Positions 1 through 64,000 of a DNA stretch of 64,000 nucleotides are shown here, in pieces. This DNA comes from Thiospirochaeta perfilievii (lineage in GTDB: Bacteria; Spirochaetota; Spirochaetia; DSM-2461). The notes under the pieces were generated by a model. It did not search any database. It worked only from the letters and a program-made list of their open reading frames with translations, and had not been told where the DNA came from. The position numbers were made by a program, and so were the translations under genes. The stretch spans positions 186,001 to 250,000 of the forward strand of contig NZ_CP035807.1 in the NCBI RefSeq assembly GCF_008329945.1, written 5' to 3'. Position 1 is the stretch's first letter. The number at the start of each line of letters is the position of its first letter.

Positions 1-3000
1 CGGTATAACTAGGTTTCCAGGCACCCACACCCTGATCAAAAATGATCTCAGTTTTTGTATTATTATCCCATGTAATTGTTAAAACTCGACCATGGGGTAA
101 ATTTCTCTGATCGATTACAGTAAAATGCACATTTGTATCTAATTTTTCAAACAACCAGTTGTTGGCTACTTTTTCTAAGTAACTCTGATTACTCCAATCA
201 TTATCTAAGAAATTGCATTCACCAGCGCCTCTGTAATTCATCGATGTCTCAATATGTATTTTAGGTTTATTTTTTCCAATTATTGCTTCAAGAAGGTTAC
301 CAAGTAATAATATTGACCAAGGAGACCTTAAATACCTATCACTATAGCTAACTTCAATAATGTTATTAGTTGTCATTTTATTATAAAAAGTTGAAGCATG
401 TTCTTTGAATAAATTGTGTAGCTTATTCTTCATATTATAAGTGGGACCATCTAGCTCTCTAATAACATTAATAATGTTTGCATTTGCTTCATTTTTTATT
501 TCAGGTATATCTATTTCTACTAGATCTGCAGAGACACTGATAGTTGTACTAACCCATGTAGCAGGTTCATTAGAGTTTAACCAGAACTCTCCTGGAATGT
601 TAGAATTTTCATTATTTGAATATAAATTATAGCTATTTAATTCAGATTCTATTGATACTGAAATAAAACAATTATGAGCGTTGCTCGTGTGTGTATAAAA
701 TGTCACTTCATTGTCTATAAACCTTCTAATAATATTTGATTCTATTTTTTTAAAATTGTAATTTTCCGAAAAAACAAGATTCAAGTTAAGACTATACTCT
801 AATTTCCATAACAATAATTTGTTAATAAAATTAGGGTTCATAAGATCAAATTCATCACTATCTGAATTTAGATATACATAGATATCTTTAATTTTGTCAT
901 TAGAGTTATTCCTTAATGAATTTTCTATATAAGGAATGGGGCCATAGGAGCAATACCTTGGATTCTCTAGTGTATCGAAATCATTTGAAGTTGTTAAGTA
1001 ATTAAGTATTTTTGTTCTTTCTACCCACTCGAGAGTTAGTTTCCTGTCTAATTCACTTCTTTCTATTCTACTATCACCAGCAGCTAAACAATGTGAACAT
1101 ACATTTTCGCAATTTGCCGGGCAATTTAATTTATTAAAAGCATTTCTAAGAATATTATTGATATCTTCAAGTGCAGTTGTACAAAAACCAGCTCCACCAC
1201 TTGCATTATCATAAATCTGAATTACAGTTCGTGTTACTCCTGTATCAATATCCTTTTCAGCCCTTGTATTAAATCCCATTTCTGTACTTAAAACTCCTAG
1301 ATAGTCAGCAATTGAATCTCTAATAGCAACAGACAAAGTAGTTGTTATTATTTTATCTTCAGGACTGTCAGAAAGCCATGAATTTTCGATTAATGGATTT
1401 CGTAGAATTATTTCAATAACATCTGTATTTATATGAAATCCTAAATTTAAATCTTTAATAACATGCTCTGCACTACATTTTATATCTTTACCAGAAGGAG
1501 CTATTCCACCTAAAGGTCTATGTTCTGTTCCTAATTTCAAAGATGAAGGTAATTCTCCATTTTTTGTCATAGATTCTGCTTTTCCACATTGAAAACAGAT
1601 AGCAAACCCTTTATTAAACTCTCCTGAAGATTGATATAAAACTTTTCCACCATCTCCATAACGAATAAAACCACATCTGTAATCAGGTAATGCTAATTGG
1701 ATTCCATCTAACTGAACCTTTGGTTTATCCATTTTAATAAATTTCTGACTACTTACATCGTTTGTTGTAGGTGTAAAAAAATCTGTTCTAAAACCTAGTG
1801 GTCTTAAATATTTTTTTATTTTTTCGTTAGGAATCTCTTTATTACAATTTGAGCAATATACTTCATTATTACTATAGAATTTTTCAACTATTCCGGTCTG
1901 ACCACAATTAGGACAACTCCATGAAATATTTATTTTTTGTGATTTCCAGTTTAAATTTACACCATGGGATGTATAAACCCTTCCATCAATAACAATCTGA
2001 GAACCAGGTGCATATTCTCTTATAGCTATTTCTAGACTTCTAGATGGTTGTTCTTTATAGTCGAACATACTATCTTCCCGGGAGTTAATTATCTTTTTCT
2101 TTTCTTGATATTTAAAATCAGCTATATTGTAAGTATTTAAATTAACTACATTAGTTGGGAATCCATAGACAGGAAGATAACCTCTTGTTGAAAGCTCTCT
2201 AAGAAGATATTCACTTTCATGATTTTTTAATTCAAACTCTAGTGCTTTTTTGTAAGCTTGTTGATCAGCATCTTTACTTTTTTCTACACTTTCTATTTTT
2301 GAATTAATTTTATTGAAATCATTAATCCATCTTTCTTCCAATGTTTCTATATATATTATTGAATCATTTAAAATAATATTTAAATGTTTTGATTGTAAAA
2401 CCGTTCCAAAAATTAATTCACGAATATTTAGCCCAATATCATTGTTACAATTTCTTAGCCAATCTTTATATCCTTTACAATTTGAATTATTACCTTTATA
2501 AAACCATGAAACAGTCAACTTCATCCTATCACCATTATTATCTGTGCAAGTTCTTAGGTATGTAGATAGGAGTAAAGAGTTAACATGCCTTTCTACTATT
2601 CGTTTTGAACTAAGTGTTATAGAAGGTGCAGGTATTTCTGTTACAAAGGGCCATTTAGAGTTTAAAAAAGCTCTTTGATTGTGGGGATCTGATTTACAAA
2701 GAGTATATGCAATGGCTCGTGATTCATTCCTTCTACCTGCTCGCCCAGCTCTTTGTAAATAATTTGCAGGATGTGGTGGAACATTATTCATTACAACTGC
2801 TGATACACCACCTATATCAACTCCCATTTCCATAGTTGTGGAACAATTAAGTACATTGATATCCCCAGTTTTAAATAGTTCCACATATTCATCTAATCTT
2901 GTAGAAGATTGCTGGGCAGAATGCTCTGCCGTTCTATAATAAAAGCCCCCTTCTACTATTCTATCACTAAGGTCAGTCCATAAATTATGACTTCTTAGTT

Positions 3001-6000
3001 TCTGAATCTCATTATTACTTAATATTTTATTTCGAATATCAGAAATCTGATCTTCAACATTTGATGGAGATGACAGAGATACAAAGTTTGGAAGCTTAAC
3101 TTTTTCACAAAATAACTTCGTCCTTTTCTGTTATTAGGTAGATATGGTGTTAAACCACAAAAAGTGGTATCTAATAATCTATTAGTTACAGGACATATCC
3201 AGGCTTCATTTGGTAAAGAAAATGTCATTGAATCTAAATCTAATGAGTAGTTTGGCATAAATTGGCTAATTATTTTTGTTTTATCTACTAAATCTATCCA
3301 TGCATGTTCAAGCCAGCTATTAATTTTGTCTTTATCCTCAGGATTTTTTTTATCTAAACCTGTAGCTTCTTCAAGAAGTTTAACAAGCCTATTCGCTTGA
3401 CCTTGTTTGTATTTGGGCCATTTTTTGTGTTGTGTGCTATCTTTAGATTCACTTTTAGGAGGTAAAAAATCTTTGGGATAGAATTTACTTCCCATCCACT
3501 GTTTTGTATTATCGTCTATACGAATATAACTACTTTCCCGAACAAAAAAATCTAATGTTACTTTTAGAAAATCTAACCAATCTTTAAGTGTTAGTGCTAC
3601 AACATACTCTTTGTTTTCATCATTTAATTTGGTTACGGAGGTCGATTCCCAAAATAGTGGAGAAGTTGATATAGTATCTAAATTTCTATAGCCAACTTTT
3701 ACAATTCCTAAAGACTCTAAACTGTTTTGATTTTTTGGTCTTCTTGAAAACTCTCGAGTTAACAATAACCTTGCCATTGATTTCCCGCTATCATTGTCTG
3801 AGAAAAACATTGGATTTGCATATTTATTGTATCTAAGAATAGATCTTTTTATATCATTTAAACTTGAGAGTTTATGAACCATGTCATCCCATATAATTAT
3901 GGCAGGGATATATTCTTTTGAATTATCTTTTATATTTAATGCCTTATTTTTAAAATCTTCAGACATGTTTTTATCTATTGATTTAAGATCGTCATGAAGT
4001 TTCATTAGTTGATCATAGGTATAACCTTCATCATTCCGTAAAGGATCAGTAATTATCCTTTTACTTTGAGCATTTCTTAATATTTCAAAAACTAATCCCC
4101 TAAGCTTTGATCTTTCAGCTTCCTGTTGCATACGTACAGCCATTCTAGCCGTTCCTTGTCTACTATCCGTGAATGTTATTAATTTACGTCCTCTGCCTGG
4201 TAATTCTTCTGGGGTTCTATCCTTACTTTCTTTTTGATCTGCATCAGGACAGTACTCTAAAACGGTAGGCACAGCATTAGCTATGTAAAATGGTGCTCCT
4301 AAATAAGCAAAACGCATAAAACCTTTATCTGTATTAGAAAACTCACATTTTGAACACAAACTCATTGATTCATCTATAAATTTAATATCTATTCTATTAG
4401 TTCCCAGTAAAGAACCTATTTCCATTGTATCCGTATTAAAACTAATCTTTTGATAAGAATCATTTAAGGAATAATATGGTGCGATTATCAACTTATTTCC
4501 AGGAGTTTTCATACTCGGTTCATCTGTATTAGATTCATCATAAATTTCATCTGATAATGAGAATTCATCTTCAGTAAACTGACTCTGTTGTATTAGCTTT
4601 CCTTTTTTATCCTCTACGATCAAATGGGGTTCATTACAGTCATTACAAAATCCAACTTCATATACTGGAGCACCACAAAAACATCGACTTTTCTGATTAA
4701 CATAAACATTCCCAAAACCCCAATCTGATAAATGCTGACTTTTACAATTACATTTTGGATCTATGCAACTCCAAAGGCCATGAAACATTCTTTGAAAAAG
4801 ATGCATTCTAATTTTTAGAAATGGAGGGTCATATTCTGTTTTTTTTGTCCCAGTCATGAGATCTATCCACTCTAAAATATTCATTTCAGAAATAGAACAA
4901 CCCCTATTTTCTTGGAATGTTTTAATTTCATCAATTGTCAGAGGTCTTAAACTACTTAAAATACTATCTCTTATACTGTATGCAATTGTAGATTTTTCTA
5001 ATGAGCTATATCTATCTACAGAGATTTCTTTATCCCTGTCTATACCTTTTAATTCTAAAAGACTAAGGCTATTCATTTCTTTATTACTTTTTAATAATGG
5101 CCATGTTCTTGAGCCGGTAATAACTTCTACTTGATTAATAAGAACTCCAGCTAAATTAGATAAGTATAATCTAAGCTTTTCAGTAGCTCCTTCCCCTGCA
5201 ATTGTTGCAGAAGTAGCGACAAACCTTATTTCTTTAGATTTTTTACCAAAGGCCTGTACGACTCTCCTTAATAGTAGAGAGATTTCTGCAGCTTGAGAAC
5301 CAACATATGTATGTGCTTCATCTAATACAATCCATCTAAGTGATTTTGCATTCTTTGATATTTCTAAAATGGGGTTATCCACTTGTCTAACAAGCATATA
5401 CTCTAACATTGTCGCATTTGTCATTAATATTGGGCTTGGTTCTTTTCTTAATAACTCCCTAGATAAAATTTGATTGGGAGCAATATTTTTTTGCTCTTTT
5501 CTAACCTTAAATTCATTTTCTAGAGTCTTCCCATTATATAAACAAAATCTAATGTTGCTACCATAATCATTTGTCCAGGCGTTAAGTCTTTCTTGTTGTG
5601 AATTAATTAGCGCATTTAACGGATATAAAAAAAGAGCTCTAACTCCTATTAATGGCTGTTTAATTTCTTTGTGTTCCCGTATTAAATCCTGTAATATAGG
5701 AATCATAAAACACTCTGTTTTTCCAGAACCTGTACCAGTTGTAACAACAATTGATTTTGGAGTTTTATGAGAAAGTGTTTCCCAGGCTTTTATCTGATGC
5801 TCATACGGCATCATATCGGATTTAAAACTATATGTTTTTGCATTTTCTAACGTTGTTACTATTTCATTTGATAATAGTTTTCCACCTAAATCTTTAAATG
5901 ATTGAGTACCCTGCTTCCATCCAAATGTATGCTCAATAACTGGCTTTGATAGAAAACAATTCTCATCACCTAGATTATTTGACATTTCTTCTGATAAGTG

Positions 6001-6108
6001 TTCTCTAAGGCCAGAATTACTAATACCAAGCATGCTTAATGTAGCTTCTTTTGTTCTAGAAAGACTTTGTAATATCAATTTTTTATAAAATGCCACTATT
6101 TTCTCCAT
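1..6108 (-). CDS. DruE-like DEAD/DEAH helicase with DUF1998-type C-terminus (partial, one frameshift)
   Basis: Large SF2 helicase, probably the nuclease/helicase-like effector of a Druantia defence locus. Visible in order: Walker [10 protein letters not shown] (about residue 125), DEAH in [10 protein letters not shown] (about 263), SAT motif, a cysteine-rich zinc region (about 470-520), then, in a second frame, motif [11 protein letters not shown] and a DUF1998-like end with the cysteine motif CENVCSHCL. The first frame ends at 3019 in nonsense residues; the second is open from about 3125 to base 1, so the protein continues beyond the window. Adding one A to the AAAA run at 3124-3127 (minus strand) joins the frames. 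The start overlaps the druH-like gene by 26 bp, so the two are probably translationally coupled. Helicase and DUF1998 identity is firm; the DruE name follows from architecture and neighbour. Confidence 0.85.
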
Positions 6109-9100
6109 TTATAGAATATTTACTATTAACTAAAACTGATAACATCATGGAATAAACTGATGAATACCAACTATTATCAAAATCAGATATCTTGTAGATA
6201 TAGAATTTAAGCTTATTTAATGTTACGCCTAAGTCTTCTAATTTCGCATCACCCATGGTTACACGTGCCATGAACATAGGTAAGTAGGTAACAGAATTGC
6301 TAAAGTGTGTTTTTGAAGTATTAATCTCAACGATATCAAGATTTTTGTTTGCCCAAAATAATAATTCATCATTCAATCCCACAGGCCATCTATCTTCCAT
6401 GTGATCTCTTCTTAAATTTTGATACATTATCTCTAATGATTTACAAACAGAGAATTTTAGAGGTTCATTTATTTTATGAATAATAAAATCTTCTATAAAT
6501 TGTATTCCACTAATAACCTTTTTTAAAACTTCAATCTTATTTAAACCTAATCTTTTTATCAATTCTTCAGAGAAATCACCATTACGAACCTGCCAACTAA
6601 TAAAATTGTGATATCCATCTATCCACTTATTTAATGGTATAGATTCCCAAACAACGGATAGTTCATCCCTTAACTTATTACAGAAATCTAAATTACAATC
6701 AATTCTATAAAAAAAAGTAACAAGGGCATCTATGTTTCTTGATAAAGAGAGCCATGATTCAAAGGCATTTAAATGTATATATTGAAAGTTTTCTTTTAAG
6801 TAATAAATATAATTCCAGCTCTTATGATTATAATTATTTGCCATGGAATTTATAACTTTATCAATAACGTATGGATTATCTATTGGGTGATATACTTTCG
6901 CAGCTCTTTCTAATGTCTCTGCATTTGAGGATAAGACATAATTATTTTCTGGTAGAAAAAGCTTAGGCCTAAATTGAGGAGAGTCTGAATCAGCCGGAAT
7001 AATTAACCATGGTCCTTCTTTACTCATTATTGGTCGAAGAGAATAGTAACCCGTAGCTACGTCCTCAGATAGTATTTCAGGCAATATATTATCGTTTATT
7101 TTAGGATCTGAGAGCTGAATTGCTATTGGTTTAAACTTCGCAAGAGAGTATTTATTATCAAGATCTATAATTTCAAAATTATCATTGTATAACTGCACAT
7201 AACCCTTATATCTCCTTATATTTAATTCGAGGATTTTTTTGGACTTAATATGGACTAATAATTTAATATATGCGTCTTGGTCATCCGTTGTGGAAAGGAT
7301 TTGTAGGAATTCAGATTTTAGACTAAAGAGACTTACTTTAACAGTTTCATTTGATACTTTATAGCTGGTGTTAATTCTTGGGTTGAATTTATGTTTTTTA
7401 GAAATTAATTCTAATTCAAGATCAAATGTTTCAATACTATCTGTGGTAGAATTAAGGTACAAATACTTCCCTAAAAGCTCATTTAAAGCGATATTATTTG
7501 ATTTTATTCGGACTCCATTTTCATCAAAAACAGAGGCTCCTAAGACAGGGTAAGAACATTTTATATAAATTGGGTTGTTACAGTTTATACTCTTCAATTT
7601 TATTTCAAAAAGAGGAGTCCTCTCTGAATCTAGTTGCCTAAGTATAAACTTCTTGCTTATTTCAGAATCTATCTCTATTGAAGAGATATTATCACCTAAA
7701 ATAAACAGCTCATCATCATTAATGCCCCAAACTTCTAAAATAGCATTGATATTTCTAAAATCAGGAACAATTTTCATTTTAAAATCTTTAGGAAGTACAC
7801 CTATAAATTTACGTAATAAAGTCGATCCATTATTATCCTTTATAACATAAGAGAATTTCCCTGAGATCGAACCGTCCCAAAATTTATTTTCACAGCCATC
7901 TATGTAGACCTTAAGATCATTATAACTAGAAACGTTGTCTTGATCGTTTATTAGTCGAGGCAGCCCATGATAAGTAATTTTAGGAATGGTATCTAATATG
8001 CTACAGTTACCTGCAAGTGACAATTTTAAAGGATTATTATTACAATTAAGTTTTATATTCAAGATATCATCCTTTAATTTAACTATAGCATTATTTTCAA
8101 TACCTACCCAAATAGAGAATTTATTTCCTATTCCAACTCTTTTCGCATTTATAGATTCAACATTCCAACCTCTTGGTTGCCAAATTACTAATTTATCATC
8201 TGGAGAATTATAACTAGCATTTGAAAGAAGCTTTATTTTAATATCATCTGGATTATTAATATTTTCGAATATTAATGGCCCTGAAGTATCTAAAATACTA
8301 TCTTCGATTGTTATACTCTTTATAAGTACTCCATTTGTCATTAGTTTAATGCTCAGCTCTTCGTCGATTTTTTTTCTTCTGATTGTTACAATATTCTTTG
8401 GAAATTTAAACTGAACACTTAATTCTAGTTTTTCACAATAAGTAGTTCCTAAACACTCTCTTGGTGTCGATCCTTCGTATAGATATATTTCAAACCTTAA
8501 AGTTGATAATAAACTAAAGTCTATATCAAACTTATAACTTTTAGGAAATACAATTTGTGATTCAATATTCCAAAGTGATAATTTACCTACCTGATAATGA
8601 CTCGATTCAAACAGATTTTGCTCCGCTATCAACTTTTCTCTATGCTCTTTTTTTGCATCTAAAAGCCATTCAGATACGAGTTTTGTTGCATTTTCTTCAT
8701 CAATAGGTAAAGGAAAAGATGAACGCCAGTCTGGAGAGTATCTATCTAAATATTCAATTATATTTTCATGATCTTTTAGTTTACTACTTCTTACAATCAT
8801 CATTAAACTATCTACAATACCTGCTAGAAGATTTAATGTATCTTTATCTTGATGAGCATTAGGTAAATAGTGACTATACCCATCAATTATTTGAGTAATG
8901 TCGGTATTACCATTTAAAGTTTTATGAAATTCTTTAATTCCTCTGTTAACTATTCGCCCAAAACCTGTATGTGGATTTTGTACAAGTGTCCACGGAAGGC
9001 CACCTTCTAAGAAAAGAGAGCCGAGGAGGTCTCTATCTTTTCCATTAAGCCCTCTTGTTCTAATAGGCCTTTTCCAATATTCATTTAAACCAATTTCAAC

Positions 9101-9424
9101 TGCTTTAGCTCTATCATTTTGTTTTAAATTACATCTAATAACATTTTCAATAGTGCTCCATGACCAGCTTTTATCATAATCACGCCGATAATATTCAGAA
9201 ACAAAAAGGCAAAAAAGTGCAGCCCAACTTCTAAAGAAGTATTCTTCATTTTTACTTGGTAAATGTTCATTAAGGATTTGAGGTATCCTATTATATTCTT
9301 CTTTCGTTACTTGATACCGAAACAATAATTTTCCATCTGGTTTTTGTAGTTGCCTTTTTTCGAGAAACTGGTTTAACCATGTTTTTGGACTTGGACTTTC
9401 ATAAAGTATATTCATCTTTTTCAC
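6083..9424 (-). CDS. DruH-like protein (STY4851/YjiT-type), Druantia type III partner
   Basis: A 1,113-residue protein with no catalytic motif I can point to. The first 120 residues (ending in the tryptophan-rich stretch around SWSWSTIENVIRC) resemble the YjiT/STY4851 family, which is encoded next to a giant DUF1998 helicase in enterobacteria; that pair corresponds, as I understand it, to DruH and DruE of type III Druantia. The middle is beta-rich and low in charge patterning; the C-terminus is helical. It is the first gene of the two-gene operon and overlaps the helicase by 26 bp. The alternative is an unrelated large helicase partner; family recognition here is from memory of sequence pattern and position only. 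Confidence 0.65.
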   Translation of the reverse strand: MKKMNILYESPSPKTWLNQFLEKRQLQKPDGKLLFRYQVTKEEYNRIPQILNEHLPSKNEEYFFRSWAALFCLFVSEYYRRDYDKSWSWSTIENVIRCNLKQNDRAKAVEIGLNEYWKRPIRTRGLNGKDRDLLGSLFLEGGLPWTLVQNPHTGFGRIVNRGIKEFHKTLNGNTDITQIIDGYSHYLPNAHQDKDTLNLLAGIVDSLMMIVRSSKLKDHENIIEYLDRYSPDWRSSFPLPIDEENATKLVSEWLLDAKKEHREKLIAEQNLFESSHYQVGKLSLWNIESQIVFPKSYKFDIDFSLLSTLRFEIYLYEGSTPRECLGTTYCEKLELSVQFKFPKNIVTIRRKKIDEELSIKLMTNGVLIKSITIEDSILDTSGPLIFENINNPDDIKIKLLSNASYNSPDDKLVIWQPRGWNVESINAKRVGIGNKFSIWVGIENNAIVKLKDDILNIKLNCNNNPLKLSLAGNCSILDTIPKITYHGLPRLINDQDNVSSYNDLKVYIDGCENKFWDGSISGKFSYVIKDNNGSTLLRKFIGVLPKDFKMKIVPDFRNINAILEVWGINDDELFILGDNISSIEIDSEISKKFILRQLDSERTPLFEIKLKSINCNNPIYIKCSYPVLGASVFDENGVRIKSNNIALNELLGKYLYLNSTTDSIETFDLELELISKKHKFNPRINTSYKVSNETVKVSLFSLKSEFLQILSTTDDQDAYIKLLVHIKSKKILELNIRRYKGYVQLYNDNFEIIDLDNKYSLAKFKPIAIQLSDPKINDNILPEILSEDVATGYYSLRPIMSKEGPWLIIPADSDSPQFRPKLFLPENNYVLSSNAETLERAAKVYHPIDNPYVIDKVINSMANNYNHKSWNYIYYLKENFQYIHLNAFESWLSLSRNIDALVTFFYRIDCNLDFCNKLRDELSVVWESIPLNKWIDGYHNFISWQVRNGDFSEELIKRLGLNKIEVLKKVISGIQFIEDFIIHKINEPLKFSVCKSLEIMYQNLRRDHMEDRWPVGLNDELLFWANKNLDIVEINTSKTHFSNSVTYLPMFMARVTMGDAKLEDLGVTLNKLKFYIYKISDFDNSWYSSVYSMMLSVLVNSKYSINGENSGIL

Positions 9425-9484
9425 TTCTTTTTATAAATATTTTTTTATTCATTATACATAGTATTTTTCATATATCAAATACTT

Positions 9485-10153
9485 TTATAGATCATTTAAT
9501 GTATTGGAATTTTTAATTTTTTCTGTCATTTCCTTCATTTCTTTAGATTGATAATCCACTAAATGTGTAATACTATAATTTTCACCCATTAATACTAAAT
9601 GTATTTCTGTTTTGTCGTCTTCCCAGTCTGAAAAATACAATAGATCTCCAATACTTATTGCTAGTCCCCAATCAGAAAAATCATCTTTATATAGATCATC
9701 TCTCCATATAACATCTTCTTTTATTGCATTGCTATATTTATCAGTGAGTAGCTCCTTGATGGAATTATAATCCAGTATAAAATCATTTTTATTAGAGTGT
9801 TTTTCTGTAAAAAAATATCGTGCTGAAGTTAATATATCCTGAGTAAAAAAATATATTATATAACAGTCTTTACCAGCTACTTTTGATGTGTACATTAAAT
9901 TGTTTTCATTTGAACCTTCAACTAAACTTGTAGTCTCAATACCCATAACTTCTTTTTTCGTCATACCCCATATTGTTTGTCTAAAAGTTGTACCTGACGA
10001 TATTAAACTATTTTCTATGACTTCCCAGGTATTATCATCTTTTAATAGGATTTTATTGCCTGATTTTGTAAATACAGTTTCTTCTGCTTGTAAAAAGGAT
10101 ACTGCAATAAGTAGTAACGTTAAAACTATTTTTTTATTCATTTTAATCTCCAA
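9485..10153 (-). CDS. Secreted protein of unknown function
   Basis: A 222-residue protein that begins with a signal peptide: the second possible start, MNKKIVLTLLLIAVSFLQA, gives the more typical export signal, so the true start is probably four codons in. After cleavage comes a short repeat-like motif (SGNKILLKDDNTWEVI) often seen at the mature start of small periplasmic proteins. No catalytic motif is recognised. It lies alone, 60 bp downstream of the druH-like start and behind a hairpin repeat, so it probably has its own promoter. Confidence 0.7.
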   Translation of the reverse strand: MEIKMNKKIVLTLLLIAVSFLQAEETVFTKSGNKILLKDDNTWEVIENSLISSGTTFRQTIWGMTKKEVMGIETTSLVEGSNENNLMYTSKVAGKDCYIIYFFTQDILTSARYFFTEKHSNKNDFILDYNSIKELLTDKYSNAIKEDVIWRDDLYKDDFSDWGLAISIGDLLYFSDWEDDKTEIHLVLMGENYSITHLVDYQSKEMKEMTEKIKNSNTLNDL

Positions 10154-10187
10154 TTATTTTTTATATATGGAAATTATCTAACTTGTG

Positions 10188-10206
10188 TGCGAACGGTTGG
10201 TTCGCA
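10188..10206. repeat. Hairpin repeat family A, copy 1
   Basis: Stem TGCGAAC / GTTCGCA with loop GGTTG, in the gap between the DUF2442 gene and the secreted-protein gene. About 10 bases further right is ACTAATTTT and about 65 bases after that ATGTAGTTAACA, two blocks that also follow copy 3, so the conserved unit is roughly 100 bp. Copies 2 and 3 are at 15260-15282 and 27187-27205. Confidence 0.6.
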
Positions 10207-10367
10207 GGAATACTAATTTTCCAGAATTTTATTTTTATATAGTGATAATACTTAACAGATTTTATGTAGTTAACAGATTTAACCCATATGTTCTTAATTT
10301 CTTAAAACTTAAAGATACCATAAGCTTAAATGTTGTACTTTGGATTTGTTATATTTTAATATAATCC

Positions 10368-10595
10368 TTAGTCTTGTAGATTAGCCTCAATTGTATCTGC
10401 TGATAAATCTGCTCCACAATCCCATTCTACAAAATAACCACCATTCTGGATTTTTTTAAACTCACTATCATTTTTTAATTCACTAAAAGCTTCATATATA
10501 AGATATGGGTAGACATCAAAGGTTCCCTCTTTACCATTATCAAATTTGATTTTTAATTTGTAATCAATATCTGGCTTTACTTCTGATATTATCAT
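10368..10595 (-). CDS. DUF2442-domain protein
   Basis: A 75-residue protein with the DUF2442 pattern: a short beta-rich domain (LKIKFDNGKEGTFDVYPYL) ending in an acidic stretch with DCGADLSADTIE. The family is often encoded beside DUF4160 proteins, as here, with a four-base overlap. Pairs like this are annotated in places as putative toxin-antitoxin modules, but no mechanism can be read from the sequence. Confidence 0.8.
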   Translation of the reverse strand: MIISEVKPDIDYKLKIKFDNGKEGTFDVYPYLIYEAFSELKNDSEFKKIQNGGYFVEWDCGADLSADTIEANLQD

Positions 10596-10867
10596 TGATC
10601 TAATCCTTTAATTTTAAATGGAGTTTTACCATTAACAGCAAGTTCCCAATCTGCTAATAAATCATCATGGTGAATTTCTATCCATGCAACAATTAATTTT
10701 TGTTTTTTAGGTGGTACATGACCTGCAAGTAATATACCATCAGAAATAGAATATACCCCAACATCACCTTGATATTCAGCATGTATATGTGGAAGTTTAT
10801 GTTTCTCTATATCCTTAAAAAACATTCTTATTATTATTCCATAAAACATTGATATCGTGGGCATCAT
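10592..10867 (-). CDS. DUF4160-domain protein
   Basis: A 91-residue protein with the DUF4160 signature: MPTISMFYGIIIRMFF, the HxPHIHAEYQG stretch, and LIVAWIEIHHDDLLADWEL. Histidines in PHIHAEY and IHHDDL could bind metal, but activity is unknown. It is upstream of and overlaps the DUF2442 gene, forming a two-gene unit with a clean Shine-Dalgarno (GGAGGAATG context) before the start. Confidence 0.8.
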   Translation of the reverse strand: MMPTISMFYGIIIRMFFKDIEKHKLPHIHAEYQGDVGVYSISDGILLAGHVPPKKQKLIVAWIEIHHDDLLADWELAVNGKTPFKIKGLDQ

Positions 10868-11023
10868 TCCTCCAAATGTATTATAAAAAAGTTTAACTGT
10901 TTAATTGTTTTTTTTCTACTATTTTTATTTAAAATATATTATCTAAATATTTAACACTTCAAAATTTATTCATATTTAGTTCCATTATTTTTATTTAAAA
11001 GATTTAAAATATTTCCGCTATCA

Positions 11024-11063
11024 ATTGGTAAAAAAATAACCCTCCTATTCTATTTTTACCAAT
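11024..11063 (-). terminator. Terminator at the end of the mcrBC-endonuclease operon
   Basis: Perfect arms ATTGGTAAAAA and TTTTTACCAAT with an 18-base loop. The right arm overlaps the last codons of the endonuclease gene and A/T runs lie in the stem, so it can act in either direction. Confidence 0.6.
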
Positions 11064-12021
11064 ATCTAATTTTTAAATATTGTAATAGATCGTAGTAAGT
11101 TTTATCCTTAATTCCATTCATTAGTTTTTCTGGCGTAATAATAAAATATTTTGATTGGTCTTCTAAATGAAATCTCCATGTGGCCTCCATTCCCATACCA
11201 CTACATTTATATTTTTTTTCAAGTAAGTCTGAGTTCTCTGATGGAATAACATGTACGTGTAAAAAGTTTGTTGCTTTTAATGTTTCATTTTTACTATTAA
11301 TAATCATTTGTTCAGCCCAGAGAGTTTGTCGCATAAGTTGATAAAATGGTTCGAAATAATAGCAGAAATGATTTTCTGATCTTAATTGAGAAGAATTATT
11401 AATTAGTTGAGAATATCTGTTCTTTCTTGTTTCACCTTTGCTGCCCTTTGTTTCTTTTGTACAACCTTCAGTTGCTTTATTTTGATTATTATAAAACTCC
11501 GTATATTTCCATTCAATTGGAATAAGCCAATGTGAGCCGTCATTACGAACCCCAAAAATTAAAGCATCAATTGATGTACAATTACTTCCTCGATTTGGAA
11601 CACCTTCATTGAGATTATCGTTATCGCTAACTGCTTCAAATTGTATATATGCAGGTTTAAATTTGTCATTTACAACAGGTAAAACATCAGTAAAATCATC
11701 TGATATATTTTTTAAAATGGTGAGAACAGCTTCTTTGTCATTTCTAATTTGATATAAGTGATTAATACATGCAATTTGTGATGACAATGAATGTCCTGTA
11801 GGCTGTTTACCACCCCACCATGAAATTTTATTTTTTTTAAAGTATTCCACGGCATCAGACCTAATTGGTTCAAATAAATTTTTAATATTATCAATTAGAA
11901 CAAAATCCCTAAACTTTGTCATGAATTTTTTTCCACCTAAACTTCCATAAAAAACAGGATTTTTGCTTTGAATTAAGTCTATTGCTTTTTCCCTCTGTGA
12001 TTCTTGATAAATCGATGCCAT
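11056..12021 (-). CDS. PGN_0703-like PD-(D/E)XK restriction endonuclease
   Basis: A 321-residue nuclease-like protein. The fold signature is a conserved aspartate in CTSIDALIFGV (about residue 151) followed by E-x-K in PIEWKYTEFY (about 170), the metal-binding pair of PD-(D/E)XK enzymes; upstream conserved features include SWWGGKQPTGHSLSSQIACINHL. This matches the PGN_0703-like restriction endonuclease family. It follows mcrC by 67 bp on the same strand, so it is likely a third component or a cargo nuclease of the type IV system. The gap carries four copies of a six-base repeat close to its start. Confidence 0.8.
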   Translation of the reverse strand: MASIYQESQREKAIDLIQSKNPVFYGSLGGKKFMTKFRDFVLIDNIKNLFEPIRSDAVEYFKKNKISWWGGKQPTGHSLSSQIACINHLYQIRNDKEAVLTILKNISDDFTDVLPVVNDKFKPAYIQFEAVSDNDNLNEGVPNRGSNCTSIDALIFGVRNDGSHWLIPIEWKYTEFYNNQNKATEGCTKETKGSKGETRKNRYSQLINNSSQLRSENHFCYYFEPFYQLMRQTLWAEQMIINSKNETLKATNFLHVHVIPSENSDLLEKKYKCSGMGMEATWRFHLEDQSKYFIITPEKLMNGIKDKTYYDLLQYLKIRYW

Positions 12022-12034
12022 TTTTACCTTTCCA

Positions 12035-12058
12035 TTTTAATTTTAATTTTAATTTTAA
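12035..12058. repeat. (TTTTAA)4 tandem repeat before the endonuclease start
   Basis: Four perfect six-base units lie 14 bases upstream of the endonuclease start codon, just behind its ribosome-binding site (GGAAAGG). A change in copy number would move any promoter element relative to the start without touching the reading frame. Confidence 0.7.
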
Positions 12059-12088
12059 TTATTAATAATATTTATTACCTATAAAATT

Positions 12089-13336
12089 CTATTTATTGTT
12101 ATTATTTTTAATTGGTAGAGTTATTCCGTATTTATAAAATTGTACAAATTGCTTAATAGTTTTATTTTTGATTTTATCAACTTCTATTTCTTGATTCCCA
12201 TTGTCCATATCTGGGTATATAATTAGACAATCTAAATGTGGTATAGGTTGAGTAATATCAATATCCAACTGCTTTATTACTTCGTAATCCCTTGCATATC
12301 CACTTAATTGTCGAATATTATCTTTATCCCATTTATCATTACAATAAACCTCTTTGTATTTTGCATCGATAACTGTTTTTTGTGAAATATGAAGATAATC
12401 TAGCTCTGTACGTCCAGAACCTAAGGCTTTAGCCAAAATATCCTTGCCATAGGCTTTATCTAATTTAGTTAATACATACATTTCAAATAGTAGAGACATA
12501 TCTATATAGAACGGAGGGAACTTCTCTTCTTTGTTATCTTCAGAATTATGAATTGAATAGGAAAATCTTTTTAGTATCATCTCTGCGACTTTAAGTGTTT
12601 CATTATACTCTTTATAAAGAGAGTTTGTTGTTATTCTTTTTAAATCACTTAAAGTTACACTATCTGAAACTCCATAAAAGGCTGGATGTATATAGTTATA
12701 TAAATTTACTATTTCTGCATGACTATTATGATGATTTTTTATATAGCTAAAAACAAAGTTTAATGTCTTCTTTAATATACGATTTTCTGTACAATCTATA
12801 GAATAATCCTGATAACGGCAGATATTTCTATCCATTCTTTTTTTTAAAATATTAATCTTAATATTCTGGTTAATTAATAACTTTCCTTTAATTTTTGACT
12901 TAAGATTCTCTTCGATCCATATATAATCTCTTTTTAATCCCTTTTGTACTATTTTTTTTAATAACGTTAAAAAGTGAATAATTATTAGTGGGGTTAATTC
13001 AAAAGTGTTCGCAGGCAACGGTATAGGATCTTTTGTGAAGTCTATTGAATAGATATCTGAAACTGTACTTGTGGTTCTTGGATTTTTAAGGCATTCTAGG
13101 AACATTGTAAGATAATCAATGTTTTCAATTTTAGGCTCTACTATTAAAGCATTGACACCCTCTGTTAACCATTGTGTTCCTATAAAATAACCAACATCAT
13201 ATTTAGATGAAAGACCAAGAAGAGTAGGAATATCATTTTTATATGATAGTTCCAACCCTAAATTCTTTAGTTTATCAGTATCTGTATCACTAAAACCAGA
13301 GTGTTCCATAGTTCTGAAGACTGTAATACCATTCAT
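12089..13336 (-). CDS. mcrC: McrC-like nuclease subunit of McrBC
   Basis: A 415-residue McrC homologue: N-terminal DUF2357-like segment, and near the C-terminus the PD-(D/E)XK core TELDYLHISQKTVIDAKYKEVY, with the aspartate and D-A-K catalytic trio. With McrB it forms a type IV modification-dependent restriction enzyme that cuts methylated foreign DNA after GTP-driven translocation. Start overlaps the mcrB stop by one base (ATGA-type junction), typical of this operon. Confidence 0.9.
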   Translation of the reverse strand: MNGITVFRTMEHSGFSDTDTDKLKNLGLELSYKNDIPTLLGLSSKYDVGYFIGTQWLTEGVNALIVEPKIENIDYLTMFLECLKNPRTTSTVSDIYSIDFTKDPIPLPANTFELTPLIIIHFLTLLKKIVQKGLKRDYIWIEENLKSKIKGKLLINQNIKINILKKRMDRNICRYQDYSIDCTENRILKKTLNFVFSYIKNHHNSHAEIVNLYNYIHPAFYGVSDSVTLSDLKRITTNSLYKEYNETLKVAEMILKRFSYSIHNSEDNKEEKFPPFYIDMSLLFEMYVLTKLDKAYGKDILAKALGSGRTELDYLHISQKTVIDAKYKEVYCNDKWDKDNIRQLSGYARDYEVIKQLDIDITQPIPHLDCLIIYPDMDNGNQEIEVDKIKNKTIKQFVQFYKYGITLPIKNNNNK

Positions 13337-14928
13337 TATAGTATAATGTCCTCTATCTCTTTATAATCTCCATTTTCATTTGGAGTTAATATAAGGATAC
13401 CATCTTTTACATACTCTCTTAATAGCGGTTTTATTTCATACTTAAGTTTTAGTTCTAAATCTTCTTTAGTTTTAGCCATAAAATAACTATGACCAATCAT
13501 TAGATCATGTTTATCAAAGTCGGGAGAAATATTCTCCATTACTTCTTCTATTTCTTCAAATAATTTTATTGCAATATCACTAGGAGCATTATTATCTGCT
13601 AGTTGTGTATAATAATTTTCTATTGCAGATTTATGAGACTGTAGTGTTATAAAGGAAAATCGTCTTCTAATTGCATAGTCTATATGACCAACACTTCGGT
13701 CCGCAGTGTTCATTGTTCCAATTATGTATAGGTTTGAAGGTATACCAAATGGCTCATCTTCAGGTGAGTAAGGTAGTTTAACTCTTAATTCATTTTCTTC
13801 ACCGATTCTTTTATCACTCTCTAATAGGGTAATTAACTCACCTAAAACTTTTGATATATTACCTCTATTTATCTCATCGATTATTAATATATATGGTTTT
13901 GGAGCCTCTACAGTTTCAACTTGTATTATTTGTTTATCAATCAAGTGTTGTGCTAAAACTCTTGCATAGCTATAGTTTGTCTTTCTTGATTTAATTCCAT
14001 GTATATAACTAATTACTGTATTTACATTGAATCTATAACTTGAGTTAAACTCTTCCTGCTTCTCTAGTTTGAATGAGATATTTGTATTACCTTCTTTATA
14101 ATCAAGGACAAAACTTGTGTCAGCGGATTTTGCATATTCCTTGTCTTTATTTTTTAATACATATTCAAATATTTTTTCTTGTAAATCAAAATCACTTAGT
14201 GGTGTTGCAATTTTACTTTGTGCTTTATTGCACATCTCTTTAAATATACCTGGCTTAACATTATACGTTACATCACCTTCATCTGTTATCTCCGGTTTAA
14301 GACCTTCAACAAACTCTTCATAATCCATAGATTGATGAAATGTAGTAAAAGCAATTCTACCTTCTTCAACAGCCTTTTGGTAATCTGCCATTATTTCTTT
14401 ACGATTATCATATTTTTTACTTTCATTTATCAGATTCATTGCAATCTCAGCAGATATATATGTTTTACCAGTACCTGGAGCACCTTGTAATATTATTTGT
14501 TTTTTATGTTTTAATACTTTTTTTGCTTCTAATATATTTTTATTCATTAATAATTCCTTATGCCAATTTATAATAATTTTTGAAGTAGGTGCATCATAGT
14601 TTCCACACCTTTTTAATGTACCCCTTGGATCTGGTAATATCAAATTAGGATTATTATTCCAATCTAAAACTTTTACATTCCTCCGCAAATTAAACCATAT
14701 ATCGCTATTATCTTCTTCATAATATGAGTCACTTGTAACCTCAGTAAGTGCTATTAGTTTTCCACCTCTTTTTATTGCTACTATATCTCCAATCTTCATT
14801 GTCTCTTCAAAAAATTCTACTTCAGTTTTATCATCACCTAGACCAATGATTCCTAGTTCACTTAAAACTTCTTTCTCATTTACTGATCCTTGTTCATTTG
14901 GATGTATTTGCATATGCCAATAGTTCAT
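13336..14928 (-). CDS. mcrB: McrB-like GTPase with N-terminal EVE-type domain
   Basis: A 530-residue AAA+ protein. Residues 1-110 look like an EVE/PUA-like modified-base reader (HMQIHPNEQGSVNEKEVL, IGDIVAIKRGGKLIALTEV). The motor has Walker A GAPGTGKT (about 150), Walker B LIIDEINRGNISKVLGEL, the McrB sensor TMNTADRSVGHIDYAIRRRF and GHSYF near the end. It reads modified bases and drives McrC. A strong Shine-Dalgarno (AAAGGAG) precedes the start. Family assignment is secure; the recognised modification cannot be told from sequence. Confidence 0.92.
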   Translation of the reverse strand: MNYWHMQIHPNEQGSVNEKEVLSELGIIGLGDDKTEVEFFEETMKIGDIVAIKRGGKLIALTEVTSDSYYEEDNSDIWFNLRRNVKVLDWNNNPNLILPDPRGTLKRCGNYDAPTSKIIINWHKELLMNKNILEAKKVLKHKKQIILQGAPGTGKTYISAEIAMNLINESKKYDNRKEIMADYQKAVEEGRIAFTTFHQSMDYEEFVEGLKPEITDEGDVTYNVKPGIFKEMCNKAQSKIATPLSDFDLQEKIFEYVLKNKDKEYAKSADTSFVLDYKEGNTNISFKLEKQEEFNSSYRFNVNTVISYIHGIKSRKTNYSYARVLAQHLIDKQIIQVETVEAPKPYILIIDEINRGNISKVLGELITLLESDKRIGEENELRVKLPYSPEDEPFGIPSNLYIIGTMNTADRSVGHIDYAIRRRFSFITLQSHKSAIENYYTQLADNNAPSDIAIKLFEEIEEVMENISPDFDKHDLMIGHSYFMAKTKEDLELKLKYEIKPLLREYVKDGILILTPNENGDYKEIEDIIL

Positions 14929-14962
14929 TTTTTTTAACTCCTTTTTTTTGTATATTTTTTTA

Positions 14963-15171
14963 TTATTGCATACTTAGTCGAAACTTTATATTTAAATCTT
15001 CAACTGATAATTTGCCACTTATAACGCGAATTAAAAGTCTGTCACGAATAGTTTTTAAAATGGTATTTTATATGCTAGTAATCTTGTCAAATAGATCGTC
15101 TGAATTCGCTCTAAATGAGTGTAGTGTTCCCCATGACTATCTTCCAAATCTTTTAATTGTTCTGGATTCAT
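14963..15171 (-). pseudogene. Small protein resembling an HsdS C-terminal tail, frameshifted
   Basis: Reading begins MNPEQLKDLEDSHGEHYTHL after an AAAAGGA ribosome site and stops at KIPF, but one extra base in the short T/A run near 15057-15060 continues it to TIRDRLLIRVISGKLSVEDL and a stop at 14963, giving 69 residues in whole codons. The second half resembles the end of type I specificity subunits (RDxLLxxxxSGxxxVEDL). It sits 35 bp before mcrB on the same strand. It could be a remnant of an hsdS gene or a complete small partner. Confidence 0.5.
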
Positions 15172-15259
15172 ACCATCCTTTTAATATAAATATATTTTTA
15201 TTTAAATATTGTACACCGAAATATGTTTAATCAATATACATAAATTATTTTGATATGTG

Positions 15260-15282
15260 TGTGCGAACGGTTGGTTCGCACA
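15260..15282. repeat. Hairpin repeat family A, copy 2
   Basis: Nine-base perfect stem TGTGCGAAC / GTTCGCACA with loop GGTTG, the best-preserved copy. It lies between the stop of the zinc-ribbon gene and the small gene before mcrB. Confidence 0.65.
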
Positions 15283-15318
15283 AATTGGCATTATTAGATA
15301 TATTTTGATAATTACAGA

Positions 15319-15350
15319 ACAAACTACAGTACATATTTTAAGTAGTTTGT
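15319..15350 (-). terminator. Inverted repeat after the zinc-ribbon gene
   Basis: Arms ACAAACTAC and GTAGTTTGT around a 14-base loop, 18 bp past the stop of the minus-strand gene. Likely a terminator, although no long T-run follows. Confidence 0.45.
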
Positions 15351-15367
15351 CTTGTAGTTGTTTAATA

Positions 15368-16573
15368 TCAGCCATTCAGGCAAAAAGAACCTTCATCTAC
15401 ATAGTTTAGTTCTTCTTTAACCTTGTACAAAATAACTTCATCGCTTTCTTTTCCCTTAAGTTCTATATAGTTGATAAAAGCCTGCACTTCAGCTGAAAAT
15501 CTCTGATAGGACAGACTAATTCTAGATCTAATATCATCTAAATTAACCTTTTTAAAAGCAGAATTTTTAATTGGATTTAAAGTTTCAAATAATTTAAGTG
15601 ATGCAGAGTTTAAATCATAATCTGCAAAGCCTATAGCCACAATTTCTGATAACCATCTTTCTATTAAATCTGAATTCTCTATCTCTGGATCGATATCACC
15701 AACTCCAACTAATTGTTTTTCTATACTCTCTCTTAATAACTGTATAACTTTTGTTTCAATACTTTCTTGTGACACGTTGTTTTCTCCTATAATAATTTTA
15801 TAATTTCTATTTTTAAAATTTTCATTTTCCAAATTAATTACTGATTGTATATCCTGTTCTGATACATAACTAAAACCATATTTGTTGTTTAATTCTTCTT
15901 CTGTTGTGAATGGTTTAATTATCCATTTTAGACCTTCAGCTATACCCATGTTTAGTTGTATATTATTTGATTGACCTTTATTTACCTTTTCTCCTATGAC
16001 AGTGTTTATAAACATGAACATTTTTTGTATTGTATTTATGGATCTAATACCACTGTTAAAATTTGAGCCTGCATCACATGACCAGCAATATTCAGTATTA
16101 AAATGTTTTTTATTTTTACAGTTATTACAGGCAACAACATTAGGTCTTATTGAACCAATTTTACTTCTAAATGCTATTTCTTCCTTTGTTTCTTGTTTAT
16201 AAAAATTAAAGCTTGCAATAGCATTTTCTATCTCTTTTGGCTCTATATAATCAATTGAATCTTCCATAATCATTGTAGAGAATTCATGGAGAATAGAATT
16301 TATATTTCCATATGGTTCTAATACAAATTTTAATGCCTCAATAAATCCATTTTGCATTGTGATTATATATTGATCACTATTATGGTTGTCTTTAGCAATC
16401 TTTAAACCTTCATTTAAACTTAAAAACATGAGCACTATGTTATAAACTGGAAATGTCATGGGACTGTAATTTGAACCTGCATCACATTTAATGCAAATGC
16501 CAGTTTTTATATCAAGATTACGGCAACTGCTACACATAAATTCATCTGTATAGATATCATTATATTTATTCAT
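15368..16573 (-). CDS. Duplicated zinc-ribbon protein of unknown function
   Basis: A 401-residue protein with two copies of one module. Copy one (residues 14-75) has CSSCRNL...GICIKCDAGSN, copy two (about 149-210) has CNNCKNK...YCWSCDAGSN; each then has a hydrophobic helix with IVLMFLSLNEG or IQKMFMFINTV. Four CxxC pairs predict two zinc sites. The C-terminal 150 residues are helical and unique. It is the last gene of the co-oriented cluster that begins with the dnaE-like gene. No family is recognised. A good Shine-Dalgarno (GAGGAG) fixes the start. Confidence 0.7.
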   Translation of the reverse strand: MNKYNDIYTDEFMCSSCRNLDIKTGICIKCDAGSNYSPMTFPVYNIVLMFLSLNEGLKIAKDNHNSDQYIITMQNGFIEALKFVLEPYGNINSILHEFSTMIMEDSIDYIEPKEIENAIASFNFYKQETKEEIAFRSKIGSIRPNVVACNNCKNKKHFNTEYCWSCDAGSNFNSGIRSINTIQKMFMFINTVIGEKVNKGQSNNIQLNMGIAEGLKWIIKPFTTEEELNNKYGFSYVSEQDIQSVINLENENFKNRNYKIIIGENNVSQESIETKVIQLLRESIEKQLVGVGDIDPEIENSDLIERWLSEIVAIGFADYDLNSASLKLFETLNPIKNSAFKKVNLDDIRSRISLSYQRFSAEVQAFINYIELKGKESDEVILYKVKEELNYVDEGSFCLNG

Positions 16574-16665
16574 TTTTAACTCCTCGATTATTATATTTAT
16601 AATATGATTTTTTTAATATCATTTTTAAGATTTTTATCCCAGATCAAGCACTGTCAATTATTGGA

Positions 16666-17439
16666 TCAATATCTGTTTATACTCAAATAATTTTCCTTCA
16701 TAATTTTTCTAATATAAATAGAAACGGATTTTGCTAACAACATTAGAATAAAATGAAATATAAAGATTTCAAGAATCATTGGGATAATATATATCTTTAA
16801 ATTGTGAACAAATGTTGTGTTGAATTGTAAAGTCTCAATTAAAGATCTAACAACTATTGTTACTCCTGTTATTATTGACCCAAACGTTGATGATAAAGTT
16901 ATAAAATTTACAACCCCATCCAAAGCAAAGAATAAATTTACTTGTTTTTGTAAAGTTATTTTTTTATCCCTTTCTTCATCTTCAGTTATTACACCTGAAT
17001 TATAATCAACCTCAATAGACATCTGCCTACCAGGCAAAGCATCAATATTGAATCTAGCACAAACTTCAATTATTTTTCTTGTAGAAGATAGAACAAAAAC
17101 CGATAAAACTGACATAATGAAACCAATAATCAATATAACAAAGTAGTTAACGATATAGTCTGTGTACGTACTAACAGTTACAGAACCGATAGTTGATATA
17201 AAATAAATAAATTTTATTTTAATAGCTACAACTACTAACAAATCTAAAAAAAACAGTGTTGGCGCAATTGTTATTGGAATTTTATTTGATATTTTAAAGC
17301 CTATAGTAATTACAATAAGAATAGTTAAAGCCATTCCAATTAACAGCTTAAACATTTCAATAGTTTGTGGTGTTGTAAGTATCAAGCTAAAAATAATGAC
17401 TATACCTATAATTAATTGTATCTTTAGTAATTTATTCAT
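16666..17439 (-). CDS. Degenerate FlhA-like membrane domain (export-gate N-terminal half)
   Basis: A 257-residue membrane protein with about six hydrophobic helices. Residues about 125-190 carry the FHIPEP signature of FlhA/LcrD export-gate proteins: EVCARFNIDALPGRQMSIEV followed by DYNSGVITEDEERDKK and FFALDGVVNFI, aligning with the cytoplasmic loop EVAARFTLDAMPGKQMAID of FlhA. The normal FlhA membrane domain is about 330 residues; here the first helices are short and the conserved charged loop is altered. No cytoplasmic domain is attached, but a separate FlhA-C-like gene lies 1.2 kb upstream. So FlhA appears split in two. Identity is from pattern matching; function as an export gate is doubtful. 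Confidence 0.7.
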   Translation of the reverse strand: MNKLLKIQLIIGIVIIFSLILTTPQTIEMFKLLIGMALTILIVITIGFKISNKIPITIAPTLFFLDLLVVVAIKIKFIYFISTIGSVTVSTYTDYIVNYFVILIIGFIMSVLSVFVLSSTRKIIEVCARFNIDALPGRQMSIEVDYNSGVITEDEERDKKITLQKQVNLFFALDGVVNFITLSSTFGSIITGVTIVVRSLIETLQFNTTFVHNLKIYIIPMILEIFIFHFILMLLAKSVSIYIRKIMKENYLSINRY

Positions 17440-17511
17440 TTTTACTCCTCGTTAATTAACTGAGACAAGCAAATGTCTCTTATAAAAATTCATATACTTA
17501 TATATGATTAT

Positions 17512-18012
17512 CTATCTAACCTTAAACTCTAAGGCAATATTTGCTGCTGCTCTTGCATCACTTAGTGCTTCATGGTGATTTAATTGAATATTAAAATGTT
17601 TTGAAACTGTAGAAAGTTGGTGATTTTCAAGACGTGGCAGATATTTTCTTGCAGCTCTTAAAGTACAGTAGACTGTAGGTAAATTTGTCTTTATATCATA
17701 AAAATCGAGTAAACTATTTAATACTCCAAAATCAAAATGGGCATTATGGGCAACAATTACAGGAGTGTTTATTATATAACCTGATATAGTTTCCCATAAT
17801 TCTTTAAATGTGGGTGCATTTTTAACCATTTCTTTGGTAATTCCGTGTATATTATCAGTAAACTCTTTTAGAAAATAATCCGGTTCTGGTGGTTTTATAT
17901 AGCTTGAAAATTCTTTAATTATTTTACCATTCTCCACAACGATAATACCTATTTGGCAGGCACTGGTTTTAACTTTATTTGCTGTTTCAAAATCAATTGC
18001 TGTAAATGTCAT
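17512..18012 (-). CDS. DnaQ-like DEDDh 3'-5' exonuclease
   Basis: A 166-residue exonuclease domain with all DEDDh residues: FTAIDFETAN (D, E), NAHFDFGVL (D), and HEALSDARAAA (H, D). The family removes nucleotides from DNA or RNA 3' ends and includes the epsilon proofreading subunit and RNase T. No clamp-binding tail is present. It lies inside the FlhA-like/DnaE-like cluster, 42 bp after the broken secreted gene, with ATGGAGAA before its start. Its proximity to a DnaE paralogue invites the idea of a DnaE-DnaQ pair, which is untested. Confidence 0.9.
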   Translation of the reverse strand: MTFTAIDFETANKVKTSACQIGIIVVENGKIIKEFSSYIKPPEPDYFLKEFTDNIHGITKEMVKNAPTFKELWETISGYIINTPVIVAHNAHFDFGVLNSLLDFYDIKTNLPTVYCTLRAARKYLPRLENHQLSTVSKHFNIQLNHHEALSDARAAANIALEFKVR

Positions 18013-18054
18013 ATTTTCTCCATTGATTAGCCATTTTTATTATTAAATTAAAAA

Positions 18055-18601
18055 TCAATTAAACAAATCTTTTTTATTTTTTTCAATTTCCGCAAGTTTC
18101 TGATATTCGGTGATAGATTCTTCATCAAAAATTGATTTAAGCTTATTTAGTTCCTTCATACTGAATGTTAAGGCAGAACCAAACTCACCATTATTTACAT
18201 CATCCACAGATCTATATCTGTAGGAATAGATAGCTACCAACATCACCATTAATTTCACTTATGAAAAACATATAATTTATAAATGTGGGAGAAGCTTCCC
18301 AATTACCACCCCAATTATAAAATGCCATTTGTTCATAATAATTATTAAGTTCGTTTACATATTTTGACATTTTATTAATTTTATTTGCCTCTGCAACTTT
18401 ATTCCACTCAATAGCTTTATTAATGACATTAAGGAATTCCACTCTGCGATCATTATCAAATGAGAATGCAATAGTTCCATAAAGATCCTGGCCCTCTAGT
18501 GCATTATTTAGACACTCAATTGTTCCAACTTCTATTTCAATACTCCAGGTAGCTAGCTGAACTAATGTAATAAAGATACTGATAAATAACATTTTTTTCA
18601 T
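18055..18601 (-). pseudogene. Secreted protein broken by a 4-bp tandem duplication
   Basis: Starts with a signal peptide (MKKMLFISIFITLVQLATWS) and reads to a stop just after GDVGSYLFLQI. A second frame continues YSYRYRSVDDVNNGEFGSAL to 18055. The break lies at (ATAG)2, 18226-18233; removing one four-base copy gives GDVGSYSYRYRSVDD and a 180-residue protein. This is a real slipped-strand event, unlike the homopolymer breaks elsewhere. No family recognised. Confidence 0.7.
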
Positions 18602-18641
18602 AATTTTTTTCTCCTAATTTTTTCGTATTATTAATATTTTC

Positions 18642-19808
18642 TTACTGACTAAGGTAGGCTTTTATTTTTTTAATTAAAAAGTTTACACCTTTTGAATTTG
18701 ATGAGTTTTCAATTAATATTTCTAATATGCTTATAATATTTCTAATTGATATTTGCTCTTTTAATAACCCTTTAAGCACCTGGAGAATATCGCTAATGGT
18801 ATACTCTTTATCTGTTTCTTCTAAAATAGCTGGGTAATTAACCTTTAAAGTATCCATTATATTTACCACGTCCTGTAAACCTAATAATTCATGGGCATAA
18901 TTATGAATAATCTCATCTAAATGAGTAGCAATAATCGAAGGTGTATCGGCTACGGTATAACCTTCCACCTCGGCAAAAACTCTTATATCTTCAGTTATCC
19001 AGATTGCAGGAAGACCAAAAGCTGGATCTTTAGTCTTCGTACCTATTAACTTTTTCCTCTTTCCACCGGGATTTATTGCAAGATACTGACCTAAATTTAT
19101 TTCACCCCTTCCAACTACAAAACCATTAAGTTTAATGATGTATTCTGAAGGATTAATTTTAATATTTTCCATAATTCTAATTTCTGGAACTGGTAAACCT
19201 AAACTCATAACAGTTTCATGTCTTATTTTGTTTATTCTGTCTAAAAGTTCTGAACCATACTCTTTGTCTATTAGTGGAATTAACCCATAGCCAAGGTCCA
19301 AACTTAATGGATCAATTGGAGTAAAGGAAGTTACATTATGCTTATCTTCAATAGAATCGAGTAACTTTTCTTCTATACATGATTGTAAATAATCCTTTCC
19401 TATATCACCTAATAAGGTTAATTTTTTCCACAGAACATCGATTATCCCTGGCTCTATATTTTGTCCATGCCCTATACCTCTAATTTTAGTAATTGTTCCA
19501 TTGGTAAGCTTTATTAAAATTCTGGGAATGGAGGCTTCCATATTCAGGTCATTAGAATAATAGATGAGATATTCACCTTCTAATAATTGTTCAGTAACTG
19601 ATGTTTCAGCACAAATACAGTAAGATTTTCTCTCAAAAGTTTTTTTATTAAGTAGCCCTTCTTGAAAAACACATTTATATTCTAGAAACTGATCCCAGTT
19701 AGTATTTTTACCCTTTAAAGAATTAACGAATGTTAATTGATCAGATTCATTGTTGTAGCTTATCCAGATACCATTTGTTATATTTAATTCATCTTCTGTA
19801 TTGTTCAT
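18642..19808 (-). CDS. Soluble FlhA cytoplasmic-domain homologue
   Basis: About 388 residues from ATG at 19808 (a longer GTG start at 19847 would fall inside the operator dyad). The first 165 residues are not recognised. From SLDLGYGLIPLID on it matches FlhA-C step by step: LLDRINKIRHETVMSLGLPV, EYIIKLNGFVVGRGEINLG, TKDPAFGLPAIWITEDIRV, GYTVADTPSIIATHLDEII, ELLGLQDVVNIMDTLK, then IRNIISILEIL. There is no transmembrane segment, so the chaperone/substrate-docking ring domain is free in the cytoplasm. A separate gene at 16666 carries the membrane half. It may bind export chaperones or be a repurposed oligomerisation ring. Confidence 0.85.
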   Translation of the reverse strand: MNNTEDELNITNGIWISYNNESDQLTFVNSLKGKNTNWDQFLEYKCVFQEGLLNKKTFERKSYCICAETSVTEQLLEGEYLIYYSNDLNMEASIPRILIKLTNGTITKIRGIGHGQNIEPGIIDVLWKKLTLLGDIGKDYLQSCIEEKLLDSIEDKHNVTSFTPIDPLSLDLGYGLIPLIDKEYGSELLDRINKIRHETVMSLGLPVPEIRIMENIKINPSEYIIKLNGFVVGRGEINLGQYLAINPGGKRKKLIGTKTKDPAFGLPAIWITEDIRVFAEVEGYTVADTPSIIATHLDEIIHNYAHELLGLQDVVNIMDTLKVNYPAILEETDKEYTISDILQVLKGLLKEQISIRNIISILEILIENSSNSKGVNFLIKKIKAYLSQ

Positions 19809-19830
19809 AATAGAATAATAAAATGTGGTA

Positions 19831-19851
19831 ATGACAAATACTGTCACCTAT
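19831..19851. promoter_or_regulatory. Operator-like dyad before the FlhA-C-like gene
   Basis: TGACAAATACTGTCA is a dyad (TGACA-N5-TGTCA) followed by CCTAT; 18 of 21 positions match the site at 26198-26218. On the minus strand a TATATA box lies just upstream and the start codon about 22 bases downstream, so a bound repressor would block transcription. The adjacent WYL regulator is the obvious candidate binder. Confidence 0.6.
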
Positions 19852-19880
19852 ATAAAAATAATTAAAAAAATTAAATATAT

Positions 19881-20822
19881 CTATTCATACTTCTCAAGAA
19901 GTCTATTTGCATGCCAAAGAATTGATTCTATTACTCTATCGGATTCTAAAACTGTTATATGGTCTCCAAAAGTAATAGTCCATCTTGCAAACTCTTGAAG
20001 ATTATGGACTTGTAAACTGAAAATATGTTTACCATTTTCATTTATATATTGTTGTGTAGAGTGTAAAGGTTGGGATAATAGTTTTAAATACATGGAATCG
20101 TCAACCTCAAACTTAACATCATCCTCAAATTCTTGTGGACCACTAACAAAAGTACCCCAACGGTTATTAATATATGCTAACTTCTCTCCAATTAAAATTT
20201 TGTTGTTACATTTATCCTTGGGAGTAATATTAACAATCTTACTAATAACAAAGTTTAATATTTTTTCATATCCATCATTAAAACAATAAAGATTGAGATA
20301 CTCTGTCCCAGTATTTGAAATGATTCTTAGAGGTAGGATTAGGTAAGTTTTAATATTTCCTTCTTTATTATATTCGACCTCTAATATTCTATTTTGAATA
20401 AGAGCATCTAAAAGGTGTTTTAGGATCTTGTCATTAATATAATGTGCCCTATTTAATTTGGGAGCAATTTTATTCAATATATCATTTTTGAATATATTAT
20501 TACTGGTTAAAGTTTGACCAAATGGAGATGTTTGAATAGCAGCGATAGTATACATATTATCAATACCTTTTAGCGTATCAAGGAAATTTGTATCGTATAG
20601 TCGATAACCTTCCCTACCACTCTCTATTAAACCAATTCCTCCCTCTTCAAAAGGAATATTAATATCATTTATATATCTAAATACTGTTCGCTTGTTTACA
20701 CCTAACATATCAGCAATCTCTTGACCTGTCATCCAACTATATTGAGATAATTTGGCAAGAATCCTCATCATACGTTCAAATTTATTGCCCTCTTTTTCTG
20801 CCACTATAACCTCCAGGATCAA
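19881..20822 (-). CDS. WYL-domain transcriptional regulator
   Basis: A 313-residue regulator: N-terminal winged helix (RMMRILAKLSQYSWMTGQEI, then NKRTVFRYINDI as recognition helix) followed by a WYL-type ligand domain (about 130-220, with ILPLRIISNTGTEYLNLYCF) and a WCX-like C-terminus. Such proteins commonly sense nucleic-acid or nucleotide ligands and control defence or DNA-damage genes. It lies between the two genes that carry the shared dyad, 73 bp after the dnaE-like gene. The start is uncertain between 20822 and an internal methionine a few codons in. Confidence 0.85.
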   Translation of the reverse strand: MILEVIVAEKEGNKFERMMRILAKLSQYSWMTGQEIADMLGVNKRTVFRYINDINIPFEEGGIGLIESGREGYRLYDTNFLDTLKGIDNMYTIAAIQTSPFGQTLTSNNIFKNDILNKIAPKLNRAHYINDKILKHLLDALIQNRILEVEYNKEGNIKTYLILPLRIISNTGTEYLNLYCFNDGYEKILNFVISKIVNITPKDKCNNKILIGEKLAYINNRWGTFVSGPQEFEDDVKFEVDDSMYLKLLSQPLHSTQQYINENGKHIFSLQVHNLQEFARWTITFGDHITVLESDRVIESILWHANRLLEKYE

Positions 20823-20895
20823 ATAATAATTATAACTTTAATTTATCATGGATAAGAATAATTTACTATTTATGGTTTTTTTATTCATTAAAAAA

Positions 20896-23022
20896 TCATA
20901 AATTTAACTCATCTAAAGTTTTAAAATCATTAGGGTAATTAACTTTTAAATATGCAATTTTATATCCATATAAGATATTATTTAAGTTACGAAACTTAGA
21001 AACAACTATATTTGAATAACTTATTAGTAGGTTTAATATTTCTTTTGCTTTTATTATATCATAACCATTTCCCACAGCCTTATTAATTAGTGTATCAATA
21101 TTTTTATTATCATTTATATAATTGGTTCTAATAAACTCTGCTTCTTGTGAATTACAACCTAATAAGATAGTAAGTATATCAATTATTTGTTCTTTGAAAA
21201 TTAAAACACCGTGGGTTTTGTTCAATACACATTTTATATTTTGATGAATATATTTTATTTTCTCTGGATTATTTTTTCCTTCTAAATATTTTGTTGTTAT
21301 TTCTAATGGGGAAAAAGTAAAAGAGTCAATTGTAATTAGATCTTCAATGTTTTTTGGTTTATAAACTAATATATTACTTGCGCCTAGATTAAAGTCAAGA
21401 TTGTGTAAATCAGAACGTTCTGCATCACATAAAAACTTAAAAGTAGATTCATCATCAGTGGGTATTTTAGCAATATTAAAGTTAGGTTCATAAGTTTTAA
21501 TGGATTCCTCAATTTTTTTTAGCCTACTTAGTAATTTATATGGCATTAAAGATATATTCAGAACACCAAAATCCCAATTATTTTCCAATTTATATTGGCT
21601 TACAAGATGCCCACTATAAGGTTCTTTGTAAAATGGGATATAATTATTTATACTCTCTTTTGTAATTAATAAATTTGTAGAACTTACTTTTGTCTGCAAT
21701 GGTGCTCCTGAAACAATATTTATATCTGCCATATAAGAACTAGATTTTTTAATTTTATACACAGAGATACCTAAAGCTTTTAAAGCTCTTTTTAACAGTT
21801 TTTCCCCGTTCAATCTAGGGAAGAAAAATATAGTTCTAGCACAATTTGCTTCACCATATTTTTTAATTAAATAATCAACGATTTCTTCTTTTCTTTCATA
21901 ACATACATCGAGTGTAATAAATGGTATTTTACTTTTATCCAAGGAATAAAATAGATGAAGATTATATTTTATTGGATCTATATCTGATATAAATAACAAA
22001 TACGCCACTAATGAACCCTTTATTTTTCCAGAACCTATAAAGAAAAAAATATCTTTATCTTCAGCAAATATTTTTAAATCCCAATGAATAAGGAAGTATA
22101 TTGATAACTTTAAATCTGTAATCTGTTTAAGTTCTAGATTAATTCGTTCTACAACAGTCTTGGACTCTTCTATTTTTCTCTCTTTTAGCCCTTTAAAGCA
22201 CAAATAATGCAAATATTCTTCAGGACTGTTATATAATTTGGGTATAAAAAAATTAGGCATTTCAACGTCTTTTACTTCAATATCAAAATGACATCTTTTG
22301 GCTATTCTAACAGTATTTTCTATTGCTTCTGGAAAATGTTTAAATAAGTTTGTCATTGTTTTGGTGGGTTTTAAATAGTATTCACTAGTTATGAAATCTT
22401 TTGTATTTGTTATCTTTCTTAGTAGACTATGGGCGCTGGAATGATTTTTTTCTAAATAACAAGCATAATTGGTTACTACTATAGGAATATTATTTTTGAT
22501 TGATAAATTTAATAAGAATGCGTTTCTCTTTTCATCTTCTTCTAAGCCATGGTTCTGTAATTCTAAATAAAAATTATAATTTCCAAAAATATTGTGTAGT
22601 AGTTTAGCATGTAATTCTATATCTTCTTTTTTGGAATTAATAAAAGAAGATGTTGCTATTATCCCTTTCTTGTAAAGCTTTAAATCATTTAAAAAGATAA
22701 ATGGATTATCATAGTCACCTTTTTTATAGCCTAAAGAAGATATCTTCATTAAATTTTTATACCCTTCAATATCTTCTGCAAATAGTAATAAGTTATGATT
22801 GATAACTTTATTAAAAACGACTTTTATTTCTAAACCTATAACTGGTTTTATATTGTTTTCTTTACATTTGGTATAAAACTCAATTATTCCGAACATGTTA
22901 CCATAGTCAGTTAAGCCTAAATAGTTCATCCCATTTTCTTTTGCTTTAATTATTAGATCTTTGATTTTTATGGTACTTCTTCCTAGAGAGTAAGTGTTGA
23001 TTCCCGAGCTATATGTAAACAA
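20896..23022 (-). pseudogene. DnaE-like protein without polymerase active site, interrupted by a transposon
   Basis: Homologue of the PHP, palm and fingers regions of DNA polymerase III alpha, about 709 residues originally against about 1,160 in DnaE. Visible: GMNYLGLTDYGNMFGIIEFY (PHP), GSGKIKGSLVAYLLFISDID (for GRGSAAGSLVAY), PFITLDVCY (for PDIDIDF, two of three catalytic acids lost), ILNKTHGVLIFKEQ-like fingers and a C-terminal stop soon after AYLKVNYPNDF. It therefore cannot be a normal polymerase. The open frame from TTG at 23022 uses 28 bases of transposon; the original codons 1-11 lie at 26058-26088. First gene of the co-oriented cluster. Confidence 0.85.
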
Positions 23023-23075
23023 ATATAATAATCTTTCCGATTTAATTAATTAGACCTGTAAGAGGAGATATTAAA

Positions 23076-23115
23076 AGAATGCGGGATTTCAATACCACGA
23101 TCTTTCCCGCATTCT
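23076..23115. repeat. Inverted repeat inside the left transposon end
   Basis: Arms AGAATGCGGGA and TCCCGCATTCT around an 18-base loop, 70 bp from the left tip. The TTCCCG half-sites match the terminal repeat core, so this may be a transposase-binding cluster, or a block to transcription entering the element. Confidence 0.5.
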
Positions 23116-23196
23116 AAACAAAAAACTTACTATTATAATAATTGCAGATTTTTTTATTACAAGCTAAATAAACAATTTCATAAAAAACAGGATTTT

Positions 23197-23721
23197 TTGA
23201 ACTGCATATGTCCTGTATGCTCAAATACATGCTTTACATACCACTGCAAATACCAAAAATATCATTACCACAGATCAATAATAATAATCAGGATTAAGTG
23301 CTTAAAATGTAAAAGTACTCATGCTCTAATTCCTGAATTCTCTCTTCCTAATACGAGTATAGGAACATTAGAAGCACAATTATATAAAAATCTTAGAGAG
23401 CAAAATGTATCACAAGTGAATGCATCACAAATCTTTTTGAACTTAGGTTTTAGTTCCAATTACGGGATTTCCCTTGAAAAAAGATTTAGAATCGCAGATC
23501 TAAAATCAAAAGCTCTTTTTACTAACCCAAATGATGAATTACATATACCGTCCAAAAGATCTATTTTAGATGTTAATAGATTATTTCTTGAAAGTGGATA
23601 TAACCCACTCTATTTTTCCCGGAATAATATTCTGAGGATAAGAAAAATTAAACAGGGATTCCATTTACCACTTAATAAGCAGGGTTCCGTTATGAAAGAT
23701 AGAGAACTAAATTCTTCATAG
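23197..23721 (+). CDS. Zinc-finger accessory protein of the transposon (DUF6431-like)
   Basis: A 174-residue protein with CxCPVC and CLKCKSTHALIPEFS zinc motifs near the N-terminus, then a basic region with SRNNILRIRKIKQGF. Proteins with this CPVC...ALIP pattern accompany DDE transposases in Firmicutes and spirochaetes. The start used is TTG at 23197; no in-frame ATG lies nearby. It ends 22 bp before the transposase. Probable DNA-end recognition or targeting role. Confidence 0.65.
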   Translation: MNCICPVCSNTCFTYHCKYQKYHYHRSIIIIRIKCLKCKSTHALIPEFSLPNTSIGTLEAQLYKNLREQNVSQVNASQIFLNLGFSSNYGISLEKRFRIADLKSKALFTNPNDELHIPSKRSILDVNRLFLESGYNPLYFSRNNILRIRKIKQGFHLPLNKQGSVMKDRELNSS

Positions 23722-23743
23722 ATATATTTAAAGGAGAAATTCT

Positions 23744-25093
23744 ATGACAGAAGAAGAATTTAATTTAAAACGTGTAAAAATCTGTGAGTTTAGATACTCA
23801 GTCGTAGCTGAGCTGGGGAACCCCTATCTTGGGAGAGGTCAGCTAACACGATTAATAAAAGAAAAATCAAATAGAAATTATGCCATCCCTTATTCTAGCA
23901 GAAATTCACTCACCGAGGGCTGTATTAGACGCTGGTTTGCTCTTTACAGAAAATATGGAAAAGATGGACTTAATCCCAATATAAGAATAGATTCCGGGAA
24001 AAGCAGAACTATTAACGATAGAGAACAAACAGCCATAATAAGTATGCTGGAATCTAATCCTAAGTTGACGGCTACTGCTGCTGTCAAAAAACTTATTGAT
24101 CAGGGAGTAATTAAAAATGATATCCCAAGCTCTACTTTATCTAGATTTATCCAATCAAATAGTTTGAGTTCTAAGAATAGGCAGTTAAATAGTGATAAAG
24201 AGAAGAATTTAAAATTCAATTTTTTCTATCCTATGGAATGTATTCAGTCCGATGTAATGTATGGTCCAAATATTCTAGATGATAAAGATGGAAAAGTAAA
24301 AAGAGCTATGCTTATGACGTTTTTAGATGATGCAACAAGAAGAATCATTTATGGTCGTTTCTCATTCTCAGAGAAATCAATTCTTTTTGAAGATGGAATA
24401 AAGCATATCCTACAAAGTCAGGGGATGATTGGGAAGCTGTATACAGATAACGGTTCAAGTTTTGTATCCAATCAGACAAAAAGAATTCTGGATATTCTTG
24501 GAATAACTCTACATCATAGCAAACCTGGGAGACCCCAAGGAAAAGGTAAACAAGAAAGATTTTACAGAACTGTAAGAGATCAGTTTCTTCGTCCACTGGA
24601 TATAGATAGCGTAAAAGATATAAATGATCTGAATGCCAAATTTAATACATGGCTAGAGTGTGAATATCACCGCTCTCCACATAGAGGTTTAATAGATTTT
24701 ATTACACCTATTGATGCCTGGATTGCTAAATCACAGCATATAAAACAGTTACCAGCAACCATAAATTTGGATAAGATATTCCTGCATTTTCTAACCAGAA
24801 AAGTATACAAAGATTCAACTTTTACCTTAGGGGGTACTCTTTTTGAAACACCCTCAATATTGATAGGGAAAAAAATAAATATATATTTTGATCCACACCC
24901 TCCAGTTAGTCGTGTTTTAGTTACATATGCTGGGAAAGAGTATGGATATGCTAGAATTGTTGATACATATGCAAATAGTATGGTTAAAAGGGGTTATTCT
25001 AGAAATGGAGATTTACAATCAGATGATATTAGTAACGAGTTTCATATAAATTTGACTGCTACTGATTTGGGAGATATTTATTATGACAAATAG
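23744..25093 (+). CDS. DDE transposase (rve/Mu-like)
   Basis: A 449-residue transposase: N-terminal helix-turn-helix regions (residues 20-150), an integrase core with the catalytic triad visible as QSDVMYG (D), LYTDNGSSFV (D) and GKGKQERFYRTVRDQF (E), and a Mu-type C-terminal beta domain. Preceded by AAAGGAGAAA. It overlaps the ATPase gene by 11 bases. The combination with an AAA partner and five-base target duplication places it in the TnsB/TniA-like group. Confidence 0.92.
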   Translation: MTEEEFNLKRVKICEFRYSVVAELGNPYLGRGQLTRLIKEKSNRNYAIPYSSRNSLTEGCIRRWFALYRKYGKDGLNPNIRIDSGKSRTINDREQTAIISMLESNPKLTATAAVKKLIDQGVIKNDIPSSTLSRFIQSNSLSSKNRQLNSDKEKNLKFNFFYPMECIQSDVMYGPNILDDKDGKVKRAMLMTFLDDATRRIIYGRFSFSEKSILFEDGIKHILQSQGMIGKLYTDNGSSFVSNQTKRILDILGITLHHSKPGRPQGKGKQERFYRTVRDQFLRPLDIDSVKDINDLNAKFNTWLECEYHRSPHRGLIDFITPIDAWIAKSQHIKQLPATINLDKIFLHFLTRKVYKDSTFTLGGTLFETPSILIGKKINIYFDPHPPVSRVLVTYAGKEYGYARIVDTYANSMVKRGYSRNGDLQSDDISNEFHINLTATDLGDIYYDK

Positions 25094-25886
25094 GGAAATA
25101 TTAGCTCATTTTAATCTATCCTCGGAGCCTTTTACTAGAGAAATAAAAACATCAGCACTTAAAAAACTTCCAGGAGTGAATAACGCTCTAGATCAGTTAC
25201 AAATATTATTTGATACAAAGGGATTTGGAATACTCACAGGTCAATCTGGATCTGGGAAAACCTGTATATTGAGAATGGCTGTAGATGCTCTTAATCCAGG
25301 TATGTTTAAGCCATATTATATATGTCATACTTCTGTGGGAATACAGGAGTTTTATACTCATTTGTGTACCACATTTGGTTTACAACCTACGGGAAGAAGA
25401 GCTGCGATGTTCAAAAGTATTCATGAACATATTTTGAATATGCACAGAACTACTAATATTCATCCGGTTCTTATAATAGATGAGGCGGATAAATTAGGGA
25501 CAGATATTTTACAGGAACTACGATTAATTGCAAATTTTAATTATGATTCTATTAATGCAATTACGATACTGCTTTGTGGTCAGGAACCACTTATTCAAAA
25601 ACTAGGTCTCTCATCCTTAGAATCCCTTGCTAACTCCATTTCTGTAACGGTGAGGATAAAATCTTTAAATAAAGAAGAAACATTTTCATATATAGAACAG
25701 CGAATTAATGATGTTTCAACTGGAGGAAGTCTGTTTTCAAAGGGATCTATGAATTTGATACATGATGCTTCAAATGGAATTATGAGAGTAATTAATAATA
25801 TGGCTCGAAATTCTTTATTAAAGGCACATTTAACCAATTCGCCAATTGTAGAAAAAGAGCATGTTCAGGCTGTATTAAGCAGATAA
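25083..25886 (+). CDS. ExeA/TniB-like AAA ATPase of the transposon
   Basis: A 267-residue ATPase with Walker A GQSGSGKT (about residue 59), Walker B VLIIDEADKLG (about 127) and a sensor region ITILLCGQEPLIQKL. Homologues (ExeA, TniB, TnsC) choose target DNA and activate the transposase in an ATP-dependent way. Translation is coupled to the transposase by overlap. Confidence 0.9.
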   Translation: MTNREILAHFNLSSEPFTREIKTSALKKLPGVNNALDQLQILFDTKGFGILTGQSGSGKTCILRMAVDALNPGMFKPYYICHTSVGIQEFYTHLCTTFGLQPTGRRAAMFKSIHEHILNMHRTTNIHPVLIIDEADKLGTDILQELRLIANFNYDSINAITILLCGQEPLIQKLGLSSLESLANSISVTVRIKSLNKEETFSYIEQRINDVSTGGSLFSKGSMNLIHDASNGIMRVINNMARNSLLKAHLTNSPIVEKEHVQAVLSR

Positions 25887-25906
25887 ACATTTAGTGTCTC
25901 ATTTTT

Positions 25907-25932
25907 ATAGCGGGAATTCCCGCTATTTTTTT
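25907..25932 (+). terminator. Terminator of the transposition operon
   Basis: A 20-base perfect palindrome (AGCGGGAATTCCCGCT core) followed by a run of T, 20 bp past the ATPase stop. Its GGGAATTCCC centre also resembles the transposase-site blocks. Confidence 0.85.
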
Positions 25933-26057
25933 GCTCTAAATTATTTAGGGAATAGTTAAAGATATTAAAGGCAGGGAATTTTACTCTAAAGTTAATAAAA
26001 TTTGAACTAATATTACAAGGGAATTCAAGCTATTTTAATTCGGGAATCAACAGTAAG

Positions 26058-26088
26058 TAGAATGTATGTTTAAATGTGCGAATTCCAT
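26058..26088 (-). pseudogene. Severed 5' end of the dnaE-like gene
   Basis: Reading from ATG at 26088 gives MEFAHLNIHS, and across the excised transposon continues TYSLGRSTIKIKD in frame. This is the standard PHP-domain opening of DnaE (xHLHxHSxYSL), with one histidine replaced by asparagine. A ribosome site AAAGGA lies eight bases upstream on the minus strand. Confidence 0.9.
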
Positions 26089-26197
26089 AATTTAGTCCTT
26101 TATTTAATAGATTAAAGGTCTTTATGATTTAATTTTAAAAATTTAAATCTGAATAATGACCCTTTTTTTGTATCTATTTAAATGATAAAAGATGATG

Positions 26198-26218
26198 ATG
26201 ACAAAAATAGTCACCTAT
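26198..26218. promoter_or_regulatory. Operator-like dyad before the original dnaE-like start
   Basis: TGACAAAAATAGTCACCTAT matches the dyad at 19831-19851 in 18 of 21 positions. It lies 110 bp upstream of the original ATG at 26088 and now is separated from the gene body by the transposon. A possible -10 (CATAAT) is just upstream on the minus strand. Confidence 0.55.
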
Positions 26219-26414
26219 GAAATTATGTTTTATAAACTATATAAATATAGTTAGTAAAAATTTTAAATTACTGGAAAACCTTTGAAGTGTAATTGTGCCT
26301 CGTTAACCTTTCCTAGCTTTAATAATGTATTACCCACAGCATTAAAACTTTTTTATTAACATAAGTAACATATAGAGATAAAATATTTACATATTGCTAT
26401 ATTTAAATAACAAT

Positions 26415-26544
26415 AATAAAGCGTAGCTTTAAGCCTTACGTTAGGGATACGTAGGGTTGCGCAGCAAAACTCACTTTTGTGAGGTCGAAGCGAAGCGTAG
26501 CCCGGAATAGCCCGGCCTGTTGTCTAACAGGCAACGCCCAAATC
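26415..26544. repeat. Imperfect palindromic repeat family B, copy 1 (attC-like)
   Basis: Starts AATAAAGCGTAGCTTTAAGC, then GTTAGGGATACGTAGGGTTG, and ends GGCAACGCCCAAATC, whose complement pairs with the start. Inside are several small hairpins and AGCCCGGAATAGCCCGGCC. It overlaps the stop codon of the minus-strand gene at 26543. Size, outer complementarity and position after a gene resemble integron cassette sites, but no integron integrase is in the window. Confidence 0.6.
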
Positions 26545-27118
26545 ATTTATCAAACCTATTATTCTTTAAGTTTTTAACTAATGTCTCTAAGGAAGAAGCT
26601 ATGACAAAATCATCTTTATTCATTTTAGGCAGGGTGTTTACTGCGCTACTATAATAATTACTGAATGATGTTATGTTTAACACAACGCGACTACAAGATG
26701 AACAATATCCTGTTGCTGAACCTCTTCCTGATAATGGTGACCCCCCGACGCTAATGACATATATTTTACCTGAACAACATTCACAATCTGTAGTCCACTT
26801 ATCATTTGTCCACAAAGTTAATAAATCTCCTAAAAATAAATTTACTCTGCCTAAATTTCTAATATAAGCTGCACCTGCAAAAGAGTGTTCTATTGGTATC
26901 TGATAGTATTCTGGGGTTGATAATATAAGATCCAGATTATCTATAAATAACTCTAGATTTTCTATTAAAATTGTCACTACTGATGATATTTTTTTTACAT
27001 ATATAACTCTATCTGTTTTATTTACTCTATTTAAAAAACTAGAACTATTTTTGGTTGAATTACTTCCGATTATTTCTAGGTGTTCATTGTTATCTGGTTT
27101 TAAATATAAATACTCCAT
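26543..27118 (-). CDS. Zinc-ribbon protein of unknown function
   Basis: About 191 residues from ATG at 27118, chosen because GAGGAA precedes it and because the longer frame would run through hairpin repeat copy 3. Residues about 110-150 contain CECCSGKIYVISVGG and GYCSSCSRVVL, two cysteine pairs that could bind zinc. The rest is helical. No family recognised. Its stop abuts palindromic repeat B. Confidence 0.65.
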   Translation of the reverse strand: MEYLYLKPDNNEHLEIIGSNSTKNSSSFLNRVNKTDRVIYVKKISSVVTILIENLELFIDNLDLILSTPEYYQIPIEHSFAGAAYIRNLGRVNLFLGDLLTLWTNDKWTTDCECCSGKIYVISVGGSPLSGRGSATGYCSSCSRVVLNITSFSNYYSSAVNTLPKMNKDDFVIASSLETLVKNLKNNRFDK

Positions 27119-27186
27119 GTTTTTCCTCTTTTTTAACTGTCTTTTATGATATTGTAGTAATTTATATTGAGATTTTAAAACATGGA

Positions 27187-27205
27187 TGCGAAGGGTTGTT
27201 TCGCA
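27187..27205. repeat. Hairpin repeat family A, copy 3
   Basis: TGCGAA / TTCGCA stem with a GGGTTGT loop; changes relative to copy 2 fall on paired positions. Followed by ACTAATTTT and then ATGTAGTTAACA as in copy 1. Confidence 0.5.
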
Positions 27206-27376
27206 CAAAAGAACTAATTTTATGTATTTTATTGTTTGTTAATTTACCATGTAACAAATTTAATGTAGTTAACATAACTTTTAGATGTTTGGTTGGTTAA
27301 TTCCCGGATATTTATCTAAATGTATGGTTACTTTTTTAAAACAGAATCATTTTAAAATGGAATTCACACTTAGACT

Positions 27377-27505
27377 CTACTTTTCTTTTTCCCAAAAAGT
27401 TAATTCTTCCCACTTAGTTTTTTTACCTTTAGTAACTTCAGGAATATAAATATCCCTGAAACCTATAATCATCTCTTGTTTTTCTTCTTCTGTTGGGGGT
27501 CTCAT
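27377..27505 (-). CDS. 42-residue protein with GKKTKWEEL motif, copy 1
   Basis: Too short for most gene finders. ATG at 27505 overlaps the helicase stop (ATGA). The product ends EVTKGKKTKWEELTFWEKEK, closely matching the 60-residue protein at 30565 (EVSDGKKTKWEELTFFEKAK). The shared tail and translational coupling support a real gene. Function unknown; highly charged. Confidence 0.65.
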   Translation of the reverse strand: MRPPTEEEKQEMIIGFRDIYIPEVTKGKKTKWEELTFWEKEK

Positions 27506-29596
27506 ATAAACCTGCCTTTAATTTCTTCATAACAATCTACTATGTCTTTTAATATACCTTTAGGTTTATCCTTAATAAAAATATTCAGATTATCCATTGC
27601 TCTTGTAAAAGCCACATATAAAAGATTACGTAATATTTCATCATTAGTTTCTGAATCATAATCCTTGGGCTCTTTAATATAGGGTATAGAGAGTAAAACA
27701 ACAGGAAAATCTAACCCTTTACAACTGTGTAGAGTTGTAATTCTAACAGCATTCTCCTGGGAGAAATCAAAATTAGCTTCTGATGTATCTACATAACTAA
27801 TATTTTCTGATTCAAGGGCCTTTAAAAGTTTTTTTGTTGTTGCATCCCTTAACGAATTAACTATTATTGCAATATTATGTTTTTCATACCCTAAATCGTC
27901 AATATAAATCCGTAATTGATCAGTTATGGCTTTAGTAATACTACCTTTAATTACATTAACTTCAGGTAGTGGTCCATCCCGATAGGAATCTATAACCTCT
28001 AGATCAATTTTATCATTGTGTTGTTTTAAAAAAGAGTTTGCAAAGTTTAAAATCTGATTAGTATTTCTAAAATTTTCATTTAGAGTGAAAGTACTTCCAT
28101 GAAGATTTATTCCAGCTCTTTTATATGGGGATGTTGATGCAAATATCTTCTGGTTATTATCTCCGGCCATAACAATAATTCCTATAGTTAACTCCTTTAG
28201 GGCTGCCAAGGAAGCTGGTGTCATATCCTGAACTTCATCTACAAACATATATTGAACATCTCTTATGTTCTTATCCCCAGGGTGTTCTAATAAATAATTT
28301 AAAAGTTTATATCTTAAATATGGGAAGGTTACAGTTTTTTTATCCTCAAGCTCATGAATATATTTAATAAAACAACTCCAGACTTGTTCTCTTTCAGCTA
28401 CTTTTAGGCCTTTAATCTTCATACCTGAACGAATAATTCCATCAGTTTTTACATATTCTGATTCAGTTACATTTCCTGCTAATAGAAAATCCTCGATCTC
28501 TACTAATAACTCTTTTTCATTTAACTTAACCAGATCACCTAATGGGATGTCGACTTTGTAATAAGGATCCAATGAATAATCTGGAAATATTGTTTTGAAT
28601 TTATCAAGTAAAAATGAGTCTACGGTATTAATATCCCTATCATCTATATGATTTTCAAGAATATCTGCCATATAACTGTTATATTTTTTTAATGTTTTTG
28701 AATAAGTTAAAAGAACAATTCGACCTGTGCTTATATCTTCACCAATAAAATTTATTTTTTAGCATTAATTAATGCCTTAATAAGTACCAGGGATTTTCCT
28801 GTTCCTGCTGAACCTTTAATAAGGAAATCTTTTTTAGTGTAATTCTATTTATGGCTTCTTTTTGTGGAACTGATAATTTTAAAACACTCTTCTCATAATC
28901 GGCTCTAGTTCTTGTATATAGGGAAAACCTGCTTAAATAATGAATATAATCTTCTAAGGCCTTAGTATTTTCAGTCGATCCAGATAATTCTTGAATCTTA
29001 CTCTCTAATACTATTTTATCTTCTTTTAAAACATCTAGACTTTCATTTTTGCTTTTTAACTTATGGTCTAAAACAGCTTTTTCTTTTTCAAGTAGCTCCA
29101 ATTGATTTGAAATATTACGGCTATCCCCTACTTCAACTTCTAGCTTGGTTATCTTCTCTTTAGCTTTTAGAAGTTCTAATTGAAGTTTCTTAGCCTCAGA
29201 CTCCCCTGTGTTAATACGATAATCCCAACTATCCAGAATTGTTCGTAATCCATTATAATCAATAGGGTCAATCTCACTTTTTTTTAAAAATGTAATGAAA
29301 TTATGTGTAGATGATTCCGCATCAGTTGAAAATATCTGGCTAAAATCATGACGTACCTTATTGGTATTTATATGATCGACCTTTAACTTAGATATGAAGT
29401 TACGATGTAATTCTGGTTTAGATTTTCTGGAAAGATAACTATTATAACTAAACAGGGAATCTAAGAAGTAATCGCTACTCTGACCTGTAACATCTTTTAT
29501 ATACGACTCCATGAATGAGTGTAACCCCAATACATAGAATCCTAAATCTACTTTATGTAATTTTTCTAATCTTTCAAAGCTTTTTAAATATGACAT
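27502..29596 (-). CDS. SF1 UvrD-like helicase with N-terminal coiled coil (two frameshifts)
   Basis: About 698 residues if two frames are repaired. N-terminus: MSYLKSFERLEKLHKV domain (to about 150), a long coiled coil (about 145-215), then the motor. Walker A (KGSAGTGKSLVLIKAL) lies in a short third frame between two A6/T6 runs, 28830-28835 and 28755-28760; one extra base in each gives a continuous protein. Downstream: DEVQDMTPASL (Walker B), GDNNQKIFAS, ENFRNT, LHSCKGLDFPVVL and YVAFTRAMDNL (motif VI). It is an ATP-dependent DNA or RNA translocase of unknown role. Overlaps the 42-residue gene downstream. Confidence 0.8.
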
Positions 29597-29709
29597 AAGA
29601 TATTATAGCTTAATTTATTTTATATCTACAACAAAAAAATTATGTGCCGACACAACCTTTCGCATCAAGTGATTATATTTTAAATATATTAGAAAAGAAG
29701 GATGAAATT

Positions 29710-30129
29710 ATGGAAAACGAATTTGACAAAGAAAAACAGCAAGACGCCGTAAATGACTTTAAAGAACGAATGAATGAGTTTAAAGAAGAGGATGTTAAAT
29801 CTACTGCACAGGATGGAGAACTGAAATTCAAAAGACTTTGGGAATCAATTCCTAAACCTCTGCTTGATTTATGGGATGATATTAAAGAGCTAATTTCCCT
29901 ATTAAAAGACTTTGCAAGTAAGAGGTATACAGATATTCCCCTAAAATCAATTATTGCAATAGGAGCAGCTGTCGCATATTTTGTATCACCTTTTGATATT
30001 ATCCCTGATGCTATCCCTATTATTGGTTATTTAGATGATGCTTTAGTTCTTAAATTTGCAATGGATTTAATAGTTGACGATCTTATCCAGTACAAAGCAT
30101 GGAAAGCAGAAAAAAGGGAAGAAGATTAA
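29710..30129 (+). CDS. YkvA/DUF1232 membrane protein, copy 1
   Basis: About 139 residues from ATG at 29710 (preceded by GAAGGA). Charged N-terminal half, then the DUF1232 motif YFVSPFDIIPDAIPIIGYLD and a hydrophobic helix. The family is membrane-associated and of unknown activity. Divergent from the helicase and followed at once by a paralogue. Confidence 0.8.
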   Translation: MENEFDKEKQQDAVNDFKERMNEFKEEDVKSTAQDGELKFKRLWESIPKPLLDLWDDIKELISLLKDFASKRYTDIPLKSIIAIGAAVAYFVSPFDIIPDAIPIIGYLDDALVLKFAMDLIVDDLIQYKAWKAEKREED

Positions 30130-30135
30130 TTTTAA

Positions 30136-30154
30136 GATCCCCTTACCTGGGGAT
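30136..30154. terminator. Hairpin between the two YkvA genes
   Basis: ATCCCC-TTACCT-GGGGAT followed by TATTTT, seven bases past the first gene. Probably a partial terminator or processing site. Confidence 0.5.
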
Positions 30155-30178
30155 TATTTTACCTATTTGGAGTAAATA

Positions 30179-30568
30179 ATGAATAAAAGTCCTGTGGATG
30201 ATTTTAATGATAGAATGAAAGATTATAAAGTAGAAGATGTAGAATCAACAGTAAAAAGTAGTGAGGAGAAATTTAAAAATCTTAATGATTTTATCCCAAA
30301 ACCTCTACTTGATCTTTGGGATGATATTAAAGCCCTGATATCCTTATTAAATGATTATTCCCATAAAAGATACACGGATATATCTATTAAGGTGATTATT
30401 GCAATTGGAGCTGGTATAACCTACTTTGTATCACCAATAGATGTAATTCCAGATACTCTACCTGTTATTGGTTACTTGGACGATGCAATAATTATCAAAC
30501 TTGTTTTGGATCTTATATCAGTGGATTTTAATAAATACAAATTATGGAGAAGGAATAAAGATGTCTAA
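30179..30568 (+). CDS. YkvA/DUF1232 membrane protein, copy 2
   Basis: 129 residues with the same order as copy 1: DDFNDRMKDYKVEDVESTVK, PKPLLDLWDDIKALISLL, then YFVSPIDVIPDTLPVIGYLD. A tandem duplication in which the charged N-terminal part has diverged. Preceded by TTTGGAG. Confidence 0.8.
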   Translation: MNKSPVDDFNDRMKDYKVEDVESTVKSSEEKFKNLNDFIPKPLLDLWDDIKALISLLNDYSHKRYTDISIKVIIAIGAGITYFVSPIDVIPDTLPVIGYLDDAIIIKLVLDLISVDFNKYKLWRRNKDV

Positions 30569-30747
30569 AACCTAATCATTTTTAAATGTTGTAGGCACTT
30601 GGCATCTACTTTAGCTTTTTCAAAAAAAGTTAATTCTTCCCACTTAGTTTTTTTACCATCTGAAACTTCTTTTATATAAAGATTCCTATAACTTTTAAGC
30701 ATTTTTACTTTATCTTTTGGCCTTTGTGGTATAAATCCATTTAACAT
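30565..30747 (-). CDS. 60-residue protein with GKKTKWEEL motif, copy 2
   Basis: Small charged protein: SYRNLYIKEVSDGKKTKWEE, then LTFFEKAKVDAKCLQHLKM. Paralogue of the 42-residue protein at 27377. It follows the WYL regulator gene by 11 bp and converges on the YkvA pair (four-base overlap of stops). Confidence 0.65.
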   Translation of the reverse strand: MLNGFIPQRPKDKVKMLKSYRNLYIKEVSDGKKTKWEELTFFEKAKVDAKCLQHLKMIRF

Positions 30748-30758
30748 AAAAACTCCTT

Positions 30759-31643
30759 TTATTTTGTTAAATAGAGTGATAATTCATTATCAATACTCTC
30801 TTTTAATAATAAAGGTTCAATAACTTCTAATCGTGGAATCCAGTATTTAACCAATGCCTGTATCTCGTCTATAAAAGAGACATTTAAGATAACAGTTAAA
30901 GATCCATCTTCTTCTTTGATAACTTCTACTTGTCCTGGAAGTATAATCCTTTCTAAAAAATACTCACAAAATTCTGGTACTACTCTTAATTTTACAGTTG
31001 TATCTTCATTATTTCCCATCCATATGGAATCACTATTTTCAATTATTTCTAAAATAGAATTATCAGGAATAAATGTAGTTCCTAACTGATTTATTTTAAA
31101 TATTTTTATCAGTCTGAAGGTTTTAAGTTTACCCTCATCCACACAACATACATACCATAATCCACTAATATTAAATAACTTATATGGTTCTACAGTATAT
31201 CTTTTATCGTTGTAACTAATTCGAATATGATTATGTTTTTCAATTGCTTCGGAAATTATATTAAACTCATGTCTTTTATCTTTAGTGCTTTCTTTGAATG
31301 GGGATTTAATTAAAAATGAGTCTTTGAACTTGTGTTCTAGTATATCCTGGATAAAATAGTCATCTATATCTGGGAAGATTTCTGAAACACCGGATAATAC
31401 AGCAAAGTTTTTAAGGTCGCTCATTGTAAGTATTCCTTGATATCTTCTATCCATCCAGTAGTTACCCTTCCCATCATCTTCAATGCCAAATATTGACAAT
31501 CTTTTATTTAGGTCTGTCTGGATAGTTTTTGTACTAACATTAAATTCATCTGCCAATGCACGAACATTAACACTGGTATTACTGTTTAACTGATACAGTA
31601 TATTTGCTATTCTTTCTGCTAGTTTTACTTCATTTTCGCTCAT
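30759..31643 (-). CDS. WYL-domain transcriptional regulator
   Basis: 294 residues: winged HTH (ADEFNVSTKTIQTDLNKRLS), WYL core (IRISYNDKRYTVEPYKLFNI, SGLWYVCC) and WCX-like end. Likely ligand-dependent regulator of a neighbouring gene; unlike the other WYL regulator it has no matching dyad near its start. The dynamin-like operon begins 4.6 kb upstream on the same strand, so a link is unproven. Confidence 0.85.
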   Translation of the reverse strand: MSENEVKLAERIANILYQLNSNTSVNVRALADEFNVSTKTIQTDLNKRLSIFGIEDDGKGNYWMDRRYQGILTMSDLKNFAVLSGVSEIFPDIDDYFIQDILEHKFKDSFLIKSPFKESTKDKRHEFNIISEAIEKHNHIRISYNDKRYTVEPYKLFNISGLWYVCCVDEGKLKTFRLIKIFKINQLGTTFIPDNSILEIIENSDSIWMGNNEDTTVKLRVVPEFCEYFLERIILPGQVEVIKEEDGSLTVILNVSFIDEIQALVKYWIPRLEVIEPLLLKESIDNELSLYLTK

Positions 31644-31926
31644 AATTAATACTAATCCATTTAGAATATATTTAAAAACATTTTATATATAAAAATTTGA
31701 AACGAAATATTTTTGATAATGATATTTCTGTTATGTTATGGAATTAAAAAAAATAATCACAAGAATTAAAGGACTATTGTGATAAATAGCACTAGAAGCC
31801 ATTTTTTGTTTTTAAATATTTAACCCGTATTATTAGGTCATTGGCTTGATATGTTCCAGAAGTCACTGGGTAGATATGATATTGCTGAAATCTACCCAGA
31901 ACTTCGAAAATGTCGAGAGTGTTATA
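31644..31926. other. Gap before the WYL gene with no clear gene
   Basis: A/T-rich. A plus-strand stretch at about 31850-31950 reads MFQKSLGRYDIAEIYPELRK and stops; it looks like a gene fragment, but I cannot place it. Confidence 0.4.
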
Positions 31927-32552
31927 TTACTTATATAAAAAAATTATACTAATACCAATTGTATTAATTAAAACGAGTATAAAACTAATAATAGATATGA
32001 TATTGTTTTTTGTTATGAATCTATAAATTATTTTATCTTTTGTATCAATACGATCCATTAGCTCATTAATATAAACTCTAAATTTATCGAGTTCTTCTTC
32101 AGACTTGGTATTATATGACTTAATGTCATTAACAATTTCTGATATTAAATTATTATTTTCATCTGATGAAGTTATAAACTTATCGACTTCTGTAATTAAG
32201 CTTTGAATTTTATTAACATTATAATTGTAACTAATTAAAGTTTTATTAAGGGTTTCAGATATTTTTTTATTATTGATATCAATATCAGATGCTAACTTCG
32301 AAACATCATCAATCGAGGTTTTTAGAACTTTATTACTTTCCGAAATGATTTGTTGAGTATTTTCTTTAAAATCTCCATCAAAAAAGATGAAATTGTATCA
32401 TCTAACCCCTCTATCTTTTGTTTAAGAGGTTTAATAAGACTAGCTTCAATATCTTTAAGTCCAATACTTTCAATTAATATATCATGAAACATATTTTTAA
32501 CATTCTGATTTAAACCTTCAAGAACATTATCATCTTGTTCATTTTCTTTCAT
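31927..32552 (-). CDS. Coiled-coil protein with C-terminal membrane anchor (frameshifted)
   Basis: About 208 residues once one base is added to the six-base run at 32380-32385; otherwise it ends after 76 residues. Long acidic coiled coil (NKKISETLNKTLISYNYNVN, SEIVNDIKSYNTKSEEELDK) and a C-terminal hydrophobic helix NIISIISFILVLINTIGISI. It overlaps the upstream GTPase by 14 bp, so the three are likely one operon. It could tether the GTPases to the inner membrane. Confidence 0.65.
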
Positions 32553-34302
32553 TTTTATTCTCCATATTAACCAATCTCATGTTTAGTAAATCCTTCAGAG
32601 CGTTACTCATTAAATAACAATGTGTTAGATTTTTTAATCTTCTATTAACTGATATATTTGGTTTATTAATAATTTGTATTTTTTTATTCCAAACTTTTAT
32701 ATACTCTTCTTTTAGAATATGTGGATAATCTGTAAGTTGTTCAATTTCAATTTCAAGAATACGATAATTATTAAATATCACTTCATAATCATCTTTAATT
32801 TTAGTTGCTCTATTTACTAAATAATGTATGTTATGTAATTTCTTTGAATGATCAAATTTTTTATCTATATTTATTGGCACGGAATTAATATATTCATCAA
32901 AGTCTTTGCTAAGTAATTTTTGTAGACTTTGTGCGTCTCTATTTAGAATTGTAAATTTACTTTCATTATTAATTAATTTAATCTTATTATTAATAATATT
33001 ATTATAAATAGAATCGTATTTGGAATTGTGTTTATTCAGAAAATTCTTTATATCTAAATCTAAAGAGAATAATTTTATCTCATTATGTGATTCATACTCT
33101 TGCAATGATTTTCTTAACTTATTTGTAAGTTCCGTATAATCAAAAAAACTAATAATTATTTCATCTATAGTTTCATTTATAATTAATTTATTTATTTTTT
33201 TATCTTTATGGTTAAGATTTTTGAAATTATTCCAGTTAATGTTTGATAAGTATTTGATTCCTTTATCATCAGCTATTTCACTGACTTTTTGTTTATATAA
33301 TTTAATATGATTTCTAATTTTTTCATTATCATTATTAAAGTTGTCTATTTTATTTTTTTGATTTTTTATTATTTCATTTAAATTATCTATTCTCGATTTG
33401 AGTTTATTTAATTCAAATAAGTACTTGTCTCTCTGTCTTTTTTTAGATATCGGAGTACTAAAGATCCGCATAACTTTGGACATTGATGGTTCAATATTGT
33501 CCATCCAACTGACTATCTTATCTACCGATCGAATTCTTTCATCATCAATATTTTCATAGTCTACTTCTTTAAAAGAACAGGAGATGACAGGAGGTATGAT
33601 ATCTAATTTTAATTCTTTTCTAATTGTAGATGTCCAGTTTTCACCTGTATCATTAGCTAATTCTGTTGCAAATGTTACCAGAAGTAAACTATTTTGAGGC
33701 GAAACTTCTATCCTTTCTTTCATTTTATATTCGAAAGAACCTTTATATCCACCAAAATCACTAATTGCATTACCTGGAGCGACAAATACTACAATATCAG
33801 CAGTATTTACGAATTTTTCAGCTGCCCGTTGTGCAATAATAGCTTCAACTTCATCACGATTAGAACTGTAACCAGGTATATCAATGAATACAAGATCCTT
33901 CCTTCTCCACTTACCAGGTAATTCTATTTCTATATAACTATCATTTGATTCAACAAAATGTTTTTGTGAATCTCTTAAGTGTGCTATTTGACTCGTTAGA
34001 CTTTCTAATTCAACTGAATTAATTTCAACAATTTTTCCATCTCTAGTCTTTGGAATATATCTAATTGGAACAGGAGTTGCACTATTACACTCTTTTTCAT
34101 TACCTCTTAATGCTTTTATAACAGAATCAATTGTATAAAAATCTTCATCTAAGATTAAATGAACAAGTGCAGTAGTTTTTCCAGACTGAGCTTTACCTAT
34201 AGTTGCTATAACTAATTGATTGTCTATGTTCGTTGTAGTTATATTATCAAATGTCTTAGCTGCATTTAAAGCCCAACTCCAATGGTCAAAAGATTTCTTC
34301 AT
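32539..34302 (-). CDS. Dynamin-like GTPase B
   Basis: 587 residues. G1 is IGKAQSGKTT (about residue 37), G3 is VFIDIPGYSS (about 140), and the switch region contains CNSATPVPIRY. Beyond residue 290 lies a long stalk-like coiled coil (NKLKSRIDNLNEIIKNQKNK). No transmembrane helix is evident. Bacterial dynamin-like proteins often come in pairs and remodel membranes; LeoABC/Eleos members act in phage defence. Confidence 0.75.
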   Translation of the reverse strand: MKKSFDHWSWALNAAKTFDNITTTNIDNQLVIATIGKAQSGKTTALVHLILDEDFYTIDSVIKALRGNEKECNSATPVPIRYIPKTRDGKIVEINSVELESLTSQIAHLRDSQKHFVESNDSYIEIELPGKWRRKDLVFIDIPGYSSNRDEVEAIIAQRAAEKFVNTADIVVFVAPGNAISDFGGYKGSFEYKMKERIEVSPQNSLLLVTFATELANDTGENWTSTIRKELKLDIIPPVISCSFKEVDYENIDDERIRSVDKIVSWMDNIEPSMSKVMRIFSTPISKKRQRDKYLFELNKLKSRIDNLNEIIKNQKNKIDNFNNDNEKIRNHIKLYKQKVSEIADDKGIKYLSNINWNNFKNLNHKDKKINKLIINETIDEIIISFFDYTELTNKLRKSLQEYESHNEIKLFSLDLDIKNFLNKHNSKYDSIYNNIINNKIKLINNESKFTILNRDAQSLQKLLSKDFDEYINSVPINIDKKFDHSKKLHNIHYLVNRATKIKDDYEVIFNNYRILEIEIEQLTDYPHILKEEYIKVWNKKIQIINKPNISVNRRLKNLTHCYLMSNALKDLLNMRLVNMENKNERK

Positions 34303-34314
34303 TTATTATATTAA

Positions 34315-36291
34315 CTATAAACTGTAAGACAAAAATTGCTTATGTGCTTCTTTTAACTCAGCTGATGTCTCTAATAATGTAATTATACTTGAGTTCTTAG
34401 CTGTTACACCGAACCTATTTTTTAGATCAATTTCTAAACAATACCATACTTTTTCACCTAAATCTTCCAAATCTTTAGTAAACTGTATAATGGAATTTTC
34501 TGCTATGTACTCTAAGTATGATTTAAAATGAGAATGTAGACTATTGTCTAGTTCTCTTTGTCCTACACGATACGATGAGATTAAAGAATGTGAAGCCATA
34601 AGTAAAACCGCACCTCCTATTACTCCAGCTAAGACACTAGCAGAAATACCAGCGAAACCAGCACCTGCTAATTCAGCTGTAGTAGCAGCAGCACCACCAG
34701 CACCAAATAATATTTTAGTCACATTTCCAGCCCCTTCACCTATGGGGGTTAAATTAAATAATGCTTCTCCTAAGGAGACTGTTTCTTTTTGTTCTTTTGA
34801 TTTTTTATCTTTCGATTCTATTTCTACTTTAAAGTTATTTAAAATTGTTTTGGTATTTTTTAGTTTATCTGAAATGGATTCCGTCATTTCATTTACAGAT
34901 TTACTTTTACCAGCAGGGATTTTTTTATCAAAGTCATCAGATAAAGAATTTATAAATATCCCAGCTATAAAAGTTTGTAATACACTCGCACTATCAAAAT
35001 TATTATCAGTTAATTCAGAATTCTCTAATTGATTGACAAGTACTTGTAAGGTTTCTTCATAAATAATATTCAAAAAATCAGCATCTAAAAAAGATTTTTT
35101 TAATTTTATAGCTAAATCACGAAGTTTTTTTCCTTCAGGTGTGTTTTTTGAAAAAAATAAATCGATTTGATTTTTTGCTCCACCGGTTATATTTTTAGAA
35201 ATTTCATCATCTAGAGTTTCAATTAAATCATCTCTCAATTTGTATATAGACTTTGAAAATGTTTTAATCATATGTTTCGATAAATATGAGAATTGTTGAT
35301 TATATTGCTTCTCTAAATGACCAATAACTTCTAACTGCGTATGAGAAGTATTTTCAATTTTTATTTCTGATATAGCTTTATCTATTTTTCTAATCACAGT
35401 TCGGGTATCTTTAGCAATCTTTTTCATTCCAGGAAACATTATTGCAGATTTAGTCATCTTCTCTACAGCCCAAACAAATAAGTCATCATGAGAATGATCT
35501 CCTTTATTACTTTCTAAATCATTAGAAATCATAAAAATCTCTGAACCGTAATCTTCTAATTTAGCATAAAAGTCAGATTTTTTATCATCAGATAAAACAT
35601 CAACAAAAGTGCCTACAAATGCTGTTTTAGAATTAGGGACTTTATATTCTGAACGCCAGTTATCAATAGTATTAAGCCCTATTTGCGCTGCTCTCGAATG
35701 TGTTGTAGCTATGATAACAACATCACTATTAGCAATTGCTACCTCTATAGAACTATTGAAACTAGCACTTTCTTGTATTCCAGGCAATACAACAACTGGA
35801 GACATCTGTTCTAACTTCTTTGAACCATAAATATTCCATATAGCAAAAAGATCATATTTATTATTATTGATTACTCGTTCCCGAGCTTCATCATAACTTA
35901 AAGATTCTTCAATAATATGCCCTTTATTTGATGAAAATATTTTAACTAGTTCCTCACTTTTAGAGGCTACATTCTTTAATAATATAGGAATATGTTCGCA
36001 ACTACCCCTACCAGAGACTAATTCAGCTTCTTTTGGAATCTCAAACATGATATTAGCTAAAGTACTTTTACCAACCCCTTGTAACCCTGCAATTGTACAA
36101 ACAGAATCCTCAGTAAACATTGAAGCAAACTGATATGATAAATGTATTTGTTGTAAATCTTCACGTATATCATCTGCATCTTCAATAGGGAGATCGGATG
36201 AAGCTAAGGCTTTGTGTAGTTTTTGTATACCTTTTCCTAAAGGTCTAATATAGTTAAATGCTTGCTCTCTAGATATTATTTGTTTTTCCAT
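34315..36291 (-). CDS. Dynamin-like GTPase A with hydrophobic membrane segment
   Basis: 658 residues. G1 is GLQGVGKST (about 70), G3 appears as VLPGIQESAS (no aspartate, so altered), and AFVGTFVDVL may be the G4 region. Residues about 565-600 form an Ala/Gly-rich hydrophobic hairpin (AGFAGISASVLAGVIGGAVL) like the membrane paddle of bacterial dynamins. It heads a three-gene operon with GTPase B (12-bp gap) and a membrane-anchored coiled coil. An Eleos-like antiphage role is an analogy. Confidence 0.75.
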   Translation of the reverse strand: MEKQIISREQAFNYIRPLGKGIQKLHKALASSDLPIEDADDIREDLQQIHLSYQFASMFTEDSVCTIAGLQGVGKSTLANIMFEIPKEAELVSGRGSCEHIPILLKNVASKSEELVKIFSSNKGHIIEESLSYDEARERVINNNKYDLFAIWNIYGSKKLEQMSPVVVLPGIQESASFNSSIEVAIANSDVVIIATTHSRAAQIGLNTIDNWRSEYKVPNSKTAFVGTFVDVLSDDKKSDFYAKLEDYGSEIFMISNDLESNKGDHSHDDLFVWAVEKMTKSAIMFPGMKKIAKDTRTVIRKIDKAISEIKIENTSHTQLEVIGHLEKQYNQQFSYLSKHMIKTFSKSIYKLRDDLIETLDDEISKNITGGAKNQIDLFFSKNTPEGKKLRDLAIKLKKSFLDADFLNIIYEETLQVLVNQLENSELTDNNFDSASVLQTFIAGIFINSLSDDFDKKIPAGKSKSVNEMTESISDKLKNTKTILNNFKVEIESKDKKSKEQKETVSLGEALFNLTPIGEGAGNVTKILFGAGGAAATTAELAGAGFAGISASVLAGVIGGAVLLMASHSLISSYRVGQRELDNSLHSHFKSYLEYIAENSIIQFTKDLEDLGEKVWYCLEIDLKNRFGVTAKNSSIITLLETSAELKEAHKQFLSYSL

Positions 36292-36456
36292 AAAAAATCC
36301 TATTTATACTTATTTTTTAATTATTCTTATATTATATGTTTATTGGATATTTTAATACATTTTTTATATAATTTACAATCATAATCAAATAAAATTGTCT
36401 TAGTCAAACTCCTTTAAGTTATACTGTTGAAAATTGAAGTGATTTATAATAAAAAA

Positions 36457-36574
36457 TAAAGCGAAGCTTTAAACCTTGGATTAGGGATACGTAGGGTTGC
36501 TACGCAAAACCAAAGGTTCGAAGGGAAGCGGAGCCCGGAAAAGCCCGACCGGGTTTACCCGGGAATCCCCAAAC
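36457..36574. repeat. Imperfect palindromic repeat family B, copy 2
   Basis: AATAAAGCGAAGCTTTAAAC, then TTAGGGATACGTAGGGTTGC, and a right end GGGAATCCCCAAAC complementary to the left. It lies 16 bp beyond the stop of the DUF6573-like gene, in the same relation to a minus-strand gene as copy 1. Confidence 0.6.
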
Positions 36575-36590
36575 TTCACTTCTAACAATA

Positions 36591-36980
36591 CTAATCCTCA
36601 TGAGGAAACATAATTGTCAACACAGGATCAACAGTATCCCCAGGACCAATAACAGCTTTAATCTTAACTGTCATTGATCCATCTTTACTGGCAAATACTA
36701 CATTTATAAAGACTGTATCACTTTTAGCACTCTTACTTGCATAATGTAAATGCATTAAGATATCCCAGATCCTCCCGGAACTGCTCTGACCCTGGTTTTT
36801 ACTCCATTGATCAGGTTCAATCCAACTATTATATAAAGTATCAGTAACAGCTACTGGTACTTTAAATCCTGCTTCTTTTGCAATATCTGATATATCTATT
36901 AGAACCCCATCAGCTATAGCCATTGCTCTTGTATATGAAAATATATTATTTCCAAAGAACTCTCTTAAATCATCACTCAT
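36591..36980 (-). CDS. DUF6573-like protein
   Basis: About 129 residues from ATG at 36980 (a longer frame is less likely). Pattern: FSYTRAMAIADGVLIDISDI, AGFKVPVAVTDTLYNSW, DILMHLHYASKSA, PVLTIMFPHED. These proteins are commonly encoded with ArdC on plasmids and integrative elements, as here. Function unknown. Confidence 0.8.
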   Translation of the reverse strand: MSDDLREFFGNNIFSYTRAMAIADGVLIDISDIAKEAGFKVPVAVTDTLYNSWIEPDQWSKNQGQSSSGRIWDILMHLHYASKSAKSDTVFINVVFASKDGSMTVKIKAVIGPGDTVDPVLTIMFPHED

Positions 36981-37164
36981 CTTTCCCCCCGGAACCATCT
37001 ACAATTTCTAACCGTTTAATCTCTTTATCAACCTTAATTGCTAAATTATAAGTTTTAGACTCTTTCCCTTCCTGATAACTCCAATACTTTCTGTTAGTTA
37101 TCTGATTAAGAACTTCCAGGCAATCTTTGAATAAATCTATTGAATCTTTATTAATATCACTCAT
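36973..37164 (-). CDS. 63-residue hypothetical protein
   Basis: From ATG at 37164: MSDINKDSIDLFKDCLEVLN, then NRKYWSYQEGKESKTYNLAI. A diverged second copy lies at 57113-57278, so this is a mobile family. Overlaps the DUF6573 gene start by eight bases. No known domain. Confidence 0.6.
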   Translation of the reverse strand: MSDINKDSIDLFKDCLEVLNQITNRKYWSYQEGKESKTYNLAIKVDKEIKRLEIVDGSGGKDE

Positions 37165-37225
37165 TTTAATTTCCCTTATTTGTAACATAGATAAATCCCT
37201 GGGCTTAATTGCCCAGGAACATCTT

Positions 37226-37444
37226 TTATTCTTTTGGTATAGCTGATAACCCTTCATCCAAAACATCCATAGCCTTCTGTACCACATTCTTTAAGTGCTC
37301 GTTTTCAACTAAGACATCCTTGTTAATATCCTCTACCCTTAATTTCTCCAGCCAATTTACATACTCTGCAAAACTAGCTCCTTCAACATCCTTGTCTGTT
37401 TCAGCCTTAAATTGCATTCGTAATTTGTATTGTCTTATATCCAT
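37226..37444 (-). CDS. Small hypothetical protein
   Basis: About 72 residues: MDIRQYKLRMQFKAETDKDV..., ending ENEHLKNVVQKAMDVLDEGL. Start at 37444 preferred for a GGGGGAT ribosome site. It follows ardC directly in the operon. Not recognised. Confidence 0.55.
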   Translation of the reverse strand: MDIRQYKLRMQFKAETDKDVEGASFAEYVNWLEKLRVEDINKDVLVENEHLKNVVQKAMDVLDEGLSAIPKE

Positions 37445-37455
37445 TACATCCCCCA

Positions 37456-38361
37456 CTACGAAGCTGTTTTAATGGATTCTGGTTTTACATCAGAATGATC
37501 CATTACAAACTTATAGGCTTTCTCTGCTTTAGATGTGGCAGTAGTAAATAACCTGCTGTTTTCAGATATCTTCTTATACCAGGAATCAATATAGGCTGAA
37601 TTATTATCAACAACTTCATTAATTATCCCGGCCTCATAGGATAGATAAGCACTACCTATCTCAGCTATTAACTCTTCAACAGCCCGGAACTCAATTGAAT
37701 CCTCATTTGTTAATCTATCTAACCTAGACTTGTGCCCTGTTGAATGAATCAGTTCATGGAACCATGTAGAGTAAAATTCTTCTACTGTTTCAAATTGGCC
37801 TTTAGGTGGAAGTTTAATAACATCAAACATTCTGTAGTAAGCAGGATTGCTGAAAACATTAATCTGGATATCAGGCATCTCTTTGTAATTCCTTAAAAGA
37901 TTTTCAGCCCTCTCAAGTGGAGAGAATTCCTTCTGTTCAATCTCCTTAGATTGTAACAACTCGATTTCTTTTTTAGATAACTTAATATCTTCACACTGAT
38001 CAAGGTTAAATACAGTAAAATACCGGAGTACAAACCGGGACTTCTTTTTATCTTTCTCCTTATCTTCTTCATCAACCTTAGCATCAATCATTTTAAAGAA
38101 GACAACTGGAAACCCCTTCTCGCGTTTCTTAATGTAGCCACCTCTCTCCTCAGCTTGTTTGTATGTCAGGAAGAACGGATTTTCGGTGTACTTCATTGCA
38201 AGGCAACTTAATATTATTTGATTTATACCGCTGTAGACTTTACCAGTTGTTAGACTAATTGGAGGAAGTCCCTGTTTTGATTTCCATAATTTCTTCCATG
38301 GAACGACACCTTCTTTTAATTTATCTAGGATTATTTTATTAAGCATATCGTAAACACTCAT
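37456..38361 (-). CDS. ArdC-like antirestriction protein with zincin domain
   Basis: 301 residues: N-terminal ssDNA-binding domain (VPWKKLWKSKQGLPPISLTT, GINQIILSCLAMKY) and C-terminal metallopeptidase motif WFHELIHSTGHKSRLDR (HExxH). ArdC protects incoming single-stranded DNA from restriction during transfer. Its presence fits a plasmid or conjugative element. Overlaps parB by four bases. Confidence 0.9.
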   Translation of the reverse strand: MSVYDMLNKIILDKLKEGVVPWKKLWKSKQGLPPISLTTGKVYSGINQIILSCLAMKYTENPFFLTYKQAEERGGYIKKREKGFPVVFFKMIDAKVDEEDKEKDKKKSRFVLRYFTVFNLDQCEDIKLSKKEIELLQSKEIEQKEFSPLERAENLLRNYKEMPDIQINVFSNPAYYRMFDVIKLPPKGQFETVEEFYSTWFHELIHSTGHKSRLDRLTNEDSIEFRAVEELIAEIGSAYLSYEAGIINEVVDNNSAYIDSWYKKISENSRLFTTATSKAEKAYKFVMDHSDVKPESIKTAS

Positions 38362-39254
38362 AGCACTTTACCTCCATCCATTAGACTTTGTGCATACTCT
38401 TTTAGTAGTGATCCCTCTGGTAAGATTTCACTAACAGCTAAGAGCCTCTCCTTAAATGGAAAGAAATTACCCATTTCAACATCTAAATCTTCACCCCATT
38501 GATCAAGCTTTTTCTGGATAACAGATGCCTCTATCTCAACATAGTCCGTACTATTGTTAGATTTAGAATTACCTTTCCCCCTACCCGGAACCTTAAAATC
38601 ATCCTTAACTTTATTGGCTATTCGGGGCTTTTCATTAGACTTATCTGAGTGTTGTTTCTCCTTATTCAGTAAGGACTTATATGCACCGTTAATCGTTAAC
38701 ATCCCGGAACAAACAGACTCCTTAGTCTTATCTGAACCTCTAGTAATTACAGTGATATATTTCTGGGCAGTCCCGACTGATACTGATAAGATCTCAGCTA
38801 ACTCATTTTTCTTTCTACCGGTCTTCTTTACACCGTGACCAACGTTGTTCACATAGGTTTCTGAAAACATGAACCTATCAGCGTCTGTTAAGTTTCTTCT
38901 TTTAAATTGAAGACCGTAGGCATAGACAAGTGCAGCATCAACATCTGGAAATGATTCATATATAACCACTACTTCTTTTAGACCAGCATTTTTTGCTGCT
39001 TCACATCTGGTATGACCATCGATTAAAACATTGGTCTCCTTCCAGATAATTACTGGTTGTGAAACATCAAACCCATTAGTTACCATATCTTCAGTAATGG
39101 ATTTTAATGTCTCAGGATTAATTGGAAACAAGTCAACAAACGGTGTACCTGTTTTAATTTCTTCTAAACTTATTGTCTCGTACCCATTATTTTTTAATTT
39201 AATAGGCTTGAAAGACGGTTTTATCTTTTCTTTTAAGATTGATATAGCATTCAT
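38358..39254 (-). CDS. ParB/Spo0J-family nuclease or partition protein
   Basis: 298 residues: ParB N-terminal fold (LIDGHTRCEAAKNAGLKEVV, AYGLQFKRRNLTDADRF) and an HTH (LAEILSVSVGTAQKYITVIT). Plasmid partition or phage-type ParB nuclease; no ParA is nearby, so a non-partition role is possible. It overlaps ardC by four bases. Confidence 0.85.
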   Translation of the reverse strand: MNAISILKEKIKPSFKPIKLKNNGYETISLEEIKTGTPFVDLFPINPETLKSITEDMVTNGFDVSQPVIIWKETNVLIDGHTRCEAAKNAGLKEVVVIYESFPDVDAALVYAYGLQFKRRNLTDADRFMFSETYVNNVGHGVKKTGRKKNELAEILSVSVGTAQKYITVITRGSDKTKESVCSGMLTINGAYKSLLNKEKQHSDKSNEKPRIANKVKDDFKVPGRGKGNSKSNNSTDYVEIEASVIQKKLDQWGEDLDVEMGNFFPFKERLLAVSEILPEGSLLKEYAQSLMDGGKVL

Positions 39255-39325
39255 ATCATCCTCCTGTTTGAGATTTTTTATTTTTATGTATTTGATTTCT
39301 ATTGGGTAAGAACTACCCGGAACTA

Positions 39326-40255
39326 TTAAACGACTTTGACTTCTATACTTGCTATGACACTTAAAACATGCTCATTCATTTCTAGAACTTTGTTTCCAGT
39401 TGTATCATTTTTTATTTGGTCAATTATCCATTGAAAATGAGTATTACTGAAAAGATCCTTGCTCTCTTTCATTAACTTATTAAGTTCATGATGGGCATCA
39501 CTTGTTATAGGAAATAAGTGTTCTTTAGGATCATGACCAACGTTGTTCACGGCTTTTAGTTTTATTGGTTTAAGTTCTTGATGAACCCCTTCAGATAACC
39601 AATCTTTTAAAGCTTTACCAAAATCTTCTCCAGGTCTATCAATTATTTCATCCTGATATTTACCAGTTCGATCCTTAATAACCTGACCTATGTGGTCTGT
39701 AGATATCTGCATAAGTAAATCAAACTCGTATTCGATACCTTTACCCTGGGAAGGGGCAAGGCTTACCCGAACCGGTTTAACTTTACCATTACCATCTCTC
39801 TCTGTTGTCCATTCAGTCTTTGCCCTCATTGTGGCAATAATATGACCATCAAAGTTCAAGATTGCATTTATTAAAGCAGTCTGTTTTGGTGTTCCCTCAC
39901 TCCATGCGCTCCAGGTGTTACCTTTGTATTTAGATTTTGCAATTCTATCCACTTCTTCTAGTAGTTCCTGCCAACCGTGGGATAGTGAATCAAGAATTAA
40001 TACATTGTAGTTCCGGGCTTCATGAATCAGCTTAATATAGTTCTCAATTGTGGGTTTTGGTAGCTCTGCAACGTCGAAATTGAACCTATCAGCGTACTTA
40101 CTGGCACTGCCCTTCTCACTGTCAATTACTGCTATATTACCGCCTATTCCAGTGGCTATTCTTAAAGCTGTAAATGTCTTTCCACCACCGGATGGTCCAA
40201 ACAGTGCTAATCTTAATTTACTTTGTTTCTTTGATGCTCTATTAAACATTTGCAA
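39326..40255 (-). CDS. Sak4-like RecA-fold ATPase
   Basis: 309 residues: Walker A FGPSGGGKTFTALRIA (about 20), Walker B NVLILDSLSHGW (about 98), and IIATMRAKTEW. This architecture matches Sak4-type single-strand annealing/recombination ATPases of phages and plasmids. Fits an origin of this block in a phage or plasmid; SSB is encoded about 4 kb away. Confidence 0.8.
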   Translation of the reverse strand: MQMFNRASKKQSKLRLALFGPSGGGKTFTALRIATGIGGNIAVIDSEKGSASKYADRFNFDVAELPKPTIENYIKLIHEARNYNVLILDSLSHGWQELLEEVDRIAKSKYKGNTWSAWSEGTPKQTALINAILNFDGHIIATMRAKTEWTTERDGNGKVKPVRVSLAPSQGKGIEYEFDLLMQISTDHIGQVIKDRTGKYQDEIIDRPGEDFGKALKDWLSEGVHQELKPIKLKAVNNVGHDPKEHLFPITSDAHHELNKLMKESKDLFSNTHFQWIIDQIKNDTTGNKVLEMNEHVLSVIASIEVKVV

Positions 40256-40547
40256 CTCCTTTAAAATCTTCTTCTATACATACAAAAACCTTTTTAATAT
40301 TATTTTCATTACTCAAGGCATCATCACCGGCTTCAATGGAAACTGTTTTTACTACCCAAGATAAATGACTTTTAGATAGTAGAGATAAGTTTAACTGTAT
40401 CTCATACACAAAATTCATCCCTTTATTTGGAATGATCATTAATCTAATAAAATACTGATCTCCACTATCTTTCACAATTTTAATTGAGGTCTTTGGAGAA
40501 TATAATTTTGTCAGCAGATTAAAGATTGTAACTTTATTTATTTTCAT
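40242..40547 (-). CDS. Hypothetical protein before the Sak4-like ATPase
   Basis: 101 residues, beta-rich, overlapping the ATPase start by 14 bp. MKINKVTIFNLLTKLYSPK at the start; no motif recognised. Its overlap argues for a functional link with the ATPase. Confidence 0.55.
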   Translation of the reverse strand: MKINKVTIFNLLTKLYSPKTSIKIVKDSGDQYFIRLMIIPNKGMNFVYEIQLNLSLLSKSHLSWVVKTVSIEAGDDALSNENNIKKVFVCIEEDFKGVANV

Positions 40548-40557
40548 ATTACCTCCC

Positions 40558-40998
40558 TTAATAGTTATCTCTATTAGGTTCTAGGTAACGACTATCACCT
40601 TCAGCGAAACTGTAATAATCCTTAGTCCCTATAATCATGTGATCTAATACTTTGATACCTAATATATCCCCTGCATTAACAAGCCTCTTTGTCACAAGTT
40701 TATCCTCCTCACTTGGTTCAATATTACCGCTTGGGTGGTTATGAACTAAAATTATAGAAGCTGAGTTGTCAGCAATAGCAGGTCTAAACACCTCTCTAGG
40801 ATGGATAAGGGTTCTATTCAAAATTCCAATAGTTATTAAACGAACACTTATAACTTCATGGGCTCCATTTAATGTTGCTACAATAAAATGTTCTTTCTCC
40901 AGGTCACGATACCTTTTTAGGCATGGCAATAAATCCGTGGGGTAAGACACCTTAACTTCGTACTTTTCTGTTCTTTCACTAATGATTTGATATTTCAT
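40558..40998 (-). CDS. RadC-like JAB-domain protein, intact copy
   Basis: 146 residues with the full JAMM-like motif: HPREVFRPAIADNSASIILV then HNHPSGNIEPSEED (H-x-H...D) and GIKVLDHMIIG. RadC-like proteins travel on plasmids and phages, activity unproven. Its 5' leader holds a hairpin (41029-41050) shared with the two following paralogues. Confidence 0.9.
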   Translation of the reverse strand: MKYQIISERTEKYEVKVSYPTDLLPCLKRYRDLEKEHFIVATLNGAHEVISVRLITIGILNRTLIHPREVFRPAIADNSASIILVHNHPSGNIEPSEEDKLVTKRLVNAGDILGIKVLDHMIIGTKDYYSFAEGDSRYLEPNRDNY

Positions 40999-41028
40999 TC
41001 TCTACACTCCTGTATTTATAAATAAAAT

Positions 41029-41050
41029 AAGCAGGCCAACGACCTGCTTT
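41029..41050 (-). promoter_or_regulatory. Leader hairpin before RadC copy 1
   Basis: AAGCAGG / CCTGCTT, preceded by TTATAAATAAAAT. The same leader recurs at 41634-41654 and 42228-42252, each between two RadC-like genes, so it is a terminator or a shared translational leader. Confidence 0.6.
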
Positions 41051-41153
41051 AATGACAAATATTACTTTCTTAAATCTTTGTTTTTAAATTCTTTTACATT
41101 CATTTTTTTAAATGGGTTATTACTTGTTTTATTAATTGGTTATACTTTGTTAA

Positions 41154-41600
41154 TTAAACCATTTTGTATGGCCACACATCATCTTTACTTAGAGTAGATA
41201 GATTATTTTCTGCATAACTGAAATAACCAGTTCCTGAAACTAGGAGATGATCTAGAACCTCTATCTTTAAAAATTTCCATTTCATTACTAAGTCTTCAAC
41301 TATCTTTATATTTTCAATTGAAGGCTTTGATATTTTGGATTTCCGATTATGGATTGTGACTATAGATGATGATTTTGATAATAAAGCTAGGTTAAATATT
41401 ATATGTGGTAGTTCCGGGTCTAGTTCTTTAACATCCATAATATGTATTTTCTGTAGATAACTTGCTCCATCTAATAATAGGACAAAAAGGGTATTTTTCT
41501 TTTCGTCAATAAACTCTTTTACAACGTCAAAAACTTCTCTTGGATGTCCAATCCTTAAGTCTTCATCTGATTTACGGTCTATAACTATTTGATATTTCAT
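41154..41600 (-). CDS. RadC-like protein lacking metal ligands
   Basis: 148 residues: opening MKYQIVIDRKSDEDLRIGHP, same HPREVF as the intact copy, but the metal motif reads TIHNRKSKISKPSIEN, so the second histidine and the aspartate are lost. It ends GTGYFSYAEN. A duplicate that probably cannot act as an enzyme, or an inactive partner. Confidence 0.75.
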   Translation of the reverse strand: MKYQIVIDRKSDEDLRIGHPREVFDVVKEFIDEKKNTLFVLLLDGASYLQKIHIMDVKELDPELPHIIFNLALLSKSSSIVTIHNRKSKISKPSIENIKIVEDLVMKWKFLKIEVLDHLLVSGTGYFSYAENNLSTLSKDDVWPYKMV

Positions 41601-41633
41601 TTTTATTATTCCTTTTAGGGTTATAAATAAAAG

Positions 41634-41654
41634 AAGCAGACCAATGGCCTGCTT
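41634..41654 (-). promoter_or_regulatory. Leader hairpin before RadC copy 2
   Basis: AAGCAG-ACCAATGGC-CTGCTT, same leader as the one before copy 1. Confidence 0.6.
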
Positions 41655-41714
41655 TAAACGCGTTATTATTAGTTCCGGGTATGGGTTTTTACTTGAGGTT
41701 TTGTTTAGTAGATT

Positions 41715-42128
41715 TTATTCTTCTGTAGCCTGGTATATTTCAGTATACCTGCCATCTACACAATGGAGTGCTGTCCAAACCGGGACAGAGTTCTTCCCAC
41801 CTTCTGTTATGATTTTATCAAAAGCCTTTTTATACTCACTCCCAAGATTGGTACTTTTGGGTCTTACATTATATGCTAAAGATATATAGGCTGCTTTATC
41901 TACAGAACTTAGAACTCCTATTTTATTCAGTTGGCTTTTAAAGCTATCAAGTCCTTTAAATGGAAACAGATGAAGATTACTAAGTTTCATCTGATCATTT
42001 AGTATTGCTACAAAAAGTGTGTCTGCTTCACTGATTATTAAACTCTTTAATATTGAGTTAAACCGGTATGAGTTTCGTAACTCAAAATCTGTATTTGTTT
42101 CTACATGTTTTATTATCCAGTATTTCAT
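41715..42128 (-). CDS. Strongly diverged RadC-like paralogue
   Basis: 137 residues, beginning MKYWIIKHVETNTDFELRNS and keeping the paralogue layout (SEADTLFVAILNDQMKLSNL) but no HPREVF or H-x-H motif. The same N-terminal MKYxII and shared leader mark it as the third copy. Function unknown. Confidence 0.6.
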   Translation of the reverse strand: MKYWIIKHVETNTDFELRNSYRFNSILKSLIISEADTLFVAILNDQMKLSNLHLFPFKGLDSFKSQLNKIGVLSSVDKAAYISLAYNVRPKSTNLGSEYKKAFDKIITEGGKNSVPVWTALHCVDGRYTEIYQATEE

Positions 42129-42227
42129 TTTCCTTAACCTTTTTCATCGGGACATAGTCTATGCTCCTAGTAATATTGTTTTTTAAATAACTCCCAAGGG
42201 CATTAAACCCCTGGGTTATAAATAACA

Positions 42228-42252
42228 AGAGCAGGCCAAATAGGCCTGCTCT
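42228..42252 (-). promoter_or_regulatory. Leader hairpin before RadC copy 3
   Basis: Perfect ten-base stem AGAGCAGGCC / GGCCTGCTCT with loop AAATA. A second hairpin, CCCAAGGG-type, lies about 15 bp left (42194-42215). Confidence 0.65.
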
Positions 42253-42322
42253 AGATCTCTTTCCGGTTTTCTATCCGGTTAGGCCTGGTCGGCCTCAATT
42301 TTTCTACTCTTAGAAATCCTAC

Positions 42323-42406
42323 CTACGCAATAATGATTTTAATTAAAGCCATTATTGCAGTAAATAAAGATCCTCCTCCACCTGAACTTTCGATAATTCT
42401 CTTCAT
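42323..42406 (-). CDS. 27-residue amphipathic peptide
   Basis: ATG at 42406 has a textbook Shine-Dalgarno (AAAAGGAGAACGGTTATG). The peptide begins MKRIIESSGGGGSLFTAIMA and ends with the hydrophobic LIKIIIA. This is the size and hydrophobicity of type I toxin or phenol-soluble peptides. It is the first coding unit before the RadC-like array, on the same strand. Confidence 0.55.
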   Translation of the reverse strand: MKRIIESSGGGGSLFTAIMALIKIIIA

Positions 42407-42514
42407 AACCGTTCTCCTTTTAGTTAATTGGTCACATGAATAATATATAAGTTGAAATGGATCTGGTGCGATTATTAGGATTGTTGTGGAGGGATTTGTT
42501 TATGATGCATAAAG

Positions 42515-42555
42515 AAAAAGACCTTAATAGAAAATACTGCCATTAAGGTCTTTTT
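42515..42555. terminator. Bidirectional terminator
   Basis: AAAAAGACCTTAAT / ATTAAGGTCTTTTT with a 13-base loop, between the stop of the beta-CASP gene and the RadC array promoter region. A and T runs flank both arms. Confidence 0.85.
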
Positions 42556-42557
42556 TA

Positions 42558-44534
42558 TTACATGACTAATGCAAGAATTATCTCGATATAAGTTGTATCT
42601 GTACCGACAGGGAATGATATTGTTTTACTTTCCCAATTGATATGCATGTTTGCATCAATAGCATCTTCCATGATTATTAATGATTGATTCTCTACAAAAT
42701 CTTCCCATTTTCTATCAGATAAATTATACCACTTTTTAGAATCATTTTTCATAGGGATAATTGTTTTTGAAGCATCTGGATTAAATGTACAATTTTTTTC
42801 ATCAATTAAATGTGCAAGTTCTTTTCTGGAATCATTATCTCCATGGTTTAAGAAAACCTGTATCTCTTCTTTTCTTGGTTCTTTTGGATTATTATATATA
42901 AAATCCAATAAAGCATCCTTATCAGCATGACCTGAATAATATGCACTCATATTTATAATCTTAGATTTAACATCAGATAATCTACAATCCATATTATTGA
43001 ACCTTGTATTATGCTTCATATCATTTTCATAAGTATCTAGGTTTGATAAATAATATCCATTAGTGTCTTTTGCCTGATATCCTGTAATAAGAACTGTTGA
43101 ATCTTCTCTAGTCAAATTTTTATTTAGAATATCAACAATAGCGCCATCATTACACATGCCTGAAGAACCTAAAACAATGGTCTTATGACAAGGGTTATTA
43201 GTGTATGAAATTCCACCATTTGTTACACGTATAATATGGTCTTTAATCTCAAGGTGTTTCTTTTTAACTTTATTAGTTTTTTTCTTATAAGATTTATTAC
43301 TTTCGAGAACTTCACCTACCGTAAAAATATTTTCAATAAGGTCATCATAACTATCAAAACCCTCAAAATCTAAAGTTGAAAATATTGAATCATTTCCATA
43401 TAAATATTTCTTAGAATTATTTTTGAATTTATATTCTAATAGGCCTTTTTTATATATAGGAATCAGTTTCTCAATTAAAGGAGATGTAATAAAAACTTGT
43501 AATTTTATAGGTATGACAATTTCTGATAATAATTCTATAATTATTTGAGAATCGTCATAATCTCTTACATAGCTATAATACTCACCATTTATTAATTTAA
43601 ATGACTGATCTTTCTCTTCAAGTAAATCGATTAAATATTTAGGGAAATTATCATTATTGATAAATGTGCGTACTTCATCTTCTGATACTTTAAAATAATA
43701 TTCCTTAAAGTTTAAGAGATAAAATAAATCAAATAAAATTTCTTGGGCTCTATGCAATGAAAAACTAGGAATAATTAAATTTTTACCTACATTGAATGAT
43801 TCTTCAATTATTGAATTTAATTTCTATAATCGTTGTTTATAATTAAAACATTCCCTTTTTCTAGCGCCATAGGTTGATTCTAAAACAATGAAGTCATTTC
43901 CTCTTCCATTATGCGGATATTGATTATCTTTTATTAATAACGATTGCTCATTTTGTAATGTTGATGCTCCAATATCCCCTGAAAATACAATTGTCTTTTT
44001 TTCAAAATCTGCTTCTTGCCAAATAAACCCAACTGAGACAGCACCTAAGATATGAGAAGATCTGAGGAAATAAAAGAAAAAATCTTTACCTATAGAAATA
44101 TGTTGACCCCAACTAAACTTAGAATCTAAATCGACACAGTTAAATTTGATCTGATCTACATCAGAAATTTTGTATAGTTCACCATTAGAGATATTAGCAC
44201 TATCTAGTAGTATTTCTCTAGCACAATCAGCCGTCATAGAAGTACAATATACTTCCCCTGTATAACCATATTTATAAAGAAGAGGTATTGCTCCACAATG
44301 GTCTAAATGTGCATGTGTTAAAATTACCTTGGAAATATTTTTTGCATCAAATGGTAAGTTTTTCAGATTTTGAGCACCTTCTCCCTGATACATTCCACAA
44401 TCAACTAAAACTGTTTGTTTATTTTCTCCATTTATATATTCTAACATTGAACATGAACCTGTAACTGTCTCAACACCTCCTATAAATCTAACTTTCATTT
44501 TCCGAATTTGTAAATCGTTGTTTTCTAATAGCAT
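42558..44534 (-). pseudogene. Beta-CASP metallo-beta-lactamase nuclease split by an amber codon
   Basis: N-terminal half (44534-43827): FIGGVETVTGSCSMLEY, metal motif LTHAHLDHCGAIPLL and GDIG; the C-terminal half: LGSSGMCNDGAIVDIL (beta-CASP), VLITGYQAKDTNGYY, YYSGHADKDALLDFI and FLNHGDNDSRKEL. The two halves are in one frame, separated only by TAG at 43824-43826, at a position (YGARKRE..KLNSIIEESF) where the family normally has glutamate or another sense codon. It would be a CPSF73-like RNA or DNA processing enzyme of about 658 residues. One substitution likely caused the stop. Confidence 0.85.
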
Positions 44535-44734
44535 TTTATCCTCTTTTTTAAAAAATTTTCAAATATCTTATTGCAAAAACCATGCCAAAATTATTGTTAG
44601 GTATTTATCGTATAATAAAAGTCTTGTAGGTTTAATAAATCATTGTATTGGTAAATATAACTAATTCTTTTAGTATCGAACTACCACTTCATTTATATAT
44701 TATCTCCCTGAATACAAATCTAAGGAGAAATAAG

Positions 44735-45067
44735 ATGAATAGTTTAAACTCAGTATTATTAGAAGGGTTCCTTATTGGCGATCCAATTGAAGGAAGAACA
44801 GAGCAAGATGAAATGGAATGTACTTTCAATATTTCATCAGAACGATACTACAAAAAAGATGAAGAAATAGTAAAAGAAATGACAACTGTGAGTGTTAAAG
44901 TCTACTCGATTTTAGCAGATAGCTGTGCTAGGCATCTACAAAAAGGTAGAGGTGTAAGAGTGGTTGGTAGGCTTAAGCAAGTTTTTGATGAAGATGAGAG
45001 CAAAACATCTCAGGTATTAATCCAAGCAGAACACGTTGAGTTTAAACCCATTGTGGTTGCAGGATAA
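44735..45067 (+). CDS. ssb: Single-strand DNA-binding protein
   Basis: 110 residues from ATG at 44735 (AAGGAGA upstream). OB-fold with MNSLNSVLLEGFLIGDPIEG, ARHLQKGRGVRVVGRLKQ and QVLIQAEHVEFKP. This short form without an acidic tail, with the EHVEF ending, is typical of spirochaetes. Isolated and on the plus strand among minus-strand mobile genes, it is likely the element's own copy. Confidence 0.9.
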   Translation: MNSLNSVLLEGFLIGDPIEGRTEQDEMECTFNISSERYYKKDEEIVKEMTTVSVKVYSILADSCARHLQKGRGVRVVGRLKQVFDEDESKTSQVLIQAEHVEFKPIVVAG

Positions 45068-45160
45068 GGTTTATTGAAAAGCACCATAAAAAAATAGTTC
45101 ATCTGTATGGGTGGATTATTTTTTATAATATCTGAAATATTATTAACAGTGTTGCTCAAT

Positions 45161-45502
45161 TTATTGAATATTGAAAATAAGTTTTAACCCAAAATCAACT
45201 TCATGCATTGTTCTTGGTGGTAGAGTACTAACTTTTTCTATTAGCCTTCTTTTGTCTATTGTTGAGATTTGGGAAATATTAATTACTCCATTCTTAGGTA
45301 ATCCAGATTCTTCAGGTTCTAAAAATATATTTCCAGGTGCATCTGCAAGATTAAGATTTGTAGTTACAGAAGATACTATTATTGTTTGAATATTACTTCT
45401 ATTAAATGAATCATCTTGTATTATGACAACAGGTCTTTTAAATCCTGGTTCGCTTCCAAATGGAATTCCCAAGTCAGCCCACCAAACTTCACCACGAATC
45501 AT
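45161..45502 (-). CDS. MazF/PemK-family toxin
   Basis: 113 residues: MIRGEVWWADLGIPFGSEPG, KRPVVIIQDDSFNRS, TNLNLADAPGNIFL, NVSQI-like ISTIDKRRL. Matches MazF endoribonucleases that cleave mRNA. It follows and overlaps the antitoxin gene by 14 bp. Confidence 0.92.
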   Translation of the reverse strand: MIRGEVWWADLGIPFGSEPGFKRPVVIIQDDSFNRSNIQTIIVSSVTTNLNLADAPGNIFLEPEESGLPKNGVINISQISTIDKRRLIEKVSTLPPRTMHEVDFGLKLIFNIQ

Positions 45503-45731
45503 ATTCAGTTGCCTTTCTTAATGATTCAAGCCCTAATTCATTTGTATCTTCAATGTTATTTTCCTTAGAGAATAAGCAATTTAGCTTTTCTGTAATTCGA
45601 TCTTTACTATGATGCTCAATAAATTCTTTTATTGCTAATACGTATAACTGGCTTCTGGCTAATCCAAGCTCTTTTGCAGTTATCTCAGCATCATTGTAAA
45701 CGTTATCAGGTATTGAAATTGCAGTTTTCAT
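45489..45731 (-). CDS. Antitoxin of the MazF-like pair
   Basis: 80 residues: ribbon-helix-helix opening MKTAISIPDNVYNDAEITAK, then ELGLARSQLYVLAIKEFIEH, and an acidic unstructured end that would wrap MazF. It represses its own operon by analogy. Confidence 0.85.
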   Translation of the reverse strand: MKTAISIPDNVYNDAEITAKELGLARSQLYVLAIKEFIEHHSKDRITEKLNCLFSKENNIEDTNELGLESLRKATEYDSW

Positions 45732-46278
45732 ATTTTAAGTATAACAATAGTATAACAATAAATCAATGTTCAACTAATCATAGCAGATAATTTAATGGAT
45801 AAAGAGTAAAATTTGTTTAAGAAGACCAACTGTTATTTAACCTCTTAAACTATAGATAAATTTCCTGCTTAATTATTGTATAGACCGTCTGCATATAGCA
45901 GCTAAAAACTACAAAAAGACTCATTTAAATTGCTTTATAACTCCCTGAAACCTAGATAAAAGATATTTTACTTCTGTATTACTGATTTAAAACGAGCATA
46001 CCAAATGGCCTGCCCAAGAACTATTCCGGATATATCCCGGTACAACTAAATTAATATACTAATACCTGAAAGAATCTTCTAAAATATAAAAATCTCTTAC
46101 CCCATTAAACTATCTCTGTTTTTACTGTTAAGTAGTTTTCATAGTCCTCTAAATAGTCTTTTGCATCATAAAATTGATGAAAATAAGGGTTTAATTTCTA
46201 GTTTAGAACGATTTATTAGGTATTAGCTGGTATGTATCTCTTCTAGTCTTACAGCCCTTTTATAAAGTGTCATTAACT
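45732..46278. other. Gap without a recognisable gene
   Basis: 547 bases. Near 45990-46010 is CATACCAAATGGCCTGCCC, resembling the RadC leader hairpins; otherwise no coding frame or long repeat was found. Confidence 0.5.
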
Positions 46279-46776
46279 TTACTCTGAATCTAATGATATT
46301 TTAGCAATAGCAATATCTTCATACAGATCCATGGATTTTTGTATGTACTGATTATATACAAGTGTTTTGTAAGCCCAGTTGGGACTGTATAGCTTTAATG
46401 ATTTAATTTTATTGGTAATGCTGTATAATTCTACAAGTAAGCTAGTGAGTTTTTCAGAGCCTAATTTTTTCTGGTATTCAAATTTAAGGATAATATCAAA
46501 TGAACTGTTAATAGAAAACATAGAATGTATTAAGTGGAAATCTTCATGTCGTTTCATTTCATTTATTATTGTGCTGATATAGGTAAAGTTACTCATAGCT
46601 ATAAAATTACAAACAATATCCAAGTTAAACGATCTTTCACACTCTTCAATCACCCTATACAAATAAATTTTATTTCTACCAGTAAAGAATTGGTAAGAAG
46701 CTTCAAACCTGGTAAATAAAGTTCTATCAATAAGATGTTTTTCTTGCATTGCTCTGTCTAATTCTAAATATACCAT
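46279..46776 (-). CDS. Hypothetical helical protein
   Basis: 165 residues: FTGRNKIYLYRVIEECERSF, SFDIILKFEYQKKLGSEKLT. No family recognised. It might belong to the replication module to its right, from which it is separated by 1 kb of non-coding DNA. Confidence 0.5.
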   Translation of the reverse strand: MVYLELDRAMQEKHLIDRTLFTRFEASYQFFTGRNKIYLYRVIEECERSFNLDIVCNFIAMSNFTYISTIINEMKRHEDFHLIHSMFSINSSFDIILKFEYQKKLGSEKLTSLLVELYSITNKIKSLKLYSPNWAYKTLVYNQYIQKSMDLYEDIAIAKISLDSE

Positions 46777-47579
46777 ACAAGTCCTCTTTATTATGTGTTG
46801 ACAGTTTTTTGTTCTAATAAGCCAATAAATTAATTAAACAGAGTTATTGGCTATTATCAGCTTTAAAAGGATTTAAATATGGTTTTCTTGCATCTAATCA
46901 GGAAATGATATTATACCCAGATAAAAAGCTTAATATGGGTTAATTATCCGCTATAAAAGTTAATATAATCGGTTACCGAAGATAAATTAGAGTAATTACC
47001 ATAGACATAATATTTTATAGTGTAAAGTTGTTAAATACCAGTTAATTACAAGGAGAACACCAACTAAGTTTATGTATGATGTTAAATTATCAGTATTAAG
47101 TTTATTAAAACTAATACCAGGTAGTGTTACCCTACCCAGTGATTAAATTTGATTTATAAAACTATTTCTTGATATGTAAAAATACGATGTACTAAATAAG
47201 GATTATGAAATGAGTAAAGTCACCTTTAGAGTTTTCACGATTGTATATTATCATAGGTAAAAATGGATAGTTTGAATGATGATTTTGAAATAGGATGATA
47301 ATTATGGTTTTTAGACCATAAAAGATTGTAGTTCTTTTAAGTACTCGGGTTATAGGGATAGTACTCGTTAAATCTATTGTTATGGAGCTTTGTACAATGT
47401 TTTTAGAGAGAGAAAAGAATGATATTGGTGATTATGGAATTAAGTATTAGTTTTTGTATAATGTGACCTTGGTATTGGATTAGAAGTTTAGGTCCATCTT
47501 TTCTAAAGGCAGTAGATGAGTAAGGAATATGTTAGTTATAGCTTTATTACTGGTCTTGATTACTGGTTAATAGAAAATA
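46777..47579. other. Non-coding region left of the hairpin array
   Basis: About 800 bases. A 24-codon plus-strand frame at 47072-47146 (MYDVKLSVLSLLKLIPG...) has an AAGGAGA ribosome site and stops; another 16-codon frame follows. They may be remnants or leader peptides. No longer gene found. Confidence 0.4.
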
Positions 47580-47615
47580 CCTAAGCAGTGAACTGAAATA
47601 GATTCACTGCTTAGG
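47580..47615. repeat. Inverted repeat 1 of the replicon array
   Basis: Thirteen-base perfect arms (CCTAAGCAGTGAA / TTCACTGCTTAGG), ten-base loop. First of three in 220 bp. Confidence 0.8.
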
Positions 47616-47670
47616 TATTTATAATGATTTACTACTAGGTTGATAATTACATCTATTGCTGGTAGATAAC

Positions 47671-47737
47671 ATTGACTGATAAGAGAGTTGTTCAATAAGA
47701 GTTACTGGGATATTGAACAACTCTCTTATCAGTCAAT
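47671..47737. repeat. Inverted repeat 2: 27-bp perfect stem
   Basis: Left arm 47671-47697 begins ATTGACTGATAAGAGAG; right arm 47711-47737 is its exact complement. The 13-base loop is AGAGTTACTGGGA. Longer than any rho-independent terminator needs. Confidence 0.9.
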
Positions 47738-47748
47738 ATACTTCGTAT

Positions 47749-47801
47749 AGGACTAACCACTGTTAGTTATATAAACTGTTGTCCTAACAGTGGTTAGTCC
47801 T
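47749..47801. repeat. Inverted repeat 3: 18-bp perfect stem
   Basis: AGGACTAACCACTGTTAG (47749-47766) and its complement (47784-47801), with a 17-base loop. It lies 43 bp from the stop of the Rep-like gene. Confidence 0.9.
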
Positions 47802-47843
47802 GTTTCTACGTTATATTAATAAAAGAATATATTTATAGGCTCT

Positions 47844-48659
47844 TTACATTTTAGGCTGACTCTTAATATTTATAAGTTCCTGTGTGGACATGGAATTCTG
47901 ATTACATTCTAGTAAAATATTATAAAGAAATGGATGCAGGAATTTACAAATTTCAGCATTAATTGGCCACAAAGAATGAGGCTTTAAAACCTCTTTTGTA
48001 TAGTTGATAAGTAATGGTCTTATATGACTGCAAAATCCGACAGGAAGCTTGTCCAGGTCATTAATATGAATTTCTTTAATGTATTTCCTTTTTAATCTAA
48101 ATTCAAACCTAGTGATTCTAATAGGACTGCCAATACGATCGCCTCTATCATAAATACAAATAAATGAATCCTGCTGGTCAGCTTTTTCTCCATTTTTTCG
48201 ATAAGTAACATTATAATCTGTAGAATATATTGAATTCGGTTTATCCTTATAAAATTGTACATGTTTTAAACTACCATTAAAATTATCAATATAGTAAGGG
48301 AATTTAGGATGATAAGTATCAAAAGCTAATTCTACAAGCTTTAATTCTGAGTAAACCAAGATTTCATCATATGGTATTGACCTTGAGAAAAGAGGATATT
48401 TATCATACATATTTTCATTTATAGCATTAAAAATACTGTTAATAATGCTTATATCATATTTAATTGTAGTATCATGAAAATGGACTCTTTTATGTAAACC
48501 GCTTATAAATGTGATTTTATCGTGTGTCTCATAATATTTTATATTATCCCAATTAATCCATTCATTGGGAACCTTTAAAACAATTTGGTCTATAATACAA
48601 GGTTTTCTGGCTTCGATAATAAAATTTTTTCTACAAACTTCCCTTTCTTCATGTGTCAT
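47844..48659 (-). CDS. Rep-like replication initiator
   Basis: 271 residues. The central part carries an R-x-T-R-F-E-F-R-L-K stretch (RITRFEFRLKRKYIKEIHIN) typical of rolling-circle-like phage/plasmid initiators (gene II/CRI families), with charged lead-in CIYDRGDRIGSP. No HUH motif is plain in the first half, so the catalytic tyrosine/metal set is unconfirmed. It precedes the array of three inverted repeats, a likely origin. Confidence 0.5.
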   Translation of the reverse strand: MTHEEREVCRKNFIIEARKPCIIDQIVLKVPNEWINWDNIKYYETHDKITFISGLHKRVHFHDTTIKYDISIINSIFNAINENMYDKYPLFSRSIPYDEILVYSELKLVELAFDTYHPKFPYYIDNFNGSLKHVQFYKDKPNSIYSTDYNVTYRKNGEKADQQDSFICIYDRGDRIGSPIRITRFEFRLKRKYIKEIHINDLDKLPVGFCSHIRPLLINYTKEVLKPHSLWPINAEICKFLHPFLYNILLECNQNSMSTQELINIKSQPKM

Positions 48660-48714
48660 TTAAATCTTCCTTCTTACACCATTCGTAGCCAGTGAAACCA
48701 CCAGTCTAAATATT

Positions 48715-48754
48715 AAAAACATTCAGGAAGACATTATCACTCCTGAATGTTTTT
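48715..48754 (-). terminator. Terminator after the 174-residue gene
   Basis: AAAAACATTCAGGA / TCCTGAATGTTTTT with a 12-base loop, between the 174-residue gene and the Rep-like gene. Confidence 0.8.
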
Positions 48755-48817
48755 TATAATTATTTTGCAAAATTTTTTCTAATATTTGACAAATATTAGA
48801 AAATATTTACAAAAATC

Positions 48818-49342
48818 TCAAACATTTTGAATAAGTTTTATACTTATTCCACTCTCAGTATTCTTAGTAATAGTAAGGTCATAGTTTTCTAACATATTCT
48901 TACTTATTCCTACAGAAAATTTGTTTTCGACAATTTTCTGAGTTAACAACACAATAAACTCCTTATACTCATCATTAACTATCAGATTGTGATGGTAAAG
49001 TTTACTAAATAATTTTATATAGACTTCTAAAATATTCAAATCATTTATTTTATCATTTTTAAAAATTTGAAGTTGTAAATTATATGAATCTTCAAATTTA
49101 CGTCGTTTTGTAAAACTCAAATTTTTGTAGCATTTATAAATGGACAAACAGCCCACCCTTACTTTATCCAGTTCTTCATTTTCAGCCATAACTAGAATTT
49201 TTTTTAAATATGAGAATTTCGATGAATTTAATTGTAGCTTCTCCTTTAGTTGGATCTGCTGAATTTTAGGTAAATTTATTATATTTTTACCATTTTTCTC
49301 AAAAAACTTATCTAAATATAAAATAATCTGTTGATCTGTCAC
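48818..49342 (-). CDS. Hypothetical helical protein of the replication module
   Basis: 174 residues, basic, helical, beginning MTDQQIILYLDKFFEKNGKN. No family recognised. Same strand as the helicase, with a hairpin in the gap, and it sits between helicase and Rep-like protein. Confidence 0.5.
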   Translation of the reverse strand: MTDQQIILYLDKFFEKNGKNIINLPKIQQIQLKEKLQLNSSKFSYLKKILVMAENEELDKVRVGCLSIYKCYKNLSFTKRRKFEDSYNLQLQIFKNDKINDLNILEVYIKLFSKLYHHNLIVNDEYKEFIVLLTQKIVENKFSVGISKNMLENYDLTITKNTESGISIKLIQNV

Positions 49343-49371
49343 TATTTCTCCTTTTTTAACATCAAAAAATA

Positions 49372-49402
49372 CATCTACCCCTTACTGAGTAAGGGCTAGA
49401 TG
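49372..49402 (-). terminator. Hairpin between helicase and 174-residue gene
   Basis: CATCTA-CCCCTTAC-TGA-GTAAGGG-C-TAGATG: near-perfect 14-base stem just past the helicase stop. Confidence 0.6.
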
Positions 49403-49418
49403 CACCATTTAGTAATAT

Positions 49419-50924
49419 TTATTCATCAAATGTATATTTAGACTTAATTTCGCCACTAAATGAAGTGAGTCCATGGGTTAAGAAATCAACACCTTTAATC
49501 ATTATGCCTGAATAACATGCTTCTTTTGTGTAAGAAATAGTGGTTTTATGAACAAATTCATGTTGTTCAGCTATTTCACTGAAACGTTTAAAAAACTTCA
49601 TTTGAGTTACTTCTTCTTCGTACTTTAATAATCTCAAATATTCTAAAAAATAAAGATAAAGATCACGAGATTTCCATTTATAGAAAGAAGATTGAATAGA
49701 ACTAACGATAATTTTATCCTTCCAAAACATTGAAATAGGATCTTTTTGTTGAAGTAAATATTTAGCAAAATCTTGCTTAAATTCATTATGAATTGGCATT
49801 TTTTTCTCAAAATAATTTTTGGCATATTTCATAGAATACGATAGTATAAAAGTAAAGATCTGATTAGCCGTAGTTTCTTCTTTTAATTTATTTAAAAAAT
49901 TCAGATCTTGTTTGTCATTAGGAATAGGATTCATAAACTCCATAACTACAAATCTACTCAATTGACTATCATCCGTAGTATTTGACACTTTTGGCAAATA
50001 ATTTGAAGAAACTACTATTTTACATTTTGGATGATAATAAATATTGTCTGAATGAGATTTCTTAAAAGATGCACCATCATTCCCTGTAAGTATTTTAAAT
50101 ATAGATGCGTCTAATACATCATGTGGGTCTGGTTCTGAAGAAATTAATAGTCTTTTTTTTCTTTGATCAACAAGTTCAGGTCTAACATTAGGATCACCAG
50201 TTCTTTTATACATCAAACCTTTTATGGGTAATATTCCATAATAGCTACCAAGAAGATATCCTAAAAATTCAAGAAATGTGGATTTAGATGTATTAGATTT
50301 TCCTAATAAGAAAAAGATATACTTCTGATATGTACAACCTGTGAATAAGTAGCCTAATATTTCCAAAAAGTTTTCTACTTTTGAATCTATATCTAATTCA
50401 CTATTACCCCATACTGTAATATTTTGTTCTGTTATTTGATTTTTAATCCAATTTATAAATATTTCAGGTCTTTCATTATATCCGGGAATGAAATTGGCAG
50501 TTGTAATATTAAAAAAATAATCTTCCTTGGTTTGTTTTCTTATTTCACCAGTTATATAACAATAGATGCCATTTTTAGTATTAAGTTTAAACGGATCATT
50601 ATCAAATAATTCCTCTTTGATTTCTTTTAAATTCAAAATATACTCTTTAACAACACTACTTAGCACTTGATGTTTAAAGTTTAACGATGTGGTAAATTGT
50701 TTAAAAAGCCCTTTCGAAAATTGGTTTGCAATACCTGATTTTAGAGCTAGATCAATTATTATACTGCATTCATTTTTTAATCTAGTCAGGTTTGCATCTA
50801 ATACATAATGCTCACTAGTAAAATAAGCATATACACTACGCATTTCAGTTTCTTTTACAAGAACATAATATATCTTAGCTCTCAAAGAATCAGTTATAAA
50901 ATCTACAAACTCCAGTGCTGTCAT
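49419..50924 (-). CDS. P4/D5-type SF3 helicase-primase C-terminal protein
   Basis: 501 residues. Walker A-like FLLGKSNTSKSTFLEFLGYL (about 206-225), then RLLISSEPDPHD (motif B region), KILTGNDGASFKKSH and CKIVVSSNYLPKVS (motif C with Asn). This is the P4/D5 (phage/plasmid primase) family. There is no recognisable N-terminal primase domain in the first 150 residues. It opens replication forks for satellite phages and plasmids. Upstream is an excisionase-like HTH. Confidence 0.85.
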   Translation of the reverse strand: MTALEFVDFITDSLRAKIYYVLVKETEMRSVYAYFTSEHYVLDANLTRLKNECSIIIDLALKSGIANQFSKGLFKQFTTSLNFKHQVLSSVVKEYILNLKEIKEELFDNDPFKLNTKNGIYCYITGEIRKQTKEDYFFNITTANFIPGYNERPEIFINWIKNQITEQNITVWGNSELDIDSKVENFLEILGYLFTGCTYQKYIFFLLGKSNTSKSTFLEFLGYLLGSYYGILPIKGLMYKRTGDPNVRPELVDQRKKRLLISSEPDPHDVLDASIFKILTGNDGASFKKSHSDNIYYHPKCKIVVSSNYLPKVSNTTDDSQLSRFVVMEFMNPIPNDKQDLNFLNKLKEETTANQIFTFILSYSMKYAKNYFEKKMPIHNEFKQDFAKYLLQQKDPISMFWKDKIIVSSIQSSFYKWKSRDLYLYFLEYLRLLKYEEEVTQMKFFKRFSEIAEQHEFVHKTTISYTKEACYSGIMIKGVDFLTHGLTSFSGEIKSKYTFDE

Positions 50925-50994
50925 AATGTAAACTCCACACTAATAATCTTTCCAGATCCTTTTAGTAATTTATTTAAAGAGGTAATAACAATCA

Positions 50995-51216
50995 TTAGTT
51001 TACCTCTTTTATAGATCTTGAGATTTGATTTATTGTATGAGTGGAGACTCTATTTTTTATAATAAAATCATCTAAATCGCTTTTTAAGAATAAGAGTTTA
51101 CCAGTATGTTTTAATTTTGGAATTATCCCTTGACTGGAATATTTATAGATACAATGTATACTTAAGTTTCCTAAGTATTTTGCGGCTTCTTTTGCGTTTA
51201 ATATATTATCTGTCAT
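50995..51216 (-). CDS. Excisionase/AlpA-like HTH protein
   Basis: 73 residues: MTDNILNAKEAAKYLGNLSI, YKYSSQGIIPKLKHTGKLLF, LKSDLDDFI. MerR/excisionase-type winged HTH used by integrative elements to direct excision or to control replication genes. It is 70 bp from the helicase on the same strand. Confidence 0.8.
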   Translation of the reverse strand: MTDNILNAKEAAKYLGNLSIHCIYKYSSQGIIPKLKHTGKLLFLKSDLDDFIIKNRVSTHTINQISRSIKEVN

Positions 51217-52093
51217 ACATGACTCCTTGATGTCTTCAATATTTTTGCATTAACCTCAAGCCATTTCATTTGGGATATATTATCTTTTTGATATACCTTA
51301 CAAATTGAATGAATTTTGAGATAATTGCTAAAAGAAGTAAACTTCTTTTAAATTATTGAATTACATCAAGATACCATCTTACATTCACTTACATATGAAA
51401 CACTAAAACCTTAGTAGAAGTGTACGTTCACCAACTTGTCATTTCTTTGACTATGATGTTCGCCTAGATATAATGATACAATTAAAGAAACAATAAGTTA
51501 TAATCCATAAACTTAAAGTTATTTTTTCTTAGTATACAATACTAAATATGGTGCTTTATTGTTTTCCTCCTTAAAAAGCTACCAGGATATTTTTTAATGG
51601 ATTGAAAAAGAAAATTTGTTTTCTTATATTTTCTAGTTCACTATCTTTTTTTCAGTTACATAAACAGAAAATAATCGTTAATTAACGATTATAGAATAGC
51701 ACGTTAAGTACTATAGAATGACCAATAAAGGACATTGCTTAATATAAAAAAAAAATAAAAGATTGTCTACTAAAATTTAAAATTTACAAATATACATCAA
51801 TAATATCCTTGGATGCTTCTCTTAGAAGAAATTGCATACTCATGAGATAAATGTTATTTCATTTAGATTTATTATAGACTTTCTTGATTTAATATATTGT
51901 TGTCTCTACAAAACTATTAGAAAATTATATGTGCAAATTTATTAAACTACAAATTTGTTAAAGATTTTTTTTATTTCTGAACACTAAACCTATTCTAATT
52001 AGGACAACAGGTAATTTTTTTAGCTACTTTCATGAACAAAGAAAATATTTACACCTAGAAACTCACTGGAGAGATAGGAGATTAAAGCAAAAA
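51217..52093. other. Non-coding gap between the replication module and the phosphoesterase block
   Basis: About 880 bases with no frame over 40 codons that I trust. Contains dyads such as TTAATTAACG and several A/T runs; nothing else recognised. Confidence 0.5.
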
Positions 52094-52840
52094 TTATATT
52101 TCAATTATAAGATCATCAATATATCCATTAGAATTCTCATGGGGATATCCACAGGGGTTACATAAAATTCTTGTTTTCCCTACATAACAATCAATGGCAT
52201 CATGGACATGACCATGAACCCAAAGATTAGGTTCTTTATTAATAATTAAATCTTCTAGGTTTGAAGCAAATCCTGTTGATAGAAGGCTATCTTTAAATCT
52301 TGTGGCTATTGAATGAATAGTAGGAGCATGATGTGTTATTACAATATTTTTATCAGTTTTACTCTCTGTTAAACTCTTATTAAGCCATTTTTTTGTTTGA
52401 TGATGTATCTGTCTTGTTATATCTGCTCTTAATTTAGAGGAGTTTGTATCTAACCTTATACAGTGGTAGTCATTCATACATCTCTCACACTCAAATTGGG
52501 CAATGCTTGAATTATTAAAAAGTTCAAAATCTGTCCATAGAGTTGCACAGTGAAAGGTAATATTATTAATTGTAATACTCTCATTCTCTAATACGTGTAT
52601 ATTAGATTCTTTTGCTATTTCCTTACATTTATCTAGAAGACTCGGAAAATAATTGTTATAATATTCATGATTACCCATTACGTATATTACAGGAATATTA
52701 GTTACTTTATTCTTAATCCATTCGACACCTTTAGTTCCTGAGTAAATATCTCCTGCAAGGATTAATAGATCACAATTTGAGAATTCATATTCCCTATAAT
52801 CAAATTCTAGATGTAGGTCACTTAAGATTTGTATCTTCAT
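52094..52840 (-). CDS. Metallophosphoesterase, copy 1
   Basis: 248 residues with the calcineurin-like set: ILSDLHLEFD, LAGDIYSG, VMGNHEYYN, VITHHAPT and WVHGHVHD (two-metal site). Such enzymes cleave phosphodiesters or phosphomonoesters; substrate unknown. The start overlaps the 54-residue gene stop (TAATG). Its 248-residue paralogue at 57991 is about two thirds identical, and both lie beside an MNT/HEPN pair. Confidence 0.9.
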   Translation of the reverse strand: MKIQILSDLHLEFDYREYEFSNCDLLILAGDIYSGTKGVEWIKNKVTNIPVIYVMGNHEYYNNYFPSLLDKCKEIAKESNIHVLENESITINNITFHCATLWTDFELFNNSSIAQFECERCMNDYHCIRLDTNSSKLRADITRQIHHQTKKWLNKSLTESKTDKNIVITHHAPTIHSIATRFKDSLLSTGFASNLEDLIINKEPNLWVHGHVHDAIDCYVGKTRILCNPCGYPHENSNGYIDDLIIEI

Positions 52841-53004
52841 TATTTTATTAATAACTCAGTATCTTTATTTGCTCCAGTATATATAAAACCAGACTCGTTA
52901 TTTTTACTATAAATAGTTATACCTACAGCTTCCCCTTCATATGCAGTAACTTCAGCATCTTTTGGGAACTTTTTTAACTCTTTAATTAGCTCTTCTACAG
53001 TCAT
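52840..53004 (-). CDS. 54-residue protein, partner of the phosphoesterase
   Basis: MTVEELIKELKKFPKDAEVT, then a beta-rich end with AYEGEAVGITIYSKNNESG. Stop overlaps the phosphoesterase start by one base (TAATG). A ten-codon remnant of the same gene precedes copy 2 at 58734-58766. The opening resembles small DUF-type proteins, role unknown. Confidence 0.65.
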   Translation of the reverse strand: MTVEELIKELKKFPKDAEVTAYEGEAVGITIYSKNNESGFIYTGANKDTELLIK

Positions 53005-53069
53005 GATGAGTATTATAACATAAATAATTGAAAAAAGTATTGAATTGATCTGATAGATTGAAAGCTATA

Positions 53070-53372
53070 TTATTTTTTGTATAATACTATACCAACCCTA
53101 TCTATATGATCGATAAGCTCTTGATTTTTTAGGTCATTATATGATTGAAGATCAACACTATACAAAATATCGCTATCATCTAGGTCGAGTAATATTTTTG
53201 AAATAATATGCCTTGAAATTATTCCTTTTACTACGAGGTCAATATCACTCCTAGATGTATAGTTGCCCTTAGCTCTAGAACCGTATAATATAACATCATC
53301 AATTTCCGGATATTTTGAAAAAGCTTCTACTAATATATTAATCGTAGCAACGGATAGACCTGTATCTTTCAT
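53070..53372 (-). CDS. Minimal nucleotidyltransferase (MNT), copy 1
   Basis: About 100 residues from ATG at 53372, overlapping the HEPN stop (TGATG). Pol-beta core: VILYGSRAKGNYTSRSDIDL. In MNT/HEPN systems this antitoxin transfers nucleotides to the HEPN toxin and silences it. Unlike copy 2, this one follows its HEPN gene. Confidence 0.85.
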   Translation of the reverse strand: MKDTGLSVATINILVEAFSKYPEIDDVILYGSRAKGNYTSRSDIDLVVKGIISRHIISKILLDLDDSDILYSVDLQSYNDLKNQELIDHIDRVGIVLYKK

Positions 53373-53782
53373 CAAAGAGTTTCTTCTAATAACCACATAT
53401 AAAGTTTATCTAAAATTGTTAAATACTCTGATTGTGTAGTCATTATTATTTTTTCAAACTTATTTTCGTCATATGTATGACTCATTAGATTTCTATCTCC
53501 AATCATATTAAACCATACTTCAAGATTATCTATGTACTTAGATTCATAAGCTTTCCTAATAACTGCTTTTGGAGATATTATATCGAATATAATACCATCA
53601 TATTCCATTCGATCTTTTAGAACTTTCCATGCTAATTCAAATGTGTATTCGAACCTTTGAATTACCCCTTCTTTTTCAAGCTGATTTAGTTTTGAGATAT
53701 CCCCATCTAATGCATCTCTTAATAGTAAGAATGCTCTTTTAAAATTTGAAAACCTCTGTTTCCACCTTACATCTTCTTCCAT
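53372..53782 (-). CDS. HEPN/HI0074-like substrate-binding protein
   Basis: About 136 residues: FEYTFELAWKVLKDRMEYDG, ISPKAVIRKAYESKYI, and GDRNLMSHTYDENKFE (R-x4-H region). This is the nucleotidyltransferase substrate-binding (DUF86-type, HI0074) branch of HEPN. Overlaps the MNT gene. Predicted RNase-like toxin or scaffold; a different branch than in copy 2. Confidence 0.8.
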   Translation of the reverse strand: MEEDVRWKQRFSNFKRAFLLLRDALDGDISKLNQLEKEGVIQRFEYTFELAWKVLKDRMEYDGIIFDIISPKAVIRKAYESKYIDNLEVWFNMIGDRNLMSHTYDENKFEKIIMTTQSEYLTILDKLYMWLLEETL

Positions 53783-53895
53783 ATAAATATAATACATTTA
53801 TAATAGTAATTTTTAAAGTAACTATTTTAGCTACGTTATTATAAACTTGGACTTTTACTAATTACGTATTGCTACAGGTGGAGGGTGAACTTGAA

Positions 53896-54024
53896 TTGTG
53901 ACCAAAATTGTGACCAAAAAAAATACAAAACCGTACAAAAGCAGATAAAACTAAATAAAACAAATTGTTTTAATTCCTTTCAATATATAAAGATATACAA
54001 AAGCTTACAAAACCGTACAAACAG
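53896..54024. promoter_or_regulatory. Integrase arm-type repeats left of the attachment site
   Basis: ATTGTGACCAAA occurs twice in tandem (53896-53919), then TACAAAACCGTACAAA at 53924-53939 and 54006-54021 (exact). A third imperfect copy lies at 55445-55460. Direct repeats of this size beside a tRNA 3' end are typical arm sites of tyrosine integrases. Confidence 0.6.
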
Positions 54025-54032
54025 AATAATCA

Positions 54033-54054
54033 GGTTCGATTCCCTCCACCTCCA
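54033..54054 (+). other. Attachment-site remnant: 3' end of a tRNA or tmRNA
   Basis: GGTTCGATTCCCTCCACCTC plus CA is the T-loop, T-stem 3' half and acceptor end of a tRNA-like gene. Upstream bases cannot form the T-stem, so only the 3' fragment is present. A rho-independent terminator follows at once, as after a real stable-RNA gene. Consistent with the right junction of an element integrated in a tRNA/tmRNA gene. Confidence 0.7.
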
Positions 54055-54060
54055 AAAACA

Positions 54061-54110
54061 AGACTCTTGTAATTCTATATACAGAAAGGAATTACAGGAG
54101 TTTTTCTTTT
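54061..54110 (+). terminator. Terminator after the tRNA-like fragment
   Basis: ACTCTTGTAATTC / GAATTACAGGAGT stem (one mismatch), followed by TTTTCTTTT. Confidence 0.75.
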
Positions 54111-54332
54111 TATAAATATTCTCATATAGCCAAAACGAATAGAATATGATTGCTGTAAAGGCATTTAAAGTACTCTTGAAGCCTATAAAAGATACTATTT
54201 CTTAATGTTACCCTCCACCCGTATTTAGTAGAAAATAGTAAAGAATTTACTCTAAAACAAATATTTCGTTCTTTACTTAATAAACAAATTATTTATCAAA
54301 CGTTGAGAAATTATGTTATAAGTTCAAAGTAA

Positions 54333-55231
54333 CTACCGTCTAAATCCATATTCTGGATTAATTGTATTATTCTTTAGTCCCATGGATTTTATTGGAGTAT
54401 TGGGAAAGTCTTTTAACAAAGCGTTTAGCTTTTTAATAAATTCATCATACTCATCTAATGGTTTTAAAAGTTCTCCAATAATATCTAAGATTATAATTAT
54501 TTTTTTCTTTGCTTAGTATCATATGTTTTTTGCATATTATTAGTAATTGAAGGCTTTATTGTTAAAGAAGAGTTCCAAAGTCTACCATGATGGGCACAAA
54601 TATTTCGTACTGTAGTAATAGATTGAATCCAGGACTCTAATAAAAAAGGTTTTATTTCAAAGTAATTTGCAATGTCTTTTTTTATATCCTTATTTTCTAA
54701 AGATTTATATATTTTAGACCAACTCCCAAAAGAAATTATTTCAATTAACATCCACGATGCAGGTAATGTAGGTTCGGAATATTTGCGTAAATAACTTTTT
54801 ATAAATATCTCATTACTTCTATTTATCTCCCTTTCAACATCTGAAAGAAATTTATCATGTTTGAATTGTGCATTAACATGTTTCTTAGATAATGGCCAAT
54901 GAGAGTCTTTACTATTTAAAGACATGTGTAAGTTGAGTTGAGTCCTGAATGCTACTTCAATATGTGTTATAGCATCAAATAATATTGTTCTTAGTTTATC
55001 ATCAAAGTTATATAGATCAACTACATTTTCAAAACTTGTTTCAGGTTTATATCTATGAGTTCTTTTTCTATTTTCAAATTTTTCAAAATGAAGAGCATAA
55101 CCTACAAATCGATAATAGCTTACTTTGTTTAGAAAGTTTATAGCAAAAGATTTATCATGTATGATCATACCTCTAGATTCTAATATATTCAGTTGATCTT
55201 GTATGTTCGTTGGAGGGGAAGTATATTTAAT
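54333..55231 (-). CDS. AbiD/AbiF-like abortive infection protein (frameshifted, ATT start)
   Basis: About 299 residues if one base is added to the A7/T7 run at 54500-54506; otherwise it stops at 54497. The N-terminus upstream of the first ATG (55168) is conserved: IKYTSPPTNIQDQLNILESR matches the Abi_2 opening, and an AGGAGGG ribosome site lies five bases before ATT at 55231. Core: FLNKVSYYRFVGYALHFEKF, DLYNFDDKLRTILFDAITHI, RNICAHHGRLWN (HEPN-like RxxxxH). Abi_2 proteins trigger phage-induced growth arrest, probably as RNases. Confidence 0.8.
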
Positions 55232-55269
55232 TGTTGCCCTCCTAATTTAGATAGTTATAAAAAAAGAAG

Positions 55270-55307
55270 ACCCGTTCTGGTCCGCATCGTAGAGAGGCGC
55301 AACGGGT
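55270..55307. ncRNA. Hairpin upstream of the AbiF-like gene, possible abiF RNA
   Basis: ACCCGTT / AACGGGT closes a 24-base G/C-rich loop (TCCGCATCGTAGAGAGGCGC part). It is unusual in this AT-rich region and lies about 40 bp upstream of the gene. A conserved structured RNA is known upstream of abiF genes; the match is not established. Confidence 0.35.
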
Positions 55308-55888
55308 ACTGTTAATATAATCTTAATATGGTGTATTAAAAATAACAACTGTTTTGAGTAGATATTTTATATAATATGAAATTTAATCATTCTACAAACA
55401 ATCATAAAATACATCTAATGTAGCCAATATTGTAGCAAAAATCATACAAACTGGTACAAAACCAAGATCACCTAACCTGCCACTGTGTATAAAGTTATAC
55501 TAAAACAAGTGGAAATGGCAAGCAGTTTTACTCTGTTTGAGGTGCGGACTCTTTTTGAGACTATTATATTAAAAATATCCTAGATTTATCCTATTTTCAA
55601 CTATACTGGATATAAAAAGAGTTAGGGATGCTAGAGCTAATTACTAATAACTAATTCTCCTGTGCTATTATGTAGTACATTGTTTCCTTGTAGACCAGTT
55701 TGATATCAGTTATAACACAAATGTAGGTGATAACTAGGGGGATAAAATGAATATGAGAATTGAGGAAGCCTATAGTTAATATTACACAAATACTATATGT
55801 TTTCATCAAAAATAGTAACATTTATCACAGATACACCTCTGCAAAAAATAGTATTGTTGAAGTATTCTTATATTACTAAGGGGATTGT
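55308..55888. other. Gap holding integrase-type repeats and no gene
   Basis: Contains the third imperfect arm-site copy (55445-55460) and a CTGCCACTGTG...CAAGTGGAAATGGCAAG partial dyad around 55490-55520. No coding frame beyond 40 codons. Confidence 0.45.
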
Positions 55889-56599
55889 ATGTTTTATAAA
55901 TCAATATCAAAAGTTTATGATGATATTTTTCCACAAAATAAGTCGCAACTAGATTTTATAAATAATCTGCAACCAATTTCAAAACATGAAGTTATACTGG
56001 ATATTGGATGTGCAACTGGAAATTTAACAGATCTTATTTCAAAATGCACAAAAAATGTAATAGGAATAGATCTTGATTCAGACCTACTGAAAGTTGCTAA
56101 AAGCAAGTATCACAAACTTAGTTTTATAGAAGGAAATATGATGGATATTGACAAGATATTCACACACGAATATTTTGACAGAATTATTTCTTTTGGTAAT
56201 ACATTAGTACATCTACCCAACAGGAATAATGTTAAGTCTTTCTTCCACAGAGTTTATAATACTTTAAAAAAAGATGGATTATTTATAGTTCAGATAATAA
56301 ATTATAATAGAATTATTAAAAATGGAATAAATGAACTTCCTATAATTGATAATGACTCAATAACCTTTATTAGAGATTATAGAATTCACAATGGTTGGAT
56401 AGATTTTAATACAAAACTAAAAATTAAGGAAAATGGAGAAATATTAGAGAACTCAATTCCACTACTTCCATTAACGGAAGAAGAAATAAGAAATTTGATA
56501 GAAATAACAGGTTTCAGAAATCTTAAGTTTTATGGAAATCTAAAAGGTGATTCTTTAACAGATAATTCAATACCTTTGTTATTCAGTTGTATTAAGTAA
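55889..56599 (+). CDS. SAM-dependent methyltransferase (class I)
   Basis: 236 residues: VILDIGCATGNLTDLISKC (motif I), VIGIDLDSDLLKVA, EYFDRIISFGNTLVHLP and LFIVQIINYNRII. Likely a small-molecule or RNA methyltransferase; target unknown. ATG preceded by AAGGGGA. Confidence 0.85.
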   Translation: MFYKSISKVYDDIFPQNKSQLDFINNLQPISKHEVILDIGCATGNLTDLISKCTKNVIGIDLDSDLLKVAKSKYHKLSFIEGNMMDIDKIFTHEYFDRIISFGNTLVHLPNRNNVKSFFHRVYNTLKKDGLFIVQIINYNRIIKNGINELPIIDNDSITFIRDYRIHNGWIDFNTKLKIKENGEILENSIPLLPLTEEEIRNLIEITGFRNLKFYGNLKGDSLTDNSIPLLFSCIK

Positions 56600-56767
56600 C
56601 TATTAGCTACAGAGAAAATATCCCCAATTAATATAATGTGTAAATAAGAATGACAAGAAATGTTAGAGGAATATTAAAAGAAGCCCCTCAAAACTTTTTA
56701 AATGTAACATAGAAATAATAGTAATATTTAGATTGGTTTATGGGTATCCGTCATTTTCTTGGGCAGT

Positions 56768-56934
56768 TAAAGCATAATCTTATTAACTTCTACCGAATCA
56801 CAATTCCAAGGGGTGAGATGTTCCATCGATTCACCTTCTGAAAGTAAAACTACATTTTCAAAAAGCCACTTTAAATACGCGTATGGATTTAACCCATTAA
56901 GTTTAGCAGTTTCAATTATAGAGTAGAAAAAACA
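56768..56934 (-). pseudogene. IS66 transposase C-terminal fragment, minus strand
   Basis: FYSIIETAKLNGLNPYAYLK then WLFENVVLLSEGESMEHLTP, the IS66 C-terminal signature (ETAKxNGLNPYxYL). Only about 55 codons remain, ending in a stop at 56768. Confidence 0.8.
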
Positions 56935-56950
56935 TAGAGAGTCTGCAAAA

Positions 56951-57079
56951 ATGAATAATTTATCAGTTATTGATTATTTTAATTATATCCTTAGAAAGAT
57001 CCCATATTGTGAGATTAAGGAAGATTATCAAAAATTATTACCTTTTAATTTATCAGCAGAAGAATTGAAAGCTGTGTAG
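56951..57079 (+). pseudogene. IS66 transposase C-terminal fragment, plus strand
   Basis: IDYFNYILRKIPYCEIKEDY, then QKLLPFNLSAEELKAV and stop. Corresponds to the extreme C-terminus of another IS66 transposase (EDYxxLLPWN). It lies head to head with the minus-strand fragment, showing rearrangement. Confidence 0.7.
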
Positions 57080-57112
57080 GTGGTATTAATAACCGTTTAC
57101 ATAAATCTGTAC

Positions 57113-57278
57113 CTAGTTATTATGTTTACTTAACTCCTCTTCTATTAGAGAAGCTAGAGTATAGGTTTTAGACTCCTTACCAGAAAGTTTACTCCAGTAG
57201 GTTCTGTTGAGAATCTGATTTAAAACCTCCAGACAATCATTTAATAGTTCTCTTATGAAGCTTACCAATATTGTTCAT
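57113..57278 (-). pseudogene. Frameshifted second copy of the 63-residue family
   Basis: ELLNDCLEVLNQILNRTYWS and GKESKTYTLASLIEEELSKH match the gene at 36973-37164 (DCLEVLNQITNRKYWS, GKESKTYNLA). The start MNNIG lies in another frame, so it is broken by an indel near 57250. Confidence 0.7.
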
Positions 57279-57329
57279 ATTTATATACTATGTCATAATT
57301 ATAGCATAATAATGTAATGGAGATATAAA

Positions 57330-57590
57330 GTGCCACAAATAATACCAATTAAGGATCTTCGGAATACAACAGAAATTTCTCGTAAATGTCATGAAACCAA
57401 TGAACCAATATTTGTAACAAAAAATGGATATGGAGATATGGTTCTAATGAGTATGGCAACATATGAAAGGGATATAGCTAGAACTGAATTATTATATAAA
57501 ATTGCTGAAGGTGAAGAAGATCTTAAGAACGGAAATGTAATTGAAGCTGAATCAGCGCTAAAAGATCTTAGGAAAGAGTTCTTTGACTAA
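57330..57590 (+). CDS. Phd/YefM-family antitoxin
   Basis: 86 residues, GTG start after GGAG: MPQIIPIKDLRNTTEISRKC, EPIFVTKNGYGDMVLMSMAT. The Phd fold binds DNA and blocks the toxin with its C-terminal half. Overlaps the toxin gene. Confidence 0.9.
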   Translation: MPQIIPIKDLRNTTEISRKCHETNEPIFVTKNGYGDMVLMSMATYERDIARTELLYKIAEGEEDLKNGNVIEAESALKDLRKEFFD

Positions 57591-57900
57591 CCAATATAAA
57601 ATAAATCTTACTCAAAAAGCTTATGGAGATCTTAGAGATATTTATAGCTACATTAAAGAAGAGCTGCATACTAAGAGTTCCGCTTTGAAAGTTATAGATG
57701 AAATTGAGAATCGAATAATGCTTTTAAAGGATTATCCTGAAATAGGTACTTTTGTTAAAGATGAAGTTCTACTTAAAAAAGGATATAGAAAGCTAATTGT
57801 TAATAACTATATAGCACTTTATCTTATCGATGATAATAGAAAGATTGTTAACATAATTAGAGTTGTATATGGGAAAAGAGACTATCTAGAATTAGTCTAA
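57583..57900 (+). CDS. ParE/RelE-family toxin
   Basis: 105 residues from TTG: YKINLTQKAYGDLRDIYSYI, VLLKKGYRKLIVNNYIALYL, IRVVYGKRDYLELV. RelE/ParE fold; gyrase or ribosome target cannot be told. Translationally coupled to the antitoxin. Confidence 0.9.
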   Translation: MTNQYKINLTQKAYGDLRDIYSYIKEELHTKSSALKVIDEIENRIMLLKDYPEIGTFVKDEVLLKKGYRKLIVNNYIALYLIDDNRKIVNIIRVVYGKRDYLELV

Positions 57901-57990
57901 AACTATAACTTGGGTCATAGGCTATGTTCCAATTTATATAAAAACAATAAAGCAAAGGTTTAAGTTTATATGTCTACCTACAAAACTTAA

Positions 57991-58737
57991 TTAAATATCA
58001 ATTATCAACTGTTCTTTAAATCCATTATCAATCTCATGGGGATAGCCATTAGGGTTACATAAGACCCTAGTTTTACCTACAACACAGTCAACAACATCAT
58101 GCACATGACCATGAACCCATAAATCTGGGTTATAATTGTGTATAATATTTTCTAAGTTTGATGTGAACCCTGGTGTTATAGGACTCTCTTTATATCTAGG
58201 TGCAATTGATTTAAAAGTAGGTGCATGGTGAGTAACTATAATATTTTTATCTGTTTTGCTATTATTTAAGCTTTTAGCTAACCACTTAATTGATTGTATA
58301 TGAATCTCTTTTGTTATTGCTGCTTTAAACTTTGCATAGTTCTCATCTAACCTTATTAAACGGGAGTCATTCATATTACGATCGCATTCAAACTGAGCTA
58401 TTTCAGGGTTTCCAAATAGGTTAAAATCTGTCCACAATGTTGCACCATGAAAAGTTATGTTTTGGATTGTTATACTATCGTTCTCTAATAGATGAATGTT
58501 GGAACCCTTAGCTATACCCCTACACTTATTTAATAGACTTGGATAACAATAGCCATAATATTCATGATTACCCATGACATAGATAACAGGAATGTCTGAT
58601 ACTTGTTGTTGTATCCATTCTAGTCCCTTGGTTCCAGTATGGATATCTCCTGCAAGGATTAATAGGTCACATTTAGTGAAGTTATAATCTCTATAATCAA
58701 ACTCTAAATGTAGATCACTTAATATTTGAATTTTCAT
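57991..58737 (-). CDS. Metallophosphoesterase, copy 2
   Basis: 248 residues, same length and motifs as copy 1 (ILSDLHLEFDYRDYNF, LAGDIHTG, VMGNHEYYG, VTHHAPT, WVHGHVHD). About two thirds identical to copy 1. Divergent from an MNT/HEPN pair with 103 bp between. The small partner gene before it is reduced to ten codons. Confidence 0.9.
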   Translation of the reverse strand: MKIQILSDLHLEFDYRDYNFTKCDLLILAGDIHTGTKGLEWIQQQVSDIPVIYVMGNHEYYGYCYPSLLNKCRGIAKGSNIHLLENDSITIQNITFHGATLWTDFNLFGNPEIAQFECDRNMNDSRLIRLDENYAKFKAAITKEIHIQSIKWLAKSLNNSKTDKNIIVTHHAPTFKSIAPRYKESPITPGFTSNLENIIHNYNPDLWVHGHVHDVVDCVVGKTRVLCNPNGYPHEIDNGFKEQLIIDI

Positions 58738-58766
58738 AACTCTTTAATTAGCTCTTCTACAGTCAT
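58734..58766 (-). pseudogene. Ten-codon remnant of the 54-residue partner gene
   Basis: Reads MTVEELIKEL and stop TGA overlapping the phosphoesterase start (ATGA). Identical in its ten residues to the start of the 54-residue gene at 53004; the rest has been deleted. Confidence 0.8.
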
Positions 58767-58840
58767 GATATTATTCTAGCACAAATAGTGATAAATAGAA
58801 CTTAATTGACCTGTTAGATTGAAACATCTATTAATAAAAG

Positions 58841-59176
58841 ATGAGATTAAAGGATACACCGCAGCAGTTTCGTGCAGATATTAGGTGTGCCATAGATTAT
58901 CTTAACTCAATAGGCATTAGAGAAGTATATCTATTTGGTTCTAGAGCCAGAGGAACAAATAGAGATGATAGTGACTACGATATATTTATTCTAAAAAGCG
59001 GAATAGAAAATGAAAGAGTCGTAACAAGAGCTGTTAATAAAGCCTTATTTAGGGGTCATATTTATGATGAGATTGATTTAATCGCAGCAAATCCTGAAAA
59101 ATTTGAAAAACATAAAGATAACAGATATTTAGTCTACAAAGATATAAACGATCAAGGTGTATCTATATATGGATGA
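58841..59176 (+). CDS. Minimal nucleotidyltransferase (MNT), copy 2
   Basis: 111 residues: VYLFGSRARGTNRDDSDYDI with the GSxAxG...DxD motif, and YDEIDLIAANPEKF. Antitoxin role by analogy to MntA/HepT. Overlaps HEPN copy 2. Confidence 0.88.
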   Translation: MRLKDTPQQFRADIRCAIDYLNSIGIREVYLFGSRARGTNRDDSDYDIFILKSGIENERVVTRAVNKALFRGHIYDEIDLIAANPEKFEKHKDNRYLVYKDINDQGVSIYG

Positions 59177-59501
59177 TAGTTTAGATCCTAAAGTCTGGAT
59201 AAATAGAGCCAAAGGGAACCTACTCAGGGCTAAATTACCTATGGAAGATGGTATGTATTACGAAGACTTTTGCTTTGATTGCCAACAATGTGCTGAAAAA
59301 GCATTAAAAGGTTTAATTGTTCATTTAGGATTAACTCCACCCAAGACACATTACTTTGGTAAGTTATTTGAAGAGATATCCAAAAGATTAGTTCTTCCAG
59401 ATTGGTGTGAGGATGTTTTTGAACTAAATGATTACGCAGTAATAACTAGATACCCTGATGATTTTGTAGAAGTAACTAAAGAAGAGTACATCAGAGCCTA
59501 A
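59169..59501 (+). CDS. HEPN toxin of the second MNT/HEPN pair, C-terminally shortened
   Basis: 110 residues from MDDSLDPKVW: CFDCQQCAEKALKGLIVHLG and LNDYAVITRYPDD. Beyond the TAA at 59499 the frame continues EIAVRISTSP, the usual last helix of HEPN proteins, so an early stop has removed about 10-15 residues. HEPN toxins are RNases or tRNA-modifying enzymes. Confidence 0.85.
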   Translation: MDDSLDPKVWINRAKGNLLRAKLPMEDGMYYEDFCFDCQQCAEKALKGLIVHLGLTPPKTHYFGKLFEEISKRLVLPDWCEDVFELNDYAVITRYPDDFVEVTKEEYIRA

Positions 59502-59533
59502 GAGATAGCTGTAAGAATATCCACATCACCGTA

Positions 59534-59775
59534 CTAATCTATTATTTTTAATGCTTTTATTCGGTCCTTTATTAGTGCCTTAGCTTTTGTTTTCATTTCA
59601 ACTGGCATAAAACTATTATCTACAATATTAATTATTTCATTTTCTTTCTTAAAATAATTTTCTAATATACTTTTTATTACTGGTTTCCTAAGTTCCACTC
59701 CCTGTTATGTGCTGTAAAAGACCAAGGTAAATAGTGATCTATGGAGATATTATTTTTATCTAACCTAAAAAATTA
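59534..59775 (-). pseudogene. HNH endonuclease remnant
   Basis: LDKNNISIDHYLPWSFTAHN then REWNL is the HNH signature of restriction-like nucleases, preceded by FFRL. A second frame carries NLRKPVIKSILENYFKKENE to a stop at 59534. Broken by frameshift and truncated at its 5' end. Confidence 0.65.
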
Positions 59776-59816
59776 TATGTTACATAGTCCTTAATTATCT
59801 TAATATATATTTTAAT

Positions 59817-59971
59817 AACAATAAAGCGAAGCTTTAAACATTGGGATAAGGTGATGTAGAACTCATTTTAGTAAAGACAGCAGACTTTCCATCATTTGGA
59901 AAACTTGATCAGGATTATGTTGATACAGTTGATTATAGTAAGCCCGGCATCATATCAGGGGAATCCCCCCA
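59817..59971. repeat. Palindromic repeat family B, copy 3 (diverged centre)
   Basis: Begins AATAAAGCGAAGCTTTAAAC like the others, ends GGGGAATCCCCCCATT. The middle is replaced by unrelated sequence. It lies 3' of the minus-strand lipoprotein gene at 60100. Confidence 0.5.
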
Positions 59972-60099
59972 TTTAATTCATTGTTCATTTTCTTAGAGTT
60001 ATTCCTTCTTACTTTACTGACCAAAATAAGAACTGAACAGGTAGAGAATAATTTCGCTACATCATTATCTTTTATCTTATAATTCGAAAACTATAAAAA

Positions 60100-60594
60100 C
60101 TATGGGTTAGTTTCTAAGACCTCTTCTACAATTTTATATTTACTTATAATAATTGGATATTCTGAAGCTAATCTTTCTAAAACTAATCTTTTATTGTCCT
60201 TATATTTCGATTTGACTCTTGGATTTAAATAAGGATCTCCAGATGTATCCAAATATAAATCTCCAATATAATTTATTTTGCCGGCTTCAATTTTGAAATA
60301 CTTCCTTTCTAAGTTTAATGTACGAGGAGGATAATATAAAGTATTATATGTATACTCTCCTTCTTCTAATGTCATCATAATAATATCCCAAGGATTTTTT
60401 ATTTTTTTTATTATCCCAGAAGCAAATAAAGCATCTCTTTTAAAAATATTAATACCCCAACCAGGTTCATCAACATGAATACTACATATTAAAATACCTT
60501 TATTTTCCTCTAAAACAGTATCAGTTCTTACATAATTCACGGTTGTACATGAAAATAAAGATAAGATACTAACGATTATCAATAAATATTTCAT
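60100..60594 (-). CDS. Putative lipoprotein
   Basis: 164 residues: MKYLLIIVSILSLFSC lipobox, then a beta-rich domain (YVRTDTVLEENKGILICSIH, YYPPRTLNLERKYFKIEAG, KINYIGDLYL). Lipid-anchored surface or periplasmic protein. Follows the outer-membrane-like gene by nine bp. Confidence 0.8.
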   Translation of the reverse strand: MKYLLIIVSILSLFSCTTVNYVRTDTVLEENKGILICSIHVDEPGWGINIFKRDALFASGIIKKIKNPWDIIMMTLEEGEYTYNTLYYPPRTLNLERKYFKIEAGKINYIGDLYLDTSGDPYLNPRVKSKYKDNKRLVLERLASEYPIIISKYKIVEEVLETNP

Positions 60595-60603
60595 TCAAAC
60601 TCC

Positions 60604-61179
60604 TTAAAATACTAATCCAATTTTTATTCCTGCATCCATTAGTGGATATAAATCACCACCAATATTAAAAATTGGAAATCTAAAATATGGACTAATAAAT
60701 ATTTTATTTCCCAACTTTAAATTAAATCCAAGATCGATTGCCATATTAAATAAACTATCAATGGTAAACATCGAATCTAGACATAGATCGTATACAGGAT
60801 AAAAAGATAAATATAAACCTGTAAAAGATTGTGAATAAAAATTAAAACCAACACTCATTCTAAGTGATATATTTTTGGTATCATTAACAGCCACTAATAA
60901 AGATTCAAAACTAAAACGATCTATTATTTTAATATCAATACCTAATGGAATTATATTTTTTGAGTCTATACTATTAAAAACAGATTCATCTTGTTGTATA
61001 GTTTTTGTTATATCAAAATATACATGTATTCGATCGTTAAGTCCTTCATCATATGTAATAGCGTTACTAATATTTATATTAAAAATTAGAAAAAAAATGG
61101 AGAAAGAGAGCTTGTTAAATAGTGCCAAGAAACTTGGCACTTTTTTATAGGTAAGGTATAGGTACAAGTCTAAATCCAT
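60604..61179 (-). CDS. Putative outer-membrane or exported protein
   Basis: Up to 191 residues; the start is uncertain because the usual start region is covered by a hairpin at 61122-61140. A TTG at about 61128 would give a cleaner signal peptide (KLSFSIFFLIFNINISNA). The rest alternates polar and hydrophobic residues (LRMSVGFNFYSQSFTGLYLS, LGFNLKLGNKIFISPYFRFP) as in small beta-barrels. Confidence 0.6.
   Translation of the reverse strand: MDLDLYLYLTYKKVPSFLALFNKLSFSIFFLIFNINISNAITYDEGLNDRIHVYFDITKTIQQDESVFNSIDSKNIIPLGIDIKIIDRFSFESLLVAVNDTKNISLRMSVGFNFYSQSFTGLYLSFYPVYDLCLDSMFTIDSLFNMAIDLGFNLKLGNKIFISPYFRFPIFNIGGDLYPLMDAGIKIGLVF
61122..61140. terminator. Hairpin between the two exported-protein genes
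   Basis: GTGCCAAG-AAA-CTTGGCAC, followed on the plus strand by TTTTTTAT. For the minus-strand genes it could act as an attenuator covering the downstream start. Confidence 0.6.
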
Positions 61180-62155
61180 TAATTGTAGGAACTACTCCAG
61201 CAGGAAGCCAGTTAAAAAGATAATAATACAAAGCATTACAGCTATTAACTAAACCACGAGCAATTGTTGATATTAGTTCTGGTGTAAAGACGACAGTAAA
61301 ACCTGCAACACCAGCTGTAGTTCCAATAATTGTAGCCATTTTCTTACCAAAATCACTTATACCTGTATTCGAAAGTATTGTAGCGGGATTGCCTCCAGTC
61401 CCTTGTGCCTGTACAGAAGATACAAATTTTCCAAGTTCAGGGGTGTTAGAATACCAAATAACTAATTGTGCACACATATATGTGGTACCAACACCTGCAG
61501 TTATTAATCCCGCAACTCCAACCCATGGTGCATACCATTTAACCCACTTATATGCGGATAATCCAGCAATAGTTGTAGCACTTAAACCAATGTACCACTG
61601 TATAGTATTCCAGCTTAGATCTTTTGCAAGTGCTCCTCTAGAGCTAGCACCATAAGGTGTAGTACGTAATTTTATATCATAAATGGAACCAATGTTGCTG
61701 TTTTCAAGTCCTCTACCTGTACTAATTTCAGCATCTTCTAAAAATTCTGCTAAAGAATTTTCATAATCAGATGCCAAAGCAGGATCTATTTTTTCCATCA
61801 CAGATATTACTTCACCAACTGTTCCTTCGTTTAGCATCAAGTTTACTAGTTCTAGTTTTGATTCTCCATTTTCTTCATCTAATAATAATCCTAAAGATTC
61901 TTCTGTATTATTAATAAAATAATGAACATTATTTGTATCAATATTCAAAATATTTGAATCTAAAGACCTACTTAGTCCTGTTGTGATATCATCAAATAAA
62001 CCTAAATTATTTAGCTCATCTACCCTAGTGCTTATAGAACTTATAGTGCTATTCTTTTTAGTATTATCCATCTGTATAAATTCTACATTAGAACAACTAA
62101 ATGAAATAAAAATTAGCAGGCTTACAATCAACATCTTACAATTTAAAATTTTCAA
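61145..62155 (-). CDS. Putative lipoprotein with hydrophobic C-terminal region
   Basis: 336 residues: signal peptide with lipobox LLIFISFSCSNVEF, a helical acidic domain (residues 50-180), then several hydrophobic stretches (WYIGLSATTIAGLSAYKW, WVGVAGLITAGVGTTYM, TIIGTTAGVAGFTVVFTP) and SLGNAL-like end. May form or insert into membranes. First of a three-gene set of exported proteins. Confidence 0.75.
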   Translation of the reverse strand: MKILNCKMLIVSLLIFISFSCSNVEFIQMDNTKKNSTISSISTRVDELNNLGLFDDITTGLSRSLDSNILNIDTNNVHYFINNTEESLGLLLDEENGESKLELVNLMLNEGTVGEVISVMEKIDPALASDYENSLAEFLEDAEISTGRGLENSNIGSIYDIKLRTTPYGASSRGALAKDLSWNTIQWYIGLSATTIAGLSAYKWVKWYAPWVGVAGLITAGVGTTYMCAQLVIWYSNTPELGKFVSSVQAQGTGGNPATILSNTGISDFGKKMATIIGTTAGVAGFTVVFTPELISTIARGLVNSCNALYYYLFNWLPAGVVPTINGFRLVPIPYL

Positions 62156-62278
62156 TTTTTAAACTCTTTTTTTTTAATTTATCAATTTATTTAAATTATT
62201 TCAACAATTTTTTATAATATAATTATTCAAGTAAATTTTTGTGAATTTAACGATGCTATGATAGAAAGTGTAAAAGGT

Positions 62279-62392
62279 TGCGACTGGTGCTATAATTAAG
62301 TCAGTACTTCTTAAAAGAAGAACGGCCGATGGCTGTAAGCGGACTGGGACATATTATGAACCCGTTTTAACGATTAGCAGTCATCAGTCGCA
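62279..62392. ncRNA. Unclassified structured RNA-like segment
   Basis: Arms TGCGACTGGTG (62279-62289) and CATCAGTCGCA (62382-62392) pair over 11 bases with one G-U. Inside are hairpins CTTCTTAAAAGAAG and GGGACATATTATGAACCC and the G/C-rich CGGCCGATGGCTGTAAGCGG, which stand out from the AT-rich background. No frame is conserved. It could be domain I of a group II intron, a retron-type RNA or a regulatory RNA. Confidence 0.5.
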
Positions 62393-62505
62393 TTAACATG
62401 TTGAGGATGAGATTATATTTCTCATACCCCGTATAGACGTATGATTATTATACTCCTCTTCTTTTAGGAAAGAAAGATTTTTAGGAGGGATGAAATGGAA
62501 TTCAT

Positions 62506-63233
62506 GGGAATTGACCTTCATGTTCATCACCAAGTTTAGTAATTTCGAGAATCTCTATGGCACTACTTTCAAATAACCCAGGACTCTCTTTTGTAAAAAT
62601 CTCAGCTTCAATATTTGATTCTCAAAATTCATTAAGATGCTGATTTAAAAGTCCTTCATTTGGTGTTATTAAAACTGTTTTATTAACTTTTAGTTTCCCA
62701 CTGGAATAGTGGTTAAATTGCATAAGATTTATATGCATTAGTAAGGTTTTCCCACTACCAGTAGCATTATACAGTGCTATTTTGTTTAGATCTTTTTCAG
62801 AATACTTAGTAATTAGATTGACTTTATCCTTTGCTTTTTTCCCTTTGTTATGAGTAGTTATTTTATCATTAATAGTATCTAGTTCACTGTTTAAGTTTTT
62901 TAATAATTCATCTTTCTCATTAAAGTATTGATCCAAGTATATCTCTACAAATAAAAGGGATAGATACTGGAAATATTTCCATTTAATATCTCGTCCCATA
63001 GCTGCTGTATGACGTATAATATTATCGTCATATTCTGCTAGTTTATCGTTACTGATTTTCTTCTTAGTAGCTGTTATATTATTAATTAATCTATTATAAA
63101 AATAACTGTTACCATTTTCATCTGCTGCAAAGATAATTGAGTCATTAAACTACTTAGCAAGTTGTTAAAAACTTTCCATTCCCAACAAGGATAATATATA
63201 AGAGTTTATTACTAATTTTTCATTAAATTTCAT
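62506..63233 (-). pseudogene. Type III restriction-like helicase, fragment with three in-frame stops
   Basis: Reads MKFNEKLVINSYILSLLGME, then stops at 63165-63167 and 63150-63152, then FNDSIIFAADENGNSYFYNR, IIRHTAAMGRDIKWKYFQYL, Walker A-like NATGSGKTLLMHINLMQ and TVLITPNEGLLNQHL; a third stop at 62622, after which ESNIEAEIFTKESPG continues to 62506. Truncated at its C-terminus; a decayed SF2 Res-type subunit. Confidence 0.75.
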
Positions 63234-63354
63234 ATTCTTTCCTTTTACATAAACAACTAATCAAGCAATAATTAGTATGTAACTGCTTTAAAAGTCTATC
63301 TTATGGATAAAAAGCAACTTTTATACATAATTTATCAAACAACGGTCAAACAAA

Positions 63355-64000
63355 TTATTTAGACCATGATGGAACATAGGTTCTTGCTCTTGTTCCAACA
63401 CTTTCATCGTATATAGATATTTTATTTTCTTCTAAAGTCTCTTTTATTATCCTTGATACCATTGCAGTATTTTTAGCATCAATGCCAAATCGTTCTCTTA
63501 AGCTAGTATTAGTCATATAATTGCTTTGTAAATACCTTAAAACTGAGTGCATATATGTTGCTCTAATTTTATCCTGTCTATCCATTTCTTTAAGTTCTTT
63601 ATGGGCAGATAGAATACTTATAGTATATTCATTTGTTGATCGAAATATTGGTGCTGGGAGTTGATAAATTTCAGTTTCAAATACAACCTTATCACCCTTC
63701 CTTCTACATTTTTCAATATCACGAATAGTATAGTGATATCTTACTATATTTTTTGTCCAATTGTTTATAAATTTCCAATTTTTTATCATTTGATAACTTA
63801 CTTCTTCATGGTCAGTAAAGGAATATTCACCCAATATAATATCTTCAGGTTTCTGAAATGCAACAGTTGGTTTTCCAATATCATGAAGTAACCCAGCAAC
63901 TATAAATTTATACTTTTTATCTTTAATAGCTCCAAATATTACTTTTAAGGTATGCCCAAGAACTCCATATCTATGGTGCTTATTTTGCTTTATTAGAAGT
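63355..64000 (-). CDS. Chimeric HD-domain protein with AlbA-family tail (partial)
   Basis: Enters from the right edge. The visible N-terminal part has an HD motif: HHRYGVLGHTLKV and VAGLLHDIGKPTVAFQKP. After about residue 90 the sequence switches to LPAPIFRSTNEYTISIL, then DKIRATYMHSVLRYLQSNYM, TNTSLRERFGID, the C-terminal winged helix of AlbA_2-type ATP-binding regulators. A junction near 63660 suggests a recombination fusion; the ATP-binding part is absent here. Confidence 0.65.
   Translation of the reverse strand, partial: LLIKQNKHHRYGVLGHTLKVIFGAIKDKKYKFIVAGLLHDIGKPTVAFQKPEDIILGEYSFTDHEEVSYQMIKNWKFINNWTKNIVRYHYTIRDIEKCRRKGDKVVFETEIYQLPAPIFRSTNEYTISILSAHKELKEMDRQDKIRATYMHSVLRYLQSNYMTNTSLRERFGIDAKNTAMVSRIIKETLEENKISIYDESVGTRARTYVPSWSK

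Follow-up and report, generated by a model that had tools for sequence, protein, structure and literature searches.

A three-gene operon with two dynamin-like genes and a hydrophobic-tailed partner is probably a membrane-level defence system

Here we describe an operon of three genes in Thiospirochaeta perfilievii that is probably an unrecorded membrane-level defence system, the defence role being read from its genomic context. The operon lies in the window, that is, the whole stretch of 64,000 nucleotides that was analysed. Two of its genes encode distinct dynamin-like proteins, and the third encodes a coiled-coil-like protein with a C-terminal hydrophobic segment. The initial annotation had proposed that two GTPases and a coiled-coil membrane protein form one unit, and this is borne out by relatives in which the order and the motifs recur: the trio is conserved, and it comes with hydrophobic segments, dynamin-type folds and defence-rich neighbourhoods. 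With slightly better than even confidence, we view the trio as a three-component, mobile, dynamin-based membrane system of the anti-phage repertoire, the mechanism of which we infer below. No title or abstract describing the trio was found in a literature search, the scope of which left out preprints and most subscription journals, and no paper was found when six accessions were used as search terms.

The operon and its relatives

Genes 1, 2 and 3 form a tight minus-strand operon, the outer coordinates of which (31927 to 36291) had been given exactly. Gene 1 (34315..36291; 658 aa) and gene 2 (32539..34302; 587 aa) are the dynamin-like genes, and gene 3 (31927..32552) encodes the coiled-coil-like protein in a frame that is broken near 32385. 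The operon had been called overlapping; this holds for genes 2 and 3, which share 14 nt, but not for genes 1 and 2, which are separated by a spacer of 12 nt. The WYL regulator that had been placed downstream is present at 30759..31643 on the same strand, 283 nt downstream of gene 3; it has Pfam WYL, WCX and HTH domains and is a possible regulator of the trio. Two genes with a Pfam DUF1232 domain follow on the plus strand, one for a small protein and possible accessory (29644..30129) and a second at 30179..30568. Relatives of these neighbours accompany the trio elsewhere: a WYL regulator lies 298 bp upstream of gene 1 in locus L077 (E 4.9e-23), another is found in L069 (E 3e-8), and a relative of the first DUF1232 protein lies 63 nt upstream of gene 1 in L061 (E 2.9e-27).

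Starting from a weak match (E 0.3), we found the same trio on a Gluconobacter plasmid and, from there, a wider family. Scanning of the genome collection yielded 26 loci with the trio family, and genes 1 and 2 were matched in the same order in all 26; gene 1 is truncated by the edge in two of them (L072 and L083) and split in a third (L064), and gene 2 is short in L081. The same order and motifs are found on plasmids of Gluconobacter, Enterobacter, Klebsiella and Pseudomonas luteola, in E. coli (5 of 5,426 genomes) and on a human-gut contig. The association of the three genes exceeds chance, with the same order kept in widely separated bacteria. Furthermore, the distances of the three genes run parallel over 22 loci, the window included (r of 0.99, 0.87 and 0.90, each reached in 0 of 2,000 permutations), as joint inheritance of the trio would give. 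Some copies carry a broken gene, namely, gene 3 in L083, gene 2 on the Gluconobacter plasmid, and gene 1 in E. coli TUM9803 and, as mentioned, in L064.

The occurrence of the trio is sporadic: the 392 genomes sampled from the phylum and the 26 from the order yielded no further strong match. A gene 2 profile that included the window matched short stretches in 13 other genomes of the phylum (E 1e-5 to 1e-3), which were not counted as members; by position, these stretches correspond to the P-loop or the coiled coil. The same applied to 16 other genomes of the order in which gene 1 gave short P-loop matches, and we disregarded a Burkholderia match (E 4) and a Sphingomonas match, the latter to a hybrid open frame that contains gene 2 only in part. 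Direct searches with window gene 1 recovered its own copy alone in the 26 genomes of the order and nothing in plasmids, phages or viral contigs. Window gene 2 had no relative in plasmids (E 1e-5) or viral contigs and recovered its own copy alone in the 392 genomes of the phylum, where up to three candidates were scored in each genome. The first scan of the genome collection gave no relative of the GTPase part of gene 2, plasmids yielded no match to the C-terminal frame of gene 3, and sequence searches of the PDB produced chance matches only.

Two dynamin-like proteins

Modelling places genes 1 and 2 in the dynamin superfamily, most clearly for the GTPase domain and not for the whole-chain arrangement; the two structure models are of modest quality (pLDDT 66 and 70), and the whole-chain query-normalised TM-scores of the top rows are low (0.22 to 0.29). 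For the window gene 2 model, all seven Foldseek matches with an E value of ≤0.001 belong to the dynamin superfamily. Its fold matches include the Campylobacter dynamin pair (5owv_C, the best, at E 1.8e-6), Drp1, MxA, dynamin and LeoA, and superposition on MxA (4p4s) gave a VIA Z of 14.8 with 224 aligned and an rmsd of 4.3. The fold evidence for gene 1 comes from the model of a Klebsiella relative (L073), to which window gene 1 is tied by a profile match. This model matched BDLP (2j68; Foldseek E 7.9e-11), IniA and mitofusin, and comparison with Fzo1 (9kff) gave a Z of 19.3 (227 aligned, rmsd 4.0). Family profiles built without the window matched window gene 1 at E 6.6e-11 over the whole protein (3.7e-7 for the best domain) and window gene 2 at E 1e-12 (2.6e-7), and these two were the only matches among 77 test proteins; each of the two is about 16% identical to its family over the full length. 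The gene 1 and gene 2 profiles matched each other with an hhalign probability of 93%.

The G1 P-loop is intact in both window genes, reading GLQGVGKST in gene 1 and GKAQSGKTT in gene 2, as well as in 28 gene 1 relatives and 29 gene 2 relatives. One of the GTPases had been described as having an altered DxxG motif, and this is gene 1, in which the G3 aspartate is lost and VLPG is found in the window. The pattern xLPG is present in 29 of 29 rows of the motif table, while gene 2 reads DIPG in the window and D[LI]PG in 30 of 30 rows; both counts include the window and some near-duplicates (L052, L059/L060 and several enteric copies) and leave out the gene 1 fragments of L072 and L083, the gene 2 fragment of L081 and the near-duplicates L048 and L051. 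The two proteins differ also beyond the GTPase domain, where a hydrophobic segment is present in 23 of 23 full gene 1 proteins and in none of the 24 full gene 2 proteins. In window gene 1, hydropathy places the start of this segment near residue 546; window gene 2 has a long helical C-terminal half with no membrane segment.

The Pfam model Dynamin_N matched window gene 2 weakly and below its cut-off (E 9.7e-5). The DO-GTPase2 model likewise gave sub-threshold matches to window gene 2 (22.5 bits against a cut-off of 27, E 1.1e-4) and to Klebsiella gene 1 (E 2.5e-5), raising the possibility that the trio is a signalling switch of the DO-GTPase type that works with GAP1, and not a membrane-remodelling dynamin. 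The DO-GTPase/GAP1 conflict systems, as described in the part of PMC7159879 used here, combine doubled TRAFAC GTPases with a constant third component, the three-domain globular GAP1, and thus share with the trio paired GTPases and a constant third gene in a conflict setting; no GAP1 came up by name in the Pfam scans that gave the DO-GTPase2 matches. We consider such a switch highly improbable, however, since the best fold matches are to the dynamin superfamily and the third component is a different one, with gene 3 being coiled-coil-like and having a hydrophobic tail.

Other bacterial dynamins provide parallels as well. Cj-DLP1 and Cj-DLP2 of Campylobacter jejuni, the pair that contains 5owv_C, are a heterotypic dynamin pair in one operon; both of these two components are active GTPases, and they are not presented as defence in the sections of PMC6104087 drawn on here, whereas the trio has three genes. 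According to the same sections, Bacillus subtilis DynA consists of two dynamins fused in one chain, in contrast to the separate genes 1 and 2. DynA has been described, in the portion of PMC8844932 cited here, as delaying lysis and slowing phage release, and neither text, as far as used, speaks of a third gene.

The initial annotation had also pointed to Eleos/LeoABC, but kinship beyond the dynamin superfamily found no support, the Leo profile and hhalign matches being absent or weak and partial. Eleos, which we take to be the LeoA and LeoBC dynamin pair and to have a defence role, likewise has two adjacent dynamin-like genes, and its models are part of the PADLOC defence library. No counterpart of the third component had been recognised at the outset, and the trio as a whole drew only weak matches from PADLOC-DB 2023 (best E 2.4e-7 for the window and 5.5e-6 for relatives). 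The LeoBC model matched window gene 1 with E 2.4e-7 and 28 bits, best over residues 428-627, compared with about 300 bits for a real LeoBC, and matched Klebsiella gene 1 with E 5.5e-6. The LeoA model matched Pseudomonas luteola gene 2 (E 3.5e-4) and Gluconobacter gene 1 (E 7.5e-4), and window gene 2 had no PADLOC match up to E 0.1. Neither window gene was matched by a Leo model over most of its length.

These matches would be expected if the trio were a very divergent Eleos with an extra gene, as would the presence of LeoA (4aur) among the fold matches and the common layout of a large dynamin-like gene followed by a second of about 587 aa; in addition, the Leo loci compared end inside LeoA, which leaves room for a third gene. 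However, the family profiles did not match two LeoBC proteins and one partial LeoA at E<10, and hhalign gave probabilities of 2.1% and 2.9% against single Leo sequences, a single sequence being a weak template, compared with the 93% between genes 1 and 2. Moreover, the LeoBC proteins of L014 and L015 keep DTPG, whereas gene 1 lacks the G3 aspartate. A divergent Eleos therefore appears unlikely to us, and the best reading is that the trio, with its hydrophobic-tailed gene after gene 2, is distinct from Eleos at the sequence level.

Gene 3 and its broken frame

Gene 3 begins at 32552 and runs to a stop at 31927, where its C-terminal hydrophobic segment ends. Its halves lie in different frames, 32552-32322 (76 codons, the first 55 of which are assigned to gene 3) and about 32385-31927 (152 codons), which meet at a run of T; the initial annotation was silent on this break. 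The window fits the three-gene architecture only with the two frames read together. Window gene 3 is 13% identical to the family over the full length, and because it has no significant BLAST match to its counterparts, its assignment rests on position and architecture.

Co-occurrence of the coiled-coil gene in other genomes had been suggested as a check. A gene ending in a hydrophobic segment follows gene 2 in 24 of 24 assessable loci (it was not seen in L060 and L081), and a strict single-segment test was passed by 21 of these 24; in the control set and among the flanking proteins, it was passed by 1 of 96 and 1 of 157, respectively. Relatives of gene 3 drew PADLOC ZorA matches (best E 1.1e-4), which we attribute to coiled-coil similarity.

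Since gene 3 is interrupted in the assembly, the window copy may be inactive or may carry a sequencing error. The break lies on a slippery-type T run, and a programmed -1 frameshift giving two products could be envisaged, a question for the window copy only and apart from the function of the operon. We find this quite improbable, given that folding of the 100 nt downstream is no stronger than that of shuffled sequences (z +0.97), that gene 3 is one open frame in 23 of 24 loci, with the exception, L083, being cut by a deletion, and that a homopolymer error or mutation is a simpler account.

Defence neighbourhood and proposed function

The defence-island setting that had been assumed is supported both in the window and in relatives. 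The window contains, all on the minus strand, Druantia III-like DruH3 and DruE3 genes (3019..9424; for DruE3, the match of the open frame is confined to roughly the first half of the model), PD-(D/E)XK nuclease, McrC and McrB-like genes (11056..14928) and an AbiD/Abi_2 gene (54497..55168). The flanks of the relatives matched 55 PADLOC families in 77 proteins and 99 families in 80 proteins (E up to 1e-20), compared with 5 families in 96 proteins of control stretches (PDC-S08, three RtcR models and mad3); owing to redundancy among PADLOC models, the number of families does not equal the number of genes, and the tables are not broken down by locus. Among the matches listed for the flanks are CBASS, Thoeris, viperin, Shango, Lamassu, Juk, type I R-M and Zac. 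The flank set comprised 157 of 160 proteins of at least 130 aa from 25 of the 26 loci, leaving out two proteins at the edges of L059 and a very long one that was the only entry of L072, and the control comprised one stretch from each of 13 of the 14 host genomes, one contig being too short. In E. coli, where the surroundings of four of five full-length copies were examined, three chromosomal copies, one of them truncated, are located at ydeT, next to Hachiman, AbiTii, restriction or pPIWI-associated genes, and in strain S43 and plasmid pR2-1 the trio lies beside sugar-use genes. Taken together, the sporadic occurrence and the defence neighbours argue against clustering with housekeeping dynamins.

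It is conceivable that the trio is a cargo of mobile elements with a role in membrane maintenance, vesicles or conjugation that just happens to reside in defence islands. LeoABC has been linked to vesicle release (PMC4159319, in the part cited), and B. subtilis DynA has been linked to membrane surveillance against antibiotics (PMC8844932, likewise in part). Furthermore, of the 11 plasmid records retrieved with Gluconobacter gene 1, 6 are classed as conjugative, and two E. coli copies adjoin the sugar-use genes. The many defence-model matches in the flanks relative to the control and the sporadic occurrence speak against such cargo, which we regard as rather unlikely. Dynamins of island I55, possible kin of the trio, were inactive against the phages tried, according to the section of PMC12595487 consulted.

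If the trio is a membrane-level defence system, gene 1 would be its membrane-inserting member, acting as a scaffold or sensor; since its G3 aspartate is replaced, it probably binds GTP without hydrolysing it well. Gene 2 would be the soluble, catalytically competent partner, and gene 3 would serve as a tail-anchored coiled-coil receptor by which the GTPases are recruited to the inner membrane or held there. Membrane disturbance caused by a phage could then lead both GTPases to co-assemble into a complex at the membrane and remodel it, so that the membrane would be sealed and lysis delayed or the infected cell would be stopped. In eukaryotic organelle fission, the soluble dynamin Drp1 acts with Mff, a tail-anchored coiled-coil receptor; the likeness to the proposed genes 2 and 3 of the bacterial trio is architectural only. 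More tentatively, and with considerable doubt, the trio can be pictured as an immune machine resembling the eukaryotic fission apparatus, in which a tail-anchored receptor recruits a catalytic dynamin, a hydrolysis-dead membrane-inserting dynamin steers it, and the whole spreads on mobile elements between distant bacteria as an anti-phage system.

In some E. coli strains, the annotation of the copies shows all three genes as complete, and relatives of the operon are therefore testable in laboratory strains. If our reading is correct, the trio would represent a further dynamin defence system, one equipped with a dedicated membrane receptor and with a conserved pseudo-GTPase as partner, and it would offer a tractable handle on the recruitment and regulation of bacterial dynamins and on phage arrest.

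A conserved trio of genes in the window

The operon lies on the minus strand, with gene 1 at 36291-34315 (658 aa), gene 2 at 34302-32539 (587 aa) and gene 3 at 32552-31927, the last starting within the end of gene 2 and carrying a hydrophobic segment at its own end. The initial annotation described two distinct GTPases, one with an altered DxxG, and this description fits the two proteins: gene 1 has the P-loop GLQGVGKST and LPG at the expected DxxG, whereas gene 2 has the P-loop GKAQSGKTT and DIPG. The WYL regulator that it noted downstream of the trio was located at 31643-30759, and two DUF1232 genes are found near the operon (29644-30568). A Lachnospiraceae locus (L061) also has a close DUF1232 relative (2887-3306), 63 nt upstream of its gene 1.

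Membership of the window in the family was tested with profiles of 28 gene 1 proteins and 29 gene 2 proteins, with the window excluded. They were run at a search size of 100,000 against 77 proteins, consisting of the window open frames of at least 80 aa, two LeoBC proteins and one partial LeoA. The gene 1 profile had a single match, window gene 1 (E values of 6.6e-11 for the whole protein and 3.7e-7 for the best domain), and the gene 2 profile matched only window gene 2 (1e-12 and 2.6e-7, respectively); the two LeoBC proteins and the partial LeoA were matched by neither. An xLPG motif is present in all 29 gene 1 rows, with the Asp position occupied by Leu in the 28 relatives and by Val in the window, and D[LI]PG is present in 30 of 30 gene 2 rows. 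A hydrophobic segment past the GTPase domain was detected in 23/23 full gene 1 proteins and in 0/24 full gene 2 proteins. The three genes also show parallel distances across 22 loci, including the window.

The initial annotation also raised the co-occurrence of the third gene in other genomes, which is now documented: 24 of the 26 loci allow an assessment of gene 3 (L060, at a contig end, and L081, with a short gene 2 and a contig end near, were left out), and a hydrophobic-tail gene is present in all 24, its C-terminus being the most hydrophobic stretch in each. A strict single-segment test was passed in 21 of these loci and by all seven further gene 3 copies tested (the window copy included; two are near-duplicates), compared with 1 of 96 control proteins and 1 of 157 flanking proteins. 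Sequence composition and weak matches to coiled-coil models suggest that gene 3 is coiled coil-like. In the window, a run of T near 32385 marks a break in the reading frame of gene 3, and this copy may be inactive; a search for RNA structure supporting a programmed frameshift found none. An in-frame stop codon also interrupts a gene (42558-44534) whose product resembles, by eye, a metallo-beta-lactamase-fold protein; this stop and the gene 3 break suggest regional decay or sequencing errors.

Distribution and genomic neighbourhood

Direct searches revealed no relative of window genes 1 and 2 in plasmids (E value of 1e-5) or viral contigs, none of gene 1 in phages or the order's genomes, none of gene 2 in a phylum sample and none of part of gene 2 in the first genome-collection scan. 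At a lax limit, the GTPase part of gene 2 matched three plasmid records, the top one a Gluconobacter dynamin (E value of 0.3), and this locus was the starting point for finding the trio elsewhere. It has the same order as the window, with a 701-aa P-loop protein with LPGYE followed by a broken dynamin family gene, an IS element and a 168-aa open frame with a hydrophobic tail. Gene 1 matches were found in 11 of 72,556 plasmid records, the Gluconobacter record among them, and the trio is present in plasmids of Klebsiella, Enterobacter and Pseudomonas luteola. It also occurs in one viral-collection contig and in a human-gut contig filed as phage, whose gene 2 is 96% identical to that of a Faecalibacterium locus. 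The 26 loci from the genome collection belong, as judged from their record titles, to Bacillota and to beta- and gammaproteobacteria, with one from the Myxococcales. Among 5,426 E. coli genomes, 5 had matches covering at least 80% of the query, and 13 further genomes had shorter ones (30%, 7% or 1% of it). When 392 genomes of the phylum were scored with a profile that includes the window, with no more than three candidates per genome, only the window's own copy scored strongly. The part of the 16S sequence that was read looks spirochaetal. On a Sphingomonas plasmid (L050, 6000-9752), an open frame in which part of gene 2 is fused to an unrelated N-terminal portion is probably a recombination remnant.

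A PADLOC scan (E values up to 1e-20) of the flanks at 25 of the 26 loci matched 55 families in one set of 77 proteins and 99 families in another of 80, compared with 5 families in 96 proteins for control stretches of 13 host genomes; these totals are not gene counts, because one protein can match many families. The matches listed include a CBASS cyclase and effector, DrmD, ZacB, ThsB1, viperin, SngA/SngC, LmuA, JukA, bSEFIR, BrxHI and type I R-M. Three chromosomal E. coli copies (one truncated) are located at ydeT, one neighboured by HamA, a helicase and AbiTii, another by HNH and restriction genes and another by a pPIWI-associated nuclease gene, while two other E. coli copies adjoin sugar-use genes. 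Within the window there are Druantia III-like genes at 3019-9424, with DruH3 matching nearly the entire model and the DruE3 open frame covering about its first half only, as well as McrBC and AbiD genes.

Other genes were seen in these regions. The window encodes a 708-aa DNA polymerase III alpha-like protein with PHP, NTPase and finger domains (20896-23022) and a transposon-like pair of an rve-type transposase adjoining an AAA_22 ATPase (23744-25886). Enteric copies have two small genes (141 and 129 aa) upstream of gene 1 (L054, 13621-14581), the 129-aa product having, by eye, a signal-peptide-like start; the same two genes are in the tables of L046, L051, L053 and L055-L057 and were found by sequence in L078 and L080.

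Relation to known dynamins and proposed function

For window gene 2, the best matches of a model based on 21 sequences (pLDDT, 65.9; pTM, 0.43) were the Campylobacter dynamin pair, Drp1, MxA (Z, 14.8; 224 aligned; rmsd, 4.3), dynamin and LeoA. A gene 1 model built from the Klebsiella relative L073 (22 sequences; pLDDT, 70.0; pTM, 0.54) matched BDLP, IniA, the Campylobacter pair and mitofusin/Fzo1 (9kff; Z, 19.3; 227 aligned; rmsd, 4.0). Since the top rows reach only low query-normalised TM-scores (0.22 to 0.29), any domain arrangement read from the models is tentative.

PADLOC-DB matches to the trio are weak. LeoBC partially matched window gene 1 at 28 bits, whereas real LeoBC in relatives scores about 300 bits, and LeoA or LeoBC matched trio relatives weakly (E values of 5.5e-6 to 5e-3). 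In hhalign comparisons, single Leo sequences, a weak template, gave 2 to 3%. Genes 1 and 2 of the family match each other at 93% and therefore look like ancient paralogues. LeoABC (PMC4159319) and Cj-DLP1/2 (PMC6104087) are described as paired dynamins, and DynA is reported to delay phage lysis (PMC8844932); a tail-anchored third component goes unmentioned in the accounts of these systems consulted, and the Leo loci compared end inside LeoA.

The most likely reading is that the trio acts as a dynamin membrane defence system. Gene 1, in which the G3 Asp is absent, would insert in the membrane and hydrolyse GTP poorly or not at all, gene 2 would be the working GTPase of the pair, and gene 3 may recruit the GTPases to the inner membrane, with sealing, delayed lysis or cell death as the possible outcomes.
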